Below, one piece after another: positions 1 through 64,000 of a stretch of DNA of 64,000 nucleotides. The stretch is from a virus: positions 1 through 64,000 of the IMG/VR virus record IMGVR_UViG_3300007722_000007. One strand, 5' to 3'. The stretch's first letter is position 1; every line of letters starts with the position of its first letter. Under the pieces are notes generated by a model that was not told where the DNA came from, made no database searches, and was given only the letters and a program-made list of their open reading frames with translations. A program made the position numbers and the translations under genes.

Positions 1-9
1 CACCGTCAT
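1..9 (-). CDS. Start of a gene running off the left edge (first three codons)
   Basis: An ATG at 9-7 on the minus strand overlaps the TGA stop of the preceding gene in an ATGA arrangement, followed by codons for Thr and Val before the window ends. The overlap is the usual sign of translational coupling in this operon, so a further tail or lysis gene probably continues to the left. Nothing can be said about its product. Confidence 0.35.
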
Positions 10-380
10 CGCGTCACCTCGGGTGCCAAAGTAAAGTTCCCCTGTATAAGTCTTGACACATCGCCGCCAGCATCAACGATTTCCAAATCATAAACGCCAC
101 TAGTTTCAATAGCTGCCGTTACCATGTCGCTCATGCTGAGGGTAATCCTGCCTATCGCGCCCTCAATCGCAATTCTCCCATTTTCGGTCGTAAGCTCGAC
201 CATCACGGTTGTCGATTCAATGGTTCTGCGAACCTGCATTCGGGCGGTAAAGTGTTCAAGGTTCATGACCATATATGTCGCCCCAGTAGGGTCGACAAGC
301 AGGTCTGGTTCCTGGACATCTAGTACGCGACCAAATGTAGAGCCGGCCTCACATAAAATGTTGTATATCCCAGCTATCAA
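6..380 (-). CDS. Small phage beta-sandwich protein (LtfC/p132/Gp6-like)
   Basis: A 124-residue protein with alternating beta-strand pattern. The C-terminal half shows the phage signature VYDLEIVDAGGDVSRLIQGN followed by a short ending with PEVTR. I associate this pattern with the small beta-sandwich family found beside tail and baseplate genes (LtfC/p132/Gp6-type); this is recall of the pattern, not a search. A clear AGGAG precedes the ATG by eight bases. The gene lies downstream of the holin-like gene at the end of the tail operon, which fits a virion accessory or receptor-region role. The enzymatic role, if any, is unknown. Confidence 0.55.
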   Translation of the reverse strand: MIAGIYNILCEAGSTFGRVLDVQEPDLLVDPTGATYMVMNLEHFTARMQVRRTIESTTVMVELTTENGRIAIEGAIGRITLSMSDMVTAAIETSGVYDLEIVDAGGDVSRLIQGNFTLAPEVTR

Positions 381-408
381 AAGTCGCTCCTAGTCATCGT
401 CTCAATGA

Positions 409-414
409 ATTATA
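409..414 (-). promoter_or_regulatory. Possible -10 element (TATAAT) before the beta-sandwich gene
   Basis: A perfect TATAAT reads on the minus strand 29 bases upstream of the ATG at 380. No good -35 hexamer stands 16-18 bases further upstream, so this is a weak call resting on the -10 alone. Confidence 0.25.
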
Positions 415-448
415 TGCTAGGGAGTGCCCCCAAAAAGGACGGTCTATC

Positions 449-664
449 TTAAAGAATAGAACCGCTATCCTTGTTTTTGCCGACGTTCTTCAATCCCATC
501 GCCATTGCGACCGATGCCGCCAAAGCGACAACGCCGACCTCAAGATTTGCCGAATTCGTCAATGACTCAAATGACAAGCCGGTTGCCGCCGATGCGCCAA
601 GCCATGCTGCCACAAATACCTTAACTGCATTTTCTGCTGACTCTTTTAAGAACTTGCTGCTCAT
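449..664 (-). CDS. Holin-like small membrane protein (r1t type)
   Basis: A 71-residue protein: a short amphipathic N-terminus (KFLKESAENAVKVFVAAWLG), a Gly/Ala-rich hydrophobic segment, a second hydrophobic segment at about residues 41-58 and a lysine-rich tail. This layout matches the r1t-type phage holins, which permeabilise the inner membrane so that endolysin can act. The start is supported by AGGAGG four bases before ATG, and the ATG overlaps the TAA stop of the preceding gene by one base. No stand-alone endolysin is seen beside it; one may lie left of the window. It could instead be another small virion membrane protein. Confidence 0.55.
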   Translation of the reverse strand: MSSKFLKESAENAVKVFVAAWLGASAATGLSFESLTNSANLEVGVVALAASVAMAMGLKNVGKNKDSGSIL

Positions 665-909
665 TATTCCTCCTCGGAATTACGGTTATTGTTGTATGTC
701 TCGTGTTCTCCGCTGGCGACAATATCAATCGCCGAATTAAGCATACCATTCGCCATCCATGGGGTCATGGAGCTAGAGACGGAAATAATCAATTCGGTCT
801 CATCGCCAATGACCTCGGCAACCATAATGAAATTGGAGATAACTTTGGTCGCCTTGGCGTCCTTAAGCATTTCATCAAATATGGAGTTTATTTCATCACT
901 GTTGTCCAT
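664..909 (-). CDS. Small conserved phage protein of unknown function
   Basis: An 81-residue acidic protein with a predicted beta-hairpin core (residues about 20-45) followed by the motif TPWMANGMLNSAIDIV, an amphipathic helix. A motif of the form 'W-x-GML-x-A' recurs in small actinophage proteins near lysis genes, but I know of no assigned function. A run of six G precedes the ATG. It ends in TAATG, overlapping the start of the holin-like gene, so the two are probably translated together. Confidence 0.6.
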   Translation of the reverse strand: MDNSDEINSIFDEMLKDAKATKVISNFIMVAEVIGDETELIISVSSSMTPWMANGMLNSAIDIVASGEHETYNNNRNSEEE

Positions 910-918
910 ATGGCCCCC

Positions 919-2142
919 CTATGTAAAGATATGTTCAATTTTCACGCCGACCGGTTTGGCGTAGTTAACGGCTTCTACCACTATTGGCGAACTCGTTCCG
1001 ATCAAGTCTTCGGCGCCGCCGTATGTTTGGTCCCAGGGCGTTTCAATCAAAAGCGTAAATGGGCCGTATGGCTGGTGGGTGATTACCACTGCTTTTTCAC
1101 CAATCATTACTCGTTTAACTGCGGATTCAATTGCCGGAATGGTTCCAGCGGCCATGCCGTAAAATCCGTATTTTGCCTGCCATGACTGAAATTCGCGCTG
1201 TACTTCAGACGTATTGGTCGGCGGATCCAGTTCCCCGGACGCCGAAAATCTAATGGTATCTGGGCCATCAAGAAGACTGCTATTAAGTATAAACGGATCC
1301 GATGGATCCACCGATGAGTTTAGTTTTTTTATAGGCTCAGTTCCGGAAAACTGGATCAGCCACGGCAGGGCGCCATTGTCTACAAAATCCGGATCAACAA
1401 GTCTACTTTTGGCGGCGTCATCATCTGGGACATAAAACAAAAGGTCATTTTGGTATCTGTACCGATACAGGGCCTTAATCGATCTATCGGATGACTCAAA
1501 CGCCACGTCGACAAATCTTAAAAATGCATCGTCCGGCTCCTGCTGGTACGGCTGCGAGTTAACCAGGTGGTCCGGCATTTTCTTGGCCAGCTGGCGTGTC
1601 GCCTCCCCGTATTTCCAAAAATCATATTTCCCAGATACAACTGGACGCGTGAATAAAATAACATCTGATTGAGAATTGGGAGTAAAGGTAATCGTAATTT
1701 TTAGGTGTGGCCCGACGGAATTTCGCTGTATAAGGTTTATTTTTTCGCTTCGGACAATGCCCCATCTTGGGTTGTCAAGGCCCGTCTGTGAGATGCCCTC
1801 CGCGTTTGTGGCTGCGATTGTGTAGTTAGTTGTAACATCTGGGCCGAGACCCAGCGCATCGCCAAGAACTATAGCAATCGATCCGCCGGATGGCACCGCA
1901 GTGGCGAATGTTAATATAATATCTTCGCCGATATCCTCTTCATTAAGTTTTACAACATCTAAAGATAATGAACACGATGCGGCCGTAGGCGAAATCCGTA
2001 ATTGTTTATATGTCGTATCTGTAGAGAATTCCGAATTTTCCGTTGAGTCGACCGAGCAGTTATTGGAAATCCATAAACCGGATGCGTTTAAATTCTTTAA
2101 TTTTGACGCATCGGCGCTCAGGCGATTTATTACAGCAGCCAT
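919..2142 (-). CDS. Baseplate/tail protein, P2 gpI-like C-terminal region
   Basis: A 407-residue protein. The first 170 residues look like a beta-rich virion domain. From about residue 230 there is the pattern of phage tail protein I: LVDPDFVDNGALPWLIQFSG (arrival of 'LPWLA'-type motif), then a helical stretch with IESAVKRVMIGEK, resembling the 'GTPxAIRRAL' segment of the gpI family. In P2-like phages gpI sits at the baseplate periphery and connects fibres. Its gene directly follows the gpJ-like gene with one stop codon between, the same J-I order as in P2. The N-terminal extension is not part of the standard family, so the exact role remains open. Confidence 0.65.
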   Translation of the reverse strand: MAAVINRLSADASKLKNLNASGLWISNNCSVDSTENSEFSTDTTYKQLRISPTAASCSLSLDVVKLNEEDIGEDIILTFATAVPSGGSIAIVLGDALGLGPDVTTNYTIAATNAEGISQTGLDNPRWGIVRSEKINLIQRNSVGPHLKITITFTPNSQSDVILFTRPVVSGKYDFWKYGEATRQLAKKMPDHLVNSQPYQQEPDDAFLRFVDVAFESSDRSIKALYRYRYQNDLLFYVPDDDAAKSRLVDPDFVDNGALPWLIQFSGTEPIKKLNSSVDPSDPFILNSSLLDGPDTIRFSASGELDPPTNTSEVQREFQSWQAKYGFYGMAAGTIPAIESAVKRVMIGEKAVVITHQPYGPFTLLIETPWDQTYGGAEDLIGTSSPIVVEAVNYAKPVGVKIEHIFT

Positions 2143-3669
2143 TTACAGGGCCACAACAGTAACGCTTGCGCGTGGGAGTAATCCGATATACATAGAGCTA
2201 TAACCGGTGATCTGCCCGCCTGGGGCGACTTCTGAAACAAGTAGCTGATTCCCCGTATGGGAATCTGGATACGACGGGATCGAACCAACGACGGACGAGA
2301 TATATGCTACCCCGGGCGTGGATAGCGCCCTTCCCACAATATCGTACAGCCGCATTTCTGTCCCAAAATTCGCCCAGTTATTCGGGGATATATATTCTTC
2401 AATTTCTTCCGTTACCGCCGACACCACATCGGAAGAAACGTGTCCGGATAAAACGCTTAGGGTAATGGTCACGCCTATGTCGTACGTCCACGCATCTAAA
2501 ACCGTGAAATTAAGCCCGGCTTGTATCCTGCCCGCGACGTCGGTATAAATTGCTGTTTTTTGTGTACGGCCAATTGGCGCTCCATCATCTCCGGATACAA
2601 AAATAGTGAAGTTCCCAGCTATTTGATTGTTTGCAACATATGTTGATAAAAGCGTATCCATCATCACAACATCCACGAGCGGACCGGGATCTATTTCCGA
2701 GCTAACGCCATCGTCGTATGTCACGGTTCCGGTTGTTCCGTCTACCACCAGGGAGTCACTACTGACGGTGAACGTGCCACTTCTCAACGCTTCGGTATAT
2801 CCGTCCACGCCGTAAAATTGTGGAGTTATAATCCTGTATGTCGTTCCATCAATTGGGGGTCCTTCGGAAATAACCATTTCGGACGCCGCCCCAAAAGCCG
2901 CGCTGGTGGTTATTGTGGCTACCGTCCCAGAGTGCGTAGAGTTCTCCGCGGATGCCGAAAACTGCGCAGCTTGTACTAAATCATAAACCTTACACCGTTT
3001 TACGGTAGATGCGTATGTAAGCAAAATATAATTTTCAATTTGCGTCGCAGTAGTCAAAACCCTACTAAGACTCTGTAAATAAGTAACAGCCCTATCTAGA
3101 AATTCACTATCAGATTCGGCTGACGATCCGGAACTAACAGCGGATGTCGTTGTAACAGAGAATAATGTAGAGCTAGGGGAGGCCGGGGTTAGCTGTGTCC
3201 CGATTGCGATTGCCGGTATTACTCCGACAACCGATGACACTAGCGATCCGGCGACGGTTGTTTCTCCGGCGAGAGCAACAATGCCGTTTAATAGTACGAA
3301 TGGGTATTCAAGCGTTTGAACGCCGTCAAAAAAACTATAGATATATGTCGTAGACCCTTCCACGACATCCCCGGCGTCAAATAATTCAAATTCAACGTCG
3401 ACTGTTGACGATGTGGCGTCATCCCTGGAGACACCCAACATCGCCAGCACGCCTTCCATTAATCCGTCCGGCAACCTATTAATGGCCCCCATTGTCGCGG
3501 CGCCAATATACGCTCCGGCCTGTAGAAGAGCGTCCTCTATGGTCCCCGGCGTTGGATTAAATTCAGGAAGAGCCTCTTGCGCGTAGGTAACTGCATCTAG
3601 ATACAGGATCCCGGGCTGCTTGTCAAACTCGGTGAAATCTATGTATGTACTAAAATCCGGGGACGCCAT
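2143..3669 (-). CDS. Baseplate J-like protein
   Basis: A 508-residue protein with the gpJ family layout. The N-terminus has 'LDAVTYAQEALPEFNPTPGT', typical of the region that anchors to the baseplate wedge. The middle has repeated Ser/Thr-rich beta regions. The C-terminal third holds IGRTQKTAIYTDVAGRI... and the domain ending in 'VRPRASVTV'-like LLPRASVTVV. gpJ proteins join wedges around the hub to form the baseplate of contractile tails. The gene lies between the gp25-like wedge gene (3671-3973, one base apart) and the gpI-like gene, the canonical W-J-I order. Confidence 0.88.
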   Translation of the reverse strand: MASPDFSTYIDFTEFDKQPGILYLDAVTYAQEALPEFNPTPGTIEDALLQAGAYIGAATMGAINRLPDGLMEGVLAMLGVSRDDATSSTVDVEFELFDAGDVVEGSTTYIYSFFDGVQTLEYPFVLLNGIVALAGETTVAGSLVSSVVGVIPAIAIGTQLTPASPSSTLFSVTTTSAVSSGSSAESDSEFLDRAVTYLQSLSRVLTTATQIENYILLTYASTVKRCKVYDLVQAAQFSASAENSTHSGTVATITTSAAFGAASEMVISEGPPIDGTTYRIITPQFYGVDGYTEALRSGTFTVSSDSLVVDGTTGTVTYDDGVSSEIDPGPLVDVVMMDTLLSTYVANNQIAGNFTIFVSGDDGAPIGRTQKTAIYTDVAGRIQAGLNFTVLDAWTYDIGVTITLSVLSGHVSSDVVSAVTEEIEEYISPNNWANFGTEMRLYDIVGRALSTPGVAYISSVVGSIPSYPDSHTGNQLLVSEVAPGGQITGYSSMYIGLLPRASVTVVAL

Positions 3670-3670
3670 A

Positions 3671-3973
3671 TTAATCCTCTGTTGTGTAGTCTACGAATAT
3701 GCTGACATTTCCGCTATCCGAAATATCAAAACGTTCAATTGCGCTAACTCTGATCTGCGGCCAATATTGAGCCAATGAAGATCTTAGCCCATTTGGCTCT
3801 CCGGTATCAAATGTCGGGTCGACGGTTCCAAAGCCGGGATCAAGCGGTAGTTCTCCTGGTTCAATCCGCACCGTCAGGGCAATTACTTGGTCAAAAAAAA
3901 CGCGCTGAGAGCTGTCATAGACGGCCGCCCGTCCATTGCTCCCGAATGTCAGGGGAAATACTAAGGTTTGCAT
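3671..3973 (-). CDS. Baseplate wedge protein, GPW/gp25 family
   Basis: A 100-residue protein, the usual size for this family. It has LVFPLTFGSNGRAAVYDS at the N-terminus, then DQVIALTVRIEPGELPLDPGFG with the helix-strand signature of gp25-like proteins (residues 27-55), and a C-terminal beta pair around ISDSGNVSIFVDY. gp25/gpW proteins nucleate the sheath on the baseplate wedge. It is immediately upstream of gpJ with a one-base gap. Confidence 0.88.
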   Translation of the reverse strand: MQTLVFPLTFGSNGRAAVYDSSQRVFFDQVIALTVRIEPGELPLDPGFGTVDPTFDTGEPNGLRSSLAQYWPQIRVSAIERFDISDSGNVSIFVDYTTED

Positions 3974-4002
3974 ATAACTAGTGTGCCATCACAATCGGGT
4001 TT

Positions 4003-4401
4003 TTAGTGGGTGTGAGTATTCGGCGAGCGAAGGTCGATGAGGATCGTAAGTTGGGTCTGTAATGCCAATATTTGGTCGTCAACATATTTCTTATTAGCGG
4101 CATCCTTGTCCAGGGTGGGCGTATCCACGTTTGATAGACGATAATTCTGTCCGCCACTACCAAGGAGCACAAGATTACTCCGCTTCCCCTCAAGAAATCC
4201 CACGAGAACCGATTCGCCAACAACCGGATATTTTGTGAATACCTTACACGGACCAAAAATTTGGTTTGGCGATAAATTTGGGACATTTACATAAACGCCC
4301 CCGGATGTGCGGACCACCTTGGCGATATATGTAGCATTTGGGACGAGCAGATTTTGGGATCCCTTGCCGCGGTTTATTGGCGTAAAGCGTGCGTTTAGCA
4401 T
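4003..4401 (-). CDS. Baseplate spike/OB-fold protein (gpV-like)
   Basis: A 132-residue protein. Residues 20-85 form a small beta barrel with PVVGESVLVGFLEGKRSNLVLLGS, the ending typical of phage gpV/gp5 OB-fold domains. Residues 95-112 read DKDAANKKYVDDQILALQTQ, a motif often seen at fibre-like trimer junctions, followed by a helix and a terminal HTH that could bind a metal at a spike tip. It stands between the gpD-like hub and the gp25-like wedge, as expected for a spike or its adaptor. The length is short for a full spike, so it may be only the hub cap. Confidence 0.7.
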   Translation of the reverse strand: MLNARFTPINRGKGSQNLLVPNATYIAKVVRTSGGVYVNVPNLSPNQIFGPCKVFTKYPVVGESVLVGFLEGKRSNLVLLGSGGQNYRLSNVDTPTLDKDAANKKYVDDQILALQTQLTILIDLRSPNTHTH

Positions 4402-4406
4402 GGATC

Positions 4407-5906
4407 CTATTCCGTAACTGGCTTCTGTTGATCTTTGGGTTTTTCAGGAGTTTGAAATTGTATTTGAACCGGTTGATTGTTGAACTCATCAAAGCTTACG
4501 CTGCTAACCAAATAACCGCCTCTAAAAAATGGCGGCACTGATGTTAAGTATACGGTATAACCGGGGCGTAACAATTTTCCATTCGGCGAAGCAACCGATG
4601 CGCTACCGTTTCCCTGAAGGGCATTATTTTCAGAATATTCAACATTTGGCCATGTTGTTAACTCAAAAACCCCATTATCCGGAACGGGTGTTTGTATGAT
4701 TGTGGGGATGATCGGATTTCCGCCTCCGGGCAACAGAGCGTCATCATATAAAAAAAACGGTTCCTCAACCATGTGGGCGGGTATGGCTCCATTGTTTGGT
4801 TTATTGGGATCATAACGCAGATCAATATATTTTTGCGGCACCCCTTTGGGGCTAATCTTTGAAGACAGCCCGAATTTCCAGAGCATCCATGACTGTGATC
4901 CGTATATTAACTGCCCGTCACACTCAAAGGCGATATATGCGTTTTCGGTTCCGGAACTAGTGAAAACATTCCAGACACTTTCGTCTGTTGTGCTATTGCT
5001 CGCTTTAACCAGGGCCTGTTGTTTCCCTGATTTCCGTCCGGCAAAACCAAGGTTCATGGCTCGGGCTATTGCTTTTGCGTAGTCATATCCGTTTGTCCCG
5101 GCGATATTCTGAGGCCGTTTATCTCGCTTCATGAGTTGAACCGATTTGGGCCAACACTGAATATTCACAACAGGAGAACCGCCCTGTCCTGGGCCGGATG
5201 TCACACTCCCGATTTCATATTTTAGCCCGCGATAGGTGACATCTCTACGAACATCAAAATAGCGATTTTCTATCATCGTGTAGTCCGGGTCGTAAAACGA
5301 TAGTGCGATTTGGGACGATTGACCCCAGTCATAACTAACAGACAGAGATATAAGGCGCCCGGCCACCGTTCTTTGTTCCGTATCCGGGAGCCCTGAAATA
5401 TTGAAAATATTTAACACATCTTCTACGCTTGGCGATTCCGAAATTGAATAATCTTTTGCATTAAATGCCGTTTTTAGGCGAACCAGCTGAGCGGTAATTT
5501 TTTTGCCTTCCGAGATACTTAATAACTCGGCATAGACGGCGGCGACGTAATGGAGTGGCGTCGTACCCTTTGGGTCAGATCTTTTATGGTAATTAATTTT
5601 GTCTAATGTGAATTTACCTAAATGAAATCCATCCTTTTTATATTGCGCAAGGGCTTCAACCTGCGTGTAAATTTTTCTGCCGTTTGTGCTTAATAACGGC
5701 AGATTTATTTGTATTTTTTTGCCCTTTTCCCGTAAATTTATTGTCGCCGTTATCAGGGTGGAAAAATCTTTGCCGTTAGCATTGATTTTTGTGATTCCAT
5801 TAGCCGTGCTTGTTCGCACCTGTGGCCGTGATTCAAGAATCATATTTCCCCACTCAATGGGGACGGGCCACTTGGGGTATCCGGTATATATGGGTTCGCT
5901 GGACAA
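4407..5906 (-). CDS. Baseplate hub protein (gpD/gp27-like)
   Basis: A 499-residue protein. Features of the late-control gpD/hub superfamily are visible: 'VEALAQYKKDGFHLGKFTLDKI' at about residue 75, an insertion, 'DYTMIENRYFDVRRDVTYRG' at about 210, and 'ESVWNVFTSSGTENAYIAFE' at about 305, the fourth-domain signature (helix followed by 'A...I...G'). Hub proteins form the trimer that receives the spike and caps the tail tube. Neighbours on both sides are baseplate genes. The assignment rests on pattern and position. Confidence 0.7.
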   Translation of the reverse strand: MSSEPIYTGYPKWPVPIEWGNMILESRPQVRTSTANGITKINANGKDFSTLITATINLREKGKKIQINLPLLSTNGRKIYTQVEALAQYKKDGFHLGKFTLDKINYHKRSDPKGTTPLHYVAAVYAELLSISEGKKITAQLVRLKTAFNAKDYSISESPSVEDVLNIFNISGLPDTEQRTVAGRLISLSVSYDWGQSSQIALSFYDPDYTMIENRYFDVRRDVTYRGLKYEIGSVTSGPGQGGSPVVNIQCWPKSVQLMKRDKRPQNIAGTNGYDYAKAIARAMNLGFAGRKSGKQQALVKASNSTTDESVWNVFTSSGTENAYIAFECDGQLIYGSQSWMLWKFGLSSKISPKGVPQKYIDLRYDPNKPNNGAIPAHMVEEPFFLYDDALLPGGGNPIIPTIIQTPVPDNGVFELTTWPNVEYSENNALQGNGSASVASPNGKLLRPGYTVYLTSVPPFFRGGYLVSSVSFDEFNNQPVQIQFQTPEKPKDQQKPVTE

Positions 5907-5921
5907 AATTTTCTCCTGTAT

Positions 5922-7634
5922 TTAGCCGGTTATCCTAAAGTACCCTCGTCGTTTTCCATTATCCAACCAGCCGTCGCCGGTCACCACGCTCTTAAACTCG
6001 AGTACAAATTTGGTATCGGCTATATCAAGGGGCATTTCCGTAATCCTCATATTTCGGTTAAATATATCCCACGCTGCTATGAACGCCCGTTTGCTCTCCG
6101 TATCCTTTGACAAATTGTCAAAGCTGCTTGCGCGTACCTGGTTCGCATCAAATGCTTTGTCCACAGTTGGCCATGGAACCTTTGTTTTTCCCAATATAAT
6201 ACTCTCCCACACATCGGCCCCCGACAGAACCACTCTACCCGTATTTGGATTTCTGTTGCTGAGGTTCATATTTGTCAGAACGCCTGCGTTGGGTATATTA
6301 GCTTTAGTAACCTGCATCCACCCATTAGCGAGTATCATGGCGCCATCAACTGCGGTCGGCGCAGATGCTTGGTAGGAGACGATGTACTGCCCCGCTGTTG
6401 TCGTCGCAACAACCCCCGCCACAACAAAACCTCGCCCGACTATACTGCTTGGGAATGCATCCGTTTGGGACGCAACGGTGATTATGCTTTGCGGCAAAAA
6501 ATTACCTATTTCGTCTGAAACGACCCGAATTTCAACATTTCCTTCCAGGTGTGCTCTTCGGTAGGCAATGACATTATACGACACCCCCTTGGAATCCCCT
6601 TGCTCCGGCTTTGGGCTGGATCCGGTAAGGCTTATGCCGGTGCCGAATGTCAATCTACCATCAACGAGTTGCATGTCTGCAATATAACCCGCAATAATAC
6701 CGGTAGGAAAAATATGGTTATTAACGGGATTTTGCAGATTAATAGTAATTTTCCCCTTTAATGCAACGGGCGTTACGCCGACATTCACGAGCTCGCTAAC
6801 CGTGGTAACCGAGGCGACCTTAATGCCCAATTTGTCAAAGAACCCCGGATCGCTAAGGGGGGTCGGAGTGCCAATGCCGGTTAGCCCTATAGTCACGCCG
6901 TCCGCTATTGTATTACCACCAGTTGTCAGTGTTGTAACAAACAGATTTAGTTGGTTCTGGCTTGGAAGTGTTATGGCGTATACTTTCCAGGTGGATCCAG
7001 TAGTAGTGCCACCACCGCGGCCACCACCGGTAGCAGAACTCCCCTTTGGAACAACATAAGAAAATTTCGGCAGCGACAAAAATCGTTCATTAGGTCTCGG
7101 GATGTTTTCTATAAGACTTATTGTGGCGGTGCAGGCCGTTGCTGCGCCGGCTTGATTTATTCTGGTGATGGTAAACCCAAGGGAATCTATATTCCAAGAT
7201 TTCCCCGACAGTAATTTATGAACATTTTTAAAAGTTACTGGTGTATTCTCATTGGCCATATCTTTTAGCAAATTTAGCGAATCATCGATTGATATAAATA
7301 AAGAATCGAGCGGATGAGCAATGACGAATTCAAAAGAACATCGTTCCAATTTGGCGTTGGCGGTATCCAATAATGGAGTATTTAAAGGTCTCTGTATTTC
7401 CGAATAGGACAGGCCAATGCCGTCGTGCGTAAATGATGAAATCCCAAAAGGAAATTCATAAAGCAGTCGAGCCGCTTTGCCAATAACGGTTGCCTGCTCC
7501 ATTGATCTAGCCTGCGGCCCGGCCATGGCAAGATCCCCGGCTCTTTTCGTTGATAGGGCGCTGGATTTAGCCGCCTCACGTGAGGGAATTAGGATCGTGA
7601 GCTCCGTGCTTACGCGTTCTCTGCCGAATGCCAT
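5922..7634 (-). CDS. Tail/baseplate protein with XkdP/CIS tube-adaptor-like N-terminus
   Basis: A 570-residue protein directly downstream of the tape measure. Residues 50-175 carry the pattern of the tube-baseplate adaptor domain that precedes LysM in XkdP-type proteins: 'ERCSFEFVIAHPLD', 'MANENTPVTFKNVHKLLSG', 'WNIDSLGFTITRINQAG', 'ACTATISLIENI'. No LysM motif is seen. Residues 200-215 are a Gly/Ser/Thr linker, and 215-570 hold several beta-rich domains I do not recognise. Position between tape measure and hub fits a central baseplate protein that closes the end of the tube. Confidence 0.6.
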   Translation of the reverse strand: MAFGRERVSTELTILIPSREAAKSSALSTKRAGDLAMAGPQARSMEQATVIGKAARLLYEFPFGISSFTHDGIGLSYSEIQRPLNTPLLDTANAKLERCSFEFVIAHPLDSLFISIDDSLNLLKDMANENTPVTFKNVHKLLSGKSWNIDSLGFTITRINQAGAATACTATISLIENIPRPNERFLSLPKFSYVVPKGSSATGGGRGGGTTTGSTWKVYAITLPSQNQLNLFVTTLTTGGNTIADGVTIGLTGIGTPTPLSDPGFFDKLGIKVASVTTVSELVNVGVTPVALKGKITINLQNPVNNHIFPTGIIAGYIADMQLVDGRLTFGTGISLTGSSPKPEQGDSKGVSYNVIAYRRAHLEGNVEIRVVSDEIGNFLPQSIITVASQTDAFPSSIVGRGFVVAGVVATTTAGQYIVSYQASAPTAVDGAMILANGWMQVTKANIPNAGVLTNMNLSNRNPNTGRVVLSGADVWESIILGKTKVPWPTVDKAFDANQVRASSFDNLSKDTESKRAFIAAWDIFNRNMRITEMPLDIADTKFVLEFKSVVTGDGWLDNGKRRGYFRITG

Positions 7635-7635
7635 G

Positions 7636-10600
7636 TTACGACCGCTCTACTGCATTTTGTTGCGCCCGCGCGATTACGTCCATAACCTTTTGGGCAAGTA
7701 GCTCGGCTGATTGGCCGGGTCCCCCATAAACATTAACGGTAACCGGGGTTACTACATTATTCCCAGCTTTGGATCCCTTTACTCCACTGACTGATCGTGA
7801 TGTTCTTGTATCGCCCAGCGGTGGGACCACATGAAGGTGCCGAGTTCCACCAACTCCATGGAATTCAGCAAAGCCGCCAGAGTCATTAATCATCTTTGAA
7901 TACTGGCCGAGATTTTGGCCAACTAGGTCGTATGCGCGACCAGCTAAATGATCGGAACTTGGAGAGCCGAGCATATCCGTTCTAAATGAACTTGTAATTG
8001 AGCGACTTCCGGTGAGCATGGAATCGAACCTGGAGTGGGCACCGAGTGTCGCTCCAAGCGCCCGCGGTATCCGTGTGTCGCCCACGAGACCACGCCGTGG
8101 AGAATAGGTGTCGGGCGTAGGATTCCCATTCTGGTCAACCTTCAGCCCCTTCTGCCACCATGGCGGAGCATTTTCCCACCACTCTGGCTTGTCATCAAAT
8201 CCGACCGTCAGTGCATCCAAGAACTGCTGTCCCCATTCGGCCCCAAGCTTGGTGAGATTTTCGGCCACTAGCGCCTGGAATGAACGTTCTGCATTTAGGC
8301 CGGTAAGATCGCCGATAAGCCCGACCTTTGCCATTTCTTCCAAAATCTGATTGCCATCCATTGCTGAAACATCTTTGTTCGCAAGGAAGTCTTGAAGCAC
8401 TCCAAGTTTTTGAGGATCGCCCGTTATGGCGTTTTGTAACTGAGTGGTCACCCGGCTCATTTCTTGATTATCTAATTCAAAACCCCTATCGGCTAGTAGT
8501 CCGGCGACGCCCTGGGCCCCCACGCCGGCAGCACCAGAAAGACCCTTTTTCCCTGCCGCCGCAGACATATCCGCCCCTGACGCTAATACGCCACCGCCGA
8601 TGTCATATTTTGTATTGAATTGTCTTTCAAGTTCTTTATTACCGTCAAATAAGCCACCCGGCTTAAACATTGCCCCGCTGGCCATATCAGCGAACATCTG
8701 AAGTTGTTTCGCGGGATCATCGGCATTAATCAGTGAATTGTAATCAAACTGCGTTTGCTGGAAATCAATAAAATCATCAACGGTCGCATTGCCGCCAAGC
8801 TCCTTTAGGTTCATTGTTTGTTTTCTTACGGCTTCAGTGACGCCTCTACGCTTGCGGAACTTGTCAAGCTCCGCCATCGCCCCGACTCCGATATCCAGCA
8901 ATGCGAACTTAAGATCTTCGGCGGTCATTCTCATTTTTTTACCGAGGCGCTCAAACATATTGCCAACGGTTAACGATGTGTTAAACAGATCAATCCCACT
9001 CTTTTTCGCCATAGCGGCGGCGCCACGTCTATCAACTCCAAACCGTTGCATTAATAGTTTTATTCTTTCATCAAAATTATCAAGCGCCAACTTATTTTGT
9101 GTGTCTACGGATGAGCCTACCCCGGCGGTTTTATAGAACGAAGTGCGATCAAGGTTCGCGTTGGCCATGGCCGCCTGGGCGGCGGTTTTCCCTTCCGCCG
9201 TACTGGTGCTTCCAAAAAATCCCTGATCGTATAATTGTTGGATTCCTGCTTTCCCGCCCAGTCTTATGGCGGAATCGCGCTGTCCGCTTTTCCTCTTCAA
9301 GACATCCCGCGCGCCGGTTGTTGAAAGGTCTTTGTCCCTCAACATGGCGGTTACAACATCGCTCATAATTCCGGTATTAATACTGCTGGCAGCGGCCTTT
9401 GAAAGTTTTGTACGGTTACTTTTGACCATTATCGCCCCGGCCGCGGTGCCGATTAAGAAACCGGCGATTCTTGCTACGGCCTTTACCTGTTCCGGCATCC
9501 CGGATGTAAACGAGGCCGCGGTTGCGTATCCGGCCGCTCCGCCGCCAAGCATTCCTTTTGCGTAACTTGTTTGGCCCGCCATCATTCCGAGTCCGCCGCC
9601 AATAAGCATTCCTTTTCCACCCATGATCGAGCCCATTGCGGCCCCTGTGGCGGCATTACGCGTAGTTCTGTCTTGTATCTTGTCAAGTGCGCCGCTTGAC
9701 ATCAACATCATTCCGGCCATGCCTAGTCCAGGGGACATTTGTTGTCTTAGGCCGGCCTGCATTTGCTCGCCCCTGCCGCGCATTGCTGCGTTCATTTTCG
9801 TTTTAATGGCAAAGAACCGCGCGGCAGATGTCGATGGTGGGTTAAAGCCCACACCACCAAGACCAGTGGTCCCCCTATTCCTGAACGCATCATCAAATCT
9901 TTGGCCTCTGCCGGATCCCACCGCTGTGTTATATGCGTTATTTGAACGAAGATCTCTAAATCTGAGCTGTCTAATACTGGCATTTTCTGCATTCGCCCTT
10001 CTCAGTTGTGTCGTTATCCGGCGGTTATGCCACTGTTTCGCGGCCGCCCCACTGAGGCCCAGTGGCATGGCTGATTGGTTAACTGGCGAATTTGGGTTAT
10101 ACGGCGTTATGAAATTGCCTCGGACTTTGCTAAATGCCGTACCAGCCTGCATTTCTTTCTCGGAAAATTGACGGAAGCCGTATTGATTCCGGCCATTTAT
10201 TTCCCGCCAGCGACTGAGGGCCACCCCTGAAGCGACGTCATCTATTCCGCTGCTAAATGAACCTAGTGCACGCGTTCTGCCCCTACCGCTACCGAATATG
10301 GTTTGACTCATCGATTTTTGATTGCCTGCGACGGCCGCGGCGTAACGGCTAGCTCCAGCCGCTGGGTCATTTAGAACGGCCCCACGGAATCTCCTTCTTC
10401 TGCCTTTGCTCATAGCCATAAACATTCCCCCGGCTACCGCGGCCCCAGCGAATGGACCAAGCCCGGCAAATCTTGTTCCGCTTTTACCAGCACCCCCATC
10501 GGGAGCGAACTGGCCGCCAAATGCCTGAAATGTTCCAACAGCGCTAGCGACGCGCCCAAGCCCACGCAATAGCGCCGATAGCGCGTTAACGATCGCCGTA

Positions 10601-12015
10601 AGAACAGGCAATGCCTCTGTAAACGCCACCTTTAAGCCGGCGAAAAAATCACCGAGCGACGCAATTAGATTCTGCAACGCTACTCCCCATGTAAGAAAAG
10701 TATCTTTATTATCTTCAGCGAGGTACGCTAGCTTTTCAGCATTTCGGCCAAATACTTTAAAGAACTCTATAATTGCCGGTCCGAATGTTTTCGTAATGAT
10801 GGTTGACCCGGCTTTAAATTTTTGCAAAGATTCAACAAATTCGGAAAACGATTTTCTTAAGTCGGTCCATGTTTTTGCAAGGTAACCCGAAGCGCCCTCA
10901 ACCAATGGCAGGTATTTCCGAGTTAGTGTAACGACAAAGTTTCCAAGTTTTTCTCCGAGTGTTGTCATACCGGGAAGTAACTTCATTTTTGCGAACTCTT
11001 GCGTCACCCCTTGAATTCTTCTAAATGTATTTCGCAGCACTTTAAAATAACTTTCCAGAAGATCCTTAACTGGCTCAAGAAGACCTTCGCCGAAATCCGC
11101 AAACTGAATGGCCAATGATGCCGTATAAGCTTTGAATTGCCCAACTAGAGTTTGGGACATAAGCGCATTTTGACCTCCAAGGCCAGCCTTCGTGGAGATA
11201 CTCCCGCTGGCAAGATTTTGCATTATCCCGGCTGCGGACTTATCCTTTTGAGACCCAATTGCCTTTACGAATTCTGGACTAATTTGCTGAGCGGCGGCGG
11301 CTGATTTCGCTCCGTATTTTTTTTCTTTAGCCAAAATACCGATGAATGCGGCGATTTGTTGGGCGCTCTTACTCGGGTCGGCTGTTGTGGCGCTAAAATC
11401 AAGAGCCCCTGCGAGCGCTCTTCTTTGGGCCGACGTCACCGCCCCCTGTATCGCCATGACCTTGTATGCCTGGGTTAAGCCGACTATACCAAGAGTGGCC
11501 AAACCTGTATCTTTCGCAAAGCTTCGCATTGCTGAAGCCGACCGAGCCATCCCGTCGCCGATAGCGGCGCTCCCCTTATAATTAAACGCCGTCATAGCGG
11601 CGGTATATTCAACAAACGCCGCCAAACCGACAGATATCGCGGCGGTCAAAGATACTACGGCAGCAGCGACGCCACCGAGAGCTATCCCGTATGCCTTGGA
11701 AAGTGCCTGTCCGGTTTTAAGCAGTAAGTTAACCGACGCCAGTGTCGCTGCTGTTATTACAAACTCGGCGACAAATGCAATTGCCGTCCAGAACAGCATG
11801 CGCATTGACTTATTAAGTTTATTCATTAATCTTGAGCTAATAGAAACTTCCCTGTTAAGTCCTTGGTGCCCCTTCATGGCGCCGGACAGATTATTTCCGT
11901 AACTACTTAGCCCTCTATTCTGTTTTGACATTGCCGCGTTGAGGCCATTAACGGACGCCAAAACAGCGGAAAGACCCTTGGTGCTGAACTTTACGTCTAC
12001 ATCTACATCTGGCAT
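7636..12015 (-). CDS. Tail tape measure protein with C-terminal M15-type peptidase motif
   Basis: A 1,459-residue protein that sets tail length. Residues 60-165 hold several Ala/Gly/Val-rich hydrophobic segments, followed by long helices and a second hydrophobic Gly-rich region near 750-870, all usual in tape measures. Near the C-terminus there is a likely zinc peptidase domain: SSFRTDMLGSPSSDHLAGRAYDL gives His1356 and Asp1363 in H-x6-D, then Glu1384 and the HLH pair His1393/His1395 before VVPP, as in M15 D-Ala-D-Ala carboxypeptidases or endopeptidases. The last 40 residues (VTVNVYGGPG...ELLAQKVMDVI) are a common myovirus tape-measure ending. GAGAGG lies five bases before ATG. The peptidase part would digest host cell wall during DNA entry. 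Confidence 0.88.
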   Translation of the reverse strand: MPDVDVDVKFSTKGLSAVLASVNGLNAAMSKQNRGLSSYGNNLSGAMKGHQGLNREVSISSRLMNKLNKSMRMLFWTAIAFVAEFVITAATLASVNLLLKTGQALSKAYGIALGGVAAAVVSLTAAISVGLAAFVEYTAAMTAFNYKGSAAIGDGMARSASAMRSFAKDTGLATLGIVGLTQAYKVMAIQGAVTSAQRRALAGALDFSATTADPSKSAQQIAAFIGILAKEKKYGAKSAAAAQQISPEFVKAIGSQKDKSAAGIMQNLASGSISTKAGLGGQNALMSQTLVGQFKAYTASLAIQFADFGEGLLEPVKDLLESYFKVLRNTFRRIQGVTQEFAKMKLLPGMTTLGEKLGNFVVTLTRKYLPLVEGASGYLAKTWTDLRKSFSEFVESLQKFKAGSTIITKTFGPAIIEFFKVFGRNAEKLAYLAEDNKDTFLTWGVALQNLIASLGDFFAGLKVAFTEALPVLTAIVNALSALLRGLGRVASAVGTFQAFGGQFAPDGGAGKSGTRFAGLGPFAGAAVAGGMFMAMSKGRRRRFRGAVLNDPAAGASRYAAAVAGNQKSMSQTIFGSGRGRTRALGSFSSGIDDVASGVALSRWREINGRNQYGFRQFSEKEMQAGTAFSKVRGNFITPYNPNSPVNQSAMPLGLSGAAAKQWHNRRITTQLRRANAENASIRQLRFRDLRSNNAYNTAVGSGRGQRFDDAFRNRGTTGLGGVGFNPPSTSAARFFAIKTKMNAAMRGRGEQMQAGLRQQMSPGLGMAGMMLMSSGALDKIQDRTTRNAATGAAMGSIMGGKGMLIGGGLGMMAGQTSYAKGMLGGGAAGYATAASFTSGMPEQVKAVARIAGFLIGTAAGAIMVKSNRTKLSKAAASSINTGIMSDVVTAMLRDKDLSTTGARDVLKRKSGQRDSAIRLGGKAGIQQLYDQGFFGSTSTAEGKTAAQAAMANANLDRTSFYKTAGVGSSVDTQNKLALDNFDERIKLLMQRFGVDRRGAAAMAKKSGIDLFNTSLTVGNMFERLGKKMRMTAEDLKFALLDIGVGAMAELDKFRKRRGVTEAVRKQTMNLKELGGNATVDDFIDFQQTQFDYNSLINADDPAKQLQMFADMASGAMFKPGGLFDGNKELERQFNTKYDIGGGVLASGADMSAAAGKKGLSGAAGVGAQGVAGLLADRGFELDNQEMSRVTTQLQNAITGDPQKLGVLQDFLANKDVSAMDGNQILEEMAKVGLIGDLTGLNAERSFQALVAENLTKLGAEWGQQFLDALTVGFDDKPEWWENAPPWWQKGLKVDQNGNPTPDTYSPRRGLVGDTRIPRALGATLGAHSRFDSMLTGSRSITSSFRTDMLGSPSSDHLAGRAYDLVGQNLGQYSKMINDSGGFAEFHGVGGTRHLHVVPPLGDTRTSRSVSGVKGSKAGNNVVTPVTVNVYGGPGQSAELLAQKVMDVIARAQQNAVERS

Positions 12016-12048
12016 GTGAACCTCTCGCCCCGCTGAATGGCCTTGTTA

Positions 12049-12728
12049 TTAGCGGTTATCCGCCTCCTGCTTGTGGCGATCAGCCTCTATTACTTTAGCA
12101 CAGGCGTAACGAATTATCCACTCATCGGTGGTTGAATCAAGGATCCGAATTGGGTCGGTACCCCACAATTCTCCGAGCCTGGCCGCCGCAATAACCCGCG
12201 GATCTTCGGTCAGCTCTTCAATTGCTACTTCGTAGGGTTTTCTGAACTCTCGGCCGTGATCGTGTCACCAAAACCGCACGCTTCAATAATCGCCAGCGCC
12301 GCGGCCTCAACGTGAGCATCCAGGCCAAAGAATTTTTGAACACAATCGGGAATTGCCTTGACGGTTCCCGTCATTTCAAGAACGGACGCAGAGGCAAAAG
12401 TCAGTGGCCATCCGTCGTCCTGTGCTTCGTTCCCGTTAAAGAAAATTCCCTTTGTCGTCTGTCCGACTACGGTGCATGCGAACCGCGTTGAATCCATGCC
12501 CTTTGGGCTGTCTCCGCCATTTTGTTTTTGCCATGCGCGCAGCTGTTGCTGCGTGACATTCGGGGACACGAGGAGCTTTACTCCCGAACGCTCCGGAACG
12601 TCAATGAAAACATCATGTCGTTCAACTTTTCGCGCAATCACTTGTTTCAATTGCTTGAGGATTGAATCCTCTGTCTCGACGGGGGCGGATGTTACTGATG
12701 GGGTTTCGTTGTTTTGGGCCATTGGCAT
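12049..12728 (-). CDS. Tail assembly chaperone, -1 frameshift long form (gpGT-like)
   Basis: If ribosomes slip back one base on AAACCCT at 12240-12234, reading passes the normal stop at 12227-12225 and adds 61 residues, ending at TAA 12051-12049, for a 226-residue product. The extension starts YEVAIEELTEDPRVIAAAR and contains WGTDPIRILDSTTDEWIIRY, a compact helical sequence of the kind fused as the T part in other phages. It has no start codon of its own next to a ribosome binding site. The -1 product ends 34 bases before the tape measure start. The size and position match the conserved G/GT arrangement. Confidence 0.8.
12225..12728 (-). CDS. Tail assembly chaperone, short form (gpG-like)
   Basis: A 167-residue protein upstream of the tape measure and downstream of tube and sheath, the fixed place of the tail chaperone. 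The N-terminus is acidic and disordered, then residues 25-150 mix strands and helices. Its last codons include the slippery sequence that gives the longer frameshift product. Two ATGs are possible; the second (MAQNN, 12722) has AGG at better spacing than the first. In lambda-like systems such proteins bind the tape measure and recruit tube subunits. Confidence 0.75.
   Translation of the reverse strand: MPMAQNNETPSVTSAPVETEDSILKQLKQVIARKVERHDVFIDVPERSGVKLLVSPNVTQQQLRAWQKQNGGDSPKGMDSTRFACTVVGQTTKGIFFNGNEAQDDGWPLTFASASVLEMTGTVKAIPDCVQKFFGLDAHVEAAALAIIEACGFGDTITAESSENPTK
12234..12240 (-). promoter_or_regulatory. Programmed -1 ribosomal frameshift site (A AAC CCT)
   Basis: The minus strand reads A-AAC-CCT in the chaperone frame, which fits X-XXY-YYZ with X=A, Y=C, Z=T. 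A slip gives AAA-CCC, with full re-pairing at the first two codon positions. The zero frame stops three codons later, and the -1 frame stays open for 61 codons. Confidence 0.8.
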
Positions 12729-12776
12729 AACCTAGCATACACATAGCAGGGACGGCGTAACTCGTCAGCCTACTAC

Positions 12777-12798
12777 AAACCGGCTTTCATGCCGGTTT
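12777..12798 (-). terminator. Hairpin after the tail tube gene, possible terminator
   Basis: An 8-bp perfect stem (AAACCGGC/GCCGGTTT) with a 6-base loop begins four bases after the tube stop codon. On the minus strand it is followed by only GTAG, so it is a weak or partial terminator. It could let tube and sheath be made in excess over the chaperone and tape measure downstream. Confidence 0.5.
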
Positions 12799-12801
12799 TA
12801 G

Positions 12802-13257
12802 CTAAATACCGAACGCTACTGGTGCGGCCCTGCCATTGATGGCAAATGTCAACGCAAACGTTGCCGGGGCGCCCGAGGAAGAATCGCCATCTGGCTCGGT
12901 TAGGCCGACTAGCAATGCCCCCGAGTAGGAACGATCTGGAACCCCCGACGCGATATCGCAATTCAGTCTAAAAATCGTGATGTCGTAAAAAGCCCTGCCG
13001 ACAAGAGTCCGCAAGTTTCCGAGATGTGTCACATCCAAATCCTTGTCATAGTGACGAGTCATTGTGATATCGCCAGTTTCAGCCGGCGCACACAATAATT
13101 CCGGGAATTGTTGACCACCGACATAAAGCTTTTCAACGGCCGCGGTTATTTCACCGCCAGATACCTGGGCAAAATAGCCAGTTAAATCAGGATGGACACC
13201 TTCTAGTACTGGCTTGATTTTTGCCAGTAGTTGTCTTTGCGCGAATTTCAGTCCCAT
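12802..13257 (-). CDS. Tail tube protein
   Basis: A 151-residue protein, the usual size of contractile tail tube subunits, directly downstream of the sheath gene. It begins with a helix (FAQRQLLAKIKPVLEG) and then alternates strands: GGEITAAVEKLYVGG, GDITMTRHYDKDLD, RAFYDITIFRLNCD, DRSYSGALLVGLTEPDGD, ending in ATFALTFAINGR. The 'ITxxRxYD...D' pattern resembles the tube fold of myovirus gp19-like proteins. About 16 bases separate it from the sheath. Confidence 0.8.
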   Translation of the reverse strand: MGLKFAQRQLLAKIKPVLEGVHPDLTGYFAQVSGGEITAAVEKLYVGGQQFPELLCAPAETGDITMTRHYDKDLDVTHLGNLRTLVGRAFYDITIFRLNCDIASGVPDRSYSGALLVGLTEPDGDSSSGAPATFALTFAINGRAAPVAFGI

Positions 13258-13273
13258 TGCCTATGTCCTCCGT

Positions 13274-14725
13274 TTAACCGAGTGTTGAAACTAGGTTTGA
13301 TTTGGTTATTTCAACTTCTATCGTATCTCCGATGGAAGAAACGCGACAGCTAACCTTTGCCTTAACCACGCCAGTGGCTAACTGTGACAGCGGATTAATT
13401 GCATCAGAAACATTGACCTTATAACCGGGATCAATAAATTTGCCATTTAAATCGTACGCTGAGAAAAGACCACCAGATGTTGATAGCGGATCGAGTAGGG
13501 AGACCAGGACGGCCTGCACTTCGCCGAATAAAGATTGTCTTCCGTCAATGACCGAAAAAACCAGCGACTCAAGTTTCAGTTCCGCCTGCGTAACAATGTA
13601 ATTCAGTGTCTCTCTGGCGTTTATGTATCGGTAATTTGCGTTATCTGAGGATGCCGAACGCGCTCCGTATATCCTGACACCACCGGCTATCAATCTAATT
13701 GGATTGACGTTTCCGGCGTCAAGAAGATTACCGGCAGCCGAACCAATTGCATACTCCACTCCGCTAACAAATTGAGCCTGTGTCTTTATCCCGGCGTATG
13801 CGGCCCAAGAGCCGACCTGGTTATGTTGCTTAGCTCTCTTGCCTGCCACATAGCCCTCACACGGAACACTAATACTAATCTCGCCGCGTGGTATTTTTAC
13901 CCATGGATAAAACCAGGCTGCCCCGTCCGCACCAGCTGTTTCCTGATACTCATCCGCTTTGGCTATAGCGCCGCTTGATGTTTCGTCTTGTCCAAAGCCG
14001 AGCAACGCAACTCTATTCATGGACTTTGCGTGTGCAATCAATGCGTCATAGACGGTGTCGTCATACATACCCGGTGCACAAACGGCGCCCGGCCCTGTTA
14101 CTGACCCAAAAACCGCGATTGCTTCAACCACGTCGCCTGCGTCCATTGTTACAGCTCCATCGTCACCACCGGCGAATACTTGATCCGTTACGGTTGCTGG
14201 CAGTAGGGCGGATGCGCCGGGTACGGCAGAAACATAGATTCGTGCCTGCGCTGAGCTATTTATTTCGGATACGGCCTGGGCAACAGTCGTGAATGCCGGG
14301 CTACTGTAAACAATTACTGTATTACTTTTTACTTTAACTTTAAATGACGTTGTGGAATTTACAACAGATGCGGTCAGCTGGGTGTTTGCCCATGTGCCCT
14401 CGCCGGACGCCAGCAACTTAAGTGCCTCTAAGGCGACGCTATCCACCAACGAAGACGAAGCGGAAACGGCATCATCCGGGATTGCCCTTGAGATGAAGCA
14501 ACGTGTTCCGCCCTCTTGGAAAAATGTTTCAACCGTTTCGTATGTGTACGCCGTTGAGATGGAGTTCCCATAAAGCAGGATGTAGTCGGCAAGGCTTGAA
14601 ACCAGCAACGCTCCGCCCTGTGGGCCCTTTTCTGTTTGTCCAGCGACGAATAGGGCCGATGTTGGATTTGCAGTTGTGCCAGATGGGCCAGTTGCAGTTG
14701 CTGTTGTGAGTACGATACCGGGCAT
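13274..14725 (-). CDS. Tail sheath protein
   Basis: A 483-residue contractile sheath subunit. The N-terminus has PTSALFVAGQTEKGPQGG...LADYILLYG, and the C-terminal half holds the conserved sheath domain: YDALIAHAKSMNRVALLGF, NQVGSWAAYAGI, NPIRLIAGGVRIYGARSASS, 'YINARETLNYIVTQAELKLE' and the C-terminal strand region that builds the sheath lattice. I chose the ATG at 14725 (MPGIVLTT) because GGAGGA stands eight bases before it; an upstream in-frame ATG at 14740 would add five residues with a poorly spaced GAGG. A likely promoter and a hairpin precede the gene, consistent with high expression. Confidence 0.92.
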   Translation of the reverse strand: MPGIVLTTATATGPSGTTANPTSALFVAGQTEKGPQGGALLVSSLADYILLYGNSISTAYTYETVETFFQEGGTRCFISRAIPDDAVSASSSLVDSVALEALKLLASGEGTWANTQLTASVVNSTTSFKVKVKSNTVIVYSSPAFTTVAQAVSEINSSAQARIYVSAVPGASALLPATVTDQVFAGGDDGAVTMDAGDVVEAIAVFGSVTGPGAVCAPGMYDDTVYDALIAHAKSMNRVALLGFGQDETSSGAIAKADEYQETAGADGAAWFYPWVKIPRGEISISVPCEGYVAGKRAKQHNQVGSWAAYAGIKTQAQFVSGVEYAIGSAAGNLLDAGNVNPIRLIAGGVRIYGARSASSDNANYRYINARETLNYIVTQAELKLESLVFSVIDGRQSLFGEVQAVLVSLLDPLSTSGGLFSAYDLNGKFIDPGYKVNVSDAINPLSQLATGVVKAKVSCRVSSIGDTIEVEITKSNLVSTLG

Positions 14726-14747
14726 TTTAATTTCCTCCATTTTCCTC

Positions 14748-14765
14748 GTAGTTAAGCGAGGAGTT
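14748..14765 (-). other. Hairpin just before the sheath ribosome binding site
   Basis: CCTCG and CGAGG pair around an 8-base loop immediately upstream of the two possible sheath start codons. It is too far from a T tract to be a terminator. It may stabilise the 5' end of the sheath message or tune its translation. Confidence 0.35.
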
Positions 14766-14784
14766 CAGCCAAAACGATAATACC

Positions 14785-14813
14785 ATTATGCAATGGGTTT
14801 ATTTAGCAACCAA
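14785..14813 (-). promoter_or_regulatory. Candidate promoter for the sheath-tube genes
   Basis: On the minus strand TTGGTT (14813-14808) and CATAAT (14790-14785) are separated by 17 bases, and the sheath ATG is about 60 bases downstream. The -10 matches the consensus at five of six positions, the -35 at three. The 130-base gap between the sheath and the preceding gene is otherwise empty apart from a poly-A tract and small inverted repeats. Confidence 0.35.
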
Positions 14814-14852
14814 TTTTTTTTTTGTTGATTGTGTCCTATTGGCTAAACAAGT

Positions 14853-15179
14853 TTACACCACCGGACAGCAGCCCGGTGACGAATGCCCTATACCGCTGCC
14901 GACAAACGGCACATAGGCGTTCAGTTTCCTTTTAAGCACCGGCCTTATGTCGGAAAGGTAATCTCCTTCGGAAAATGGGATAATAATCGCCAGACCGCTA
15001 GAAACCGCCGCCATTCCGACCCTGTCCGACGGCTCAATGAGACATACAGCCCCAGGGGCCAGATGTCTACCAATCTCGGAAATCTCCAAAATACGAGAAG
15101 AGACATTCTGCACCTGTATCAAATTACTGAATTCAGCCGGCAATTGCAAGACAACCCCAGTCAGGGTATAGAAAAGCAT
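14853..15179 (-). CDS. Small protein of unknown function between terminator and sheath genes
   Basis: A 108-residue protein. Residues 25-75 form a beta-rich core with RILEISEIGRHLAPGAVCLIEPSD, resembling a small turn-rich virion domain. The C-terminus is Gly/Pro/Cys-rich with two adjacent Cys (GCCPVV). I do not recognise a family. Its place between the tail terminator-like gene and the sheath suggests a tail or neck role. Confidence 0.55.
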   Translation of the reverse strand: MLFYTLTGVVLQLPAEFSNLIQVQNVSSRILEISEIGRHLAPGAVCLIEPSDRVGMAAVSSGLAIIIPFSEGDYLSDIRPVLKRKLNAYVPFVGSGIGHSSPGCCPVV

Positions 15180-15188
15180 ATGGCCAGA

Positions 15189-15833
15189 TTAGGGAAATGT
15201 GACAACGGCCGCCAGGACGTCAGAATCCGCCAGTAACGATTCCTCTAGATTTTTTTGGTTTATAAAGAACCTGATTTCCTCAAGTTCGGCGATTGGCTCA
15301 CGCATTACTGGTTCTTCTATTCTTAAATCATACGAAATATACGCCCCGGCCAAAAATCGGTCACCCTTGAGTAGGGTCAGTTCTGAATACTCCTCACTTA
15401 CCGAGGACTCGTCGATAACGGCATCCCGCATCGGATTGGCCCGCTGCAGGCATGGGTGATCGAGAAGGGCCGATCTGACGACAACGGTGAGACGATCTCT
15501 CATAATCGTGGTCGCCTCTGGTCCGTCAGCCCGAGCCCAGACATATGTCCTCATTCCATAATTCACAAAATATTCGGGATCCCCGGTGGCGCTATGACCG
15601 GACCTAGTTAATTTTTTTGTAGATATAGCAACGGTTACTATTGTCGGCCACCTATCAAGGACAAGGGGTTCGTAGCCGATAATTTCTTCAAAGTCTGGAA
15701 GTTCGGAAGAACTAACCCCCCACGCATTTCTATATCTATTCAGTCGGAGAGGGATGTCGATCCGTAAAAAATCATTGACAAACTGTTTCGCGAACTGCGG
15801 GCCATACATTGCCTCAGTAATTACAACGGGCAT
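15189..15833 (-). CDS. Tail terminator-like / tail completion protein
   Basis: A 214-residue protein. The central part (RWPTIVTVAISTKKLTRSG ... YFVNYGMRTYVWARADGPEATTIMRDRLTVVVRSALLDHP) has the layout of phage tail terminators: a central strand pair followed by a helix that packs across it, with 'R...Y.V.VWARA....A...RDRL...VRS.LL'. These proteins cap the finished tail tube and meet the neck. Its start overlaps the stop of the gpS-like gene, and the sheath lies downstream, both in keeping with that role. Confidence 0.65.
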   Translation of the reverse strand: MPVVITEAMYGPQFAKQFVNDFLRIDIPLRLNRYRNAWGVSSSELPDFEEIIGYEPLVLDRWPTIVTVAISTKKLTRSGHSATGDPEYFVNYGMRTYVWARADGPEATTIMRDRLTVVVRSALLDHPCLQRANPMRDAVIDESSVSEEYSELTLLKGDRFLAGAYISYDLRIEEPVMREPIAELEEIRFFINQKNLEESLLADSDVLAAVVTFP

Positions 15834-16444
15834 CAGCCGACCCCAAATTCATCTTTTTCAAATCCGACAATCCATTTGCCGATAAGACCCGCAGCAAACT
15901 CCCCAAAGCCAGCTGGCTCAAAAACTATTTGGCGAGCGGGCATATGCCTTGTGCCGTACTGGTGAAATTTTGCATACTTAACAGGCGCCCCCCTAAAAAC
16001 AATTGACGTTGAGGATCGCGGAATATCTACCAGCCCGACGGTAAGACTGCTCAATAATTTTCCCGTTATAACCATGGGAACGGGGAATCCGTGGGCCAAT
16101 TTCCACGCTCCATAAGCAGGGCTTAATGGTCGCCATCCCCCAACCGGAAGTCCGTTCGTTGCAAAGTTTGCGGCATTTGATGTTCTGATATAAGCGCTGA
16201 AAGAAGGAAACAGAGGAGTTATTGTTTCGGCCTTTGCGAGCATTTTGCCCATAGCCGTATATATGGCTGCGAAATCTGGATCAAAGTCAACATCGTAGGC
16301 CTGTCCGGGCGATTTGCCGAATCCAGACATTCTGATTGATTGTTCTGTTCCTTTAATTTCCACCATCACCTTTGTCCAACTTGCCTTATTTAAATTGGAA
16401 CTAAGAGAGACAGTCATATCGTCACCCCTTGTGAATCTATACAT
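15833..16444 (-). CDS. Tail completion / virion morphogenesis protein (P2 gpS-like)
   Basis: A 203-residue protein with the Phage_tail_S pattern: 'WRPLSPAYGAWKLAHGFPV' around residue 110, MVITGKLLSSL near 128, and VKYAKFHQYGTRHMPARQIV at about 158, the 'HQ.G....PAR..L' motif of the family. gpS/gpR-type proteins finish the tail end that joins the head. A second ATG (16417, MTVSLSS) has AGGGG seven bases upstream and may be the true start; the first ATG has AAGGA at nine bases. The 3' end overlaps the terminator-like gene. Confidence 0.82.
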   Translation of the reverse strand: MYRFTRGDDMTVSLSSNLNKASWTKVMVEIKGTEQSIRMSGFGKSPGQAYDVDFDPDFAAIYTAMGKMLAKAETITPLFPSFSAYIRTSNAANFATNGLPVGGWRPLSPAYGAWKLAHGFPVPMVITGKLLSSLTVGLVDIPRSSTSIVFRGAPVKYAKFHQYGTRHMPARQIVFEPAGFGEFAAGLIGKWIVGFEKDEFGVG

Positions 16445-16445
16445 G

Positions 16446-17300
16446 CTACGAAATCCTTCGTCTGCGGTATTTGCGCATCGCTATTAATTCTTTTTCTAAA
16501 AACCCAGTTTCCAGGGGGGCGACATTTCGCGTAGTTAAATCTTTCATTCCAACAGTATCGTCGTGCATGTTTTGAATTTCCCGCGTGGCAGCCCTAAGTA
16601 CCATAATTTTAAAAACCTTTATCCCATCTCCATCTAGTCCGCCGGAATAATTAACCGTGACAATCTCATTTGGATAGCCGGCAAAAATTTCAACGCCGTA
16701 ACGATGCACGGTGTAGTCGCTACCGGTGGCAATCGCCGCTCCGCCCGATATGTATGCGTCGATAGACGCGGTATAAGCGACGGTGAATGTTGTTGCCGAC
16801 ACTGATGTTATCTGTAGATTTTGGATATTGTATTGCGTTGGAAGGGCACTAGTAATCCGCACATACTGACCTATGGTAAATGAATTGTCCGCTGTAAAAA
16901 CAATTGAGTCATCAACCTTGGACGCTTCCGTGACCGTCGCTACCTTGCGAATCGATTCTGCGAGAAAGAGATTCTCCCGCACGGAACCGGCAACCGAAAC
17001 GCTTAAAACGCTGATTACTGGTGAGTTGCGCAAAGAGATCATGTGACTTGGGGTGATGAAATTTGGCAAATTCCCCGATGTATCCAGGCTGATGTTGTAC
17101 ATAAATGTTGTTCCCGGAATGCCGGCGGAATGACTCGGGATAACATGCTCTTCGGTGACGGTAGTTGGTTGTACGGGCCGATTTAAAAATGATTCCAATT
17201 CACTCTGTAATCCAGCCAGGACCATCTCGGCGGCGTCTTCTTGACGTGCCGTCAGGGATATATCCATAAACGTTTTTAGCTCAGCGAGTGAGACGAGCAT
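16446..17300 (-). CDS. Head-tail connector (adaptor) protein
   Basis: A 284-residue protein with the adaptor helices at both ends: LVSLAELKTFMDISLTARQE...LAGLQSELESFLNRPV at the N-terminus and IKVFKIMVLRAATREIQNMHD near residue 232. This is the gp6/gp15-type connector pattern that stacks below the portal. Residues about 118-195 are an inserted Thr/Ser-rich beta domain ('SFTIGQYVRIT', 'LQITSVSATTFTVAYT') not usual in short connectors; it may decorate the neck. The basic C-terminus (KYRRRRIS) is typical. It starts eight bases after the small Arg-rich gene. Confidence 0.78.
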   Translation of the reverse strand: MLVSLAELKTFMDISLTARQEDAAEMVLAGLQSELESFLNRPVQPTTVTEEHVIPSHSAGIPGTTFMYNISLDTSGNLPNFITPSHMISLRNSPVISVLSVSVAGSVRENLFLAESIRKVATVTEASKVDDSIVFTADNSFTIGQYVRITSALPTQYNIQNLQITSVSATTFTVAYTASIDAYISGGAAIATGSDYTVHRYGVEIFAGYPNEIVTVNYSGGLDGDGIKVFKIMVLRAATREIQNMHDDTVGMKDLTTRNVAPLETGFLEKELIAMRKYRRRRIS

Positions 17301-17308
17301 AATTGTGC

Positions 17309-17581
17309 CTAACCTCTGCCGAGTAGTCTTCTTCTTGCCTCCGCCGCCAAGGTTCGGCCTTCGCCAGGCGCAGTTCTTTCTCTTCTGCCCTGACCGAATT
17401 GCAACCGATCAGCGAGCCGCCTAACCGCATAGGCCGTGGCCCTTCTCCACCAAGAAGGGCGCCTTTGTGATGCCGGTCTTGGGATAACCGCAAGACCCGT
17501 TCCGGTCAGTCGTCTTTCGGGGATGAGATCTACAGCTTCGGCAACAAGCTCCTCATCTTCTACGTCAGAAGGAAAATTCAT
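17309..17581 (-). CDS. Small Arg-rich protein of unknown function
   Basis: A 90-residue protein with an acidic N-terminus (SDVEDEELVAEAVDLIPE) and a strongly basic helical remainder (RRPSWWRRATAYAVRRLADRL, then several RR clusters). The start has GGAGG five bases upstream of ATG, which is one of the best ribosome binding sites here. The base composition of the second half is more GC-rich than its neighbours, and a second minus-strand frame overlaps it, but the charged amphipathic helix makes this frame the better choice. It may bind nucleic acid or the acidic face of a capsid protein. Function unknown. Confidence 0.5.
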   Translation of the reverse strand: MNFPSDVEDEELVAEAVDLIPERRLTGTGLAVIPRPASQRRPSWWRRATAYAVRRLADRLQFGQGRRERTAPGEGRTLAAEARRRLLGRG

Positions 17582-17644
17582 TAAGACCTCCGGGTCAATG
17601 GCTACTTGGTATTTTACACCAATAGCACGTTTAAACCCAGCAGG

Positions 17645-18202
17645 TTAGCGATCCTTGTTGGGTGGCCGTTCAAGAACCGGTTGACCCGCCGGCGACTCAG
17701 CTTCTATTGGCACCCACGCACGAGAATAAACGTGCTCTTTGATTTTTCGCTCTTTTATGACCGATCCATCGACCAGCACGCCCATTTCCGAATTTGTGAT
17801 TGTTAATAGGTCTTTAAGCTCATCTTCGGTATATTTCCGTGAAAACATTATAGTCCTAATTGCATTGGACATTAGTTTTGTCACAATCTGCCCCCTCCCG
17901 CGGTTCAAACGCAGATGCATGACGATTGAGTCTATTTCATCTATGTCAAAAAATATGACCGGGACCATCCCGTCATCGCGCTCCAGAATTTGCTTATTCG
18001 TCTGCGCGCACACCCATCGGTGGAATCCGTCGATAATGTAACCAGTCGATAGTTGGACAATCAATGGGGATACCCACCCAATATCGCCCAGGGAACCGGA
18101 CAGTACCTTTAGATCTGGCTTTAATGTGTGGGTTGAGCGCCACGGCGCGGGCCTTATTGATTTGTAATTTACGAGTTTACTGGAATCGATGAGATTTATC
18201 AT
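17645..18202 (-). CDS. ParB/Srx-like domain protein (IbrB-like)
   Basis: A 185-residue protein with a ParB/sulfiredoxin-like core in residues 10-110: 'VSPLIVQLSTGYIIDGFHRWVCAQ' gives the G-x-HRW loop that in ParB and IbrB binds nucleotide, followed by 'VIFFDIDEIDSIVMHLRLNRGRG'. No helix-turn-helix of chromosomal ParB is visible, so partitioning is unlikely. It lies directly downstream of a PAPS-reductase-like gene, 12 bases apart. That pair matches the IbrA (PAPS reductase family) / IbrB (ParB family) pairing known from prophages. The biochemical role of such pairs is not settled; a DNA-modification or nucleotide-linked role is conjecture. Confidence 0.75.
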   Translation of the reverse strand: MINLIDSSKLVNYKSIRPAPWRSTHTLKPDLKVLSGSLGDIGWVSPLIVQLSTGYIIDGFHRWVCAQTNKQILERDDGMVPVIFFDIDEIDSIVMHLRLNRGRGQIVTKLMSNAIRTIMFSRKYTEDELKDLLTITNSEMGVLVDGSVIKERKIKEHVYSRAWVPIEAESPAGQPVLERPPNKDR

Positions 18203-18214
18203 TATCCGATCATC

Positions 18215-19378
18215 CTATCGGCGCTCATCAATAATGTCAACGGAGTCCATATCGGCAAGGTCGGATGCTTCCTGTATCTGGATCGTGTAAGCCCTGGTCC
18301 CCGGTCCAATTGGGTGGGGGGATGTGCCAATAAATTCGTGAAGAAGTAGATTGCGAATTAACCAATGAACCGGATACGATCTCGGCTCCTTAACATTTTT
18401 TTTGCGGAAATCTCCCGCGTAAGCAAGGGCCCGCTGTTTGAGCCCTGGAGTCAATACATTTTCGTCGATACAATCCCTGACGCCGTCCCACCCCGACTGC
18501 GCATATCCCATTATGACCGCCTCAATGTCATAGTCCGCCCACAGCCTCCTCTGGGCATCTATGTGGGGATACACCGCAACCAGGTCATCATAAAATGATG
18601 GCTCCGTTGCGATCACATCCCCTATTCGCCTAATTGCGACGGCATGTAACGGTATCCCGACGCGGGTATTACTTCCTGTAGCGGCAGCCAAATCGTAGTA
18701 CTCGCAATATGGGGCATTATGTTCTTCGGTGATATATTTAAAAACATCATCAGTCGTCCAATCATAGATCGGCTTAGCAAACCGCAACGGGATATTGCGT
18801 TTTGACCTATACGGGATTACGATGTAGTTCTCGTGGAGTTTCTGCACAAGGGAGCGATACCTAATCATCGACTCGTTCGCGCGCACGCCTAACACGAATG
18901 CGACCTTGCCTCGTTTCCCTTGCATCGTATAATAATCAATTGTTTCCTTGATCGGCTTATCCGGATCTAGGCCAAAATCTTCGGCCCTTATTGCCCAACT
19001 CGGCATTACCCTAGTTAGTCGCCCCTCTTTTGCCCTGGCCGCCGACCACAATAGACAATATTGTCGCCGGCCAAGAACCCATACATCCGTTCCCTGGGGA
19101 AGGCAATACCACTCCATATCAACCCAATCGTAATTCCTAACCTCTTCAACAAATTTCACTATTGTCGGACTTAACATTTCTTCATCTCGGAAAATAACTT
19201 TTACTGGCCCAAGGTTTCGTTCTTCGTGAATTTCTTTTGCTAAGTACAAAATCGCCGTACTGTCCTTGCCCCCGGAGAACTGAATACATACGGTGTCAAA
19301 CGTGTCATAAATATGACGCATTCGTTGGCGCGCGGCTTCAAGGCAGGACATAGCAAGAAACATACGCTGGCGCGGCAT
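18215..19378 (-). CDS. PAPS reductase-like PP-loop protein (IbrA/DndC-like)
   Basis: A 387-residue protein. Near the N-terminus VCIQFSGGKDSTAILYLA is the PP-loop (SGGKDS, about residues 35-40) that binds the pyrophosphate of ATP or PAPS. 'VLGVRANESMIRYRSL' at about residue 165 is the GxRxxES-R loop seen in IbrA, DndC and PAPS reductases. 'PIYDWTTDDVFKYI' (residue 205) is the 'P..dWt..dVw.yi' motif. It is longer than CysH. The start overlaps the upstream ParB-like stop. The family uses ATP to transfer sulfur or activate a substrate; with the two ParB-like neighbours it most resembles IbrA of the IbrAB pair. Confidence 0.85.
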   Translation of the reverse strand: MPRQRMFLAMSCLEAARQRMRHIYDTFDTVCIQFSGGKDSTAILYLAKEIHEERNLGPVKVIFRDEEMLSPTIVKFVEEVRNYDWVDMEWYCLPQGTDVWVLGRRQYCLLWSAARAKEGRLTRVMPSWAIRAEDFGLDPDKPIKETIDYYTMQGKRGKVAFVLGVRANESMIRYRSLVQKLHENYIVIPYRSKRNIPLRFAKPIYDWTTDDVFKYITEEHNAPYCEYYDLAAATGSNTRVGIPLHAVAIRRIGDVIATEPSFYDDLVAVYPHIDAQRRLWADYDIEAVIMGYAQSGWDGVRDCIDENVLTPGLKQRALAYAGDFRKKNVKEPRSYPVHWLIRNLLLHEFIGTSPHPIGPGTRAYTIQIQEASDLADMDSVDIIDERR

Positions 19379-20163
19379 TAGAAATCCGCGTGCGTTTTTA
19401 TAAACTCAATGAGCTTTGATGCGGTTGTATCTCCGACATAGGCGACATCACCGCGAAGGTACCGTATAAAGTCATACCAATTGCGCTGTTGAGACGAATC
19501 GTCAAAAACTAGCGTATATTGAACTACTGCTTTTTCTCCGCCGCGGACACCGACAGCAGGGCTTCCAAGCGAGACGGCATCAGATTCATCCACGTCCGGA
19601 GATGCGACGTATACATTTTCATTATTTTGACCAATTTCAATATGGGGCGTTGCATCATCAATGGGTTTAAACGGATTAATTTCCGGAGGCGCCACATACC
19701 CGGAACGATTATCATTTTTTGAACTTCGGATTTCGTCAACAGAAAGTGACGCAATTTCAAACTCGTCCCAGCCAAGGTTGTCAAATAAACTTTTGTTCGT
19801 ATCTGCTAGTTCGTTTATTATGCTAATCAATAATGACTGATCCGTTTCGCCCAGTGCGCTTGTTCTATTATCAGCCAAAGCGAAAGCAACAGCCTTGCTG
19901 TCGTCAATATCAACCACCACGGCCGCAATCTGGTCCCAGCCGAGCTTTATTGCGGCCTGTAACTGGTGGTTGCCGGCGATAACCGTAAATGTGTCATTCG
20001 CATTTTTCGTGACAACGATTGGCTTCAGCTGTCCAAACTCCTCGTACGACGCCGCAATCGCAGTGACATTTCCATGCCGTGGATTTTTTTCTAATGGTAT
20101 TAGTTTGTTAATGTCAATGGCCATTTCCGCCAGCGACGGGTGTATGCCGTTCACGGTCGTCAT
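19378..20163 (-). CDS. ParB N-terminal domain protein
   Basis: A 261-residue protein with a complete ParB/RepB N-terminal domain: 'LIPLEKNPRHGNVTAIAASY' near residue 20, GQLKPIVVTKNA, VIAGNHQLQAAIKLGW (the G-x-HR-like CTP/NTP-binding loop, here NHQ), and FALADNRTSALGETD at 93-107, the 'ADNR....W'-type motif of ParB-like methylase-associated proteins. The C-terminal 120 residues are acidic then basic with VQYTLVFDDSSQQRNWYDF, a short domain I do not recognise ('v...f.....q..wy.f...L'). It overlaps both neighbours by 1-4 bases. Phage proteins of this kind are often beside DNA-modifying genes. Confidence 0.82.
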   Translation of the reverse strand: MTTVNGIHPSLAEMAIDINKLIPLEKNPRHGNVTAIAASYEEFGQLKPIVVTKNANDTFTVIAGNHQLQAAIKLGWDQIAAVVVDIDDSKAVAFALADNRTSALGETDQSLLISIINELADTNKSLFDNLGWDEFEIASLSVDEIRSSKNDNRSGYVAPPEINPFKPIDDATPHIEIGQNNENVYVASPDVDESDAVSLGSPAVGVRGGEKAVVQYTLVFDDSSQQRNWYDFIRYLRGDVAYVGDTTASKLIEFIKTHADF

Positions 20164-20495
20164 ACCTGATGCCTCACGTTCGCATTGAGAGTCCGAAGGG
20201 CGTCTATGCCGGTACGTAGAGATAACAGCTTTTCGCGTTTGGCCCGAACAAGACCCTCCGATATTTTGTAATCGTAGTTCTCGTCACCCATCTGATAGTC
20301 GGCCCATGCCTCTCGCTCTCGGATTGAACCCTTTGCGCTGAGGTATGATTTGGCCCAATTGGACTTGTATGTTGCTTCTTTTTTTGCCGAATCGACCGCA
20401 AGCGTTTCAAACGCTTCCGTTTCGTCTTCAAGCGACTGGAGCAGTCTAAGAATTTCTTCCTCAACATCGACCTGACTAATCGGGCTATTCCTCAC
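20160..20495 (-). CDS. Conserved small helical phage protein
   Basis: A 111-residue, mostly helical protein rich in Glu, Lys and Arg: heptad-like segments at residues 9-40 and 80-105, with YKSNWAKSYLSAKGSIRERE in the middle and ALRTLNANVRHQV at the end. I recognise this 'A.YK..YAKA.L.A.GS...R.A...........RA....L..lr..i.al....a..R' layout as common in phage recombination and replication clusters, but no function is known to me. It overlaps the RuvC-like gene and the ParB-like gene, so the three are probably coupled. Confidence 0.65.
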   Translation of the reverse strand: MRNSPISQVDVEEEILRLLQSLEDETEAFETLAVDSAKKEATYKSNWAKSYLSAKGSIREREAWADYQMGDENYDYKISEGLVRAKREKLLSLRTGIDALRTLNANVRHQV

Positions 20496-21033
20496 TGCGT
20501 ATCCTTTCGTAAACCACGTCTAATTGCTTCCAATCTACAGCCTTAAGTCCCTCTTTGTTGATGCTGGGCCAGCTGTAATTATTTACACCTAAGTGCGTTT
20601 GTGCCATTTCTTCCAGGATCCAGGCATCGCATCGGTCATCTCCACCTTTGCCACTCCAAATAATTCCCGTTCGCGCCGATACCGATGAAACCACTTCGGT
20701 CTTTGAAGCGTTCCCCCGTCCTGTGGCAAATTTCGCACGGCAGGTTGGCGGTATTTCTACAAATGGTATCCCGGCTCTAAATAGGCTTAATCTCACAACG
20801 CCGCCGAGCTCACCAATTGAAAAAGCCTGACCGCTTCGTGAAGCAAAAGAATAGCCCTCAATCAGCGCAACGTCAATAGCGTTTAGGGAAATAATTTTAA
20901 TAATTGATTCGGAGACTTCGTCTAGGCGCTCAACGCCATTCGTGCTGGGCGTTATAACTCCGGTAACCCCGGCGTGCGAATGACCCGTGGATCGTAATGA
21001 TAAATCTAGGCCCAGCAACCTTATATTTCGCAT
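20485..21033 (-). CDS. RuvC-like Holliday junction resolvase
   Basis: A 182-residue RNase H-fold nuclease. The N-terminal strand LLGLDLSLRSTG carries the first catalytic Asp. IDVALIEGYSF supplies the Glu of the second site, and GGDDRCDAWILEEMA has the C-terminal Asp pair. 'FVEIPPTCRAKFATGRGNASKTEVV' between them is the RuvC-family 'P...K...tG.g.a.K..v' region. Phage RuvC-like enzymes resolve branched DNA before packaging. It sits in the recombination block, and a strong terminator-like hairpin lies 24 bases before its ATG, which has no clear ribosome binding site. Confidence 0.82.
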   Translation of the reverse strand: MRNIRLLGLDLSLRSTGHSHAGVTGVITPSTNGVERLDEVSESIIKIISLNAIDVALIEGYSFASRSGQAFSIGELGGVVRLSLFRAGIPFVEIPPTCRAKFATGRGNASKTEVVSSVSARTGIIWSGKGGDDRCDAWILEEMAQTHLGVNNYSWPSINKEGLKAVDWKQLDVVYERIRSEE

Positions 21034-21056
21034 AATGGGATACTAGCCGCATTGGC

Positions 21057-21092
21057 AAAAACCCGCCGAACATCTAGCCGGCCCGGCGGGTT
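21057..21092 (-). terminator. Intrinsic terminator upstream of the RuvC-like gene
   Basis: On the minus strand a 9-bp GC-rich stem (AACCCGCCG pairing with CGGCGGGTT) surrounds a 15-base loop and runs into TTTTT. It is the strongest terminator shape in the window. It stands inside what otherwise looks like one operon, so downstream genes must be read through, antiterminated, or transcribed from an unseen start. Confidence 0.75.
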
Positions 21093-21110
21093 GCATGTAA
21101 ATAAATTTAC

Positions 21111-21206
21111 TTATGCGATTTGCCGTAGTTTGCCTACCAGATCTTTGACCACCTGCCCCTCGTTTCGGTTCGGATACAATTTGGCTAGATAGGTAAAGCG
21201 TAGCAT
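21111..21206 (-). CDS. Possible short gene (31 residues)
   Basis: ATG at 21206 to TAA at 21111 encodes MLRFTYLAKLYPNRNEGQ followed by VVKDLVGKLRQIA, a basic helical peptide of protein-like composition. No ribosome binding site is evident upstream. It lies between two hairpins in the 375-base gap between the HNH and RuvC-like genes, so it may be a leader peptide or a remnant. Confidence 0.3.
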   Translation of the reverse strand: MLRFTYLAKLYPNRNEGQVVKDLVGKLRQIA

Positions 21207-21261
21207 TTGAAAATAGACGATGCCGTAAATAATAATCTAAATATTCACGAAATAAATAGGA

Positions 21262-21299
21262 CGCAAAAACCGAGTGAGCTCCCCCACCCGGTCTTTGCG
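21262..21299 (-). terminator. Long imperfect hairpin after the HNH gene
   Basis: Bases 21262-21276 and 21285-21299 pair at 13 of 15 positions around an 8-base loop. On the minus strand the distal arm is TTTTTGCG-rich and is followed by TCCTATTTATTT, so it may end transcription after the HNH gene. It could instead be a structured RNA, since the stem is flanked by a 23S-rRNA-like segment. Confidence 0.5.
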
Positions 21300-21300
21300 C

Positions 21301-21317
21301 CTATAACGGTCCTAAGG
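21301..21317 (+). other. 17-base match to the universal 23S rRNA H69-region sequence
   Basis: The plus strand reads CTATAACGGTCCTAAGG, which as far as I know is identical to a nearly universally conserved stretch of bacterial 23S rRNA around helix 69 and to the core of the I-CeuI homing site. The flanks do not match (the full site would need TAA before and TAGCGAA after). No coding frame passes through it. Transcripts of the surrounding minus-strand operon would be antisense to the rRNA. Confidence 0.6.
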
Positions 21318-21408
21318 CTCTCTAGTTTACACCCCCAAAAATATGAACCGATAAACAAAGTTATTCATTTTAAAAAATATGAGATGTATACTTGTTTATC
21401 TGCGCCTA

Positions 21409-21711
21409 TTATTCTTCCCAGCCGTGTTTAGCTAGACCCAAGTCAAAAGCTAATTGGGGTTGGTCCCCAATTCTGGAATGACACGGTCTACATACGCACA
21501 TTATATTTTCCTTATCCAAAATCGATCCGCCCTGCGACCGGCGCTTTATCTCGTGCAGATCAGTAGACGGATTGCGCCTGTACATCTTCTTTTCGTCATG
21601 CTGTGCAAAAATCGGGCACGCCTGGCACCATGGGATAGCGGCGAGCATTTCCACCACCAATTTCCGGCGCTCTATATATTTTTTCTGAGTTTTTTCAGAT
21701 CTCTGTTTCAA
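21409..21711 (-). CDS. HNH endonuclease
   Basis: A 100-residue protein. The N-terminal half is a basic helix followed by CQAC; the core is DLHEIKRRSQGGSILDKENI, giving the catalytic His of the first H, an Asn near the middle and the final CRPCH at residues 77-81, so the motif is H...N...H with two CxxC knuckles for structural zinc. Phage HNH proteins of this size act in packaging or recombination or as homing enzymes. It overlaps the upstream gene by four bases and ends 92 bases from the 23S-like motif. Confidence 0.82.
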   Translation of the reverse strand: MKQRSEKTQKKYIERRKLVVEMLAAIPWCQACPIFAQHDEKKMYRRNPSTDLHEIKRRSQGGSILDKENIMCVCRPCHSRIGDQPQLAFDLGLAKHGWEE

Positions 21712-22241
21712 TTGACCTCCCCATCTAGTATCTCATCAAATAACCACTCTCCGTCCAGCGACGCCCACAGGGCGGTATCCCATTGCGTCGGTTCAACATC
21801 ATGTTTATCAAGACATTTTTGATGCTCGATAATGGCCGCACGACAAATTTCCGTTAACGCATGAGCGTCGGCCTGATCATTCGTCTGAATATAAACTTCT
21901 AATAGATTTGTAGCTTCGGTGATACTTCTATCAATATGACGCCTAAAACTTTGAATCTTTCGCAACTTGGCCTTGTAATATATGTGCGTCTCGGCCAACA
22001 ACAAAACGCCGTCCACGCTCATTGAACTATAAAGGTCCGTGTCTGCGTCGTAGTCAGATTGGATGTCGTCAATTTGGTCATTGATGTTATTCAGCAATTC
22101 ATTTAGGCACAATACCCACCGGTCACAATTATCATGTAACCGCAGCAGGGCTTTTTGCTCGCCACTGGTTTTGTTTTTGACATCCTGCGCAACAAGATAT
22201 GCAAACGCATCGTCCGACATTTCGCGTTTAACCGTATTCAT
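21708..22241 (-). CDS. Conserved helical phage protein of unknown function
   Basis: A 177-residue protein beginning MNTVKREMSDDAFAYL. I place the start at 22241 because GGGGGAT lies just before this ATG and the gene then clears the upstream reading frame; a longer frame to 22358 would overlap it by 92 bases. The sequence is almost wholly helical, with RWVLCLNELLNNINDQIDDI and KIQSFRRHIDRSITEATNLL as amphipathic helices. Similar helical proteins accompany Rad52/Cas4-like genes in actinophages as I recall. No catalytic motif is visible. Confidence 0.7.
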   Translation of the reverse strand: MNTVKREMSDDAFAYLVAQDVKNKTSGEQKALLRLHDNCDRWVLCLNELLNNINDQIDDIQSDYDADTDLYSSMSVDGVLLLAETHIYYKAKLRKIQSFRRHIDRSITEATNLLEVYIQTNDQADAHALTEICRAAIIEHQKCLDKHDVEPTQWDTALWASLDGEWLFDEILDGEVN

Positions 22242-22266
22242 ATATCCCCCACCATGGGTATTTAAT

Positions 22267-23058
22267 CTATTGCTTGTTCCAATATTCACAGACCGTAGTC
22301 TTAAAGTGACACCAGTTGCAAAGTATCGTTGGATTAGCCGGCCACTTATTCGTGTCAAACGCGGTATGTACGCGTTCGCTCACCGACTCGACCATTGTGG
22401 AAACGGAATCTACATCCGTCTGCGTTACCTCTTTAGAAAAACGAGTCGCGTCTTTTAGGTACAGTAGCTCAACTAAGTCGACCTTGACGTCTTCGGTTTC
22501 TGCCAAAACGATTGCATAAATAAGCAACTGAGGAAACTTATCATCCAAATAACGAGGCTTTGGGGTTTTCCCGGTTTTATAATCAGATACAGTCAGTTGA
22601 CCATTAATTGGGCCCCAGCGGTCGATAAATCCCTTGATCCGGATTCCGCGTATGTGTCCGTTCAGTTCTGTTTCAACACCACTTGGCACTATTGATTCGG
22701 GCGATTCAAGCTTAAATACATTCTCGATACACCACCACGAATTCCACAGAAAGTCATTTAGCTTTGTTTTGCCGAGATACGGACTAACCCTTTCGGCCCA
22801 GCCACCCTCTGCCCATATCTGAGATGATACAGCTTTTGCTGAAGCCTGATTACGCTCTGGACCCGGGATGGTTAAATAAAAATTCTCAAGCACATCGTGG
22901 ACAAAGTTGCCCATCAATGTCTGCATCGTCGGTGGCTCACTCATCTTGTTCACCCGCGAATACTTATACTTCAACGGGCATTGCACAAATGTAGACAGAG
23001 ACGACGGAGAAAAATATTCCGGCAATTCGTATGGCAGATCGCCGACTACGCCCGTCAT
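22267..23058 (-). CDS. RecB/Cas4-like PD-(D/E)XK nuclease with probable Fe-S cluster
   Basis: A 263-residue nuclease. 'YFSPSSLSTFVQCPLKYKYSR' at the N-terminus is the 'S.S.l..f..CP..y.y' motif of the RecB/AddB/Cas4 clade. GNFVHDVLENFY gives the 'G...H..le' helix; IRIKGFIDRW and LTVSDYKTGKTPK give the catalytic D and the D-x-K pair; FPQLLIYAIVL is the Q-x-x-x-Y helix. The single early Cys and CNWCHFKTTVC at the C-terminus could bind a 4Fe-4S cluster. It overlaps the Rad52-like gene by four bases. Together they would process DNA ends and anneal single strands. Confidence 0.88.
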   Translation of the reverse strand: MTGVVGDLPYELPEYFSPSSLSTFVQCPLKYKYSRVNKMSEPPTMQTLMGNFVHDVLENFYLTIPGPERNQASAKAVSSQIWAEGGWAERVSPYLGKTKLNDFLWNSWWCIENVFKLESPESIVPSGVETELNGHIRGIRIKGFIDRWGPINGQLTVSDYKTGKTPKPRYLDDKFPQLLIYAIVLAETEDVKVDLVELLYLKDATRFSKEVTQTDVDSVSTMVESVSERVHTAFDTNKWPANPTILCNWCHFKTTVCEYWNKQ

Positions 23059-23726
23059 GAAACGGCTACCGGAACTCCCCCGAGGGATATTATGGCGGCT
23101 TCCTCAATCAAAAACACGAGTTCTGCACTTGTAACCACGGACGGACCAGACGGAGCCGGCGCATTATTGCTAAATGTTTCCCATTTCTGACGCAATTTCT
23201 TTTTTCCGTCATCCGTGAGTTTCTGGGTCATACCAGTGAAATTGCTCCACAGAATTAAATGCTCCGGATCGACGGGTGGTTGTTCTGGGCGAGAGTATTG
23301 ATCGTCTATCACTTGCTCGATCTCTATCGCGTCATCGGAGCGGGCCAAGTATAAACCAACGCCAAGTGTCTGCGCCGCCTTTTTCAAAGCATCCGAAATT
23401 GCGCCCTTGAATTCATCACCCAAATCGACAATGATGCCGGCTTTAGTGCGCTTAATTTTTTGCCCACCAATTCCGTCGCGTATTACCTCCGCGGCCCCGG
23501 CGACGTTCCACACGAGACGAACATGAGCAATCACGAAATCGGGATCAATCGCATCGCGCTCGCACCTCTCCACCGTGAAGGACCATTGCTCGACGCCGAG
23601 AACTTTATTCAAACGGGTAATTATTTCGCTTACGGGGATGTAGGTAAAATTCGTTCCCCCCTTGTTTAGGGTCCGTTCCATTTCCGGCGGGAACACCTCG
23701 GTTAACTGCGAATATGTCAATGTCAT
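23055..23726 (-). CDS. Rad52-like single-strand annealing protein
   Basis: A 223-residue protein with the Rad52/Rad22 pattern: 'TYIPVSEIITRLNKVLGVEQW' (the helix after the first strand), a central beta sheet (ERCERDAIDPDFVIAHVRLV), and 'FKGAISDALKKAAQTLGVGLYL' at about residue 105-127, the family's most diagnostic helix. The C-terminal 80 residues are a flexible tail with a final hydrophobic helix. It pairs with the overlapping RecB/Cas4-like nuclease, forming the phage's two-component recombination pathway. GGAGAG precedes the ATG. Confidence 0.85.
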   Translation of the reverse strand: MTLTYSQLTEVFPPEMERTLNKGGTNFTYIPVSEIITRLNKVLGVEQWSFTVERCERDAIDPDFVIAHVRLVWNVAGAAEVIRDGIGGQKIKRTKAGIIVDLGDEFKGAISDALKKAAQTLGVGLYLARSDDAIEIEQVIDDQYSRPEQPPVDPEHLILWSNFTGMTQKLTDDGKKKLRQKWETFSNNAPAPSGPSVVTSAELVFLIEEAAIISLGGVPVAVS

Positions 23727-23776
23727 AATCTCTCCTACTTACTTGTTGGTGTTATATGTTAATAAACAGTCTGTAG

Positions 23777-24295
23777 TTACTTTACTCGCCGAACAATAAT
23801 GCTTGTCTTCGCTTCGCTTACTTCGCAGTATCTATCGGCGTTAATTCCGATTTTGGAAAGTTCCTTTACGCGCCAATACGATGGATTGCAGTAATCTAGA
23901 AGCTTTACAACCATGTCCTGCGGCGACATTATCACCTCTCCGGTCTGCATGTCAATAGCCATGTCGCCCAAGCGACTTGCTACATTTTTTGCAATCCCGA
24001 TGTGGTCCCACGTTTTTCGGTCGCTACCGGCCCGCTTTTCAATTTTTATTCCGTTGGGCGTTATGTACTCTGGGATTGTCCCCATTTTTGTGGAAATAAG
24101 GAATGTGGCAGTGTCGTAAACTATGGCCATATCGCTCTTTAGGTCGTTCATCTCAAGGATGATCGGATAAACATCGTCCATGGTCGCGGTCTTATCATCC
24201 GTCATCTGCGCCAGCATTCTAGAAAGAATCAGCAGGTCGTCCGCAACGGATTTAATTTTTCTACTGATTGTCTCAACAGTTACATCTGGAATCAT
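23777..24295 (-). CDS. Conserved phage protein beside Rad52-like gene
   Basis: A 172-residue protein. The N-terminal half is helical (IKSVADDLLILSRMLAQ). The second half has KTWDHIGIAKNVASRLGDMA and then 'LDYCNPSYWRVKELSKIGIN' with a YCEV ending and IIVRR at the C-terminus. I recognise the 'PSYWRVKEL...GINAD.YCE' block as a conserved element of actinophage recombination clusters with no function known to me. AGGGGCGCC precedes ATG. Spacing to terminase is 26 bases. Confidence 0.75.
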   Translation of the reverse strand: MIPDVTVETISRKIKSVADDLLILSRMLAQMTDDKTATMDDVYPIILEMNDLKSDMAIVYDTATFLISTKMGTIPEYITPNGIKIEKRAGSDRKTWDHIGIAKNVASRLGDMAIDMQTGEVIMSPQDMVVKLLDYCNPSYWRVKELSKIGINADRYCEVSEAKTSIIVRRVK

Positions 24296-24321
24296 GGCGC
24301 CCCTAAGGCTTCGTGGTTATA

Positions 24322-26652
24322 TCAGATGATGATAACCGTTGGCCGCCTAAAAGGCAACCCCAAACCAGCTAAATGTGTAAAAGCTCCAACGGCGGAGTCA
24401 ACCTGGTCATCATGGCTACAGGCCTCAGGAAAGGACGACGCCTCGTCAAGCCAATCGCTAAGCCACGGGCCACGGACAAGCCTCACATTGCCGTTGGCGG
24501 CAGCCGCGGCAAATGGCCTGGCTCGGGTTAATTTATCCCCAGTCGAGCGAATTCCTAAAAAATCATGCCCTGGAAGAATATATCTGGCATATTGGTCGAT
24601 AAGGGCCTTCCCAGACGATCCGGGCTCCTGCTCCATACGCACCGCCACACTCGGTCCATCTTCGGCGGCCGTCTGGGCGACCAGACGTTCAACCTTTTCG
24701 CCCTTTACTCTAACTCGCTTAATATCCAATATGTAAAAAATGCCGGATTCAAATAGGCCGAGCGTGCCAACGGTCCAGTCTGGATCCGTGTTCCCGGGAT
24801 GGGGTTCGGTGGCGGCTAAATCCCAAAACCTACAAGCCCTAGCACCCATCCCAGCAGCTGGGACCTCTGAGGGGTCAATAATAACAAAGGATTCTCGGTC
24901 AAATAGGGTCCCCAATGTTGTTGCCCACCAGTCGCCCTCTTCTAGGCGGCGTCGCTCAATTGGATCTAGGGCCGCTAGGGCCATGCGATACGACTCAACG
25001 TCAATGCCGGGGTTATCCGTCAAAAGCGATGGTACAAATATCCGATTTGTAGTGTCGCCCTCAACGATAAATCGCTGCCTGACCCAATTCGGCGCAGGGT
25101 TTGATGCAGCGCGCATCCTCAATGGGACCTTTGACAGTTCGCCGCTAGCCGGTCGACGCAAACGGGAAAATAGATATCTGTAATCCGATTCCCGGATTTC
25201 CGTTACTTCGTCCATCCCAATGAATTGAAACTCCGAGTTTCCAGTCCAGACAACGCGTCCATTGTGTCTAGTTAAAAAGGTGTGATGAGGGGGAACAGTT
25301 AAGCAGTGAACGGTGCCGACGTAATGCTTGGCAACTATTGGTTGTCCATCGCCAAAAGAAATCATTCTATCTTGGTCGGCTGTTTCAAGTAAAAACACAT
25401 GGAACGCCAAAACATCGTGTTCTTTTCCATCGGGCGTAGTGGTGTGGTCCTGGCGCTCATTAAGGGTGGCCCTAAAGCCACAATGCTGTGCAAGCCTCAT
25501 CACGCCATCGGCCAACTCGCGCGAAACAGTTACATAGTGACCACTTTTTTCGGTGCGCCATGTTCCGTCCCCTTCAACCAAGGATTGCAAAAGAAGCCGA
25601 GCGTATTTTGTTTTCCAGGTAAAGACCTCGTCGGGAATCCGTTTGTGATAAGCGCCCTTGCCGGTATGTTCATCCAGCCAGTCGGCGAGTTTTGTATTTG
25701 TGAATACAAGATTCCTGGGGCTATCCCTGACATAAGCACCGGAATGTTCAAGCAGACTCACCAGGACATCCTTGTATGTCCTGCTGTGTCCGTCGTGGAG
25801 CGAAATTTGTATGGTTCCTTTATTAGTACACCCCTCCGCAATATGCCAACCAAGGAAAGTTGCCCAATTCTCTGCGCCGAAAATGATGTCAGAACTATGC
25901 TGTCTGCCTCGCGCCGAACTCGGGAACACGGATGCCCCCGTGTCAATACCGCCAATAAAATGACCCGCCTGTGGGAATCTTGCCGCTATTGGCAATTCAT
26001 CCGTTCTGTATTTGCGAAGTTTCTTTACCCTCTGCGTTGAAACCCACCATGTGTGGTCTGCGGTCACGGCGAACGAAACATCCGAGCCCTCTCTCGGACT
26101 ATAGATTAGTCCGTCGTGGTCATAGACCCACGTATGGGTTACCGATTGATAATCCCATTCTCGTGTTTCCGGATTCATTGAAGCGACCAATTCGCCAACC
26201 TGAATATCTTCTATTTTCCTCCATCCGGAAGTAGTTAAAACCTCTGTTCCCTTAATGCACGGGCCCTTATACCGCTGAAAGTCGTCCTTGTTATTAAGGT
26301 AACCAAAGGTTATTCGCGCCCCCGATGGGAAGGTGGCGATAAAGCTATTGTTGTTCCAGTGTATTTGGTCATTTTCGGCGACCCAGAATTTGAATCTGTC
26401 CATAAGTGCGCCGGGGAGAGATAGGTCCGAGAATGTCCGCCGGAACAAAATGGCCGAATAATTCGGCACGTCCACGTACTGTAGAGCACTCATGAGCAGT
26501 GCGGAACTTTTCCCGCCACCAGCTGCTCCACCAAATAGGGCTTCAAGCGCATAGGTCCGAAGAAAAACCTTCTGCGTGAGCGACGGTTCCTCTAGGCAAA
26601 ACAGCGACGGGCGCGGCTGTAGGTACTCGTAAACTTTCTCCCAATCAGTCAT
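24322..26652 (-). CDS. terL: Terminase large subunit precursor with intein
   Basis: The 776-residue precursor is a TerL ATPase-nuclease interrupted by a 341-residue intein (residues 132-472), leaving about 435 residues after splicing. Walker A is FGGAAGGGKSS (40-50). Walker B, FIGMDEVTE, starts at residue 477, directly after the intein. The nuclease domain shows RFWDLAAT (first Asp), VRMEQEPGSSGK (Glu) and CSHDDQVDSAVGAF (C-terminal Asp pair). TerL pumps genomic DNA into the prohead and cuts it. No small subunit is recognisable in the window. The start has GGAG four bases upstream. The gene is divergent from the portal, an unusual arrangement for a packaging module. Confidence 0.95.
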   Translation of the reverse strand: MTDWEKVYEYLQPRPSLFCLEEPSLTQKVFLRTYALEALFGGAAGGGKSSALLMSALQYVDVPNYSAILFRRTFSDLSLPGALMDRFKFWVAENDQIHWNNNSFIATFPSGARITFGYLNNKDDFQRYKGPCIKGTEVLTTSGWRKIEDIQVGELVASMNPETREWDYQSVTHTWVYDHDGLIYSPREGSDVSFAVTADHTWWVSTQRVKKLRKYRTDELPIAARFPQAGHFIGGIDTGASVFPSSARGRQHSSDIIFGAENWATFLGWHIAEGCTNKGTIQISLHDGHSRTYKDVLVSLLEHSGAYVRDSPRNLVFTNTKLADWLDEHTGKGAYHKRIPDEVFTWKTKYARLLLQSLVEGDGTWRTEKSGHYVTVSRELADGVMRLAQHCGFRATLNERQDHTTTPDGKEHDVLAFHVFLLETADQDRMISFGDGQPIVAKHYVGTVHCLTVPPHHTFLTRHNGRVVWTGNSEFQFIGMDEVTEIRESDYRYLFSRLRRPASGELSKVPLRMRAASNPAPNWVRQRFIVEGDTTNRIFVPSLLTDNPGIDVESYRMALAALDPIERRRLEEGDWWATTLGTLFDRESFVIIDPSEVPAAGMGARACRFWDLAATEPHPGNTDPDWTVGTLGLFESGIFYILDIKRVRVKGEKVERLVAQTAAEDGPSVAVRMEQEPGSSGKALIDQYARYILPGHDFLGIRSTGDKLTRARPFAAAAANGNVRLVRGPWLSDWLDEASSFPEACSHDDQVDSAVGAFTHLAGLGLPFRRPTVIII
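25237..26259 (-). mobile_element. Intein with LAGLIDADG homing endonuclease in TerL
   Basis: Block A is CIKGTEVLTTSGWRKIED with Cys1 as nucleophile. Block B is VTADHTWWV with the T-x-x-H. Two LAGLIDADG-type blocks are visible: FLGWHIAEGC and LLQSLVEGDGTW. Blocks F/G are VHCLTVPPHHTFLTRH and VVWTGN, ending in Asn before Ser+1 of the host protein. The insertion sits between YKGP and SEFQFIG, on the edge of the Walker B strand, a known favoured insertion site in large terminases. All splice residues look intact, so it should be active; the second His of block G before Asn is replaced by Gly, which occurs in some active inteins. Confidence 0.9.
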
Positions 26653-26724
26653 TTGTCTCCGCGTCCATCTTTAGTGATAGATTTAGACTACCGTGCCAAA
26701 AGGTCGCGGAAGTGAAAGAGGATA
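26653..26724. promoter_or_regulatory. Divergent intergenic region between terminase and head genes
   Basis: This 72-base gap must hold the starts of two diverging transcripts or lie downstream of promoters placed within genes. I see no convincing -35/-10 pair on either strand. Ribosome binding sites for both flanking genes are present: GGAGACAA for terminase, and AAGAGGATA for the small membrane protein. Confidence 0.3.
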
Positions 26725-26913
26725 ATGAATATCCCCAATTGGGTTAGAACAGCACAGGCAAAGATACTGAATCGTGCAATGGTTGCCAATATTCTGATAT
26801 TTTGCTTTATACTGTTAGGTGGTATAGGTGCATTTTTAATTAACGTCCCCGCAGGATTTATCTCCCTTGGTGTTGCTTGTGGCGTAGTCGGCTTTTTGCT
26901 TGGGATGGAGTAG
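26725..26913 (+). CDS. Small membrane protein upstream of the portal gene
   Basis: A 62-residue protein with a short cationic N-terminus and two hydrophobic segments, MVANILIFCFILLGGIGAFL and a Gly-rich FISLGVACGVVGFLLG, forming a likely helical hairpin. AAGAGG precedes ATG closely. Its size and topology recall small phage membrane proteins that carry a 'PAGFISLGVACGVVGFLLG'-type second helix; function unknown. It is nine bases from the portal gene and transcribed with it. Confidence 0.65.
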   Translation: MNIPNWVRTAQAKILNRAMVANILIFCFILLGGIGAFLINVPAGFISLGVACGVVGFLLGME

Positions 26914-26922
26914 GCGTAAACA

Positions 26923-29142
26923 ATGGCGTGGAATTCATCACAGAACAAGGGTTTGCGTTCATCGCAATCCAAAAATGCCCATGTCGGGCTGGGCGCACCG
27001 GTTTCATATAACCCAGCCAATGTGGGTAGGCCGTACCGCGACTCTTGGGATATTGAAAGAGCCTATAAAGAGGGGTTCCAGAAAGTCACCTGGGTAAGTA
27101 GATGCATAGACGCAATTGCGGGAAATCAATCTCGCTTGCCGGCGATATTAAGAGCGGACAATAGCCCTCAGGGGCGCATTCTGCGCGATAAGGACGAATC
27201 AATCTTAAGTCTGTTAAATACAAAAGCGAACGTAGGGGAAAATTCCTTTGTTTTTAGATATCGTCTATCGTCACAATTGCTTATGTCTTCTCGTGGGGCT
27301 TTTATTGAAAAGGTCCGCGGTCGTAATGGCGAACTAATCGCCTTACAATTACTGCCACCGCAACATACTGCGCCCATCCCCGATCCGAGAACATTTGTTT
27401 CCGGCTTTGAGGTTGACATGCGTAACGGCACAAAGATAATCCTTAATCCAGACGATGTCGTTTGGATAAGAAAGCCGCACCCGCTCGATCCCTATCTATC
27501 GTTAACTCCAATGGAGGCCGCGGGAATAGCTATTGAAATAGAGAATTTAGCAAAAATCTACAATAGGAACTTTTTGTTGAATGATGGTCGACCTGGTGGC
27601 CTCTTGGTCGTGCGTGGAGAAATTGATGACGACGACAAAGATGAGCTAAGAAACCGGTTTAGGGGCAATATAAATAGAGCCGGGGCGGTTACGGTCGTCT
27701 CGTCGGATGAAGGGGTGGATTTTGTCGATACCGGACAGAGCCCGCGCGATGCTAACTATGTACAAATGCGCCAGTTGCAAAAAGAGGAGATTCTGGCGGC
27801 ATTCGGGGTCCCTGAATCGGTAATCGGAAACGCCGCTGGGCGAACATTCTCAAACGCCGCAGAAGAGCACAAGGTTTTCTGGAATGAAACAATGCTCCCA
27901 CACCTAGAGTTGCTTGCGCGTGGCCTGGACGAACTACACCCAAAGTACTATGTCGATTTTGACGTGACCGACGTGCCGGTGCTTGTTCTTTACAAACAAG
28001 AACGAGACAGATATCTGCTTAACGAATTCCAACAGGGGCTAATCAGTGGCAACGAATACAGGGAGGGAGCCGGCAGGAAGAATATTGATTCAGAATTAAT
28101 GGATGCGATGCTGGCGAATCCCAACCTAACGCCGATTGGCTATACCAATAAAAAGTTTGATCCGACCGTTCAGCAACAGGTGGACGCGCCCCTCCAGGGT
28201 GCGCCGGGCGCGCCACAAGCTCCCGGGGTTCCACCAATGTTGCCGCCCGCAACGGGATTCGGACCGGAAGTCGTACCACAACCGGCGGAGGGAATGACGG
28301 CAACACTAAATGCCGAAGCCATCGCCGCCCAACAGGCAGCGTCAATGGGCGGAATATCGGGAAAATCAGACGATGACATTACAACAAAAGACACGCCCAT
28401 GGATGAGTGGGCAACAAAAGCGGAAGAGTCATCCGACCGATGGACGGAAATTCTGGACAGCAGCTTAGAAAGATATTTTGAAAGACAGCAACGTGTGATT
28501 CTAGAGAAAGCGTCGGGTAATAAATCCAAAAAGGGACTTGAGGCAAAATCCTTAGATCCAGAGGCTATTTTTGATATTGCAGTCTGGAATAAACAAATGA
28601 ATCAAGATATGCGTCCGATTCTTTCGGGAATAATGAATGATGCGGCCGTAATCGTTTCCCAAGAGGCAAACATGCAAGGCGAAATAGATGAGCAAGACGC
28701 CAAGGAACATCTTGACTCCCAAATGGAGCGGTTTGAAAAAGTTAACTCAACAACAGCGGCCGAAATAGCCGCAGCCGTTCTTATCGCAACATCGCTGGAC
28801 GACGACGAGGACAGAGCGGGGATGCTGCAGGCCGCAGTGGCGGCGATTTTTGTAAACCTGCTGACAAAACGCCGTCGCACAATAGCTGAACATGAGTCCC
28901 AAACGGCATTTAACGCTGGCACCTATTACACTGGCAGGTCCATCGGCGCAATAAATAAAACTTGGATTTCGGAGAGAGACCCATTGGTGCGACCAGAACA
29001 CGTAGCGCTCAGTGGCAAATCGGTTGGGATGCTTGAGCCATTTAGGGTCGGTGATGATCTAATCAGATTCCCGGGCGATCCATTTGCACCGCCACATTTA
29101 ACAATTAATTGCAGATGCCGCTTGCGATTTGACATTGGATAG
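26923..29142 (+). CDS. Portal protein fused to a MuF-like head morphogenesis domain
   Basis: A 739-residue protein. Residues 1-410 are an HK97-type portal: 'VSRCIDAIAGNQSRLPAIL' at about 48, FIEKVRGRNGELIALQLLPP, DVVWIRKPHPLDPYL, KIYNRNFLLNDGRPGGLLVV, and IGNAAGRTFSNAAEEHKVFW, all in order. Residues 415-480 are a Pro/Gly/Ala linker. From about 560 a MuF-like domain follows: 'TAFNAGTYYTGRSIGAINKTWIS', 'VRPEHVALSGKSVGML', 'GDPFAPPHLTINCRCRL', the H..L.G....F and NCRCR signatures. Portal and MuF proteins are normally separate neighbours. Here they are one chain. The portal makes the DNA channel; MuF-like proteins sit inside the prohead and often carry cargo. Confidence 0.9.
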   Translation: MAWNSSQNKGLRSSQSKNAHVGLGAPVSYNPANVGRPYRDSWDIERAYKEGFQKVTWVSRCIDAIAGNQSRLPAILRADNSPQGRILRDKDESILSLLNTKANVGENSFVFRYRLSSQLLMSSRGAFIEKVRGRNGELIALQLLPPQHTAPIPDPRTFVSGFEVDMRNGTKIILNPDDVVWIRKPHPLDPYLSLTPMEAAGIAIEIENLAKIYNRNFLLNDGRPGGLLVVRGEIDDDDKDELRNRFRGNINRAGAVTVVSSDEGVDFVDTGQSPRDANYVQMRQLQKEEILAAFGVPESVIGNAAGRTFSNAAEEHKVFWNETMLPHLELLARGLDELHPKYYVDFDVTDVPVLVLYKQERDRYLLNEFQQGLISGNEYREGAGRKNIDSELMDAMLANPNLTPIGYTNKKFDPTVQQQVDAPLQGAPGAPQAPGVPPMLPPATGFGPEVVPQPAEGMTATLNAEAIAAQQAASMGGISGKSDDDITTKDTPMDEWATKAEESSDRWTEILDSSLERYFERQQRVILEKASGNKSKKGLEAKSLDPEAIFDIAVWNKQMNQDMRPILSGIMNDAAVIVSQEANMQGEIDEQDAKEHLDSQMERFEKVNSTTAAEIAAAVLIATSLDDDEDRAGMLQAAVAAIFVNLLTKRRRTIAEHESQTAFNAGTYYTGRSIGAINKTWISERDPLVRPEHVALSGKSVGMLEPFRVGDDLIRFPGDPFAPPHLTINCRCRLRFDIG

Positions 29143-29225
29143 AGCGTTCCACAAATTCCGTAGTTTATTAAAACCGTTCCCGTCAAAAGCGGTTTATTAG
29201 TTTAATATTGTCTATTAAGGACCCC
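29143..29225 (+). other. Short gap before the giant protease gene, with a weak hairpin
   Basis: AAACCG (29171-29176) and CGGTTT (29190-29195) could pair around a 13-base loop, followed by ATTAGTTT. It might be a weak terminator after the portal gene. Otherwise the gap is AT-rich and holds the AAGGA site at 29217-29221 for the next gene. Confidence 0.3.
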
Positions 29226-32200
29226 ATGACTGACACGCTCTCCCCCATTCGCGATTACGAGTACAAGTCGTTAACCGGTCAATTCAATATAGATGAAGCG
29301 CTTGGGATCATTGAATGCTTCGTGGCGGGCATTGGCAATAAGGATTCCGTCGGGGATGTATGCCTTCCGGGCTGTTTTACGAACTCGCTAAAAAGAAGAA
29401 AGCCACGGGTTGTTTGGGGCCACAATTGGAACGAGCCCATTGGGAAGGTCCTTGAAATATACGAGGTCGGCCCAAACGATCCGCGGCTACCGACAAAAAT
29501 GAAAAAGGCCGGCATTGGCGGACTTTATGCAAAGGTCCAATTTAATCTAAAAGCAGAAAAGGGACGCGAGGCATTTGCTAACGTCGGGTTTTTTGGGTTT
29601 GACCAAGAGTGGTCAATCGGCTACAAAACGTTAGATGCGGTATTTGATAGCACCCAGCAGGCCAACCTATTAAAAGAAGTAGAGCTGTACGAAGTCAGCC
29701 CTGTTCTCCATGGGGCGAATCAGTTGACAGGGACGATATCCATCAAGTCTGATGAGCCCGCCGCGGATCCTGCTAATAATTCAGCACTCGCCGGCCCCAA
29801 TGGTGCTGAGATGAAAAACCAAGTAACTGCGATTTACGAAGCGGTTACCAACCCTATTAATACCGTGGTTGGAAGAGCGGCGGATTTAACGCGGGCGCTG
29901 TCTGCGCACTTTGGCGGCCCCGTTCGCCTGGTTAGTGCCGACCACGATATTGCCATCTTTGAAATGGGAGCCGGACAATCTACGGAAACGATGCGGGCCA
30001 CATACCATTACGACGGTGATGAATTCATGTTTGGAACAGCGCAACAGGTGCGACCAGAAACAATTTATATTCCTATTCATTCTTCGCTGGGTAGCAGGGA
30101 AAATGGGGAAACAATCGCGCCCGGCATCACATTGGCGATGCTACCGGCAATCGGCCAAAATATTCTGGATGTGCTGACATTCTCGGCCGATAAAAAGGAT
30201 AGTTGCTGTGATGAGTGCGCTATCCACGGCGGCTCTTGCGGGGATTCAAAATCGGCGATGACCCTGTCCGAGTTCAAATTAGCGAACCCTGGCACCCATG
30301 TAATTATTAGTCCAACCGATCCGGTGGAATCGGCGGATATTTTTGACACAGTTAGAACGGTTAGCGAATATCACGGCTTCTCAATAAAAATTTTGACCGA
30401 GGGGATTGTTGTTCAAAACTACGACACCCTGCAACCAGATGCCATAACCGCAATCACGACCGTACTCAGCGGCATTGAGGCAAAGGGGCTACGACCAAGT
30501 CTCAATAGACGGCGTACAAACATGAACCCGATGACGGCCCGCAACGCCGACAATGATGAATTTGTCTTAGAGGGAATCCCGACAATTAATAGGGGTCGCG
30601 GGGTTATCGATCCAACGCCGGGGAGCGATGCAAATGTCCCCAATTTGAACCGAAATCGTCGCGGGGCCGAAATGATGCCATCGGTGCCACAGCCGCGCGA
30701 GGTCCCCGAAGAAATTCCTGAAGTTGCGCCAGCGATACCGCGTAGGAAGCCAGACGAAGAACCCGAAAAAGTTCCAGAAAAAGTTCCAGAAAAAGAACCT
30801 CAAAAGGAACCAGGGCGTCCACCACCGATAACCGTTCCACCAGAACGCGAACCATGGAAGACCCCGCCGCGCCCCGTGCCAAAACCGGAACCAGCGCCGA
30901 CGCCGCCACCAAGACCAGTAACGCCTCCGATTCCAGAGCGACCAAGGGTCCCAGATGCACCACCAGTGCCAGTACGGCCACTAGTCCCTGTCGGCCGGGC
31001 AAGCACGGCTAATCCGAGCGGGAGCATGAGCTCTTCTCTTGAGAGCATAGACACCGAGATGGATGCCATTAACCGACGATTAGCTACCGCCTCGCTAACT
31101 AACACCTTTGAAAATACGAACCGTTCAGCTCCGGAATTGATCCGGGACAGACGAAGACTACAGCAGCTGATCCAGCAGCGGTACGCAATTGAGCGGAGTA
31201 GAGGAAACGATGCAAGCTCATTCACTGGGGAAAAACTGCCGGACGCTGTTTCCGCGCGCGGAAACATTGGCGGCTCTAGGCAGGCCCAAGCGGAATTGGC
31301 GAGAAATATATACCTAGCTCGCCAGCACGGTGGGATGTCTCTCGATCAAGCATCACACGAATTTGGAAAAACCAGAGAAGAAATTAGACAGTTGGAAGTA
31401 CGCCACATAAGCTCGCTGCGGAATCTCGGCGAAACTCATCCAAATAGATTGTCGCGCAGAGCGCTGGACAATCCGTCCATCCCGCTTTCTAGCGATTCTA
31501 TCGATTTGTTGAAGCGCAGACTTGATGGGGAGACACTCGACGAAGCAGCACAGAGACTTGGGACTGACAGATATTCCGTTCGTAGATCAGAACAACTAGC
31601 CTTATCAAAATTGCGAAATTTTTTAGAATTAAATGACGATATAGATCTGCCAGTCGGAATGCAATTAGCAATTGACGCGCTGGCAATGGCGGAGGACGTC
31701 AGCGATTTAAAAGACGATAACGCCAATCAGGATTTAACGGATGCGGTACCCGATGTTGTATCGGGGAATTTTGGTACCGATGCCCCAACTGGGTCGATGG
31801 CGTCAATCTTGCGGATGTCATCAGATAATGACAATGAGCGGAGCGGGCCAGACGAAAAATTAAATAGACGCCTTTACGACAAATACGGCGATGACTCGAT
31901 TGATAAACTTGCAAAAGATAACGATCTTTCCAAGAATGAAACTATTGCGCGAATTCGTGGCCATGCAATAAATCTCTCAGCATCCGAGAGCCCGCGACGC
32001 GCCGAGATGCGCTCCCTTGTAAATAGACACCGGGATTCTGTAACGGAATCCGATAGAAGAATATTAAAATTACGCCTCAACGGCGCATCCCTGGTCGACA
32101 CAGCCGACGAAACCGGTTTATCGCGGGAGGAAGTACGGCAACGAGAACAAAAGGCTATTTCTAAGCTTAGGAAACTATCTGGGTTGGCGGATGATCAGCC

Positions 32201-35200
32201 AACGGTGATCCGGTCGACATTCGGAGCCGACGAAAATGGACCTTATATTGTTCAAGCACTGTCGGACGGAACGGAATCAACCCGCACAATCGGGCCAACG
32301 GAATTTGACAAACAGTTTAATTATGCATCCGCAACATCTTCCTTTGATGAATTCGCACGAATATTAGAGGATGATAATTTCAACAGCAGTCCAAGCGGAT
32401 CAATGAAATTCGGCACCAAAAAACACAGGGCCGGCGACTCGGTGGCAACTCTTAATAAAGACGGAGAATACGAGAACTACGACATACAAATTGATAGAAC
32501 GAATCCGGATAAACCGTTTATTCGCGCTCGGCGCGCGTCGTATCCGGAAATTGGACAAAAACCAATTCATGAATTAATTGGCGAGCGTATGCCAAACGGT
32601 CCAGAATTTGATGACGGTCAGAACACTTACTGGACACGCCACCAGGATCATCACGCATTTGTTTCGTCGGCAGAAGCTGATATTCTGGAAATCGCATCAA
32701 AAACAGGACCAATAAAATTTAAGGACGGCATAATCTCCGGTCATTATGTCGACGGTAATGGAAAGGAAATTAATTTCTCGATTACGCCGTCTCTTACTAC
32801 AGGTCGGGATAGCGGCCGGAATCTTGTTTTATTTAATTCCAGCGAAAGCGAATTCGGTATTCAGTTCCACAACGCCGGGAAGGTTGAAAACGTCGTCCCC
32901 AATGTCATTGAAGTGGCGATGTCCGATAAGGAAAAATTGGACGCACTTCTCCAGACCGGTACTGGAAAAAGGCTGGCTACGGCCGGGCGCGGATTAACTC
33001 ATCAATGGTGGAAGCAATCAACATGGCAATTCCGTTATGGAGGTAAAGACAGTGCCTCAAAGACCATCACAAAAGATCCACAGACGGATATTATTGCCCC
33101 AGACGCCGATGACCTAATAGCCAAAGCCGACAGGCTCGGTGTTTTTAACCCAGCCGTGGACATGGGCATTGATCCAAAATCGGATCAGGGCAAAAAACTT
33201 ACCGTTGTCACAAGCATCGCGAACCGATACAGCATGAGTGGGACATTATCAGAAAAACAGTGGGCCTATTTACGAAGCCTACTTAAAGGTTTTGATGACA
33301 GCGGTGTTGCGCCAAGTCGGCAGGGCGCAACAGATATCCCAATCCTCAGGGTTGACGGACCGGAAAACCTACCAGGGCCATCGGACGTGTCGCCAGAAGC
33401 CCCCGAGGACGACACATGGGCGGAGAAACTGGCAAAAGTGGATTCCGTTGATCTTTCCGATATGACGCGTAGTCATGTAGATATGGACACCGGCGAAATA
33501 ACGCGTTATGCAACGGTAAATATCGGTGATACCAGTCGCCAGTCAAACCGGTATGTTGTCGCGGACGAAAACGGCGTTCTTCGTAAATGGAATCATCCAC
33601 GCGGCGCAGATCAGCAGGGCTGGGAAAGAGGCGGAGGATTACATTGGCCGGCAAATGAGGTCGGTGATGAATACGATGAACTGGTAGAGCGTGTTAACTT
33701 CCAGCGCGGTCGGGTTCCAAACGAAGAAGCCGTGATGATAAGTAGTAAGCCGTGGGTAGAGGAAGCAAGATTGCGCAGGGCGTCCGGTGAAGATATAGAT
33801 GCCGAAGATGTTGAAGCTGAATATCGGGAGCTTGGACTTTACGGGATGGACATGACGCGACCGGACGGATGGGATGAAAGCGATACCCATATTACGATAG
33901 GCAGAAATAATACCACCGAGAGCATTGTTGATGCCGTGAGCGCCCATATTAAAACCGGAAAACCGTTGCAATTTGGCTACAATAAAAACGACGGCACACC
34001 AACGACGACGAGAGTTCTGCGTTCGGCGCGGATGGGGAAAAATCCGCATACCGGAGTCCACTATGTCATTGGCGGAGACGGCATAGACGAAAAAAATTAC
34101 CGAGTAGATCGGATAGTCGGCTACGATAAAAATTTAGATAAGAACGCAAGTAAGCCTAAAACTGATCCGCCGAATACGCGATTTAGTGGAGAACGGCAGA
34201 CCGGTGGCGGAAGCGGCGAACGTCGCCCGCGCGATAAGCCAGCCGATTCAGGCGAAGAAGCACGGCGAATACGGGAAGATGAGGCAGACCCCGGCGCCTG
34301 GGGCGACAATGTGGATAATGAAAACGACAGACGATCCAGGGAAAGGGCGCCTCGCGAAGAGAGAGCGCCTCGTGAAGAGAGAGAAGCGCCCAAAAAGGAG
34401 CGCTCCGGAAATACTGCGCCCCGCGAACGGGAAATGATAAGAGTCGGAACACGCGGGGTGATTGGAAAAACTATTGCCATTAGTGGCTCGGTTAATAATA
34501 AGGAAAAAATTGGTCAGTTATTGGATGCGGCTCGTTCTAATAATAGAGTCTCGTTTATGTACGGCAACAAACCGTATACCGTTTCGTTTCTTGATGTCGA
34601 GGCGGGCGCCTCATTATCGGAGTTCTCGGATCTGTGGTTTCTCCACGCTACTGATAGCGACGACAATATACGGAAAAAATTTGATGTCTCTGAGATAAAT
34701 ATGGATAGACCCAATGATCCGGTGGCGTCGGGTAGGGCGATCGGATCAATACTCACCGGCGCAGAGCGAACACCGGGTAGGCGGAATTTTGTCAATATTC
34801 CGCTGGGGGTTATGGTCGCCGACCATAACAGACAGAGGGAACAAGCGCGGATATCGCACAAAAAATCTACCGATTCCACCGACAATTCAATAAGCGGCTC
34901 CATGGACCTCACTCCGACACGAGTCAATAATTATTTTCCTCCGTCATACTGGACACCGAATAAGCATGATGCGAGATACGCAGCAATGCCCCGCGAAGAA
35001 CAAGACCAAGAATTGCAAACGATTATATCCAGACTCCATTCGGATGCCCCCATTGACGCGGCGCAGACCAATGACCTCCTGGATAGATTCGCGGCTATCG
35101 ATCGAGTTATGCGCACGGATGGCAAATCTTACGTCGATGAATTCGGCATAGAAATTGAGAGAGCCCCAAATGGGGAGTATTTGCTTACCGGCAACGTGGA

Positions 35201-37484
35201 TATAAGCGTCTTTGAAATGGCAAATCCGTCGGGTTCAATGGGGCGTTACGCAAGGCCAACTAATTCGTCAGATCGCGCAATGGATGATTCCTATAATGCG
35301 CAAATATACAATGAGCTGAATGATTTAATGTCGTCAACTTCCGATGCGGACGCAATAAGGCAACTTGCTCGTCGCCATGGAACGAGTGAGCATAATATAC
35401 GCAGGCGACTCAATGTGGTCGACAGGGAACGCGCACGTGAAATTTCCGCCCTTGACAGGGTCGGCGATATTCAGGATGATATCGATCGTGGGGATATATT
35501 ATTTGACGACCTAGAAATGACCCTTGATTTAAGCTCATCGGATTTTGACACAGTTAGGAATATCGACTACGTATTAGGCGAGCTCGATCTCAGATACAGC
35601 AGTAATAGCCCCAGCGGGAGCATGGCATTGCGACGCGGCGAGGACCTGTCAAGCAAAACAACGGACGAACTGCGAGAGTTATTTAATGAATCAATTGAAC
35701 AACTCTTTGGATCCGAGAGGCCTCATCCCAAGGATAACGCAACAAGATCAAGGTTTTTGCGGGACATTGAAAATATCGGGTCAGAAATTCAATCTAGATT
35801 CTTGGCCAGTCCAGAAGCCGTAGCAATTAGAAATAATATTAACGGGGATGACCCAAGCGGGAGCATGTCCCTGCATCCAAGTGGAGGTCAACCCAAAATA
35901 CCATTAAGCGGTAGCCGCCTAATCGATAGACGGCTTCAAAATGTGTACGGTCCAGATGATTGGGAATCTGTCGCTTTGCAAATAGGCGCAAGATTCACCA
36001 ACATGGAAAATAGGGACTGGGAAAACCCATCCATGGATGACCTGATGGATCTTCACCACCTACTAGACATGAGGGCCAGTGAAACAATCATAGTCGACGG
36101 CCTCCCGGAGGTTTTTGATGGATTTACCTATGATGTCCTTTCTATCGCCGGCGACCTAGATATAACGCCAGAGAATGTTGTTGGTTATGCGTCGCGGGGT
36201 CGCGATTTGGCCGAAATCAAGCAGATGGCCGGGATGTCCCCATTTGAGCGAGCAGAAAAAATGATCCTGATTGATAGGCGTAAGAAATTTGAAAACATGC
36301 TTGATTTGAAAAAACAAGAGCTCGGCGATGGCTACGACAGCTGGCTCGATAGCGCGGTAGAAATAAATAACGGAATTTCATTTGATGAGAACGGCAATCC
36401 GAGAGACCGGGATTACATAGAATCACGCGGTGGGCCGTATGGCGGGTTTTTCGTATCGCCCGAAACCGGCGAGCCGGCCGATTCTAAATTAAAAGACACG
36501 CTCGGAACTTTCCTTGAAGATCTGTATAACGCCCCGTCATATCAGCCCCCCGGCGGTCCTAGCGGGTCAATGGCCTATATCGAGCAACGTTACGACATTA
36601 GGCCGAATCCAGATGGTTCGTGGTCCATAATTGATACGCATAATAATAATTCGCCGACCGGAGAGGCATACGGAAGACGCGAGGATGCGCTAAGTGCGGC
36701 CAGACGCATGGATAGGGGGCCGAGTACGCAACGGGGCAGTTTGCGTGCGAGAAATTCTCCAAACCCACAAGCCACGCCCGATCAGGGGCCGTCACAAAGC
36801 CCGCCGGCGCAGACTCAAGATTTGACCCAAGAACAGCTGTCGTTTGATGACGGCCCATCTGGGTCAATGATGGGGAGATTGCCTGGAAGTAAATGGATTT
36901 CAAATGACCCTCTCCGCCGCCACGGAGAAGAAGTTACGAAGCGCCATGCCGAAATAGCGATACAGAATTATCATCGTGGCCCAGCTTCAATGCCATTCGG
37001 GGGTGCCGAGGATGCGAGTAATGAAATGCTATTCAAGGGGTGGGTGGTGGCGGACTCGTCCCTAGACACCCTTTTAGGAAGACTTGAATATTTGGATAAA
37101 GTCCATACGGGAGGTTTGGATAGGGGCCGCACGGGGGGCCTAGACAGAACCCGTATGGGTATTCCCGGGGAGCCATTTAGCACGCCGGAAATCAGGGAAA
37201 GTTACCCCGATACACCACTGGTGGATATGACTTCCGCCATCGTAACCGAAATTGGGCATGTTCTGGCATATCTTCTCAAACTACAACGAAGGCGTAATTG
37301 GTTCCATATGAACCTAAAACGGAGAATGGAAAAGACCAATAACTACCTTATGGCCGACCAATTTGATTCAATGAATGACAGCCGAAGCGGGATAGGCCGA
37401 GAGGAGAAAGACTCTTTGGTATCGGGTAAATTCCCACGGTATATATTGCCGTCTATCGTCAGCATGGTTGCGCAAAAATCATGA
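29226..37484 (+). CDS. Giant prohead protease fusion polyprotein with HTH and WYL-like modules
   Basis: A 2,752-residue protein. The start is the ATG at 29226 with AAGGA four bases upstream; a TTG at 29208 would add six residues. Residues 1-175 are an HK97-family (U35) prohead protease: WGHNW with His66, EWSIGY with Ser130, then VELYEVSPVLHGAN. At about 325-340 there is a Cys cluster (CCDECAIHGGSC). Residues ~440-465 carry the acidic ARNADND loop; ~500-590 is Pro-rich linker with PEK repeats. Sigma-region-4-like HTH modules occur at about 690-735, 750-803, 879-918 (weak), 939-987 and 2024-2075 (weak). WYL-like modules lie at 1552-1639 and 1739-1828, and a small DUF2188-like fold at ~2455-2500. 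Nine [ST]GSM motifs separate these parts. The usual family length is about 200 residues. Protease at the front suggests self-processing; that is inference. Confidence 0.85.
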   Translation: MTDTLSPIRDYEYKSLTGQFNIDEALGIIECFVAGIGNKDSVGDVCLPGCFTNSLKRRKPRVVWGHNWNEPIGKVLEIYEVGPNDPRLPTKMKKAGIGGLYAKVQFNLKAEKGREAFANVGFFGFDQEWSIGYKTLDAVFDSTQQANLLKEVELYEVSPVLHGANQLTGTISIKSDEPAADPANNSALAGPNGAEMKNQVTAIYEAVTNPINTVVGRAADLTRALSAHFGGPVRLVSADHDIAIFEMGAGQSTETMRATYHYDGDEFMFGTAQQVRPETIYIPIHSSLGSRENGETIAPGITLAMLPAIGQNILDVLTFSADKKDSCCDECAIHGGSCGDSKSAMTLSEFKLANPGTHVIISPTDPVESADIFDTVRTVSEYHGFSIKILTEGIVVQNYDTLQPDAITAITTVLSGIEAKGLRPSLNRRRTNMNPMTARNADNDEFVLEGIPTINRGRGVIDPTPGSDANVPNLNRNRRGAEMMPSVPQPREVPEEIPEVAPAIPRRKPDEEPEKVPEKVPEKEPQKEPGRPPPITVPPEREPWKTPPRPVPKPEPAPTPPPRPVTPPIPERPRVPDAPPVPVRPLVPVGRASTANPSGSMSSSLESIDTEMDAINRRLATASLTNTFENTNRSAPELIRDRRRLQQLIQQRYAIERSRGNDASSFTGEKLPDAVSARGNIGGSRQAQAELARNIYLARQHGGMSLDQASHEFGKTREEIRQLEVRHISSLRNLGETHPNRLSRRALDNPSIPLSSDSIDLLKRRLDGETLDEAAQRLGTDRYSVRRSEQLALSKLRNFLELNDDIDLPVGMQLAIDALAMAEDVSDLKDDNANQDLTDAVPDVVSGNFGTDAPTGSMASILRMSSDNDNERSGPDEKLNRRLYDKYGDDSIDKLAKDNDLSKNETIARIRGHAINLSASESPRRAEMRSLVNRHRDSVTESDRRILKLRLNGASLVDTADETGLSREEVRQREQKAISKLRKLSGLADDQPTVIRSTFGADENGPYIVQALSDGTESTRTIGPTEFDKQFNYASATSSFDEFARILEDDNFNSSPSGSMKFGTKKHRAGDSVATLNKDGEYENYDIQIDRTNPDKPFIRARRASYPEIGQKPIHELIGERMPNGPEFDDGQNTYWTRHQDHHAFVSSAEADILEIASKTGPIKFKDGIISGHYVDGNGKEINFSITPSLTTGRDSGRNLVLFNSSESEFGIQFHNAGKVENVVPNVIEVAMSDKEKLDALLQTGTGKRLATAGRGLTHQWWKQSTWQFRYGGKDSASKTITKDPQTDIIAPDADDLIAKADRLGVFNPAVDMGIDPKSDQGKKLTVVTSIANRYSMSGTLSEKQWAYLRSLLKGFDDSGVAPSRQGATDIPILRVDGPENLPGPSDVSPEAPEDDTWAEKLAKVDSVDLSDMTRSHVDMDTGEITRYATVNIGDTSRQSNRYVVADENGVLRKWNHPRGADQQGWERGGGLHWPANEVGDEYDELVERVNFQRGRVPNEEAVMISSKPWVEEARLRRASGEDIDAEDVEAEYRELGLYGMDMTRPDGWDESDTHITIGRNNTTESIVDAVSAHIKTGKPLQFGYNKNDGTPTTTRVLRSARMGKNPHTGVHYVIGGDGIDEKNYRVDRIVGYDKNLDKNASKPKTDPPNTRFSGERQTGGGSGERRPRDKPADSGEEARRIREDEADPGAWGDNVDNENDRRSRERAPREERAPREEREAPKKERSGNTAPREREMIRVGTRGVIGKTIAISGSVNNKEKIGQLLDAARSNNRVSFMYGNKPYTVSFLDVEAGASLSEFSDLWFLHATDSDDNIRKKFDVSEINMDRPNDPVASGRAIGSILTGAERTPGRRNFVNIPLGVMVADHNRQREQARISHKKSTDSTDNSISGSMDLTPTRVNNYFPPSYWTPNKHDARYAAMPREEQDQELQTIISRLHSDAPIDAAQTNDLLDRFAAIDRVMRTDGKSYVDEFGIEIERAPNGEYLLTGNVDISVFEMANPSGSMGRYARPTNSSDRAMDDSYNAQIYNELNDLMSSTSDADAIRQLARRHGTSEHNIRRRLNVVDRERAREISALDRVGDIQDDIDRGDILFDDLEMTLDLSSSDFDTVRNIDYVLGELDLRYSSNSPSGSMALRRGEDLSSKTTDELRELFNESIEQLFGSERPHPKDNATRSRFLRDIENIGSEIQSRFLASPEAVAIRNNINGDDPSGSMSLHPSGGQPKIPLSGSRLIDRRLQNVYGPDDWESVALQIGARFTNMENRDWENPSMDDLMDLHHLLDMRASETIIVDGLPEVFDGFTYDVLSIAGDLDITPENVVGYASRGRDLAEIKQMAGMSPFERAEKMILIDRRKKFENMLDLKKQELGDGYDSWLDSAVEINNGISFDENGNPRDRDYIESRGGPYGGFFVSPETGEPADSKLKDTLGTFLEDLYNAPSYQPPGGPSGSMAYIEQRYDIRPNPDGSWSIIDTHNNNSPTGEAYGRREDALSAARRMDRGPSTQRGSLRARNSPNPQATPDQGPSQSPPAQTQDLTQEQLSFDDGPSGSMMGRLPGSKWISNDPLRRHGEEVTKRHAEIAIQNYHRGPASMPFGGAEDASNEMLFKGWVVADSSLDTLLGRLEYLDKVHTGGLDRGRTGGLDRTRMGIPGEPFSTPEIRESYPDTPLVDMTSAIVTEIGHVLAYLLKLQRRRNWFHMNLKRRMEKTNNYLMADQFDSMNDSRSGIGREEKDSLVSGKFPRYILPSIVSMVAQKS
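30522..30623 (+). repeat. Acidic-loop module, copy 1 (ARNADND...IDPTP)
   Basis: This segment of the giant protease gene encodes ARNADNDEFVLEG followed by IPTINRGRGVIDPTP. The same module recurs at 39583-39685 and 57549-57652. Copies 1 and 2 share 46 identical consecutive bases (30568-30613 and 39630-39675), far more than codon choice elsewhere would predict. The D/N-rich loop resembles a calcium-binding turn. Confidence 0.85.
30759..30806 (+). repeat. Tandem 12-bp repeats (PEK-type) in the giant protease gene
   Basis: Four degenerate 12-base units, two of them identical (GTTCCAGAAAAA), encode a charged Pro-Glu-Lys linker between the acidic-loop module and the first [ST]GSM site. Such repeats expand and shrink easily. 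Confidence 0.7.
34344..34379 (+). repeat. Tandem 18-bp repeat (RAPREE) in the giant protease gene
   Basis: Two 18-base units differing at two positions encode RAPREERAPREE in a charged linker between the two WYL-like modules. Confidence 0.7.
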
Positions 37485-37609
37485 CAGCCCTATCCCGTGG
37501 TCCAATAATGCCATCCGCTGCCGCGGCAGTGAGAAAAGAGATAAACTTGATTGATAAATGCATAAAATTTTCACAACAATTACAGAGTTCAAGTAATAGC
37601 AGTAAATAG
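37481..37609 (+). CDS. Possible small gene (42 residues) after the giant protease
   Basis: An ATG overlaps the TGA stop of the giant gene (ATGA), and the frame runs 42 codons to TAG. The peptide (MTALSRGPIMPSAAAAVRKE, then INLIDKCIKFSQQLQSSS...) is a single amphipathic helix with a Ser/Asn tail. The ATGA coupling is used repeatedly in this genome, which favours a real gene. No family is recognised. Confidence 0.5.
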   Translation: MTALSRGPIMPSAAAAVRKEINLIDKCIKFSQQLQSSSNSSK

Positions 37610-37658
37610 ATACACAAAAATGACCAGCGATAGCGATCACACCCCAAAAGGCGCTGTT

Positions 37659-39443
37659 ATGGGTTATGCTAAACCTGCACAACAAAACGGAGGTAAAGCG
37701 AAATACAACTGCATGGTAACTGGAGAGAAAAAACAGTTTCCCTGCGGCGGTTGCTCCAATCCGAAAGGTTGTCTTTCAACAACCATGCAGTTCAAGGAGC
37801 AAACAATGGCAACGGACGAAAAGTCAGTCGTAAAAATCGGTGCAGACGGTGACTTAATTGAATGTGCAAAAGGATTAGACGTAAGTGAGTGTGGTTACGT
37901 TAAGGGTCAGTTAGCTTGTGGAAAATGTGGTGCTGTTGCGGTGTCAGTGAAAGTAGACGTAGTTGAGGAAGATGAAGCGCTTGAAATAGCCGAGGATGAT
38001 GAAATTATGAAAAATACGCCAGATAACGCAACACAAACTCCTACGCGTAAGCGCGGCTCACGCATTGCCCTTGAGGAAAAGGCGGCAGTGCGCGCATACG
38101 GAGATACTCTTACCGAAGAGGACGAAGCTCTTCTTGCCGAAGAAGAGAAGAAGAAGCAAAAGCTAAGAGATCTGGCCACCGAAGCCGAAGATGCGGCCGA
38201 AGCCGAAGATGCGGCCGAAGCCGAAGGTGTTGCTGAGACCGAAGGTGTTGCTGAAATCGCCGATGTGGCGTTGCCGGATCCGGCAACAGACACCGCCGAC
38301 ATAACTGGCGACGTGGCAGACGAGGCCTACGAGACCAGCCGCATACCGGCTGAAGAGGAACCGCAAATGGATGAAATTCTTGCGATGCGTTCGGCGCCAA
38401 GAAGAAAGAAGCCGGCCGCTCCAGTTGCGCCGGAAGCAGAAGATGACGCACTGGTTGACGAAACCGACGACGAAGTCCCTGGCAGACAAATAATGGAGCA
38501 AAGAAGACTCCGATCAATGGGATACAAATCGGGAGAGTTTGGTGCCGATGCCTTCGTGTGTTCACTGGAGCGCAAGGTCTACTCAAGCGGCGCTGGTGTT
38601 TGTGAAGGTTGCCCAGGCGGTTGCGTAAAAGAAGGATCAATGCCTGCGCTTTTGGAGATTGAAGGTCGCGCCGAAGACATGTTCAGCGGCAAGGTTCTTG
38701 ATTCCGGATACTCGGACATCGCGGATATCTTTGTTGTTGATGTTGAGCGCAAGGACGGGAAACCAATTGAGGCCTTCTTTGACGGCTCAACGGGCGAGGT
38801 TCTTGGTTGGCATATGCTAAATCAGGAAGTTCTTGAAGTCAAATCCGGATTCCAGCCAACCGAATTGATTAGTTTTTCGGAAGCGGCGTCTATTGCAACC
38901 AAGAGCATTCAGGGTGATGTCATGGCGGTTGAGGCCGATATCTTTGAGGGCTTTGATGCGTACGCCGTTGAGATAGAGGGCATTGATGGAAAATCATACG
39001 ATGTGTTCGTGTCTCTTGACGGCGATGTGCTTGGCTATGATGAGTACACCCAAGAAGAGGCTTCGTCTATTGAGGCCGAAGCCGCAGAGATAGCCCTTAA
39101 GCGTGCCTATTCAGACGAGCAACGCGCAGGACACGCATCCAAGGGGAATGCACTTCCGGATGGCTCTTTCCCAATTGTTGATGAAACCGATCTCCGTAAT
39201 GCAATTACGGCCCATGGTCGCGCCAAGAACGCAGACGTTGCGAAACTGCACATCATGGAGCGCGCCATGTCCCTCAAGCTCGAGAATTTAATTCCCGAGA
39301 ACTGGATTGACGAAGAAACAAAAAAGAAGTTTGCCTCTTCGGGGAAATCAGGAGAAGACAACTTCCTATCAACGCTTCTTGAATTTGAAATGCTCGCCCA
39401 GGAAGCCGATAATTCTTCAAGTATTTACAACGAGTCAGAATAG
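37659..39443 (+). CDS. Cys-module, acidic-linker and PepSY-like virion protein
   Basis: About 594 residues from the ATG at 37659, which has AAAGG seven bases upstream. Other possible starts are ATG 37620 (longer, no clear site) and ATG 37806 (shorter, very good AAGGAG). Two related Cys-rich modules are visible: NC...KKQFPCGGCSNPKGC near the N-terminus and FVCSLERKVYSSGAGVCEGC at about residue 317; since they match each other the longer start is likely real. An acidic Ala/Glu linker follows. Two PepSY-like repeats lie at about 340-400 and 410-470 (IFVVDVERKDGKPIEAFFDG; YAVEIEGIDGKSYDVFVS). The C-terminus has NALPDGSFPIVDETDLRNAI and AKLHIMERAMSL, the DUF6582-like phage head-associated motif. 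Likely a capsid-interior or scaffold-like protein. Confidence 0.7.
   Translation: MGYAKPAQQNGGKAKYNCMVTGEKKQFPCGGCSNPKGCLSTTMQFKEQTMATDEKSVVKIGADGDLIECAKGLDVSECGYVKGQLACGKCGAVAVSVKVDVVEEDEALEIAEDDEIMKNTPDNATQTPTRKRGSRIALEEKAAVRAYGDTLTEEDEALLAEEEKKKQKLRDLATEAEDAAEAEDAAEAEGVAETEGVAEIADVALPDPATDTADITGDVADEAYETSRIPAEEEPQMDEILAMRSAPRRKKPAAPVAPEAEDDALVDETDDEVPGRQIMEQRRLRSMGYKSGEFGADAFVCSLERKVYSSGAGVCEGCPGGCVKEGSMPALLEIEGRAEDMFSGKVLDSGYSDIADIFVVDVERKDGKPIEAFFDGSTGEVLGWHMLNQEVLEVKSGFQPTELISFSEAASIATKSIQGDVMAVEADIFEGFDAYAVEIEGIDGKSYDVFVSLDGDVLGYDEYTQEEASSIEAEAAEIALKRAYSDEQRAGHASKGNALPDGSFPIVDETDLRNAITAHGRAKNADVAKLHIMERAMSLKLENLIPENWIDEETKKKFASSGKSGEDNFLSTLLEFEMLAQEADNSSSIYNESE
38181..38252 (+). repeat. 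Four tandem 18-bp repeats (EAEDAA type)
   Basis: The first two 18-base units are identical and the last two differ by a few bases, encoding EAEDAA, EAEDAA, EAEGVA, ETEGVA in the acidic linker of the PepSY-like protein. Confidence 0.85.
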
Positions 39444-39457
39444 ATCGGCGGTGCGGC

Positions 39458-42400
39458 ATGGCCGACGCCGAAAACACAAAATCCCATAACGACGTTCGTC
39501 AAAACCGACGAACACACCGTAAATCAAATTTTCTGACTTCGCAAAAGGGCATCGGTTCGCCAATCGGCGGCCCCCAGAGGGACATGAACCCCGCCACGGC
39601 GCGGAATGCAGATAATGATCTATTCGTCCTAGAGGGAATCCCGACAATTAATAGGGGTCGCGGGGTTATCGATCCGACCCCGACTGGCTCAATGGCTGGT
39701 AGCAAGCGCTCTAAGCGCCGCAAGGCTCGCAAGTTTGTCAACGATCTAATCGGCGACAGCGATGTTACTGATCCAGAATTTGACTCTGCGGATATTGACG
39801 AGGATACCCCGCTATCGCTATTGGATTACGAACAGGATAGTTTGTTCCCAGAAGACGATTTCATCGTACGGCGTTCTGGGGTGCCAGAGATTTTTGAGGA
39901 TGAACCTTGGGATGATTCCGTTGATTACGCTAGCGCCTGGCGGGAATATTTAAGAAATTCCGGCCTGGATGACACGATCGATCCGAATGATTTTGACATA
40001 GACGAATCAGACCTAGCGGCACTGCCATTTTATAAGCCCCAAAGTGACATACTCGGCAGAACGTATCCGGGAACGAGCGTAGCGAAGCCCTCATCGGGTC
40101 CCAAGAAATTTGACGATTACCATAATAAAACGAAATACGCTGGGGATAGATATGTAATCACGCAACAGGCCTTAACGCTGGCTAGACACCGGGATTTAGT
40201 CGCCAAATCACGATGGGACACAATCCACAATGCACACTACGACTGGTGGGCATTTCCGATTGACAGGGGCAGTGGAGGGTATGGAAATAAATATAATATC
40301 GCCGGCAAACCGCTTTCTAGGCTGAAAAGAAATAAACGATTTCTGAACAATGTGGCTGAGGCAATTCATATCCAAGCACTAGCCCTTGGTTGGGATATTG
40401 ACACAGATGACTACATCGCCGATATTGATTGGGATACAGGACAGGACCCATGGCTCGCATACCCAACACGATTTTGGAAAATGACTCGCTCTGCTCAAAT
40501 ACTAGGTCTAGATAAGGAATTTAACTCGCTCTTGTTATTGCAGGCTTCGTTAAGCGAGGGCGGAATCAGATTTGGTAGACGCGAGTACTGGGATAACCCG
40601 GGGCCCCCAGGGGATAGCACGCCGCTCAAAAAACGGAAATATGAATATGGCGACGGAACGGTTTCTGGGTCGATGGCCGGCAATAAAAAAAACACCGACA
40701 GCAATTGGAGAGGCGATTTTTCCGAGCAGTTGGCATCCGGATTTGTTGGCGGTATGGCCGGACTGCGCAAACGCATGAAAAGCGACTCATTAATTGCCAA
40801 TCCACTCCATGAGTATTTTTTACAACGGACCACATCCATGGGTGACAACCCGACCACCGGTCGGCGACCCAGCGACCTAGTGATAAATCCCTATGCTGGG
40901 GAAAACATAATCGGCGCCGCCGAAGCGCGCGATTGGTTTGATTTTGCGATCATGCTAAATGACACGCAATCGTGGGTGCTGGAAAACGCCAACAATGGGG
41001 AGCAAATAAATGATGGTTTATTTTTCCAGAATTCTTTCCCGCGGATGGCTTTGGCAAAACTATTGATGGGCCAGATGGGACGCGACGATTCCGAAATGAA
41101 TACAGTTGCAAATCTGCGACGCGCAGGAAGAAAGATGATGGCGGAAAATAATATAGACGGAGCCGATTTCCCTATTCTTGCTGGAGATATTGCAAACCCG
41201 TTTATTAAGAAAGTTGAATCTACCCCGAACGGCTGGTTAGTTACACGCCATGATGACGCCAGGAAGCTGTGGTTTTGGTTTAGGGACGAAAGGGAACAGG
41301 CGCTGGCGGACCTCGGCCGCGCAATAACTAAAGATAGACAGAAAAACAAATTAGCCGATCCAGCGCAATGGCTAGACGGATCAGGCGTTAAGGCATTTTT
41401 CAAAAATCGAGCGAGCAAGCAATCGCCGATAATCGGCCCGCTAGGCGGCTCGACTCCGAAACGAATGGAACTAAGTAAAATTACTTTACCGCCTGGGCGA
41501 TTTGCTAATAGGGACAAAATTGCAGCTCTGCGGAATAACGGCAATTTCAACAATCATGCCAATCCGGTTGATACTTGGTTAGATAATGTTTCCCGCGGGG
41601 ACGCACTGCTGAGTGGCCGCAGGCCTATCCCGTCGACCCGATGGCCGATGGACGAATTAGAGACCCGCGATTGGTTTGACTATTGGCTGATGCTGTCTGA
41701 CTCATTGCCGGAAATAACCGCACGAGATTTTGAGGTGCTAAGAGAAGCTGGGCCGCATATTAGAACTAGCCCGAATGAATGGCTACCCCAGGATGACGAA
41801 CAGTGGAATGAAAACAAACTGATTAACGAAACCCAACGGCGCCATGACAAGGTTAAATTTGTAATGGCCGAAGCACTCAAATATCTCTCTGCGCTTGCGC
41901 GGCCTGACGAAAATGATAATAACGATGTGGTTTGGGAAGACATGCGCAACGCCGGCCAGTCGATTAATCAACGATGGGGGATTGACGCACAAATAAATGC
42001 CGAAATAAATCTTGCGGAAATGCAAGGCAGGGATTGGCCATTTAGGGAATATGTCGCTCCGGAAAAATTGAACAAAGATGTAATTAAATTTGGGCAACTG
42101 GGTAATTTTGCCACTGCGACACCAGACGGATGGATTGTAAATACAAAACACGCAGATGGAGAAATGAAACCCCGTGCTTGGCGCATTTCTGATTCCGAAA
42201 GAGATTCCCTATACGACATGATCGGGGCCATATTAAATACGGGCGAAGAGAATTCTCCGCTTGGTGTCGATAATGCCACCGGAGACTCCGAATTAGATCT
42301 GGGCATGTTTCTGGAAAACCGAGCACAATTTTTCAAATCCGACGAACCGACTTTTAAATACTCAAATCGATTCGGCGACGATGACGATGCCCCCAGCGCA

Positions 42401-43231
42401 CGTTCTAGAATGTTGTCATATACAGACTCCGACCAGGCAGGCGACTATGTCGATGTTCGCTTACCGCATACAACAAGGCCCACCAGGCCCCACTCCAGGG
42501 AATGGGACACTAGCGACCTAAATGACTATGAGACAATTTTGGCCGATGGCAGGGTAACCCTATATGGTGACGATCAGCCTGACTTCCCAGATCAATATAA
42601 TGCAGGGGCCAACCCAATAACGCTTAGCCAAATCGGGATTAAAAACGGCCGATTGGCTGAAAATCTCAATCAAATTATCGGCCCGATGGATAAAGATGAG
42701 CGTAACGGAAATTTTGATTTTTTGATAATGCTCAATGACACCCTGACGCCAACCGCAGCCAATGCATTGGGCCGTTCGCCAAGCATTTTGATGCAGACCG
42801 TCTATGAAATGATTGGGGCAATGGCCCGCAACTCCGACCAAGTTGCTGGGGATGCGGATTCGCCAGCTGCGATAAATCTTGTCAGAAACACCAATATCGC
42901 ACTCGCGCAAATGATTGGGCTCAATAAGGACGGCGGGATGCGCAGTACCCGCCGCGGCTTCTTGATTCCTAAAAACTATGGGGGAATTAGGGAGTCCAGG
43001 AATTGGCGGATTGACGAAAATGAGCGGACCGCATTGATGGACGAAATAGGAAAGATGCTAAGATCTGATGGGACACTTGATCTGGAAGCTCTGGCCAAAT
43101 TTCTAACATCTCGGAGAAAGCGGTTTTCCCCAAAATCGCGCAGATTTATTAGCCCTGAGGCAATAAAGGAACGCCGCCGACGCTACTTTGACGAACGGTA
43201 TCAGAGGGACAAGAAAAACAATGAACAATAA
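39458..43231 (+). CDS. Large protein with acidic loop, two [ST]GSM sites and a triplicated unknown domain
   Basis: A 1,257-residue protein. Residues 1-40 are basic; PIGGPQRDMNP and the ARNADND loop follow, then PTPTGSM (Met79). An acidic segment (85-190) leads to a helical region and VSGSM (Met406). Three copies of a domain of 150-240 residues then follow. Each begins with a D-x2-IML-(N/S)D-(S/T) helix (DFAIMLNDT ~493, DYWLMLSDS ~740, DFLIMLNDT ~1086), has a GW(L/I)V or GFLI strand (~590, ~888, ~1165), and ends with an FL-x2-R type helix (~645, ~949, ~1213). I do not recognise this domain. The gene lies between giant genes and shares their modules, so it probably belongs to the same virion-cargo set. 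Confidence 0.75.
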   Translation: MADAENTKSHNDVRQNRRTHRKSNFLTSQKGIGSPIGGPQRDMNPATARNADNDLFVLEGIPTINRGRGVIDPTPTGSMAGSKRSKRRKARKFVNDLIGDSDVTDPEFDSADIDEDTPLSLLDYEQDSLFPEDDFIVRRSGVPEIFEDEPWDDSVDYASAWREYLRNSGLDDTIDPNDFDIDESDLAALPFYKPQSDILGRTYPGTSVAKPSSGPKKFDDYHNKTKYAGDRYVITQQALTLARHRDLVAKSRWDTIHNAHYDWWAFPIDRGSGGYGNKYNIAGKPLSRLKRNKRFLNNVAEAIHIQALALGWDIDTDDYIADIDWDTGQDPWLAYPTRFWKMTRSAQILGLDKEFNSLLLLQASLSEGGIRFGRREYWDNPGPPGDSTPLKKRKYEYGDGTVSGSMAGNKKNTDSNWRGDFSEQLASGFVGGMAGLRKRMKSDSLIANPLHEYFLQRTTSMGDNPTTGRRPSDLVINPYAGENIIGAAEARDWFDFAIMLNDTQSWVLENANNGEQINDGLFFQNSFPRMALAKLLMGQMGRDDSEMNTVANLRRAGRKMMAENNIDGADFPILAGDIANPFIKKVESTPNGWLVTRHDDARKLWFWFRDEREQALADLGRAITKDRQKNKLADPAQWLDGSGVKAFFKNRASKQSPIIGPLGGSTPKRMELSKITLPPGRFANRDKIAALRNNGNFNNHANPVDTWLDNVSRGDALLSGRRPIPSTRWPMDELETRDWFDYWLMLSDSLPEITARDFEVLREAGPHIRTSPNEWLPQDDEQWNENKLINETQRRHDKVKFVMAEALKYLSALARPDENDNNDVVWEDMRNAGQSINQRWGIDAQINAEINLAEMQGRDWPFREYVAPEKLNKDVIKFGQLGNFATATPDGWIVNTKHADGEMKPRAWRISDSERDSLYDMIGAILNTGEENSPLGVDNATGDSELDLGMFLENRAQFFKSDEPTFKYSNRFGDDDDAPSARSRMLSYTDSDQAGDYVDVRLPHTTRPTRPHSREWDTSDLNDYETILADGRVTLYGDDQPDFPDQYNAGANPITLSQIGIKNGRLAENLNQIIGPMDKDERNGNFDFLIMLNDTLTPTAANALGRSPSILMQTVYEMIGAMARNSDQVAGDADSPAAINLVRNTNIALAQMIGLNKDGGMRSTRRGFLIPKNYGGIRESRNWRIDENERTALMDEIGKMLRSDGTLDLEALAKFLTSRRKRFSPKSRRFISPEAIKERRRRYFDERYQRDKKNNEQ
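39583..39685 (+). repeat. Acidic-loop module, copy 2
   Basis: Copy of the ARNADND...IDPTP module with a 46-base stretch (39630-39675) identical to copy 1 at 30568-30613. It runs directly into a TGSM site. Confidence 0.85.
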
Positions 43232-43301
43232 CCGAATAATACCCATCGGCACCCTGTTCCAATTGTCATACGGTATTCCTATGCTAATTTGTTATCGGGT
43301 C

Positions 43302-43307
43302 TATAAT
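43302..43307 (+). promoter_or_regulatory. Possible -10 element (TATAAT) before the zincin-like giant gene
   Basis: A perfect TATAAT lies 22 bases before the ATG at 43330, in a 98-base gap. TTGTCA at 43264-43269 is a good -35 sequence but is too far (32 bases) to pair with it. The call rests on the -10 and the gap alone. Confidence 0.3.
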
Positions 43308-43329
43308 TGGATCACGCAGAGATGCAGTG

Positions 43330-46300
43330 ATGCCATTAACCAGAAAGCTGCTATATAAAATGGGCTTCCCACGATCCTCAATTCCCCTAAACGCCAAGAT
43401 TATTGCATCTAGCGACTCTAAAACCATCTACCAAATGCCGGATGGGTCAAGATTTTTACAAAACGGAATAACTGGCGAATTGAGTGATTTAACCGCATTT
43501 GATACCGACATATTACGCACATCAACAGCGAGTATCGTTGATAATTCAAATATGGACTGGGCCAATAAAAGAATTGTGGATATGGCCGGGAAAAGTCTAG
43601 ATGATTGGTGGAAAACCAAATCCGTCTCCCAGTCTCCCAAGCGACAAAAGCCAAAAACAAAGCCGGAAGAGGAGTATAAATATATCCCAACAACCACCTT
43701 TGAGGCATGGGCTTCAAAATGGAAACCAGGGGACTCGCTTCCGCTGTCCCCGCCAGGCATGTCGCTCAATTTGTGTCAACACTCGGGCGGGGGTTCGCCA
43801 TTAGAGAGTTTCCGTAATCCAACCGTTGACGAAGTACTCAACCGAATGTGGCTTCCCGATGAGAGGTACGTTCGCGTCGCCGAACCGAGACAGGGGTTAT
43901 CGGAAAAAGGGATTTTAGGGGCGGGATTAGGTATGGGCAGAAGAAACCTTCTCGACTTTGATCTGGCTAGGCGAAATTTGCAGACCGGTTTTGGAATTTG
44001 GCGCGATGGTTTGAATAAACTCCGTTGCGGCCCAGGAAGCCCGGCCGCGAATAGGTTTACAAATATTTTTGGTCTCGGATGCGATATCCCCGGCGGCGGC
44101 GACGGCCCCCTAGATAATATTGCTGCGGCCATTCCAAATTTGAATGCGCCGAAACCCAATGCGCCGGGTCCGAAATCACCCAAAACACCCAAGCAAGCCG
44201 TAGAAACAATGCGCGAAATATTAGGGAGAACGGGTAACAGAGTTAGACCATTACGCGTTAGCCGCACGGGAGAAGAGGTATCTGGGTCAATGGGCGCCGA
44301 TGACGGCGACGCGCGGGCAGTCCGAATATTACCCCGTGCGACCATGAGACAACGTATGTTTGACTACGCCGCCCGTCTCGTGCGGCCCGTAAGCCGCGTT
44401 ACGGACCGAAAGAAGGAATGGTTGAAATCGAACCCAGACGGAAGACCGTTTGATGCGAGTATCGCCTTATATCATGAGACTCTAGGAAGACACGGCGGAA
44501 ATCCAAATTTAATGCATGCACCGGTATCAATTTTAAATACGAAAACGGACGTATACGGAGAGGTTGAGCTTTTTGATCCGCGCACCGGAACGTACCGGTT
44601 CATGAATCAACAGGACTTGATTGAGGGATGGGACCCGGATATAGCAAAATGGAGTACGAATAATGCCTCTGACCCAAAAATTGCAAAACAGCTTCGTGAA
44701 AAATTAAGAAATTCAATGTCGCTACAATCTGGCGATCACCCTTTTTCGTTAAGGGAATACGATCAAATTATATCTAATATCGGCACCATTCTCGATGGCT
44801 TTTCTGTCGCAATAGAAAGGACAGCGGGAGAAAATGGCTCCATCCCAGCAATGATGCTCACGGGCGTTTCTATTGGCGACGTACTCGGAGGAGGATGGTC
44901 CGATACGGAGATGCTAAGAGCGCAAGTGCGCGGGATGAAGCCCGTAGAGCGACGGGGCAACGCCGAAAATATGCTCAACCAATTGGGGATACAGACACGA
45001 TGGTCCCAGCGCGACGCAAGCCCATTCCTAACCGCCGATGACCTTGCCGCGATTTGGCCGGCCTTTCAGGCCGATGCGAGAGGCCGACTTGGGGCGGGCG
45101 CCACCGACGACGAAGTGGATATTGGGGCAAGCAAACTTTGGCAAGATCCCGATCAGCGTAAGAAGATTATGGCACGTGCTGACGCGCCAATGGCCGGTCA
45201 GATTGTTATTAACCCAAACGCGCTTACGGACGCTGCCCTTAATCGCTGGCGACTAACCGCGGGCGAACATTATTTGGCGAGCGGACGGCCAAATAACAAT
45301 TCGGATCTTTTGCACTATACGGCCGCCCACGAAATGGAACATCTCGCTGATTTCGCTCGCAAAGTGCAAACTCTGATGGGCATTGACGACACGAAGTGGT
45401 CGGATTGGGTCAGGGGACAACGGCCGATTAATCTAGACGATGCCGCTGATGGCTCAATAATGCGACAGGCGATAGACAGATTGAAAACGCAATGGCGCAG
45501 TATGGCGCCAGCGACAGAGAGAATAAGCGCATTACTTGAATTTTATATGATTTTCATTAGCACCAGTGGTAATAGCCCAAGAAGCGCAGAACAAATAATG
45601 AGGGATAGCGGTGCAACCAAAAAACAAATCGCCGAAATGTTTGAGAGAGTCAATGACGCAATGGAGCGAATCGGCATTATTGGCGAACACGATTGGTGGA
45701 AAAAAATCTATGCCGACGCAATGCCTGGGGATATAAACTCTCCAAATAAATCCACGGGGACACAAAATGCCTCGGGCCACCTCGTGAGCGAAGACGATAT
45801 TGGTATTATGATGGACTTTCTTGGTTCCATCTACGGTCAAAGTAATACTACCGAGATGGTAGCGGAGTTGGGCGCACTGTTATTTCAGGGCGGAAATGGA
45901 ATGAAATTAATTAGGGATTTCGTAAACGGGCCGGAAAATACGGACGGCATATCGATGGCTGAATTTCTTGATGTCATAGAGGCAATTTTTGGTAAAGCTA
46001 GGATGCCGAGTTTGGATGAGGGATTGTCAACGGGCGGATTGACATATAAATCAGCGCTCCCGACTACAAGGCAGACCAAAATACAAACAGCCGGCGGATC
46101 AACTCCATATAATTACACAAATGCGAAAGTATTATATTTTACAAAAGTTACAGATATTGTCTCTAGTAAGGTTCTTGGTCGTGGCCTAACCGGGAATAGA
46201 ATGCGTTCGGGAATCGTCTATGACCCGAACGCCCGAGACGGCGACGGGGACGGCATCCGACAGGATCGCACGCGATGGGAACGTCCGGTTGGCCCTCGTG

Positions 46301-48573
46301 CGCCAGAATTGGTGCATATTGGCGCGTTGAACGAGAACCGAAAAAATAGGCGCAGGCGTGGTGCATCTAAAATCCGAGGAAGACGCGTGAACACTACGCC
46401 AAGTTTCGCATCAGTCGCCTCTCGGCGGAATTATGACAGTGCGCCCACCGGAAGTATGGCACTCGGCCCCGGCAATCCGCTTGCCAGAAGCACCGACAAT
46501 GATTGGCTTGTAGATCTTGACGCATATAAAAGTTTAATGCTTAGAATTGAAGACAATATTGATCAAAAATTCAACGGCAGGCCGCGAACTATCGGCGACG
46601 TACTCGACAAACTTGCCACCGCCAAAGACGGTCTCGGCAAGCGAAATATTAATTTAGATCTCGTCCCGGCGTATTGGTTAATACCCGCAATGAGCGCCAT
46701 GAAATCGGCCCTCGGAGGTCGCTATAGCGGAAACGACACCGTGGTTTCCCCAACCGAGCTCGGAGCGTATTATTCATTGATGCATCACCTAGATCAATAC
46801 CCTGAAGCCTTTCAGGATATTAGTCTAATATTCTCTCCGTCAAGCATGCCCGACGCTCCGTCATTTGACGGACCAGTCGGCGCAACATCGGTTCGCCCGA
46901 CATACGAAACGGCAGCAATGTCCGATGGGTCAAATTTCCGACCAGAATTTCACAGGATGCTGCCGGGCCTGAGGGAGGGGTTACCGTATCCGGATATGGA
47001 AAATTCCCCTGTCGTCTCCGAGTCCGGGGCGGGCGATTTAACCAAATGGGAGTCCACAATTCAGCCGCGACTGAGGCGTGGCGTGAAAACCGTCATTGTT
47101 CAAATACCAAGCACCACATCTGGCCACGGCAAATACCCATCGTTCCAGAACATGAAAGATGGTAACTCGTTTGAAATACAGCTTGATCAAATCGGAGACC
47201 GAAACATCGGCGTTTTCATAGACGAAATGTACAGATTGCTAGAAAATAATAGCGAGGGAGGCCAACTAATAGACAATGTCGGCTCCGTTGTTCTAACGCA
47301 ACTTATCAAAGATGCTGCGGATAAATTTGACAATGCTATGCGTTCCGCAGAATCAAATCCGTCAATGAGGGGACAGATCGTTTCCGCCGCAACCGCACGG
47401 GCGGATGCCGACCTAGATGAAATAGCCCAGGCGGCTTCATTTTTAATTGCGACCCACGAGTTCGGACACGTTCTTGATTCGGTCGGAAACTGGAGACGCT
47501 CCCCGCTGGCAGCAAATCAACACAGTTCTCGTGGGCTAAATACCGTAGGGGAGTTCAGAAGAACAATCACTGAACTTTCGGCGATTGAGGACGGTCTTGA
47601 TTCACCGCTCGCCAAACCATTGTATAATTCCCTAGCGTCGACATTTGTTTTTGAGCATGTCAATGACGCGCTAGCGTCACACTCCGCATTCAAGGAGATG
47701 ACGGGAATCCTCCAACAAATGAGACAGCAATTGGATGAGTTTGGATCCGTGTTGTCCCTCTTTGATTCAATGGCCACGGACGCCAGAAATAACGGCGCTG
47801 ACACCAGTGCCATGTTTGAGAATAGCGGACTTGCTTCTATTATGGGGCAAACGCCGATGGACCTATTGGCAATTTTCAATTTATCCGTGTCATCTCAGGA
47901 GTCGGCGCTAGACCAAATGCGCCTCATGGACAGGGTCATGAGAAGCCAATATGATGTGGCCGCTGAAAGACTGCGTGAACTATATGAAAAAGTTACAGCA
48001 CTAGTGCCGGTATATCATTGGATAAATAAACAGTCATTTGATGTGAATAACATAGGGCGACAAATGACCGACATACGGACCACTAATCCAAATGCGATTG
48101 CTGAATTTATGCAAAATTTTGGTAATGACGTTTACGGAAAATCAGCGTGGTTTGATGATGACGGTCAGTTCAATGAGCGGAAATATATTATATCCGCGTT
48201 AAATAAAATGGCAGATCCTGATAATTATCACCGGATGCTCAGCCGTGTCAATGACGGACTGATCATGCAGGGCAACAACGGTTGGAAAAACCTTGGCGAT
48301 GACGACATAGAGGCACTCGTAAAATTGATCCCGTATCTGTCTACGTATGCAGGGCCCGCATTTTATCCAGACCAAATCGCAAACCCGGAAAATTATCCAG
48401 GATCCAACTCTGAGGCCTATGCTGAAATGCATCTCGCGCAAGTGCTAGCGGCAACTGGCACGCTTGACCATTTTGACGAAATAGAGCGAGCGCGTATTGA
48501 GAAAATATATAAACGCATGATTGATTGGGCGCGGAATTTAATAGAAGACGGGATGGTAGATAGTGGAAATTAA
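43330..48573 (+). CDS. Giant protein with two HExxH zincin-like domains
   Basis: A 1,747-residue protein. The ATG at 43330 follows an in-frame GTG at 43327. The N-terminus has a small beta region, then near residue 231 an RCGPGSPAANRFTN...GLGC module. VSGSM (Met321) and PTGSM (Met1043) flank the first large domain, which contains AAHEMEHLADFA (HEMEH, 667-671) with a later Glu in TTEMVAELGALL (~843). An acidic loop ARDGDGDGIRQD lies near 966-975. The second domain has IATHEFGHVLDSV (HEFGH, 1376-1380) and a later Glu in SEAYAEMHLAQVL (~1696). HExxH plus a distant Glu is the zinc site of gluzincin-type metallopeptidases. Both look intact. They may process virion proteins or act as host-directed effectors. 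Confidence 0.78.
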   Translation: MPLTRKLLYKMGFPRSSIPLNAKIIASSDSKTIYQMPDGSRFLQNGITGELSDLTAFDTDILRTSTASIVDNSNMDWANKRIVDMAGKSLDDWWKTKSVSQSPKRQKPKTKPEEEYKYIPTTTFEAWASKWKPGDSLPLSPPGMSLNLCQHSGGGSPLESFRNPTVDEVLNRMWLPDERYVRVAEPRQGLSEKGILGAGLGMGRRNLLDFDLARRNLQTGFGIWRDGLNKLRCGPGSPAANRFTNIFGLGCDIPGGGDGPLDNIAAAIPNLNAPKPNAPGPKSPKTPKQAVETMREILGRTGNRVRPLRVSRTGEEVSGSMGADDGDARAVRILPRATMRQRMFDYAARLVRPVSRVTDRKKEWLKSNPDGRPFDASIALYHETLGRHGGNPNLMHAPVSILNTKTDVYGEVELFDPRTGTYRFMNQQDLIEGWDPDIAKWSTNNASDPKIAKQLREKLRNSMSLQSGDHPFSLREYDQIISNIGTILDGFSVAIERTAGENGSIPAMMLTGVSIGDVLGGGWSDTEMLRAQVRGMKPVERRGNAENMLNQLGIQTRWSQRDASPFLTADDLAAIWPAFQADARGRLGAGATDDEVDIGASKLWQDPDQRKKIMARADAPMAGQIVINPNALTDAALNRWRLTAGEHYLASGRPNNNSDLLHYTAAHEMEHLADFARKVQTLMGIDDTKWSDWVRGQRPINLDDAADGSIMRQAIDRLKTQWRSMAPATERISALLEFYMIFISTSGNSPRSAEQIMRDSGATKKQIAEMFERVNDAMERIGIIGEHDWWKKIYADAMPGDINSPNKSTGTQNASGHLVSEDDIGIMMDFLGSIYGQSNTTEMVAELGALLFQGGNGMKLIRDFVNGPENTDGISMAEFLDVIEAIFGKARMPSLDEGLSTGGLTYKSALPTTRQTKIQTAGGSTPYNYTNAKVLYFTKVTDIVSSKVLGRGLTGNRMRSGIVYDPNARDGDGDGIRQDRTRWERPVGPRAPELVHIGALNENRKNRRRRGASKIRGRRVNTTPSFASVASRRNYDSAPTGSMALGPGNPLARSTDNDWLVDLDAYKSLMLRIEDNIDQKFNGRPRTIGDVLDKLATAKDGLGKRNINLDLVPAYWLIPAMSAMKSALGGRYSGNDTVVSPTELGAYYSLMHHLDQYPEAFQDISLIFSPSSMPDAPSFDGPVGATSVRPTYETAAMSDGSNFRPEFHRMLPGLREGLPYPDMENSPVVSESGAGDLTKWESTIQPRLRRGVKTVIVQIPSTTSGHGKYPSFQNMKDGNSFEIQLDQIGDRNIGVFIDEMYRLLENNSEGGQLIDNVGSVVLTQLIKDAADKFDNAMRSAESNPSMRGQIVSAATARADADLDEIAQAASFLIATHEFGHVLDSVGNWRRSPLAANQHSSRGLNTVGEFRRTITELSAIEDGLDSPLAKPLYNSLASTFVFEHVNDALASHSAFKEMTGILQQMRQQLDEFGSVLSLFDSMATDARNNGADTSAMFENSGLASIMGQTPMDLLAIFNLSVSSQESALDQMRLMDRVMRSQYDVAAERLRELYEKVTALVPVYHWINKQSFDVNNIGRQMTDIRTTNPNAIAEFMQNFGNDVYGKSAWFDDDGQFNERKYIISALNKMADPDNYHRMLSRVNDGLIMQGNNGWKNLGDDDIEALVKLIPYLSTYAGPAFYPDQIANPENYPGSNSEAYAEMHLAQVLAATGTLDHFDEIERARIEKIYKRMIDWARNLIEDGMVDSGN

Positions 48574-48961
48574 TACAAATAAGACCGAGAAGCAATTTAT
48601 TGAATTGCTGGAACGGATTGCCAAAACGCCCGTTTCGGAATTGGCCGATATGGCCCAACCGGGCGGACCAGTGTCATATAGCCCCACCGGCAATATGGCC
48701 GGGATTGTCGACAACTTTTCGCCAAGTCCACCAAAAATGCAGTGGGCGGGCGATCTGTTTAAGCGGATGATCGGTGACCAGAATTTCCAAAAAATGACTC
48801 CCGCCGTAAAGGCGTGGACTGTGCGAGACTTAATGGAGAAAGTTAACGGATTGGAAGCGAAGACCCGTACGGCACTCGGGTCCCCAATAGACATATCTGA
48901 ATCACTAAAAAATGGCGATTTAGCCCTTGGTGCCGACAAGGCAGCGAAGGATCTGAAATGA
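48563..48961 (+). CDS. Small protein with a variant TGNM site
   Basis: A 132-residue protein starting at GTG 48563, overlapping the stop of the previous gene by 11 bases. Residues 40-48 read SPTGNMAG, a one-residue variant of the [ST]GSM motif. The rest is helical (FKRMIGDQNFQKMTPAVKAW, then VRDLMEKVNGLEAKTR). No family is recognised. Its 3' end overlaps the next gene by four bases (ATGA), so it is in the same translational unit as the giant genes. Confidence 0.6.
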   Translation: MEINTNKTEKQFIELLERIAKTPVSELADMAQPGGPVSYSPTGNMAGIVDNFSPSPPKMQWAGDLFKRMIGDQNFQKMTPAVKAWTVRDLMEKVNGLEAKTRTALGSPIDISESLKNGDLALGADKAAKDLK

Positions 48962-49611
48962 CAAGCGAACAAGGGCCATTGGGCGGATTTATGGCCATTA
49001 ACATACATGAACAGCCGAACGCCGAAGCCAGCAACGGAGTTCTAGATATCCTTGATGCGATGGGGGACTATGTCTCAACCGAGAGCAAGGTCGCTATTGA
49101 CGCCATTCCCCAGGAACGCGTTACCGGTGATGTTCTCCGCGGATACGGACCACGACGAGGGAATTTAGAGAGATTGCTCAGGTACTGGCGACCAATAATG
49201 AAGAAGCCGGGTGGTTTCCGTAGATGCCGGGTGATACTGGCCGACCATCCAGAACTATATCCACTGGATAACATCTGTGCCTGGCTACACCACGAAACAA
49301 CCGGATTATGGCCAAACGAGGGATGCCATCACCCAGGGATGAAAAATTGTCGCAAGAAACTGAAGGGAGCGGTGCGGGGTTCAATTTGGAACGATAGCGA
49401 ATTTGACGACAGGATAAAAAAGATTACATCCCGTTCCGGGCGAAAAAGTGCTCAGGCGGGATTTGCAGGGACGGATGATCCATTTGTCCCGGTTTTGACC
49501 GAAGCCGACTGGGGCCACGCCATTAAGGTCCTTCAAGATTTTTCTGAAATGGAACCAGATTTTGTAAATTACGTTTGTGATGACAATAATTGGGAGCTCG
49601 AGTTTGAGTAA
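48958..49611 (+). CDS. Conserved phage protein with His/Cys motif
   Basis: A 217-residue protein. The central block LERLLRYWRPIMKKPGGFRR followed by CRVILADHPELYPLDNICAW and LHHETTGLWPNEGCHHPGMK looks like a conserved actinophage element; the paired H and C residues could hold a metal. The C-terminal part, VLTEADWGHAIKVLQDFSE, is helical. I do not know its function. The middle has 'MKKPGGFRRC...DHPELYPL..ICAWLHHETTG', which I associate with phage structural clusters. It overlaps both neighbours. Confidence 0.65.
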   Translation: MTSEQGPLGGFMAINIHEQPNAEASNGVLDILDAMGDYVSTESKVAIDAIPQERVTGDVLRGYGPRRGNLERLLRYWRPIMKKPGGFRRCRVILADHPELYPLDNICAWLHHETTGLWPNEGCHHPGMKNCRKKLKGAVRGSIWNDSEFDDRIKKITSRSGRKSAQAGFAGTDDPFVPVLTEADWGHAIKVLQDFSEMEPDFVNYVCDDNNWELEFE

Positions 49612-51688
49612 ACGACATGAAGCAGCGGAGTGCGTTGGCTGTATCAAGTCCGGGGAATCCCGGACTCGCAAGCTCATGCCGGCGATGGCAATTTCTCGAC
49701 CAAACATTTATTTATTGCCCCTTCTGATTCTTAACGATAAACAAAAGGCAATTGAATTTAAATGCGCCCAAATGACGGCAGCAGGGAAAAACATATCGGC
49801 CTACGATCAGAGCGTGCGTTTTAAGGCCGACATAATCAATATAAACCTTCCCTCAACTCAGGAACTAAAGTCAGTTGTTGCTCCGATCGTTCCTGGTGGG
49901 AGGGCAAATCCAATACGCTCAACGGCATGGTCTCTTGCCATCCCGGGTGGCCGCGGTGGAGCCCCAAACGTACTTGCACGCACGCTTCCCGGACAGGTTA
50001 AGCCGACACGCGGCTTTCGGTGCCCGGAAGGATTTCAATTTGGGGGCAGGTTTACGGACAAATATTACAGCACATGCGGCAAACAGCTTTTCCAGTTAGC
50101 GCTATCTATCGCCAATCAATTACTGAATGTAGGCACCATCGCGGCGGATAATTCACCACGGGAAATTTCAATAAATGGCAGACCGGTGCAAGCCTTAAAG
50201 CCCAATGGTCAAACGTCATCAATACGGCGCCCGAATATTTTAATACCAAAAGTGGGGCGAATGAATTTCGCTCTTTACAAACAAGCAATCGGTAATGTCG
50301 TTGCCGAAATGTCTACCGTTAATCGTCGACTGGCACGAATGGTAAGGCGGGATGGCGTTGTTTTGACACCGGTTGTTTCCGCAAGTGTGTTACGCACCGT
50401 TCCGGACTCGCGGGATATGGAGGGGGCCTCATATATTATCAATGCCGTCACCCCGTCAGACATCGGTCGTTCCGAACTTGGAATGCTGTCGAATACCGGA
50501 GTTACCCAGCTTCTCTACGTCCTGCCAGACGGATCATCTATTTCATTGCGCAAAAAACGAAACCTATCCCCTGGGGAAAGTCGCAAACTCGGGAAAACCA
50601 TCGCAAGCGCAGAATCAATGCGAGCTAGTTCAAACCCGGCAGGTCGTCTTGAAATGATTGCCGCAGAAATGAATGGGGCCATGGCGTATGAACAGCAATT
50701 CGTGAATGCATCTGGCGCGAATGACATAATTGAAGTTAATGTACCTGGATCAAAAACGCCAAAGCAAATGCGTCGCTGGTATGCGGAGGCCTTCAAAAAA
50801 ACAAATGTCGCTAAAATTAAAAAGGTGAGAAAAACGCAAATTGAAGACGAGGCGGGGTTTGTTGAAAGTCTTGACGAAGCGCTTAATCTAATTTCAAATG
50901 GTGGGCAAATAGGGAATATCCGGCCACATATCCGCGCAACGGCTTTGGCAAAAAGCTCAATTGTCGACTCCAAAAAAATAAATTCTAAAATTACCGAGCA
51001 CAGTCTCGATCGCCAAAAAATTCTTGAAGTTTCGCCGACCACGGAATTTGAACATCTCGGGGCAATGTTTTCATCCGAGGTCCAGGCACATTTAGGACTA
51101 GCATCAACAGACATTTGGTTCGCCGGGACCGGAACCCGAAGGCCGTATTTGGTTTCTCTTCCGGAAGATGCGATTTCCGGTGGCCGTTCGGCAAGGGGAT
51201 CTGGTTTGAAATCGGCAAATCCATCGGATATTGCGACCCTGTTTATTGCGGACCTTTTAACCGACACCAGAATGCGTAATCCGTCATCCATATTCACGAT
51301 CGACACGGGGGCGGCCGTACGAAGCTTCGGTTCTCCGGTCATATCCGCAGGACTCGCCGGACTATCGATAAAAGAAAAAACCGCACGTATCGGCATGCCG
51401 ATAAATAAATTACTTTTAGAAAATGATAAATTAACATATCGTTATTACTTCGCCGAAATCAACGCAAGACAGAAGAAGATAGTGCTTGAAATGCTGGAGC
51501 GCCTACTGAGCAAAGCCAACAATTTCAATTTCGCAGATTTCGCCCAAAGACTCACAATTGACGGAGAACTTACAGACGCCGAACGGAACCACCTCACGAT
51601 ACTTAAACAACTATACGAAACGCGTGTTCGCCGGCTGTTAGGGTCCGTCGGCGCAATTAAGAATTTTATCGGTGGCGCAAATGAATAA
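49604..51688 (+). CDS. Large protein with RCP-FTD-C module and possible kinase-like fold
   Basis: About 694 residues from a TTG at 49604 with GGGAG seven bases upstream; an in-frame ATG at 49577 would overlap the previous gene by 35 bases. Residues ~140-165 hold the RCPEGFQFGGRFTD...STCG module shared with two neighbouring giants. The C-terminal third has EVQAHLGL, then IATLFIADLLTD, RMRNPSSIFTIDTGAA. That resembles the catalytic loop plus Asp-x-Gly of PI3K/HipA-like kinases (D-x4-N ... IDxG), but key positions may be degenerate. I regard the kinase idea as tentative. No [ST]GSM site was found. Its end overlaps the next gene. Confidence 0.65.
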   Translation: MSKRHEAAECVGCIKSGESRTRKLMPAMAISRPNIYLLPLLILNDKQKAIEFKCAQMTAAGKNISAYDQSVRFKADIININLPSTQELKSVVAPIVPGGRANPIRSTAWSLAIPGGRGGAPNVLARTLPGQVKPTRGFRCPEGFQFGGRFTDKYYSTCGKQLFQLALSIANQLLNVGTIAADNSPREISINGRPVQALKPNGQTSSIRRPNILIPKVGRMNFALYKQAIGNVVAEMSTVNRRLARMVRRDGVVLTPVVSASVLRTVPDSRDMEGASYIINAVTPSDIGRSELGMLSNTGVTQLLYVLPDGSSISLRKKRNLSPGESRKLGKTIASAESMRASSNPAGRLEMIAAEMNGAMAYEQQFVNASGANDIIEVNVPGSKTPKQMRRWYAEAFKKTNVAKIKKVRKTQIEDEAGFVESLDEALNLISNGGQIGNIRPHIRATALAKSSIVDSKKINSKITEHSLDRQKILEVSPTTEFEHLGAMFSSEVQAHLGLASTDIWFAGTGTRRPYLVSLPEDAISGGRSARGSGLKSANPSDIATLFIADLLTDTRMRNPSSIFTIDTGAAVRSFGSPVISAGLAGLSIKEKTARIGMPINKLLLENDKLTYRYYFAEINARQKKIVLEMLERLLSKANNFNFADFAQRLTIDGELTDAERNHLTILKQLYETRVRRLLGSVGAIKNFIGGANE

Positions 51689-54600
51689 GTTCCAGCTCGT
51701 AATAGATGGGTCAAATAATTCCGCGTATGGGGTGATTGCCACGATCGCCAACGCAGATAAATACATCGGCAATATGTCACACGGTGCAGATTGGGCTAAG
51801 TGGGCTGGAAAATCGGGTTTTAGGAAGCTGGAGATAATCGAATCACTTGACATGCACTTGTCCCTTGGCGATGTCATCCCGTTATCTAGTGATGAAGTTT
51901 TGAAATTAAAAAGCCTGCTTAGCGATAGCGCGTTTGGGGCACTGAGTAACTTTGTCGAACAGAATCTATTATTAACCAAAAATAATCCAGAGCCAGAAAA
52001 TCTGATTGAGGACGACGAGCCAGAATACGAACTTGTTGCCGATTGGCCAATTACCGATATCGCCCTAAGTCTGATCGAGGTTCAGTTTAAGATGAACGCC
52101 GTTCACTACAAGGCGAAGTCGTTCATTTCGGACTCATCGGCATCTTCTTTTTCACTTAGCACAAAGGGCGTGCGAGCAATGTGGGACCCTAATTTTCCTG
52201 GTGGTGGCAGATGGCGCTGCCCTCCAGAAAGTGGATACACCGCCGGCCAATTTACCAATAGATTTGGGCGGGGGTGTTTGCCCGGCGCAGCTCGCAGAAT
52301 AGGCCGAAGAATGCTGTCCCTTGCTGATGCCGGCGTACTAAAGCGGACCCTAGGAGACCGTGGCGGGATACTTGAGGCCAGGGGATTTTTAAGGGACGAG
52401 CGTGGACTGGCCGCCGCTGGGAGACGTTCGGCCAACCGGATTGAAAGACAGGGGCGTCGCACCGAAAGGCGCATTGCGGGATTGGCCAAAGATACCGATG
52501 ATTTAAATAATCCAAATCCTCAGCGCCCAGCCGCAAATCGGTCAGAACGACGCAAAAAACGAGGCAACAGACTCGCCGCGTTTGCTGATCGGCTGACAGG
52601 AGAGCGGGTAACCCCAAGAAACAATCAAGCGAACCAACCAGATAATCTCGCAGATGAATCCCCTGTAACTGTTTCCACGGCGCGCATGAATCGGAGAATT
52701 AACAATAGCGCCAAGCCATTAGAGCTTGAACCGGGCACGGTATTAACCGATGAAAGAAACACCACCGATCAACTATTACTCGACCAGGGTTTCGCCGAGA
52801 TTGAGCGAAGTTTAGATGAGATTGAACAAAGTTTAGATGATAATAAACTCCGTAGAAAAAGGCGAAGCAAAACTCCAGTACGCCCACACATAATTGACAG
52901 AATCAGTAAGCGTCGCCAAGACGGCAGATTGCGGATTTCCGATGTGCGCCCCAGGGTCAGGGAAACCCGCGGCCCAGATAATATCGGGCCGCGAGAGACA
53001 ATGCGCGAACGAGCCGCCTTACGGCTTGAAAGACTGGCCCAAAGATTAACGGCCAGAAATAACCGTACGGTTACGCCGAACACAACTATCCAAAGTCCGG
53101 AACCGGCGGTCAATAGCCAATTAGGGCAACGGGCGCGGATGAGGCAGGTAGTGCTAAGTAAGGATAGTCCACGGCGGGTACTGTACGGCAATATCATTCC
53201 GTCGCAACGCACAGCGCGGAATCTAAAGGGGTGGGAAGCATATACCGCTATCGAGCAACAATCATTGGAGGCGTCAGCTACGAAAGCGCAAAAGCGCCTC
53301 ACTGACGGCTGGAGGACGCGGTTGGGGCTGTCTCCGGCCGACAATTTGGACGAAGACGCAATTGACACATGGATGAAGGCATTAACGGTACGCCAGCCCC
53401 GAAAAGCCGCCGTACTCCAGAACCAGGCTCACAACGCCGTTATCCTTGATGATTTCCTTGACCCAATAACATCTAATACATCCAAATTAAAAACTGAAAA
53501 TTGGGCCGCAATCAAGCCGGCCATGAGAGAGTGGATCATCGCTGATGCCGGTTTAACGGCCCCAGCGCGTGTATCCCCAAAATCACGTAAAACGCCCGTA
53601 CCGAATAAGCCTCCGCAGCGACCTCGGCTAGTACGGTCTGGCGGTCAGCTTGCATTGCCGCCAGGGCCAGCGCCGACACAGGGCAATCTTGTTCCGGACG
53701 CCGACGTGGTGGATGACGAATTGGTATTTGATACTCAGCCGGAGCCAAACAACGAACTTGCACCAGTCGGGGTCGATGTAGTTACAAGCACAAATGAACA
53801 CGGGACAATTGACGCTGCAGAAAACGCCTTGTTCATATATGAAGAAAATACGAAACTATACAGAGACCCGATTTCCGGCATGTATAAAGAAGACTATAAA
53901 GACTTGCCGATAACAATAGATACGGAAGTGAACACAATGCAGCCGTTGCCCCTGATGCAGCGGAAAAAGAAAAATGGGGCCATCGTCTCGTATCCGAAAA
54001 TTCGTAATCACCAAGGGTTTGTTGGTGGCAAGGCCGTCATAGTGCAGCTGTCACTCGCTCCAAACACAACAAGGCCCGGAGAGGGTCACAGCGTTTCAAC
54101 ATGGGCCGAAGCAAGAGGGGCTATCTGGAATGATTTGCCGGAAAGCGTTAAACGCGAAAATCCAGGAATAGAAATCGTAGAAATACCCAGAATAAACGGA
54201 GTACAGCAAACAGCCGACACCGTTAGTTCATTTAATAGCTCTCGGCGCTCAAGCTACCGCAATAGCACGGAAATGGCGGGAACCGATATTTCAACCCAAG
54301 ATGTATTTCTTAGAACGCGAACAAGCTCGTGGAATTTTGGCCACACCGATGTCGCTATGGTGATCTCTTCCGTAAACACGGCCCTTGTCAGCAATCAACC
54401 ACAAGACTGGATGAAGGCCTGGGCGAAACTTAAAAGCGTGCACGCCGATGCGACTAGAAAGCTGGAAGCTTCCCTCACCGAGTGGAGAAGGCCGGACAAT
54501 AAAAATAATTCCCGCCAGCGTCGCGAGTTCGTGCTTGCCGGAGACCTAGCGGAGACCGTTGAGGCAATTATAGAACGAGTTATGCCTTCGGTTTTTCCGA

Positions 54601-56117
54601 TAATCATTAGTGGCGCACGGAGCGAAATGGAAGAGAGCGCAAAGCTCAGAAATAAACTTGCCGTTCGCCGGACTAGGGCGCAATCCGAAGGGCTGAGAAT
54701 CGTCGGCGGAGTCGATCCGGCTATATTATTCCCGCCAAAATCTGCCGATGGAGTTTACATAAATCGTACCCCAGCCGAAATTGATGCGTTATATGAAAAA
54801 AATAGAGCTTTTGGGTATTTTGAGCAACTGCCCCTTGTCCTAAACCCCGGCGAATCCTATGTGGCGACGGAACTAAACGATTCCCAAATAGATTTTATGG
54901 ATACCGTACAAAAAGCCCGTGACGCCTCACACGATTACCGTACCGGACTCGCACTGGAAGACGCCCATCAACAACGAGCTCAGCATCTGGCGACTCTCGG
55001 CCAAAGTGGATTTAATGATTTACCAGTACAGGTCACCCTTGAAGAAATGGAATTATTGCTTAAAACACTGGACAGTGAAGGGCAGCCGATGTACATACCT
55101 ATTGTCCGCGGAATCAGCAGAAGGGGCAACGACGATAGGTCGCCACGCGAAATGGCGCAAGAATATATTTCCGGGGATAGATTTATTACTGCCGGCCAAG
55201 GGGGATCCGCCGGCGGAGAAGGGGACAATTTTTCCACCGCATCAAACCCAATTGGCGGATACGACCCAGGCGACGAAGCGCGCGGTTCAATCCTGGCATT
55301 GATACCGCGTTCATCGCGTCTGAGCACCACGCAAGAAGTAGAAAAGATTGCCACGCATGTTCGGGATATCCATAAATTCATTAATAGATCCATCAACCAC
55401 CCAAGCGAACATGTTCAACCTTCTGGTGTAAGTGAGCGCTATGAGACGGATCCATCTGCGGGAAGGCGGACCGCCTGGGAGAACCTGTATCCGAATGAAA
55501 CCGCACGACCGAATATGCCGGCGATCGTTGAGTGGGATGATTTTGATGGTTTGCACGCCCTTCAAAAAGCAGTCATGGTCGCCATTCTGTCCGACGGCAT
55601 GCACTTAGCTGACTCTTCGGAATTTTCATTCTCAGTCTACGACAACCCACGCGATGATTTCCCTAGCGCCTCCGAGCCGATCGGTGGTCTAGAGTGGTTT
55701 AAGAACACTCGGGCAGAAATTGTCGGATGGTATATACAGCTCGAAATTAAAAGGAATGCGCTGTTGGCTTCCGGCGCAGAGACATCAGAACAGCAGCAGG
55801 CAATAAGTCGCCTCGTTAACGCGCAGACATATCTCAATTTCCTTACCGACGAAGTGACAATGAGCCCAATTCTCGGATACGACGCATATCTGTCGGGCGG
55901 AGGTAATAGTTTCTCCATAGACAAAGATCCACGACGGCTATTCCTTTCAATGTTCCCAGGCAAATACGGAATGTACAACCACGTCATGGTGGTCAATAGG
56001 TCGGCCTTAATCGTGCTGGATTCGCCCATTTCCTTGGCGTCTGCCATGGAATTTATGGACTCCTTCGGGGTTATTATGCCAAACGGCGAGACAATGCATA
56101 TCTACAAGAGCAGGTAG
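51681..56117 (+). CDS. Giant protein with C-terminal ADP-ribosyltransferase-like domain
   Basis: A 1,478-residue protein from ATG 51681 (GGTGG five bases upstream; GTG 51672 is an alternative). It begins with a small beta domain, followed by the RCPPESGYTAGQFTNRFGRGC module (~178-200) and a long basic, coiled linker with many RR pairs (200-500). From about 1130 to 1440 the pattern matches phage ADP-ribosyltransferase-like domains: 'MYIPIVRGIS' with the Arg strand, FITAGQGGSAGGEGDNFSTAS (Gly loop then S-T-S), SILALIPRSSRLSTTQEVE, LGYDAYLSGGG and VMVVNRSALIVLD. Such enzymes move ADP-ribose from NAD+ to targets; T4 Alt does this from the virion. I cannot confirm the catalytic Glu. Confidence 0.7.
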   Translation: MNKFQLVIDGSNNSAYGVIATIANADKYIGNMSHGADWAKWAGKSGFRKLEIIESLDMHLSLGDVIPLSSDEVLKLKSLLSDSAFGALSNFVEQNLLLTKNNPEPENLIEDDEPEYELVADWPITDIALSLIEVQFKMNAVHYKAKSFISDSSASSFSLSTKGVRAMWDPNFPGGGRWRCPPESGYTAGQFTNRFGRGCLPGAARRIGRRMLSLADAGVLKRTLGDRGGILEARGFLRDERGLAAAGRRSANRIERQGRRTERRIAGLAKDTDDLNNPNPQRPAANRSERRKKRGNRLAAFADRLTGERVTPRNNQANQPDNLADESPVTVSTARMNRRINNSAKPLELEPGTVLTDERNTTDQLLLDQGFAEIERSLDEIEQSLDDNKLRRKRRSKTPVRPHIIDRISKRRQDGRLRISDVRPRVRETRGPDNIGPRETMRERAALRLERLAQRLTARNNRTVTPNTTIQSPEPAVNSQLGQRARMRQVVLSKDSPRRVLYGNIIPSQRTARNLKGWEAYTAIEQQSLEASATKAQKRLTDGWRTRLGLSPADNLDEDAIDTWMKALTVRQPRKAAVLQNQAHNAVILDDFLDPITSNTSKLKTENWAAIKPAMREWIIADAGLTAPARVSPKSRKTPVPNKPPQRPRLVRSGGQLALPPGPAPTQGNLVPDADVVDDELVFDTQPEPNNELAPVGVDVVTSTNEHGTIDAAENALFIYEENTKLYRDPISGMYKEDYKDLPITIDTEVNTMQPLPLMQRKKKNGAIVSYPKIRNHQGFVGGKAVIVQLSLAPNTTRPGEGHSVSTWAEARGAIWNDLPESVKRENPGIEIVEIPRINGVQQTADTVSSFNSSRRSSYRNSTEMAGTDISTQDVFLRTRTSSWNFGHTDVAMVISSVNTALVSNQPQDWMKAWAKLKSVHADATRKLEASLTEWRRPDNKNNSRQRREFVLAGDLAETVEAIIERVMPSVFPIIISGARSEMEESAKLRNKLAVRRTRAQSEGLRIVGGVDPAILFPPKSADGVYINRTPAEIDALYEKNRAFGYFEQLPLVLNPGESYVATELNDSQIDFMDTVQKARDASHDYRTGLALEDAHQQRAQHLATLGQSGFNDLPVQVTLEEMELLLKTLDSEGQPMYIPIVRGISRRGNDDRSPREMAQEYISGDRFITAGQGGSAGGEGDNFSTASNPIGGYDPGDEARGSILALIPRSSRLSTTQEVEKIATHVRDIHKFINRSINHPSEHVQPSGVSERYETDPSAGRRTAWENLYPNETARPNMPAIVEWDDFDGLHALQKAVMVAILSDGMHLADSSEFSFSVYDNPRDDFPSASEPIGGLEWFKNTRAEIVGWYIQLEIKRNALLASGAETSEQQQAISRLVNAQTYLNFLTDEVTMSPILGYDAYLSGGGNSFSIDKDPRRLFLSMFPGKYGMYNHVMVVNRSALIVLDSPISLASAMEFMDSFGVIMPNGETMHIYKSR

Positions 56118-56126
56118 ACTTAGATT

Positions 56127-56552
56127 ATGGATACGCAATCAATTGCTGAACTTTTCAAAAAAGCAACGCTCCGCGCAGAGGCTTTATCAGACGACGATAC
56201 GGCCGTACTCGACAATGCCACAAATGAAATTAAGGAAGATTATTACGCCTATGACAATCTGGCCAAATATCCGCCATTCTCCTATAGAGCGCTGGGTGTA
56301 GGGCGACGCTACAGGGAGTTGCTCTTAGGCGAATTGGCTGCTTTCACACGCGGGATAAAGGAATATGATTCATTTGCCGCCATAGACGCCGAATACGAAA
56401 TAGATATAGAGGAAGCCAATTCGTACCGTAAATTATACGACACCCCAGAGGCGGCGGCGATGAGCTATATGCGCCATATCGGCATTAAGCCATCAAAACA
56501 GGAACTTCAAGGATTCACAATTTGGGTCGGCGACGCAGAGATACCGCGATGA
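56127..56552 (+). CDS. Small acidic helical protein of unknown function
   Basis: A 141-residue protein, acidic and mostly helical: SIAELFKKATLRAEALSDDD, then 'YDNLAKYPPFSYRALGVGRR' and a C-terminal half with EAAAMSYMRHIGIKPSKQE. It ends in IPR and an ATGA overlap with the next gene. No family or motif is recognised. It is transcribed with the giant genes and is only nine bases after the ART-like gene. Confidence 0.65.
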   Translation: MDTQSIAELFKKATLRAEALSDDDTAVLDNATNEIKEDYYAYDNLAKYPPFSYRALGVGRRYRELLLGELAAFTRGIKEYDSFAAIDAEYEIDIEEANSYRKLYDTPEAAAMSYMRHIGIKPSKQELQGFTIWVGDAEIPR

Positions 56553-57091
56553 ATGACGGGAATCAAAAAAGACAGGCGTTAAAAATCGCCAGGTATATGG
56601 GGTGCTCCGGCGTCCACAAGGGCAACAAGGGTGAGTGGATGCCGTGCGCCGATCATGATACCCTACAGAGACTTTCGCAAGCCGCGGAGAGCGACTCATG
56701 GCTGAAAAAACAATCGGCAAAATCTGGGCAGTACGGTACCGCCGGAACCGTCCAAAAACGTAGTGCGAAAGGGGGAGGACGTAGCCCAACATCCGAAAAT
56801 CAAATTGGCAAAATAGGGGGAACCAGGAAATATTTGGCCATAAAAAGAAATAAGCCAATTGTGCTCCCCCGATCGGCGATAATTCAACGTCTTGGCAGTT
56901 TGGACAACGGTTCCCCACGAAGATCAAAACGCAAGGCGCGGGGTGCCAAATGGGAGCGTTTAACCGAACGCGGGGTAATTGGCTTGTCGTCCCTGGACGG
57001 CGGCGGAATAGTTTCCGCGAGTGCACTTTCAAAAATGTTTAGCGTTTCTGACGGCAAAAGAAAATACTTAAATCAATTCCCCACAGCGTAA
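56549..57091 (+). CDS. Basic protein with CSGVHK...WMPC motif
   Basis: A 180-residue protein starting at ATG 56549, overlapping the preceding stop. An upstream ATG at 56522 is possible but overlaps more. The N-terminus has YMGCSGVHKGNKGEWMPCAD, a C-x-G-x-H ... W-M-P-C-x-x-H/D motif. The next protein's N-terminus repeats it (LGCIGIRQYNS...FVWMPCSN). The remainder is very basic (KRSAKGGGRSPTS, PRRSKRKARGAKWERL) and may bind DNA or an acidic virion surface. Function unknown. Confidence 0.65.
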   Translation: MNDGNQKRQALKIARYMGCSGVHKGNKGEWMPCADHDTLQRLSQAAESDSWLKKQSAKSGQYGTAGTVQKRSAKGGGRSPTSENQIGKIGGTRKYLAIKRNKPIVLPRSAIIQRLGSLDNGSPRRSKRKARGAKWERLTERGVIGLSSLDGGGIVSASALSKMFSVSDGKRKYLNQFPTA

Positions 57092-57114
57092 TCTCACGCT
57101 ACCTTCCCGCGTTC

Positions 57115-57129
57115 ACCAATATTATTGGT
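57115..57129. other. Small inverted repeat in the gap before the last giant gene
   Basis: ACCAAT and ATTGGT form a 6-bp stem with a 3-base loop. It is AT-rich with no T tract, so not a convincing terminator. It could be an operator-like site or chance. Confidence 0.2.
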
Positions 57130-57168
57130 ACGATAAACGCACACGAAGTATTCTGACGCAGGGATAAT

Positions 57169-60100
57169 ATGGCCGAAAATACAGACACTGGTGACTGCTG
57201 TCCCATCGCCCCAGATGATGGCGCCGACCAGATAAATCAAAAATCAGTAGGATTCGGGCCTCGCCGAGTTCGGTCCGACGGCCACGATGTCTTTGTCGAT
57301 AAAGAGTCCGCCCGGGAAAGATCTCGCCAGCTCGGCTGCATCGGGATTCGTCAGTATAATTCTGTTTCTGGGGGATTTGTTTGGATGCCGTGCTCTAATG
57401 AATCAGATTACCGACGGGTAACCGGAGTGGGAGTTTTAGCCGGACGAAGATCAGAGCGGGATTTGTCTAGACGTATTGCCAGAATACTAAAGAAAAAAAC
57501 CGACGAAGTTAAGGCACTTGGTCCACCGATCGGCGGACCTCAACGGGATATGAATCCAGCTACGGCGCGAAATGCCGATAATGACCCATTTGTCCTAGAG
57601 GGAATTCCAACGATAAATAGGGGTCGCGGCGTTATCGACCCGACCCCCGGCTCGGACGTCGCCATCCCCGCTCCGTCAACGCCTGACGCGCCAGAATTAA
57701 GCGATACCGCTAATCGAGCAAGCGATATTGATGGCCCCGATCTACCGACACGCCCAGATCCGGGCGCTGCCCCTAGTGATAAACCGTCCATAGCGCGTTC
57801 TCCTAAAAAGCCATCAACGCGCCGAGCGTCAATCGCTCCGACAGACTCCCTGGCTCCCAAAATTGACACCGAACCCAGAAGGAACACAGCTAGAGATACT
57901 GTACCTGCCGCTACGGGAGCAATGCGTGGCGACAAGGTCACTCCGGCTAGATTCATATTACCGGAGAATGACGAACTTGTTCGTCGCGTAAAAGGCGCAA
58001 TTGCCAAATGGCTTGATGGAACCCCGGAGCGCGAACGCAGTAATTTGCTTCAGCGGAATGACAGAAGTGGGCGCAACAATTTCTTCGCCCAGATGTACCA
58101 AGACGACGCCGCGCGGTCGACGCTGCGGAGTTTCATATGGGGTGATATAGAAACCGCAGATGCGGCGGTTGCCTATTGGGGTGGCCAATTTGCGGATTCG
58201 GCAGACCGCGTCATCACCAAAATCGATACCGGGACGCTTAACGAGGCCGACTACGTGGATGCTTTTAGGTTATACCAAAAAGCCGTCTCTCAGGCGCCTG
58301 ATTTTTCACGGGGGATCATGGACACGTACGCAGTGGCTGATCCCGGAATTGACGAAGAAGTTTTATTTTCCAACCTGTCCGGATGGACGCTGCCAACAAC
58401 GATTGAAAGCATGACCCCGAATACCACTCCACTTCAGTCATTTGGGGCTCAGGGGATTATAGCGATAACGGATATTTTTAGGGCGGCGGTTAGCCAATTA
58501 AAGTTTCCCGTGCAACGCGAAAATGCGCAAACCTTTCCGGAGGGGAATAAACTTCGTGCCGGTTTTACCGCAAACCGCGCCGTCTACCCGCATGACTATG
58601 GAAATGTCTTATTGCGACGCCTGCTCGATGTATCAAATTCCGTCCGTAACGCTAATAGCGAGCCAATACGCGAAACCATCCTTGGGTCGGCCCTGAATTC
58701 ATTCGCAATGTATGTCGCGGCGCATGGCGTTCTGGTCCATGATTCAGATTTAATGGATAGCTCATTTGGAATAATGAACAATCTTCTTGAACAGTTACTA
58801 GCTGACAAAGAATCAACTGCCGTACTAGCAAAAATGGGACAATTATTTGATTTGCTAGATACGCATCTTGTTGATTATACCGAAGCTAGAAGAAGAGCGC
58901 GCTTAGAAATAATTGCCGCTGCGAAAGAAAATGGATTATTGAGGAAAAGTGAGGACTTATTTGATAACGATGTGCCGCTTGCTGTCGCAGAGCATCTTGA
59001 CAACTCAAAACAAGCATTTTCTACAAGAAATGAGCATGTCGCCGCGGTTATAGCGCCGATTGGCGAAGATAAGTTGCGAAGAGTAATGCGGGACATTTTC
59101 GCGCGCAACAATTATTTAGACGGGAGCACGATAGAGAAATATTCCCCAGCTTCTCCCGGTGACGCCATAGCTCTCGCTTCCGAATTAAATCCCCCGCAAA
59201 GGGACAGGAATATTACCAGGCTCAGCACGGAAAACGCAAAAGCATTTGAATCTATTACCTCATATCTCTATTCTGATAATCCAATATTTTTGGTCGACAA
59301 CAACGACCAAATCCAACTATGGGCAAATTTATTGCAATACGGCAAACGCCGAATGTTACACCGCACCCTGAAACAAATGAGCCCCAAAAAACGCGCTGAG
59401 TTTATGGCCGTAGACCCTGAGACGGCCGATGTCCTTCTTGACTCGGCCAAGGAATCATGGCTATCCCACAGACAGATCAACGAGGGGTTCGGCCCCGACA
59501 ATTATCCGCTTGATGACAATATCAACGCCACGCTGACAAACTATCCGATCGAGGATGTTCATTACAGAATCCCGCAGCGCATTACGGATAGCTCCTCTAA
59601 TCCGCTTGTCCTGATAGCTAACGCCCTGCGCCTTCGCCAGTATCAGCTGGACCGAGTCAACAATAACGATTATACAAATTCCATACGAGCCTTAATCGAC
59701 GGCCTTCTCGGTGGCAATCCAAAACAATCAAACAAAATTTTTGATTTAATGATTCTGCCATCGCCCGCCGCGCTTTTAATTGACCGCTACGCGAATAGCA
59801 TCCCCAACTTTTTACACACGCTGGGAGAATATGATAACGACATTCAGGGCAACAATCGTGGTCAATTTAGAAATAATGATTCGGTATACCCCAATACAAT
59901 GACGGCCCTTGGGGTTTTGGGGGACGCAAAACACGCACTTGCCGGGCTTGCCGGGAACATGGATGAATATGCCAATATGGCGTCACGGCGAATGGTGCTT
60001 ATTACGGACGATTTAATTGATCGAGAAAATTACGACATTGATCCACTGGTTGAAAACTACCTAAACGCCGCCCCTTTTGGGTACGGTCCGAGTGGATCCA

Positions 60101-63100
60101 TGGTCGGGCATATCGGCCAAAACTATCCCCGTGACAAAAGGGAATCTGGATCCTGGAGCCCTGTGGCCGACAATATTAGGACGGAGATCGCGCGGGGGTA
60201 TCAATTCCCGAAAAAAAGAAATGGATCCATGCGGATATCCCTGGGCTCGCGATACCGACAGGCGGAGCTTGTCCGGGAGGCGGCAGAACTACTAGACACG
60301 ATGTACGAACGGGCGAGAAACGGAACGCTTAGATTGGAAGATTATGCGACATCGTATGATCAAAAAACCGAAAAATTAAAACTGGATGCCTTTAATCCCA
60401 AGACGCCAGCGTCCGTACTCAAAGGAGAAATGAGCCTATTCAGGGCCATCACCCTGGTGATGACCGCCGCATCAGTTGGTGCCCGCACGCCAAAAGATAG
60501 AGATTTAATCGACGGCTTGACGCAGGAAGTTTATCAATGGGCCGACCACTTCCTCCCGTTCTATTCATCAAAACGGCCCTTTGTTGGGAGTCTTCCACGG
60601 AAAATTTCGTCAACGGACCCGACCGGCTCAATGGGCGGCATACGAAGTCCCAGAGAAAGATTTGCTAAGTTAAAAAATAGCAAATACGCCAGTCTTGAAT
60701 TGCGCTGGGCCGCATTTGATGCCGCGGCAAGTGATCTAATTTACGAATCCGCCGCATCGGTACCGATATCCAATAAGCTACTGCAACTTGAAACCCTTCT
60801 TGACGACCTAATTAACGAGCAGTGGGCGCAGGCCAGCGGGCTCAAAACCGCACTTGAAATAATTTCAAGCCATGTCGACGACATGATCCAGGGCGGTCTT
60901 CCATTGCGCTTAACTGCGGAACTTACTAGATCATTTGATACCTTCGCCGGCCGCATGCGAAAAAAATACCAAGACGACCCGCTCCTAGCTTCTGCGTTTT
61001 CCAGTGTGAATCTATACTCGGTACGGAGCCGTAGTAAGCGTCGCAGGGGACTTAAGCCGATAGAGCTACTTAATGAGCGCCTAACAATGCAGAATAGCCT
61101 ATTGGATGATGCAATTACAAATAACCAGACCGCACGGGCCGAAAACTTGCGGGTGGCGATTAGCGTAACCGTCCGTAACATCAACGAAGTAACGCCTCCT
61201 CCCCGGGGGGCGCCGAAGAAGTTTGAATGGGAGGGCGACGATGAAACCCCCGTTTCTGGCTCCATGGCCGGTCGTTATTCACCACATCAGCTAACACTGT
61301 CCAATTTGGTCACGGGGTTACATGATTCGCCAGAGTTTGCCAAACATTGGCAAAGCATGGATGACAATAATGAATTATTTTGGAAGTATCGGTTGGAGTC
61401 GCAGCAGGAACCGGCAGGGCTTTCTAGTATTACGTTCAACTGGACCGACGAAGTGTCCAGAAACGCATATTTACGATTACTCACATCGGGCAAACAGTTT
61501 CCGCCGATATATCGCACTCCCGGCGGAAGAGATGGGGCTATTTTCCCGAAATCATCGTTACATAAAAATTCAGAGATGGCAAAAAATATAAGTGAGTATA
61601 TTGCCGATGAACTCGGAGTCGGAATGTACATACGGGGGAGGTATCCATATTATGCTGACATGTTTAGCACCCTGGCTACATTTTCGCTTACTCCGTCTAG
61701 CGGTGTTGCTGGATCAAAGGCCGTAAGCGATATTCTGTCGTATCACTCCGAGGAACTGAATCCAACCCAGTTTGCATACAGGTTTGAAACCTGGATTCGG
61801 GATCCAGATATGGTTATGGAGAATGCAAAAACCGGCAAGGAAACCGGCGTGCGGAAATTTTTCAATAACGACCGCATCAAAATGATGATGGAATTCAACA
61901 AACGAATTGATGGGCTTTACGACATCATAGAAGAAAAGGCTCCGCAACAAACGTTTGATAATTTCAGACCGCGAAGAATCCCCGGGCGGTACGACGGGGA
62001 TATTTCGTCGTCATTAAAAACAACGGCATTGCAAACAATACTTTCAGCGAATTTAGAAACTGACTCCGAAACGGTACATTCATTAACAAAACGAGTGAAC
62101 GCGCAATTGAACCGATGGAATAATTTTGATTTCGCAACAGCCGAAGATATTGTTAATATTTTGGCGGCAACCGAACCGAGCCTCTGGAATAAAATCAAAA
62201 TCGACCTAGACGCACCGGTTAATCCGCTGAGCGGAATACCCATAGAAGAACTCGATGCGAATAAAGATATTTTGTCGATCATTATGGACGACTATAAGAA
62301 TTTGTCATTTTATGAAATAAAAGAACTATTAGCACAGGGATCCCACGCTGATCTCTATGATGATGAAGCCATTCGCGCGTTGCTTTCGGAAATGGGCGTA
62401 ACGGACCTTCAGGTTAGAGATACCGCAAACCCGTCTGGGTCAATGACACAGGGTGCGGGAAACGACGAGAGTTCAAATATTGACTGGTGGAAGATCCCCG
62501 ATCCGGAAAAAATGGCGCTACTACGGCAAGACTTTGATCGGCTACATATTCTTAGGGCCAATAAGAAGGCACTTGAAATGTCGCCCGATGAAGAGCGCCA
62601 ATTCAGGGTAACGCAATGGAAAAAATCTCAATTAGAGAAAATAATTGACGCCGACTGGGTCGCGCTCGGCCCATTCCCGAAAACAAATGCCCTAAGGGAT
62701 TTACATAACCTTGCGCTGGAGGCCACCGATTCAGATGTAACCTTTTCGGGTAAAATTTATGGTTTTACCGATAGTCAAATATCCACAATATTTGATGAAA
62801 TATCGTCTGGGCTCCCAAACTCGACCGATATTAAGCGACGTGGGGAATTTGTCGACCATATCAATGGTCGGCTATCCGTTCGTGGAGATGACGCACCAGC
62901 CATAGTGCCGGACATTTGGGCCCCGGAACCAACGCGGAATGAATTACTTGAGTTTACAACCCCCAAAGAGGCAGCCGAAATTCTCGGTGAAAATTTTGAC
63001 TTTGACCGTGCGTTTTTGGCACAACTTTTGAACGGCCCATCATCGGAAATGTCGCCCGAAATTAGGACGGAATTACTTCGGATAACCAATGATCGTGCCG

Positions 63101-64000
63101 ACGGCGACGCTGATCCGGCCGCTGTCCAGTACGCTCCAACTCCGCAACAGCAAATGCAAAATTTCCTGATTAATAGTATAGACGAATCCGTTAATTCAGC
63201 CGAGGATTTTGTCGACAGTTTGTCACGGGAACAATTGTCTGTTATTTCCGATCACGTAAGCTCTGGGCAGGGGCAACCTCGGACATTAAGTAGAGAGGAT
63301 AACGAAGCCGAACGGACAGAGCAATTCAGACAGCAGTCCGCTTTGGGTATTTCGCATTATTCCGCTACCCAAACTGGTAGAAACCAATTACGCACGATCG
63401 CATCTTTGATGAAGGAAAATACAAAAGTTCAGCTCGCCGATGATGTAATTGATAAAATCATTTTAAGTGCAAGCCAAGATGAGATCTCCTTTGACGCCGC
63501 GCTTCGGGCGTTATTCCCAATTGATAACTATAACGATATGGGTGCAATATGGTTCCATGTAGTCAAACCGCTAACGGGTGTAGATAGCGACATCGCACGC
63601 GAACTGCAAGATGTTGCAAATGAGTCGACAGCACGAATGCGACGACACGCGTTCGTTTTGGCAATTCACGGGAATAAAGCCAAAAATGAACTTCGGCACA
63701 CGCTCTATAATTTTGTCAAGAAGTACCCCGTTGACGGCGTCGGATCGGTTCGTATTGCTGGGTCAAACGAGACCACCAATGACATTGCCGATCTTTCGGC
63801 GGATGACCAAAATATAATTCGCTCGATTCAATTTGACACAATCAGTTCATACGATGGTACGACAGAATCCGCAAATCGGATAATAGGCGCGTTGACGTCT
63901 CAACAAATTGAACGACTATTTGAGAAATTCATTCTGCCGGCGCTTCATAAAAGTAATCCCGGCCTGGCCAATAAAAGGTCCATCAACCAAGCCAGAATAA
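57169..64000 (+). CDS. Giant protein with WMPC motif, acidic loop and [ST]GSM sites, cut by the right edge
   Basis: The frame from ATG 57169 (GGGATAAT just upstream) is open to the end of the window: at least 2,277 residues. I checked phase at six points and found no in-frame stop. Residues 1-105 hold DCCPIAPDDGAD and the C-x-G...WMPC motif. PIGGPQRDMNP plus the ARNADND loop follow at 124-160, then a Pro/Ser linker. Canonical [ST]GSM sites lie at Met978, 1155, 1366 and 1759, with variants NGSM (1021) and TGAM (~250). The segments between are helical and I recognise no enzyme motif. The C-terminal end and any major capsid gene lie outside. Confidence 0.75.
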   Translation, partial: MAENTDTGDCCPIAPDDGADQINQKSVGFGPRRVRSDGHDVFVDKESARERSRQLGCIGIRQYNSVSGGFVWMPCSNESDYRRVTGVGVLAGRRSERDLSRRIARILKKKTDEVKALGPPIGGPQRDMNPATARNADNDPFVLEGIPTINRGRGVIDPTPGSDVAIPAPSTPDAPELSDTANRASDIDGPDLPTRPDPGAAPSDKPSIARSPKKPSTRRASIAPTDSLAPKIDTEPRRNTARDTVPAATGAMRGDKVTPARFILPENDELVRRVKGAIAKWLDGTPERERSNLLQRNDRSGRNNFFAQMYQDDAARSTLRSFIWGDIETADAAVAYWGGQFADSADRVITKIDTGTLNEADYVDAFRLYQKAVSQAPDFSRGIMDTYAVADPGIDEEVLFSNLSGWTLPTTIESMTPNTTPLQSFGAQGIIAITDIFRAAVSQLKFPVQRENAQTFPEGNKLRAGFTANRAVYPHDYGNVLLRRLLDVSNSVRNANSEPIRETILGSALNSFAMYVAAHGVLVHDSDLMDSSFGIMNNLLEQLLADKESTAVLAKMGQLFDLLDTHLVDYTEARRRARLEIIAAAKENGLLRKSEDLFDNDVPLAVAEHLDNSKQAFSTRNEHVAAVIAPIGEDKLRRVMRDIFARNNYLDGSTIEKYSPASPGDAIALASELNPPQRDRNITRLSTENAKAFESITSYLYSDNPIFLVDNNDQIQLWANLLQYGKRRMLHRTLKQMSPKKRAEFMAVDPETADVLLDSAKESWLSHRQINEGFGPDNYPLDDNINATLTNYPIEDVHYRIPQRITDSSSNPLVLIANALRLRQYQLDRVNNNDYTNSIRALIDGLLGGNPKQSNKIFDLMILPSPAALLIDRYANSIPNFLHTLGEYDNDIQGNNRGQFRNNDSVYPNTMTALGVLGDAKHALAGLAGNMDEYANMASRRMVLITDDLIDRENYDIDPLVENYLNAAPFGYGPSGSMVGHIGQNYPRDKRESGSWSPVADNIRTEIARGYQFPKKRNGSMRISLGSRYRQAELVREAAELLDTMYERARNGTLRLEDYATSYDQKTEKLKLDAFNPKTPASVLKGEMSLFRAITLVMTAASVGARTPKDRDLIDGLTQEVYQWADHFLPFYSSKRPFVGSLPRKISSTDPTGSMGGIRSPRERFAKLKNSKYASLELRWAAFDAAASDLIYESAASVPISNKLLQLETLLDDLINEQWAQASGLKTALEIISSHVDDMIQGGLPLRLTAELTRSFDTFAGRMRKKYQDDPLLASAFSSVNLYSVRSRSKRRRGLKPIELLNERLTMQNSLLDDAITNNQTARAENLRVAISVTVRNINEVTPPPRGAPKKFEWEGDDETPVSGSMAGRYSPHQLTLSNLVTGLHDSPEFAKHWQSMDDNNELFWKYRLESQQEPAGLSSITFNWTDEVSRNAYLRLLTSGKQFPPIYRTPGGRDGAIFPKSSLHKNSEMAKNISEYIADELGVGMYIRGRYPYYADMFSTLATFSLTPSSGVAGSKAVSDILSYHSEELNPTQFAYRFETWIRDPDMVMENAKTGKETGVRKFFNNDRIKMMMEFNKRIDGLYDIIEEKAPQQTFDNFRPRRIPGRYDGDISSSLKTTALQTILSANLETDSETVHSLTKRVNAQLNRWNNFDFATAEDIVNILAATEPSLWNKIKIDLDAPVNPLSGIPIEELDANKDILSIIMDDYKNLSFYEIKELLAQGSHADLYDDEAIRALLSEMGVTDLQVRDTANPSGSMTQGAGNDESSNIDWWKIPDPEKMALLRQDFDRLHILRANKKALEMSPDEERQFRVTQWKKSQLEKIIDADWVALGPFPKTNALRDLHNLALEATDSDVTFSGKIYGFTDSQISTIFDEISSGLPNSTDIKRRGEFVDHINGRLSVRGDDAPAIVPDIWAPEPTRNELLEFTTPKEAAEILGENFDFDRAFLAQLLNGPSSEMSPEIRTELLRITNDRADGDADPAAVQYAPTPQQQMQNFLINSIDESVNSAEDFVDSLSREQLSVISDHVSSGQGQPRTLSREDNEAERTEQFRQQSALGISHYSATQTGRNQLRTIASLMKENTKVQLADDVIDKIILSASQDEISFDAALRALFPIDNYNDMGAIWFHVVKPLTGVDSDIARELQDVANESTARMRRHAFVLAIHGNKAKNELRHTLYNFVKKYPVDGVGSVRIAGSNETTNDIADLSADDQNIIRSIQFDTISSYDGTTESANRIIGALTSQQIERLFEKFILPALHKSNPGLANKRSINQARI
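57549..57652 (+). repeat. Acidic-loop module, copy 3
   Basis: Third copy of the ARNADND...IDPTP module; at DNA level it differs from copies 1 and 2 at several third positions, so it diverged earlier, while the protein sequence is almost unchanged. It is preceded, like copy 2, by PIGGPQRDMNP. Confidence 0.85.

What the first reader, a model, noticed from the sequence alone, without database searches (positions are those of the whole stretch)
29226..37484. Prohead protease fused to 2,500 residues of transcription-factor-like modules
HK97-type proteases are normally about 200 residues. Here the protease is followed by up to five sigma-region-4-like helix-turn-helix segments (best: TLDEAAQRLGTDRYSVRRSE and SLVDTADETGLSREEVRQRE, both ending in a K-L-R helix) and two WYL-like segments (GKPLQFGY...YRVDRIVGY; NRVSFMY...FDVSEI). 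Sigma-4 modules contact -35 DNA and RNA polymerase; WYL modules bind ligands or nucleic acid in regulators. Their presence in a protease-led chain suggests regulators packaged in the capsid and delivered with DNA.
Basis: partly seen in the sequence, partly recalled or inferred. Interest (0 to 1): 0.9.

Follow-up and report, generated by a model that had tools for sequence, protein, structure and literature searches.

The report
Phage polyproteins with a cleavage code
An uncultured tailed phage appears to make much of its capsid cargo, including sigma-factor-like DNA-binding proteins, as a few giant chains that its own head protease would cut apart at a short repeated 'cut here' sequence, a layout well known in RNA viruses but, as far as I could find, not described in tailed phages.

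Summary
The ORF is real: an S78 (HK97-type) prohead protease leads a 2,752-residue chain. Sigma-region-4-like helix-turn-helix segments are well supported; one WYL segment is weakly supported and the second is not. It occurs 24 times in four giant ORFs of this phage (shuffled expectation 0.06) and never in its minus-strand genes. The other giants include a 5,437-residue ORF at 57169 that runs past the window. In relatives the same kind of boundary carries a different genome-wide version (GPVGxM, P[TVI]A[SA]M, EAGM). Between homologues P5 and P3 are conserved (P1 less so) while P4 and P2 drift, as expected of a protease recognition site. A similar [GA]-x-M occurs behind the protease domain in most relatives and in the delta-domain region of their major capsid proteins. 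Best reading: the prohead protease cuts four polyproteins into about 28 capsid-internal proteins, among them sigma-4-like DNA-binding proteins, a Clp-N domain, a NUDIX hydrolase and a zeta-type kinase. Cleavage is strongly inferred, not shown. Delivery into the host and the regulators' function remain inference.

The parts
29226..37484 (+). Polyprotein A, 2,752 aa: prohead protease plus ten predicted fragments
   Evidence: Open frame; nine [PVI][STV]GSM sites
29226..29813 (+). S78 prohead protease domain, residues 1-196; candidate triad H66, S130, E156
   Evidence: Pfam PF04586 2.7e-10; PHROG 80 5.2e-28; the H/S/E pattern is present in all 80 fetched protease loci (residue numbers by reading the sequence)
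29799..29813 (+). Candidate self-release site NGAEM (residues 192-196), [GA]-x-M type
   Evidence: [GA]-x-M behind the protease domain in most of 34 distinct relatives
30483..30659 (+). Shared segment TARNADND...GRGVIDPTP in A (residues 420-478), candidate capsid-targeting segment
   Evidence: Match of A to B and D in the own record and to several ORFs of G010; role inferred
31014..31028 (+). Predicted cleavage site 1 of A, PSGSM (M601)
   Evidence: aligned to GPVGRM in G001
31029..31799 (+). Module 602-858 with a tandem sigma-4-like HTH pair (core about residues 687-800)
   Evidence: Pfam Sigma70_r4; PDB profile hits all sigma region 4
31785..31799 (+). Predicted cleavage site 2 of A, PTGSM (M858)
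   Evidence: aligned to PSGAV/PSGAI in relatives
31800..32405 (+). Module 859-1060 with a second HTH pair; sigma-factor PHROG match at residues 878-986
   Evidence: PHROG 1740 2.3e-9; best Pfam Sigma70_r4 stretch 938-983
32391..32405 (+). Predicted cleavage site 3 of A, PSGSM (M1060)
33927..34118 (+). WYL-like segment 1 (residues 1568-1631), weak
   Evidence: Pfam WYL 0.048 / 0.0026; coherent but non-significant PDB hits
34890..34904 (+). Predicted cleavage site 4 of A, ISGSM (M1893)
35226..35240 (+). Predicted cleavage site 5 of A, PSGSM (M2005)
35241..35624 (+).
   Evidence: Conservation; HTH assignment from the sequence only
35610..35624 (+). Predicted cleavage site 6 of A, PSGSM (M2133)
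35853..35867 (+). Predicted cleavage site 7 of A, PSGSM (M2214)
36558..36572 (+). Predicted cleavage site 8 of A, PSGSM (M2449)
36855..36869 (+). Predicted cleavage site 9 of A, PSGSM (M2548)
39458..43231 (+). Polyprotein B, 1,257 aa; sites at 39680-39694 (PTGSM) and 40661-40675 (VSGSM); shared segment at 39545-39721
43327..48573 (+). Polyprotein C, 1,748 aa; sites at 44278-44292 (VSGSM) and 46444-46458 (PTGSM)
48683..48697 (+). Near-motif PTGNM in the 132-aa ORF 48563-48961, possible further substrate
   Evidence: Sequence
57169..64000 (+). Polyprotein D, 5,437 aa, continues past the window to about 73480 of the record; in-window sites 60088-60102, 60619-60633, 61252-61266, 62431-62445, seven more beyond; shared segment at 57502-57825
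   Evidence: Clp_N, NUDIX and Zeta_toxin domains in its C-terminal part

Best explanation
The giant protease ORF is one of four polyproteins (A-D) encoded between the portal gene and (by comparison with a relative) the major capsid gene. The S78 prohead protease at the N-terminus of A would cut all four, in cis and in trans, at P-[S/T/V]-[G/A]-x-M| during head assembly, releasing itself and about 28 mature proteins. Uncut chains would enter the prohead, perhaps through a shared segment (TARNADND...GRGVIDPTP) near the start of B and D and behind the protease in A; the protease would then free the modules inside the capsid, where they stay with the DNA and are likely ejected with it. Released modules include tandem sigma-4-like helix-turn-helix proteins, a Clp-N domain, a NUDIX hydrolase and a zeta-type kinase. 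Shown: sites, statistics, conservation pattern, domain content, gene order. Strongly inferred: cleavage by the S78 protease. Inferred: packaging, and that the cut falls after M (by analogy with other prohead proteases, whose P3 and P1 define the site). Weakly inferred: ejection and early host takeover.
For: 24 [PVI][STV]GSM in four giants against 0.06 in shuffles, none in 7,635 aa of minus-strand genes or in four neighbouring late ORFs. Own versus G001 identity at sites: P5 19/25, P4 2/24, P3 21/25, P2 4/25, P1 15/25, flanks 23-36%, chains 38%. Concerted genome-wide variants: GPVGxM, P[TVI]A[SA]M, VSGKM and EAGM 20 copies against 0.26 expected, at aligned boundaries. [GA]-x-M behind the protease domain in most of 34 distinct relatives. 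ANM in the delta-domain region of relatives' capsid proteins. SPN3US protease cuts after A-x-E with V at P4 (PMC10052503). No recognised domain straddles a site. In G001 the capsid gene follows polyprotein D.
Against: No cleavage or virion data exist. Not all sites are kept between relatives, and P1 is M in only 15 of 25 aligned positions (others often L, I or V, some misaligned). The capsid ANM site matches only the P3/P1 core, not the full motif, and its cleavage is itself inferred. The protease sequence of the EAGM genome lies off its contig, so a matching change of specificity could not be tested. EAGM sites use GAG in 20/20 cases, hinting at an added DNA-level constraint there. Cultured relatives with giant proteins lack such a motif.
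Confidence: 0.8

Rival explanations
1. The chains are intact multidomain 'polyvalent' proteins and PSGSM is only a recurrent flexible linker between domains.
For: Polyvalent proteins with many domains are established in phages (PMC5512222). The motif does lie between domains and is small and flexible in composition.
Against: A linker needs no invariant M or alternating fixed positions, and would not switch as a set to EAGM in another genome while staying at the same boundaries.
Confidence: 0.08
2. The M of each motif is an internal translation start, so that each module is also made on its own.
For: Every site ends in ATG. In G010 the motif DNA GAGGCNGGNATG resembles a Shine-Dalgarno plus start, with GAG at 20/20 sites.
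Against: Shine-Dalgarno-like 4-mers precede only 1/24 sites here (background 19/276) and 0/44 in four related sequence sets. Synonymous codons vary while the amino acids stay.
Confidence: 0.05
3. The polyproteins are cleaved, but as disposable scaffold or core: the fragments shape the prohead and mostly leave it, with no role in the new host cell.
For: Prohead proteases destroy scaffold and propeptides in T4 and phiKZ-like phages (PMC10052503). Much of A-D has no recognised domain. The genes lie where core and scaffold genes usually lie.
Against: Enzyme domains (NUDIX, zeta-type kinase, and RNase_T in L039) and sigma-4 pairs conserved above the chain average fit cargo better.
Confidence: 0.3
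4. The sigma-4-like modules are packaged but act only as DNA-condensing proteins, not as regulators.
For: There is no sigma region 2; several HTHs in tandem suit architectural DNA binding.
Against: The profile resembles sigma region 4 specifically, not HTHs in general; this does not decide function.
Confidence: 0.4

Closest known systems
Polyvalent proteins of phages and conjugative elements (Iyer et al. 2017, PMC5512222)
   Same: Giant late-gene multidomain proteins with an embedded peptidase, effector-like domains (zeta-type kinases fused to MuF are mentioned there), predicted processing, and the polyprotein analogy already drawn.
   Different: [quoted passage not shown] the passages I read give no repeated cut motif. 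Here an N-terminal S78 protease, one code shared by four ORFs, and sigma-4-like modules.
Prohead-protease maturation of capsid-internal proteins in T4, phiKZ and SPN3US (PMC10052503)
   Same: A phage protease in the prohead cuts many head proteins at a short P3-x-P1 motif; ejected proteins share the capsid.
   Different: There each gene gives one mature protein plus a propeptide; here one gene would give up to twelve, and P1 is Met instead of Glu.
Phage P1 DarA/DdrB head-packaged, processed proteins (discussed in PMC5512222)
   Same: Proteolytically processed proteins carried in the head and acting early.
   Different: Single proteins, different domains, no series of identical sites reported in the text read.
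Gordonia phages GMA6/ChisanaKitsune/DalanDe, Brevibacterium phage Cantare, Streptomyces phage Gilgamesh
   Same: Related portal, protease and capsid genes with large genes packed between portal and capsid; protease-cargo fusions exist (S78 plus a NUDIX-like segment in Gilgamesh gp52, a long N-terminal extension in DalanDe gp27).
   Different: No recurrent cleavage-like motif in the giant proteins checked (Gilgamesh gp48, DalanDe gp27).
Polyproteins of RNA viruses
   Same: Embedded protease, repeated short cut sites, many products from few ORFs.
   Different: Unrelated protease and virus, DNA genome, capsid-internal setting; an analogy only.

Membership tests
Peptidase S78 prohead protease | S78 domain match above curated cut-off | tested here: met
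   41.1 bits against a cut-off of 21
Peptidase S78 prohead protease | Conserved His/Ser/acidic catalytic pattern | tested here: met
   Pattern found in all 80 protease loci; activity untested
Peptidase S78 prohead protease | Cuts capsid and internal head proteins | not testable with these tools
   Sites predicted only
Polyvalent proteins | Several unrelated effector-like domains in one late phage protein | tested here: met
   S78, Sigma70_r4 in A; Clp_N, NUDIX, Zeta_toxin in D
Polyvalent proteins | Delivered with the DNA into the host | not testable with these tools
   No virion data
Protease-processed polyprotein | Own protease encoded in one of the chains | tested here: met
   S78 at the N-terminus of A
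Protease-processed polyprotein | Repeated, conserved sites at module boundaries in all substrates | tested here: met
   24 sites, shuffled 0.06; alternating conservation; concerted variants
Protease-processed polyprotein | Demonstrated cleavage | not testable with these tools
   Needs enzyme assay or mass spectrometry
Sigma-70 factor | Region 4 HTH | tested here: met
Sigma-70 factor | Region 2 (-10 element and core binding) | tested here: not met
   No region 2 match in Pfam or PHROG scans of A; so not a sigma factor, only sigma-4-like
WYL domain | Match above curated cut-off | tested here: not met
   14.1 bits (18.1 in the isolated module) against 21.8; segment 2 none

The most novel reading that the evidence does not exclude
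A lineage of tailed phages makes its capsid cargo as several true polyproteins governed by one protease code that drifts in concert across each genome, and ejects the freed modules, including sigma-4-like factors, to redirect host transcription at the moment of infection.
Probability: 0.35. Interest if true: 0.92.

Novelty: new variant of a known kind. Interest (0 to 1): 0.78.

Why it matters
If true, polyprotein processing, a strategy associated with RNA viruses, organises the capsid contents of some DNA phages. The code makes the cargo readable from sequence: every mature capsid-internal protein can be predicted and tested. It also gives a natural series of site variants that have shifted genome-wide, useful for studying how a protease and some 25 sites change together, and it names candidate ejected proteins in a group of uncultured phages whose takeover proteins are unknown.

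Tried and rejected
A direct search with the sigma-4 module alone found no relatives in viral contigs or in cultured phages; as a degenerate-peptide search it also missed the homologues already held, so this is no measure of rarity. A single-sequence search of the sigma pair against PDB gave nothing; the profile did. The fold model of the WYL module was too poor to use. The ribosome-binding-site explanation of the motif was tested and is not supported in this phage or in four related sequence sets, with a caveat for G010. A search for a similar motif in Gilgamesh gp48 and DalanDe gp27 was negative, a useful control. Host assignment through genome contigs gave only metagenome-assembled bins, not trusted. 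The phage's own capsid gene could not be read: the 74,450-base record has no capsid match and ends about 1 kb behind polyprotein D. The alignment to G001 misplaced some sites and includes three or four chance matches of the looser pattern, so the per-position counts are rough and probably conservative. Literature searches found no tailed-phage polyprotein of this kind in the held library; subscription papers and preprints are not covered.

Full report
WHAT IS THERE. The ORF at 29226-37484 is uninterrupted and encodes 2,752 residues. It lies directly behind a portal-MuF gene. Residues 28-171 are an S78 prohead protease (Pfam 2.7e-10; PHROG 5.2e-28). The nearest cultured relatives by protease are Gordonia phages (GMA6, ChisanaKitsune, Gray, DalanDe) and Brevibacterium phage Cantare, at 37-40% identity over the protease only. 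The window is bases 1-64,000 of a 74,450-base uncultured virus record.

The sigma-4-like helix-turn-helix segments are real. Pfam Sigma70_r4 scores 3.8e-13 for the whole chain with three stretches, 5.1e-16 in the isolated module, and matches all five homologues scanned. A profile of residues 679-802 with three homologues hits 24 solved structures, every one a sigma-70/SigA region 4. The AlphaFold model has low overall confidence (58.8), but its HTH helices mostly score about 60-83 and sigma-factor chains dominate its (individually weak) fold matches. The first pair is 51-55% identical to homologues while the module as a whole is at about 35%, which suggests function. There is no sigma region 2, so these are sigma-4-like DNA-binding modules, not sigma factors. 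WYL segment 1 is weak but coherent. Segment 2 is unsupported.

A five-residue motif recurs between modules (NPSGSM, APTGSM, SPSGSM, GPSGSM and so on), nine times in this ORF. It recurs in three further giant ORFs: 39458-43231 (2 sites), 43327-48573 (2) and a 5,437-residue ORF from 57169 to about 73480 (11), 24 in all. Residue shuffling of the four proteins gives 0.06. None occurs in 7,635 residues of minus-strand genes or in four neighbouring late ORFs. The codons for P, S, G and S vary, so it is the peptide that is kept, not the DNA.

WHY A PROTEASE SITE. (i) Aligned to the homologous set in G001 (a 173,962-base contig), positions P5 and P3 are identical at 19/25 and 21/25 sites, P1 at 15/25 (others often L, I or V), while P4 and P2 are identical at 2/24 and 4/25; flanks 23-36%, chain average 38%. 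Every second residue being kept is what an extended substrate in a protease groove gives. (ii) The motif changes genome by genome but in concert: GPVGxM in G001, L004 and L037; P[TVI]A[SA]M in L039; VSGKM in L009; and in G010, whose D polyprotein is 29% identical, EAGM occurs 20 times against 0.26 expected, several at boundaries that align with PSGSM boundaries. (iii) A [GA]-x-M lies behind the protease domain in most of 34 distinct relatives: NPSGPM, PVTGRM, [DN]APM, and NGAEM in this phage (by chance alone roughly half would show one, so the weight lies in its conserved place and context). (iv) Relatives' major capsid proteins keep an ANM in the delta-domain region; removal of the capsid N-domain is the classical job of this protease (established knowledge), but the exact cut there is unknown. 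(v) The SPN3US protease cuts after A-x-E with V preferred at P4 (PMC10052503): same geometry, different P1. (vi) No recognised domain straddles a site, and the roughly 290 residues present in L036 but absent from L004 carry a site near each end.

ALTERNATIVES. Internal translation starts are not supported: Shine-Dalgarno-like 4-mers precede 1/24 sites here and 0/44 in four related sequence sets. In G010 the motif DNA itself (GAGGCNGGNATG) looks like one, and Glu is always GAG (20/20, against 63% overall and 17/21 in the same context), so a secondary role there is not excluded. A mere linker does not explain the fixed positions or the concerted switch. Giant proteins of cultured relatives (Gilgamesh gp48, 4,624 aa; DalanDe gp27) have no recurrent motif.

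CARGO AND ROUTE. Predicted fragments: ten from A, three each from B and C, twelve from D; those of A and D are 81-978 residues long. D's fragments include a Clp_N domain (1.2e-14), a NUDIX hydrolase (1.2e-6) and a zeta-type kinase (7.2e-19), each in its own fragment. In L039 the corresponding A region holds an RNase_T exonuclease (8.6e-7), so cargo differs between relatives while the architecture stays. In G001 the capsid gene follows the D homologue, some 45 kb behind the protease. A shared segment (TARNADND.FVLEGIPTINRGRGVIDPTP) lies near the start of B and D and behind the protease in A, and in several large ORFs of G010. I propose that it directs each chain into the prohead, as the T4 capsid-targeting sequences do; this is inference.

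HOW IT WOULD WORK. Four chains are made late, enter the prohead, and the S78 protease frees itself and the rest when the shell matures. Coupling in chains would fix stoichiometry and need only one targeting tag for many cargo proteins. Freed sigma-4-like proteins may stay on the packaged DNA and be ejected with it to act on host promoters or RNA polymerase; alternatively they only organise the DNA, or much of the chain is disposable scaffold. The cleavage step rests on strong sequence evidence, the rest on position and analogy.

NOVELTY. Iyer et al. 2017 (PMC5512222) described polyvalent proteins, noted assemblin-like peptidases at their C-termini and drew the polyprotein analogy. Beyond this I find an N-terminal protease, an explicit code shared by four ORFs, its concerted drift between genomes, and sigma-4-like cargo. 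Searches of the held literature found no precedent, within the limits of an open-licence library.

Noticed in passing
57169-64000 (+), continuing to about 73480 of the record: A 5,437-aa ORF, larger than the one reported, with eleven predicted sites and Clp_N, NUDIX and Zeta_toxin domains in its C-terminal part; a full-length homologue lies in G001.
   Followed up: yes
37620-39443 (+): Its C-terminal part (ALPDGSFPI...GRAK...IPENW) resembles by eye the C-terminal end of the GMA6/ChisanaKitsune protease ORF, as if the cargo had been inserted between the protease and its scaffold-like half.
   Followed up: partly
48958-49611 (+): A segment of this ORF (GYGPRRGNLE..LLRYWRPIMKKPGGFRRC...) occurs inside the protease ORF of relatives L030 and L046: the same module free in one phage, fused in another.
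   Followed up: partly
43327-48573, 49577-51688, 51672-56117 (+): Several late proteins share a short Cys-containing pattern (CP..G....G.FT[DN]....CG), meaning unknown.
   Followed up: no
about 46250-46350 (+), near residues 985-1010 of ORF 43327: NARDGDGDGIRQDRTRWERP, similar in feel to the NADND segment and to DGDNDGSVQDATIHERP in G001; possibly the same targeting element in diverged form.
   Followed up: no
L120:3479-17353 and L120:18665-20590 (Streptomyces phage Gilgamesh): A cultured relative has an unannotated 4,624-aa gene between portal and protease, and its 'hydrolase' gp52 reads as an S78 protease followed by a NUDIX-like segment; a possible laboratory model.
   Followed up: partly
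L121:14425-19326 (Gordonia phage DalanDe): The capsid maturation protease has a roughly 1,100-residue extension in front of the S78 domain.
   Followed up: no
L112-L114 (G010): All 20 EAGM sites use GAG for Glu, giving a Shine-Dalgarno-like GAGG ahead of ATG; partly explained by local codon context (17/21).
   Followed up: partly
L039:13670-18994: An RNase_T exonuclease domain (8.6e-7) is present in the region that corresponds to the WYL module of this phage.
   Followed up: no
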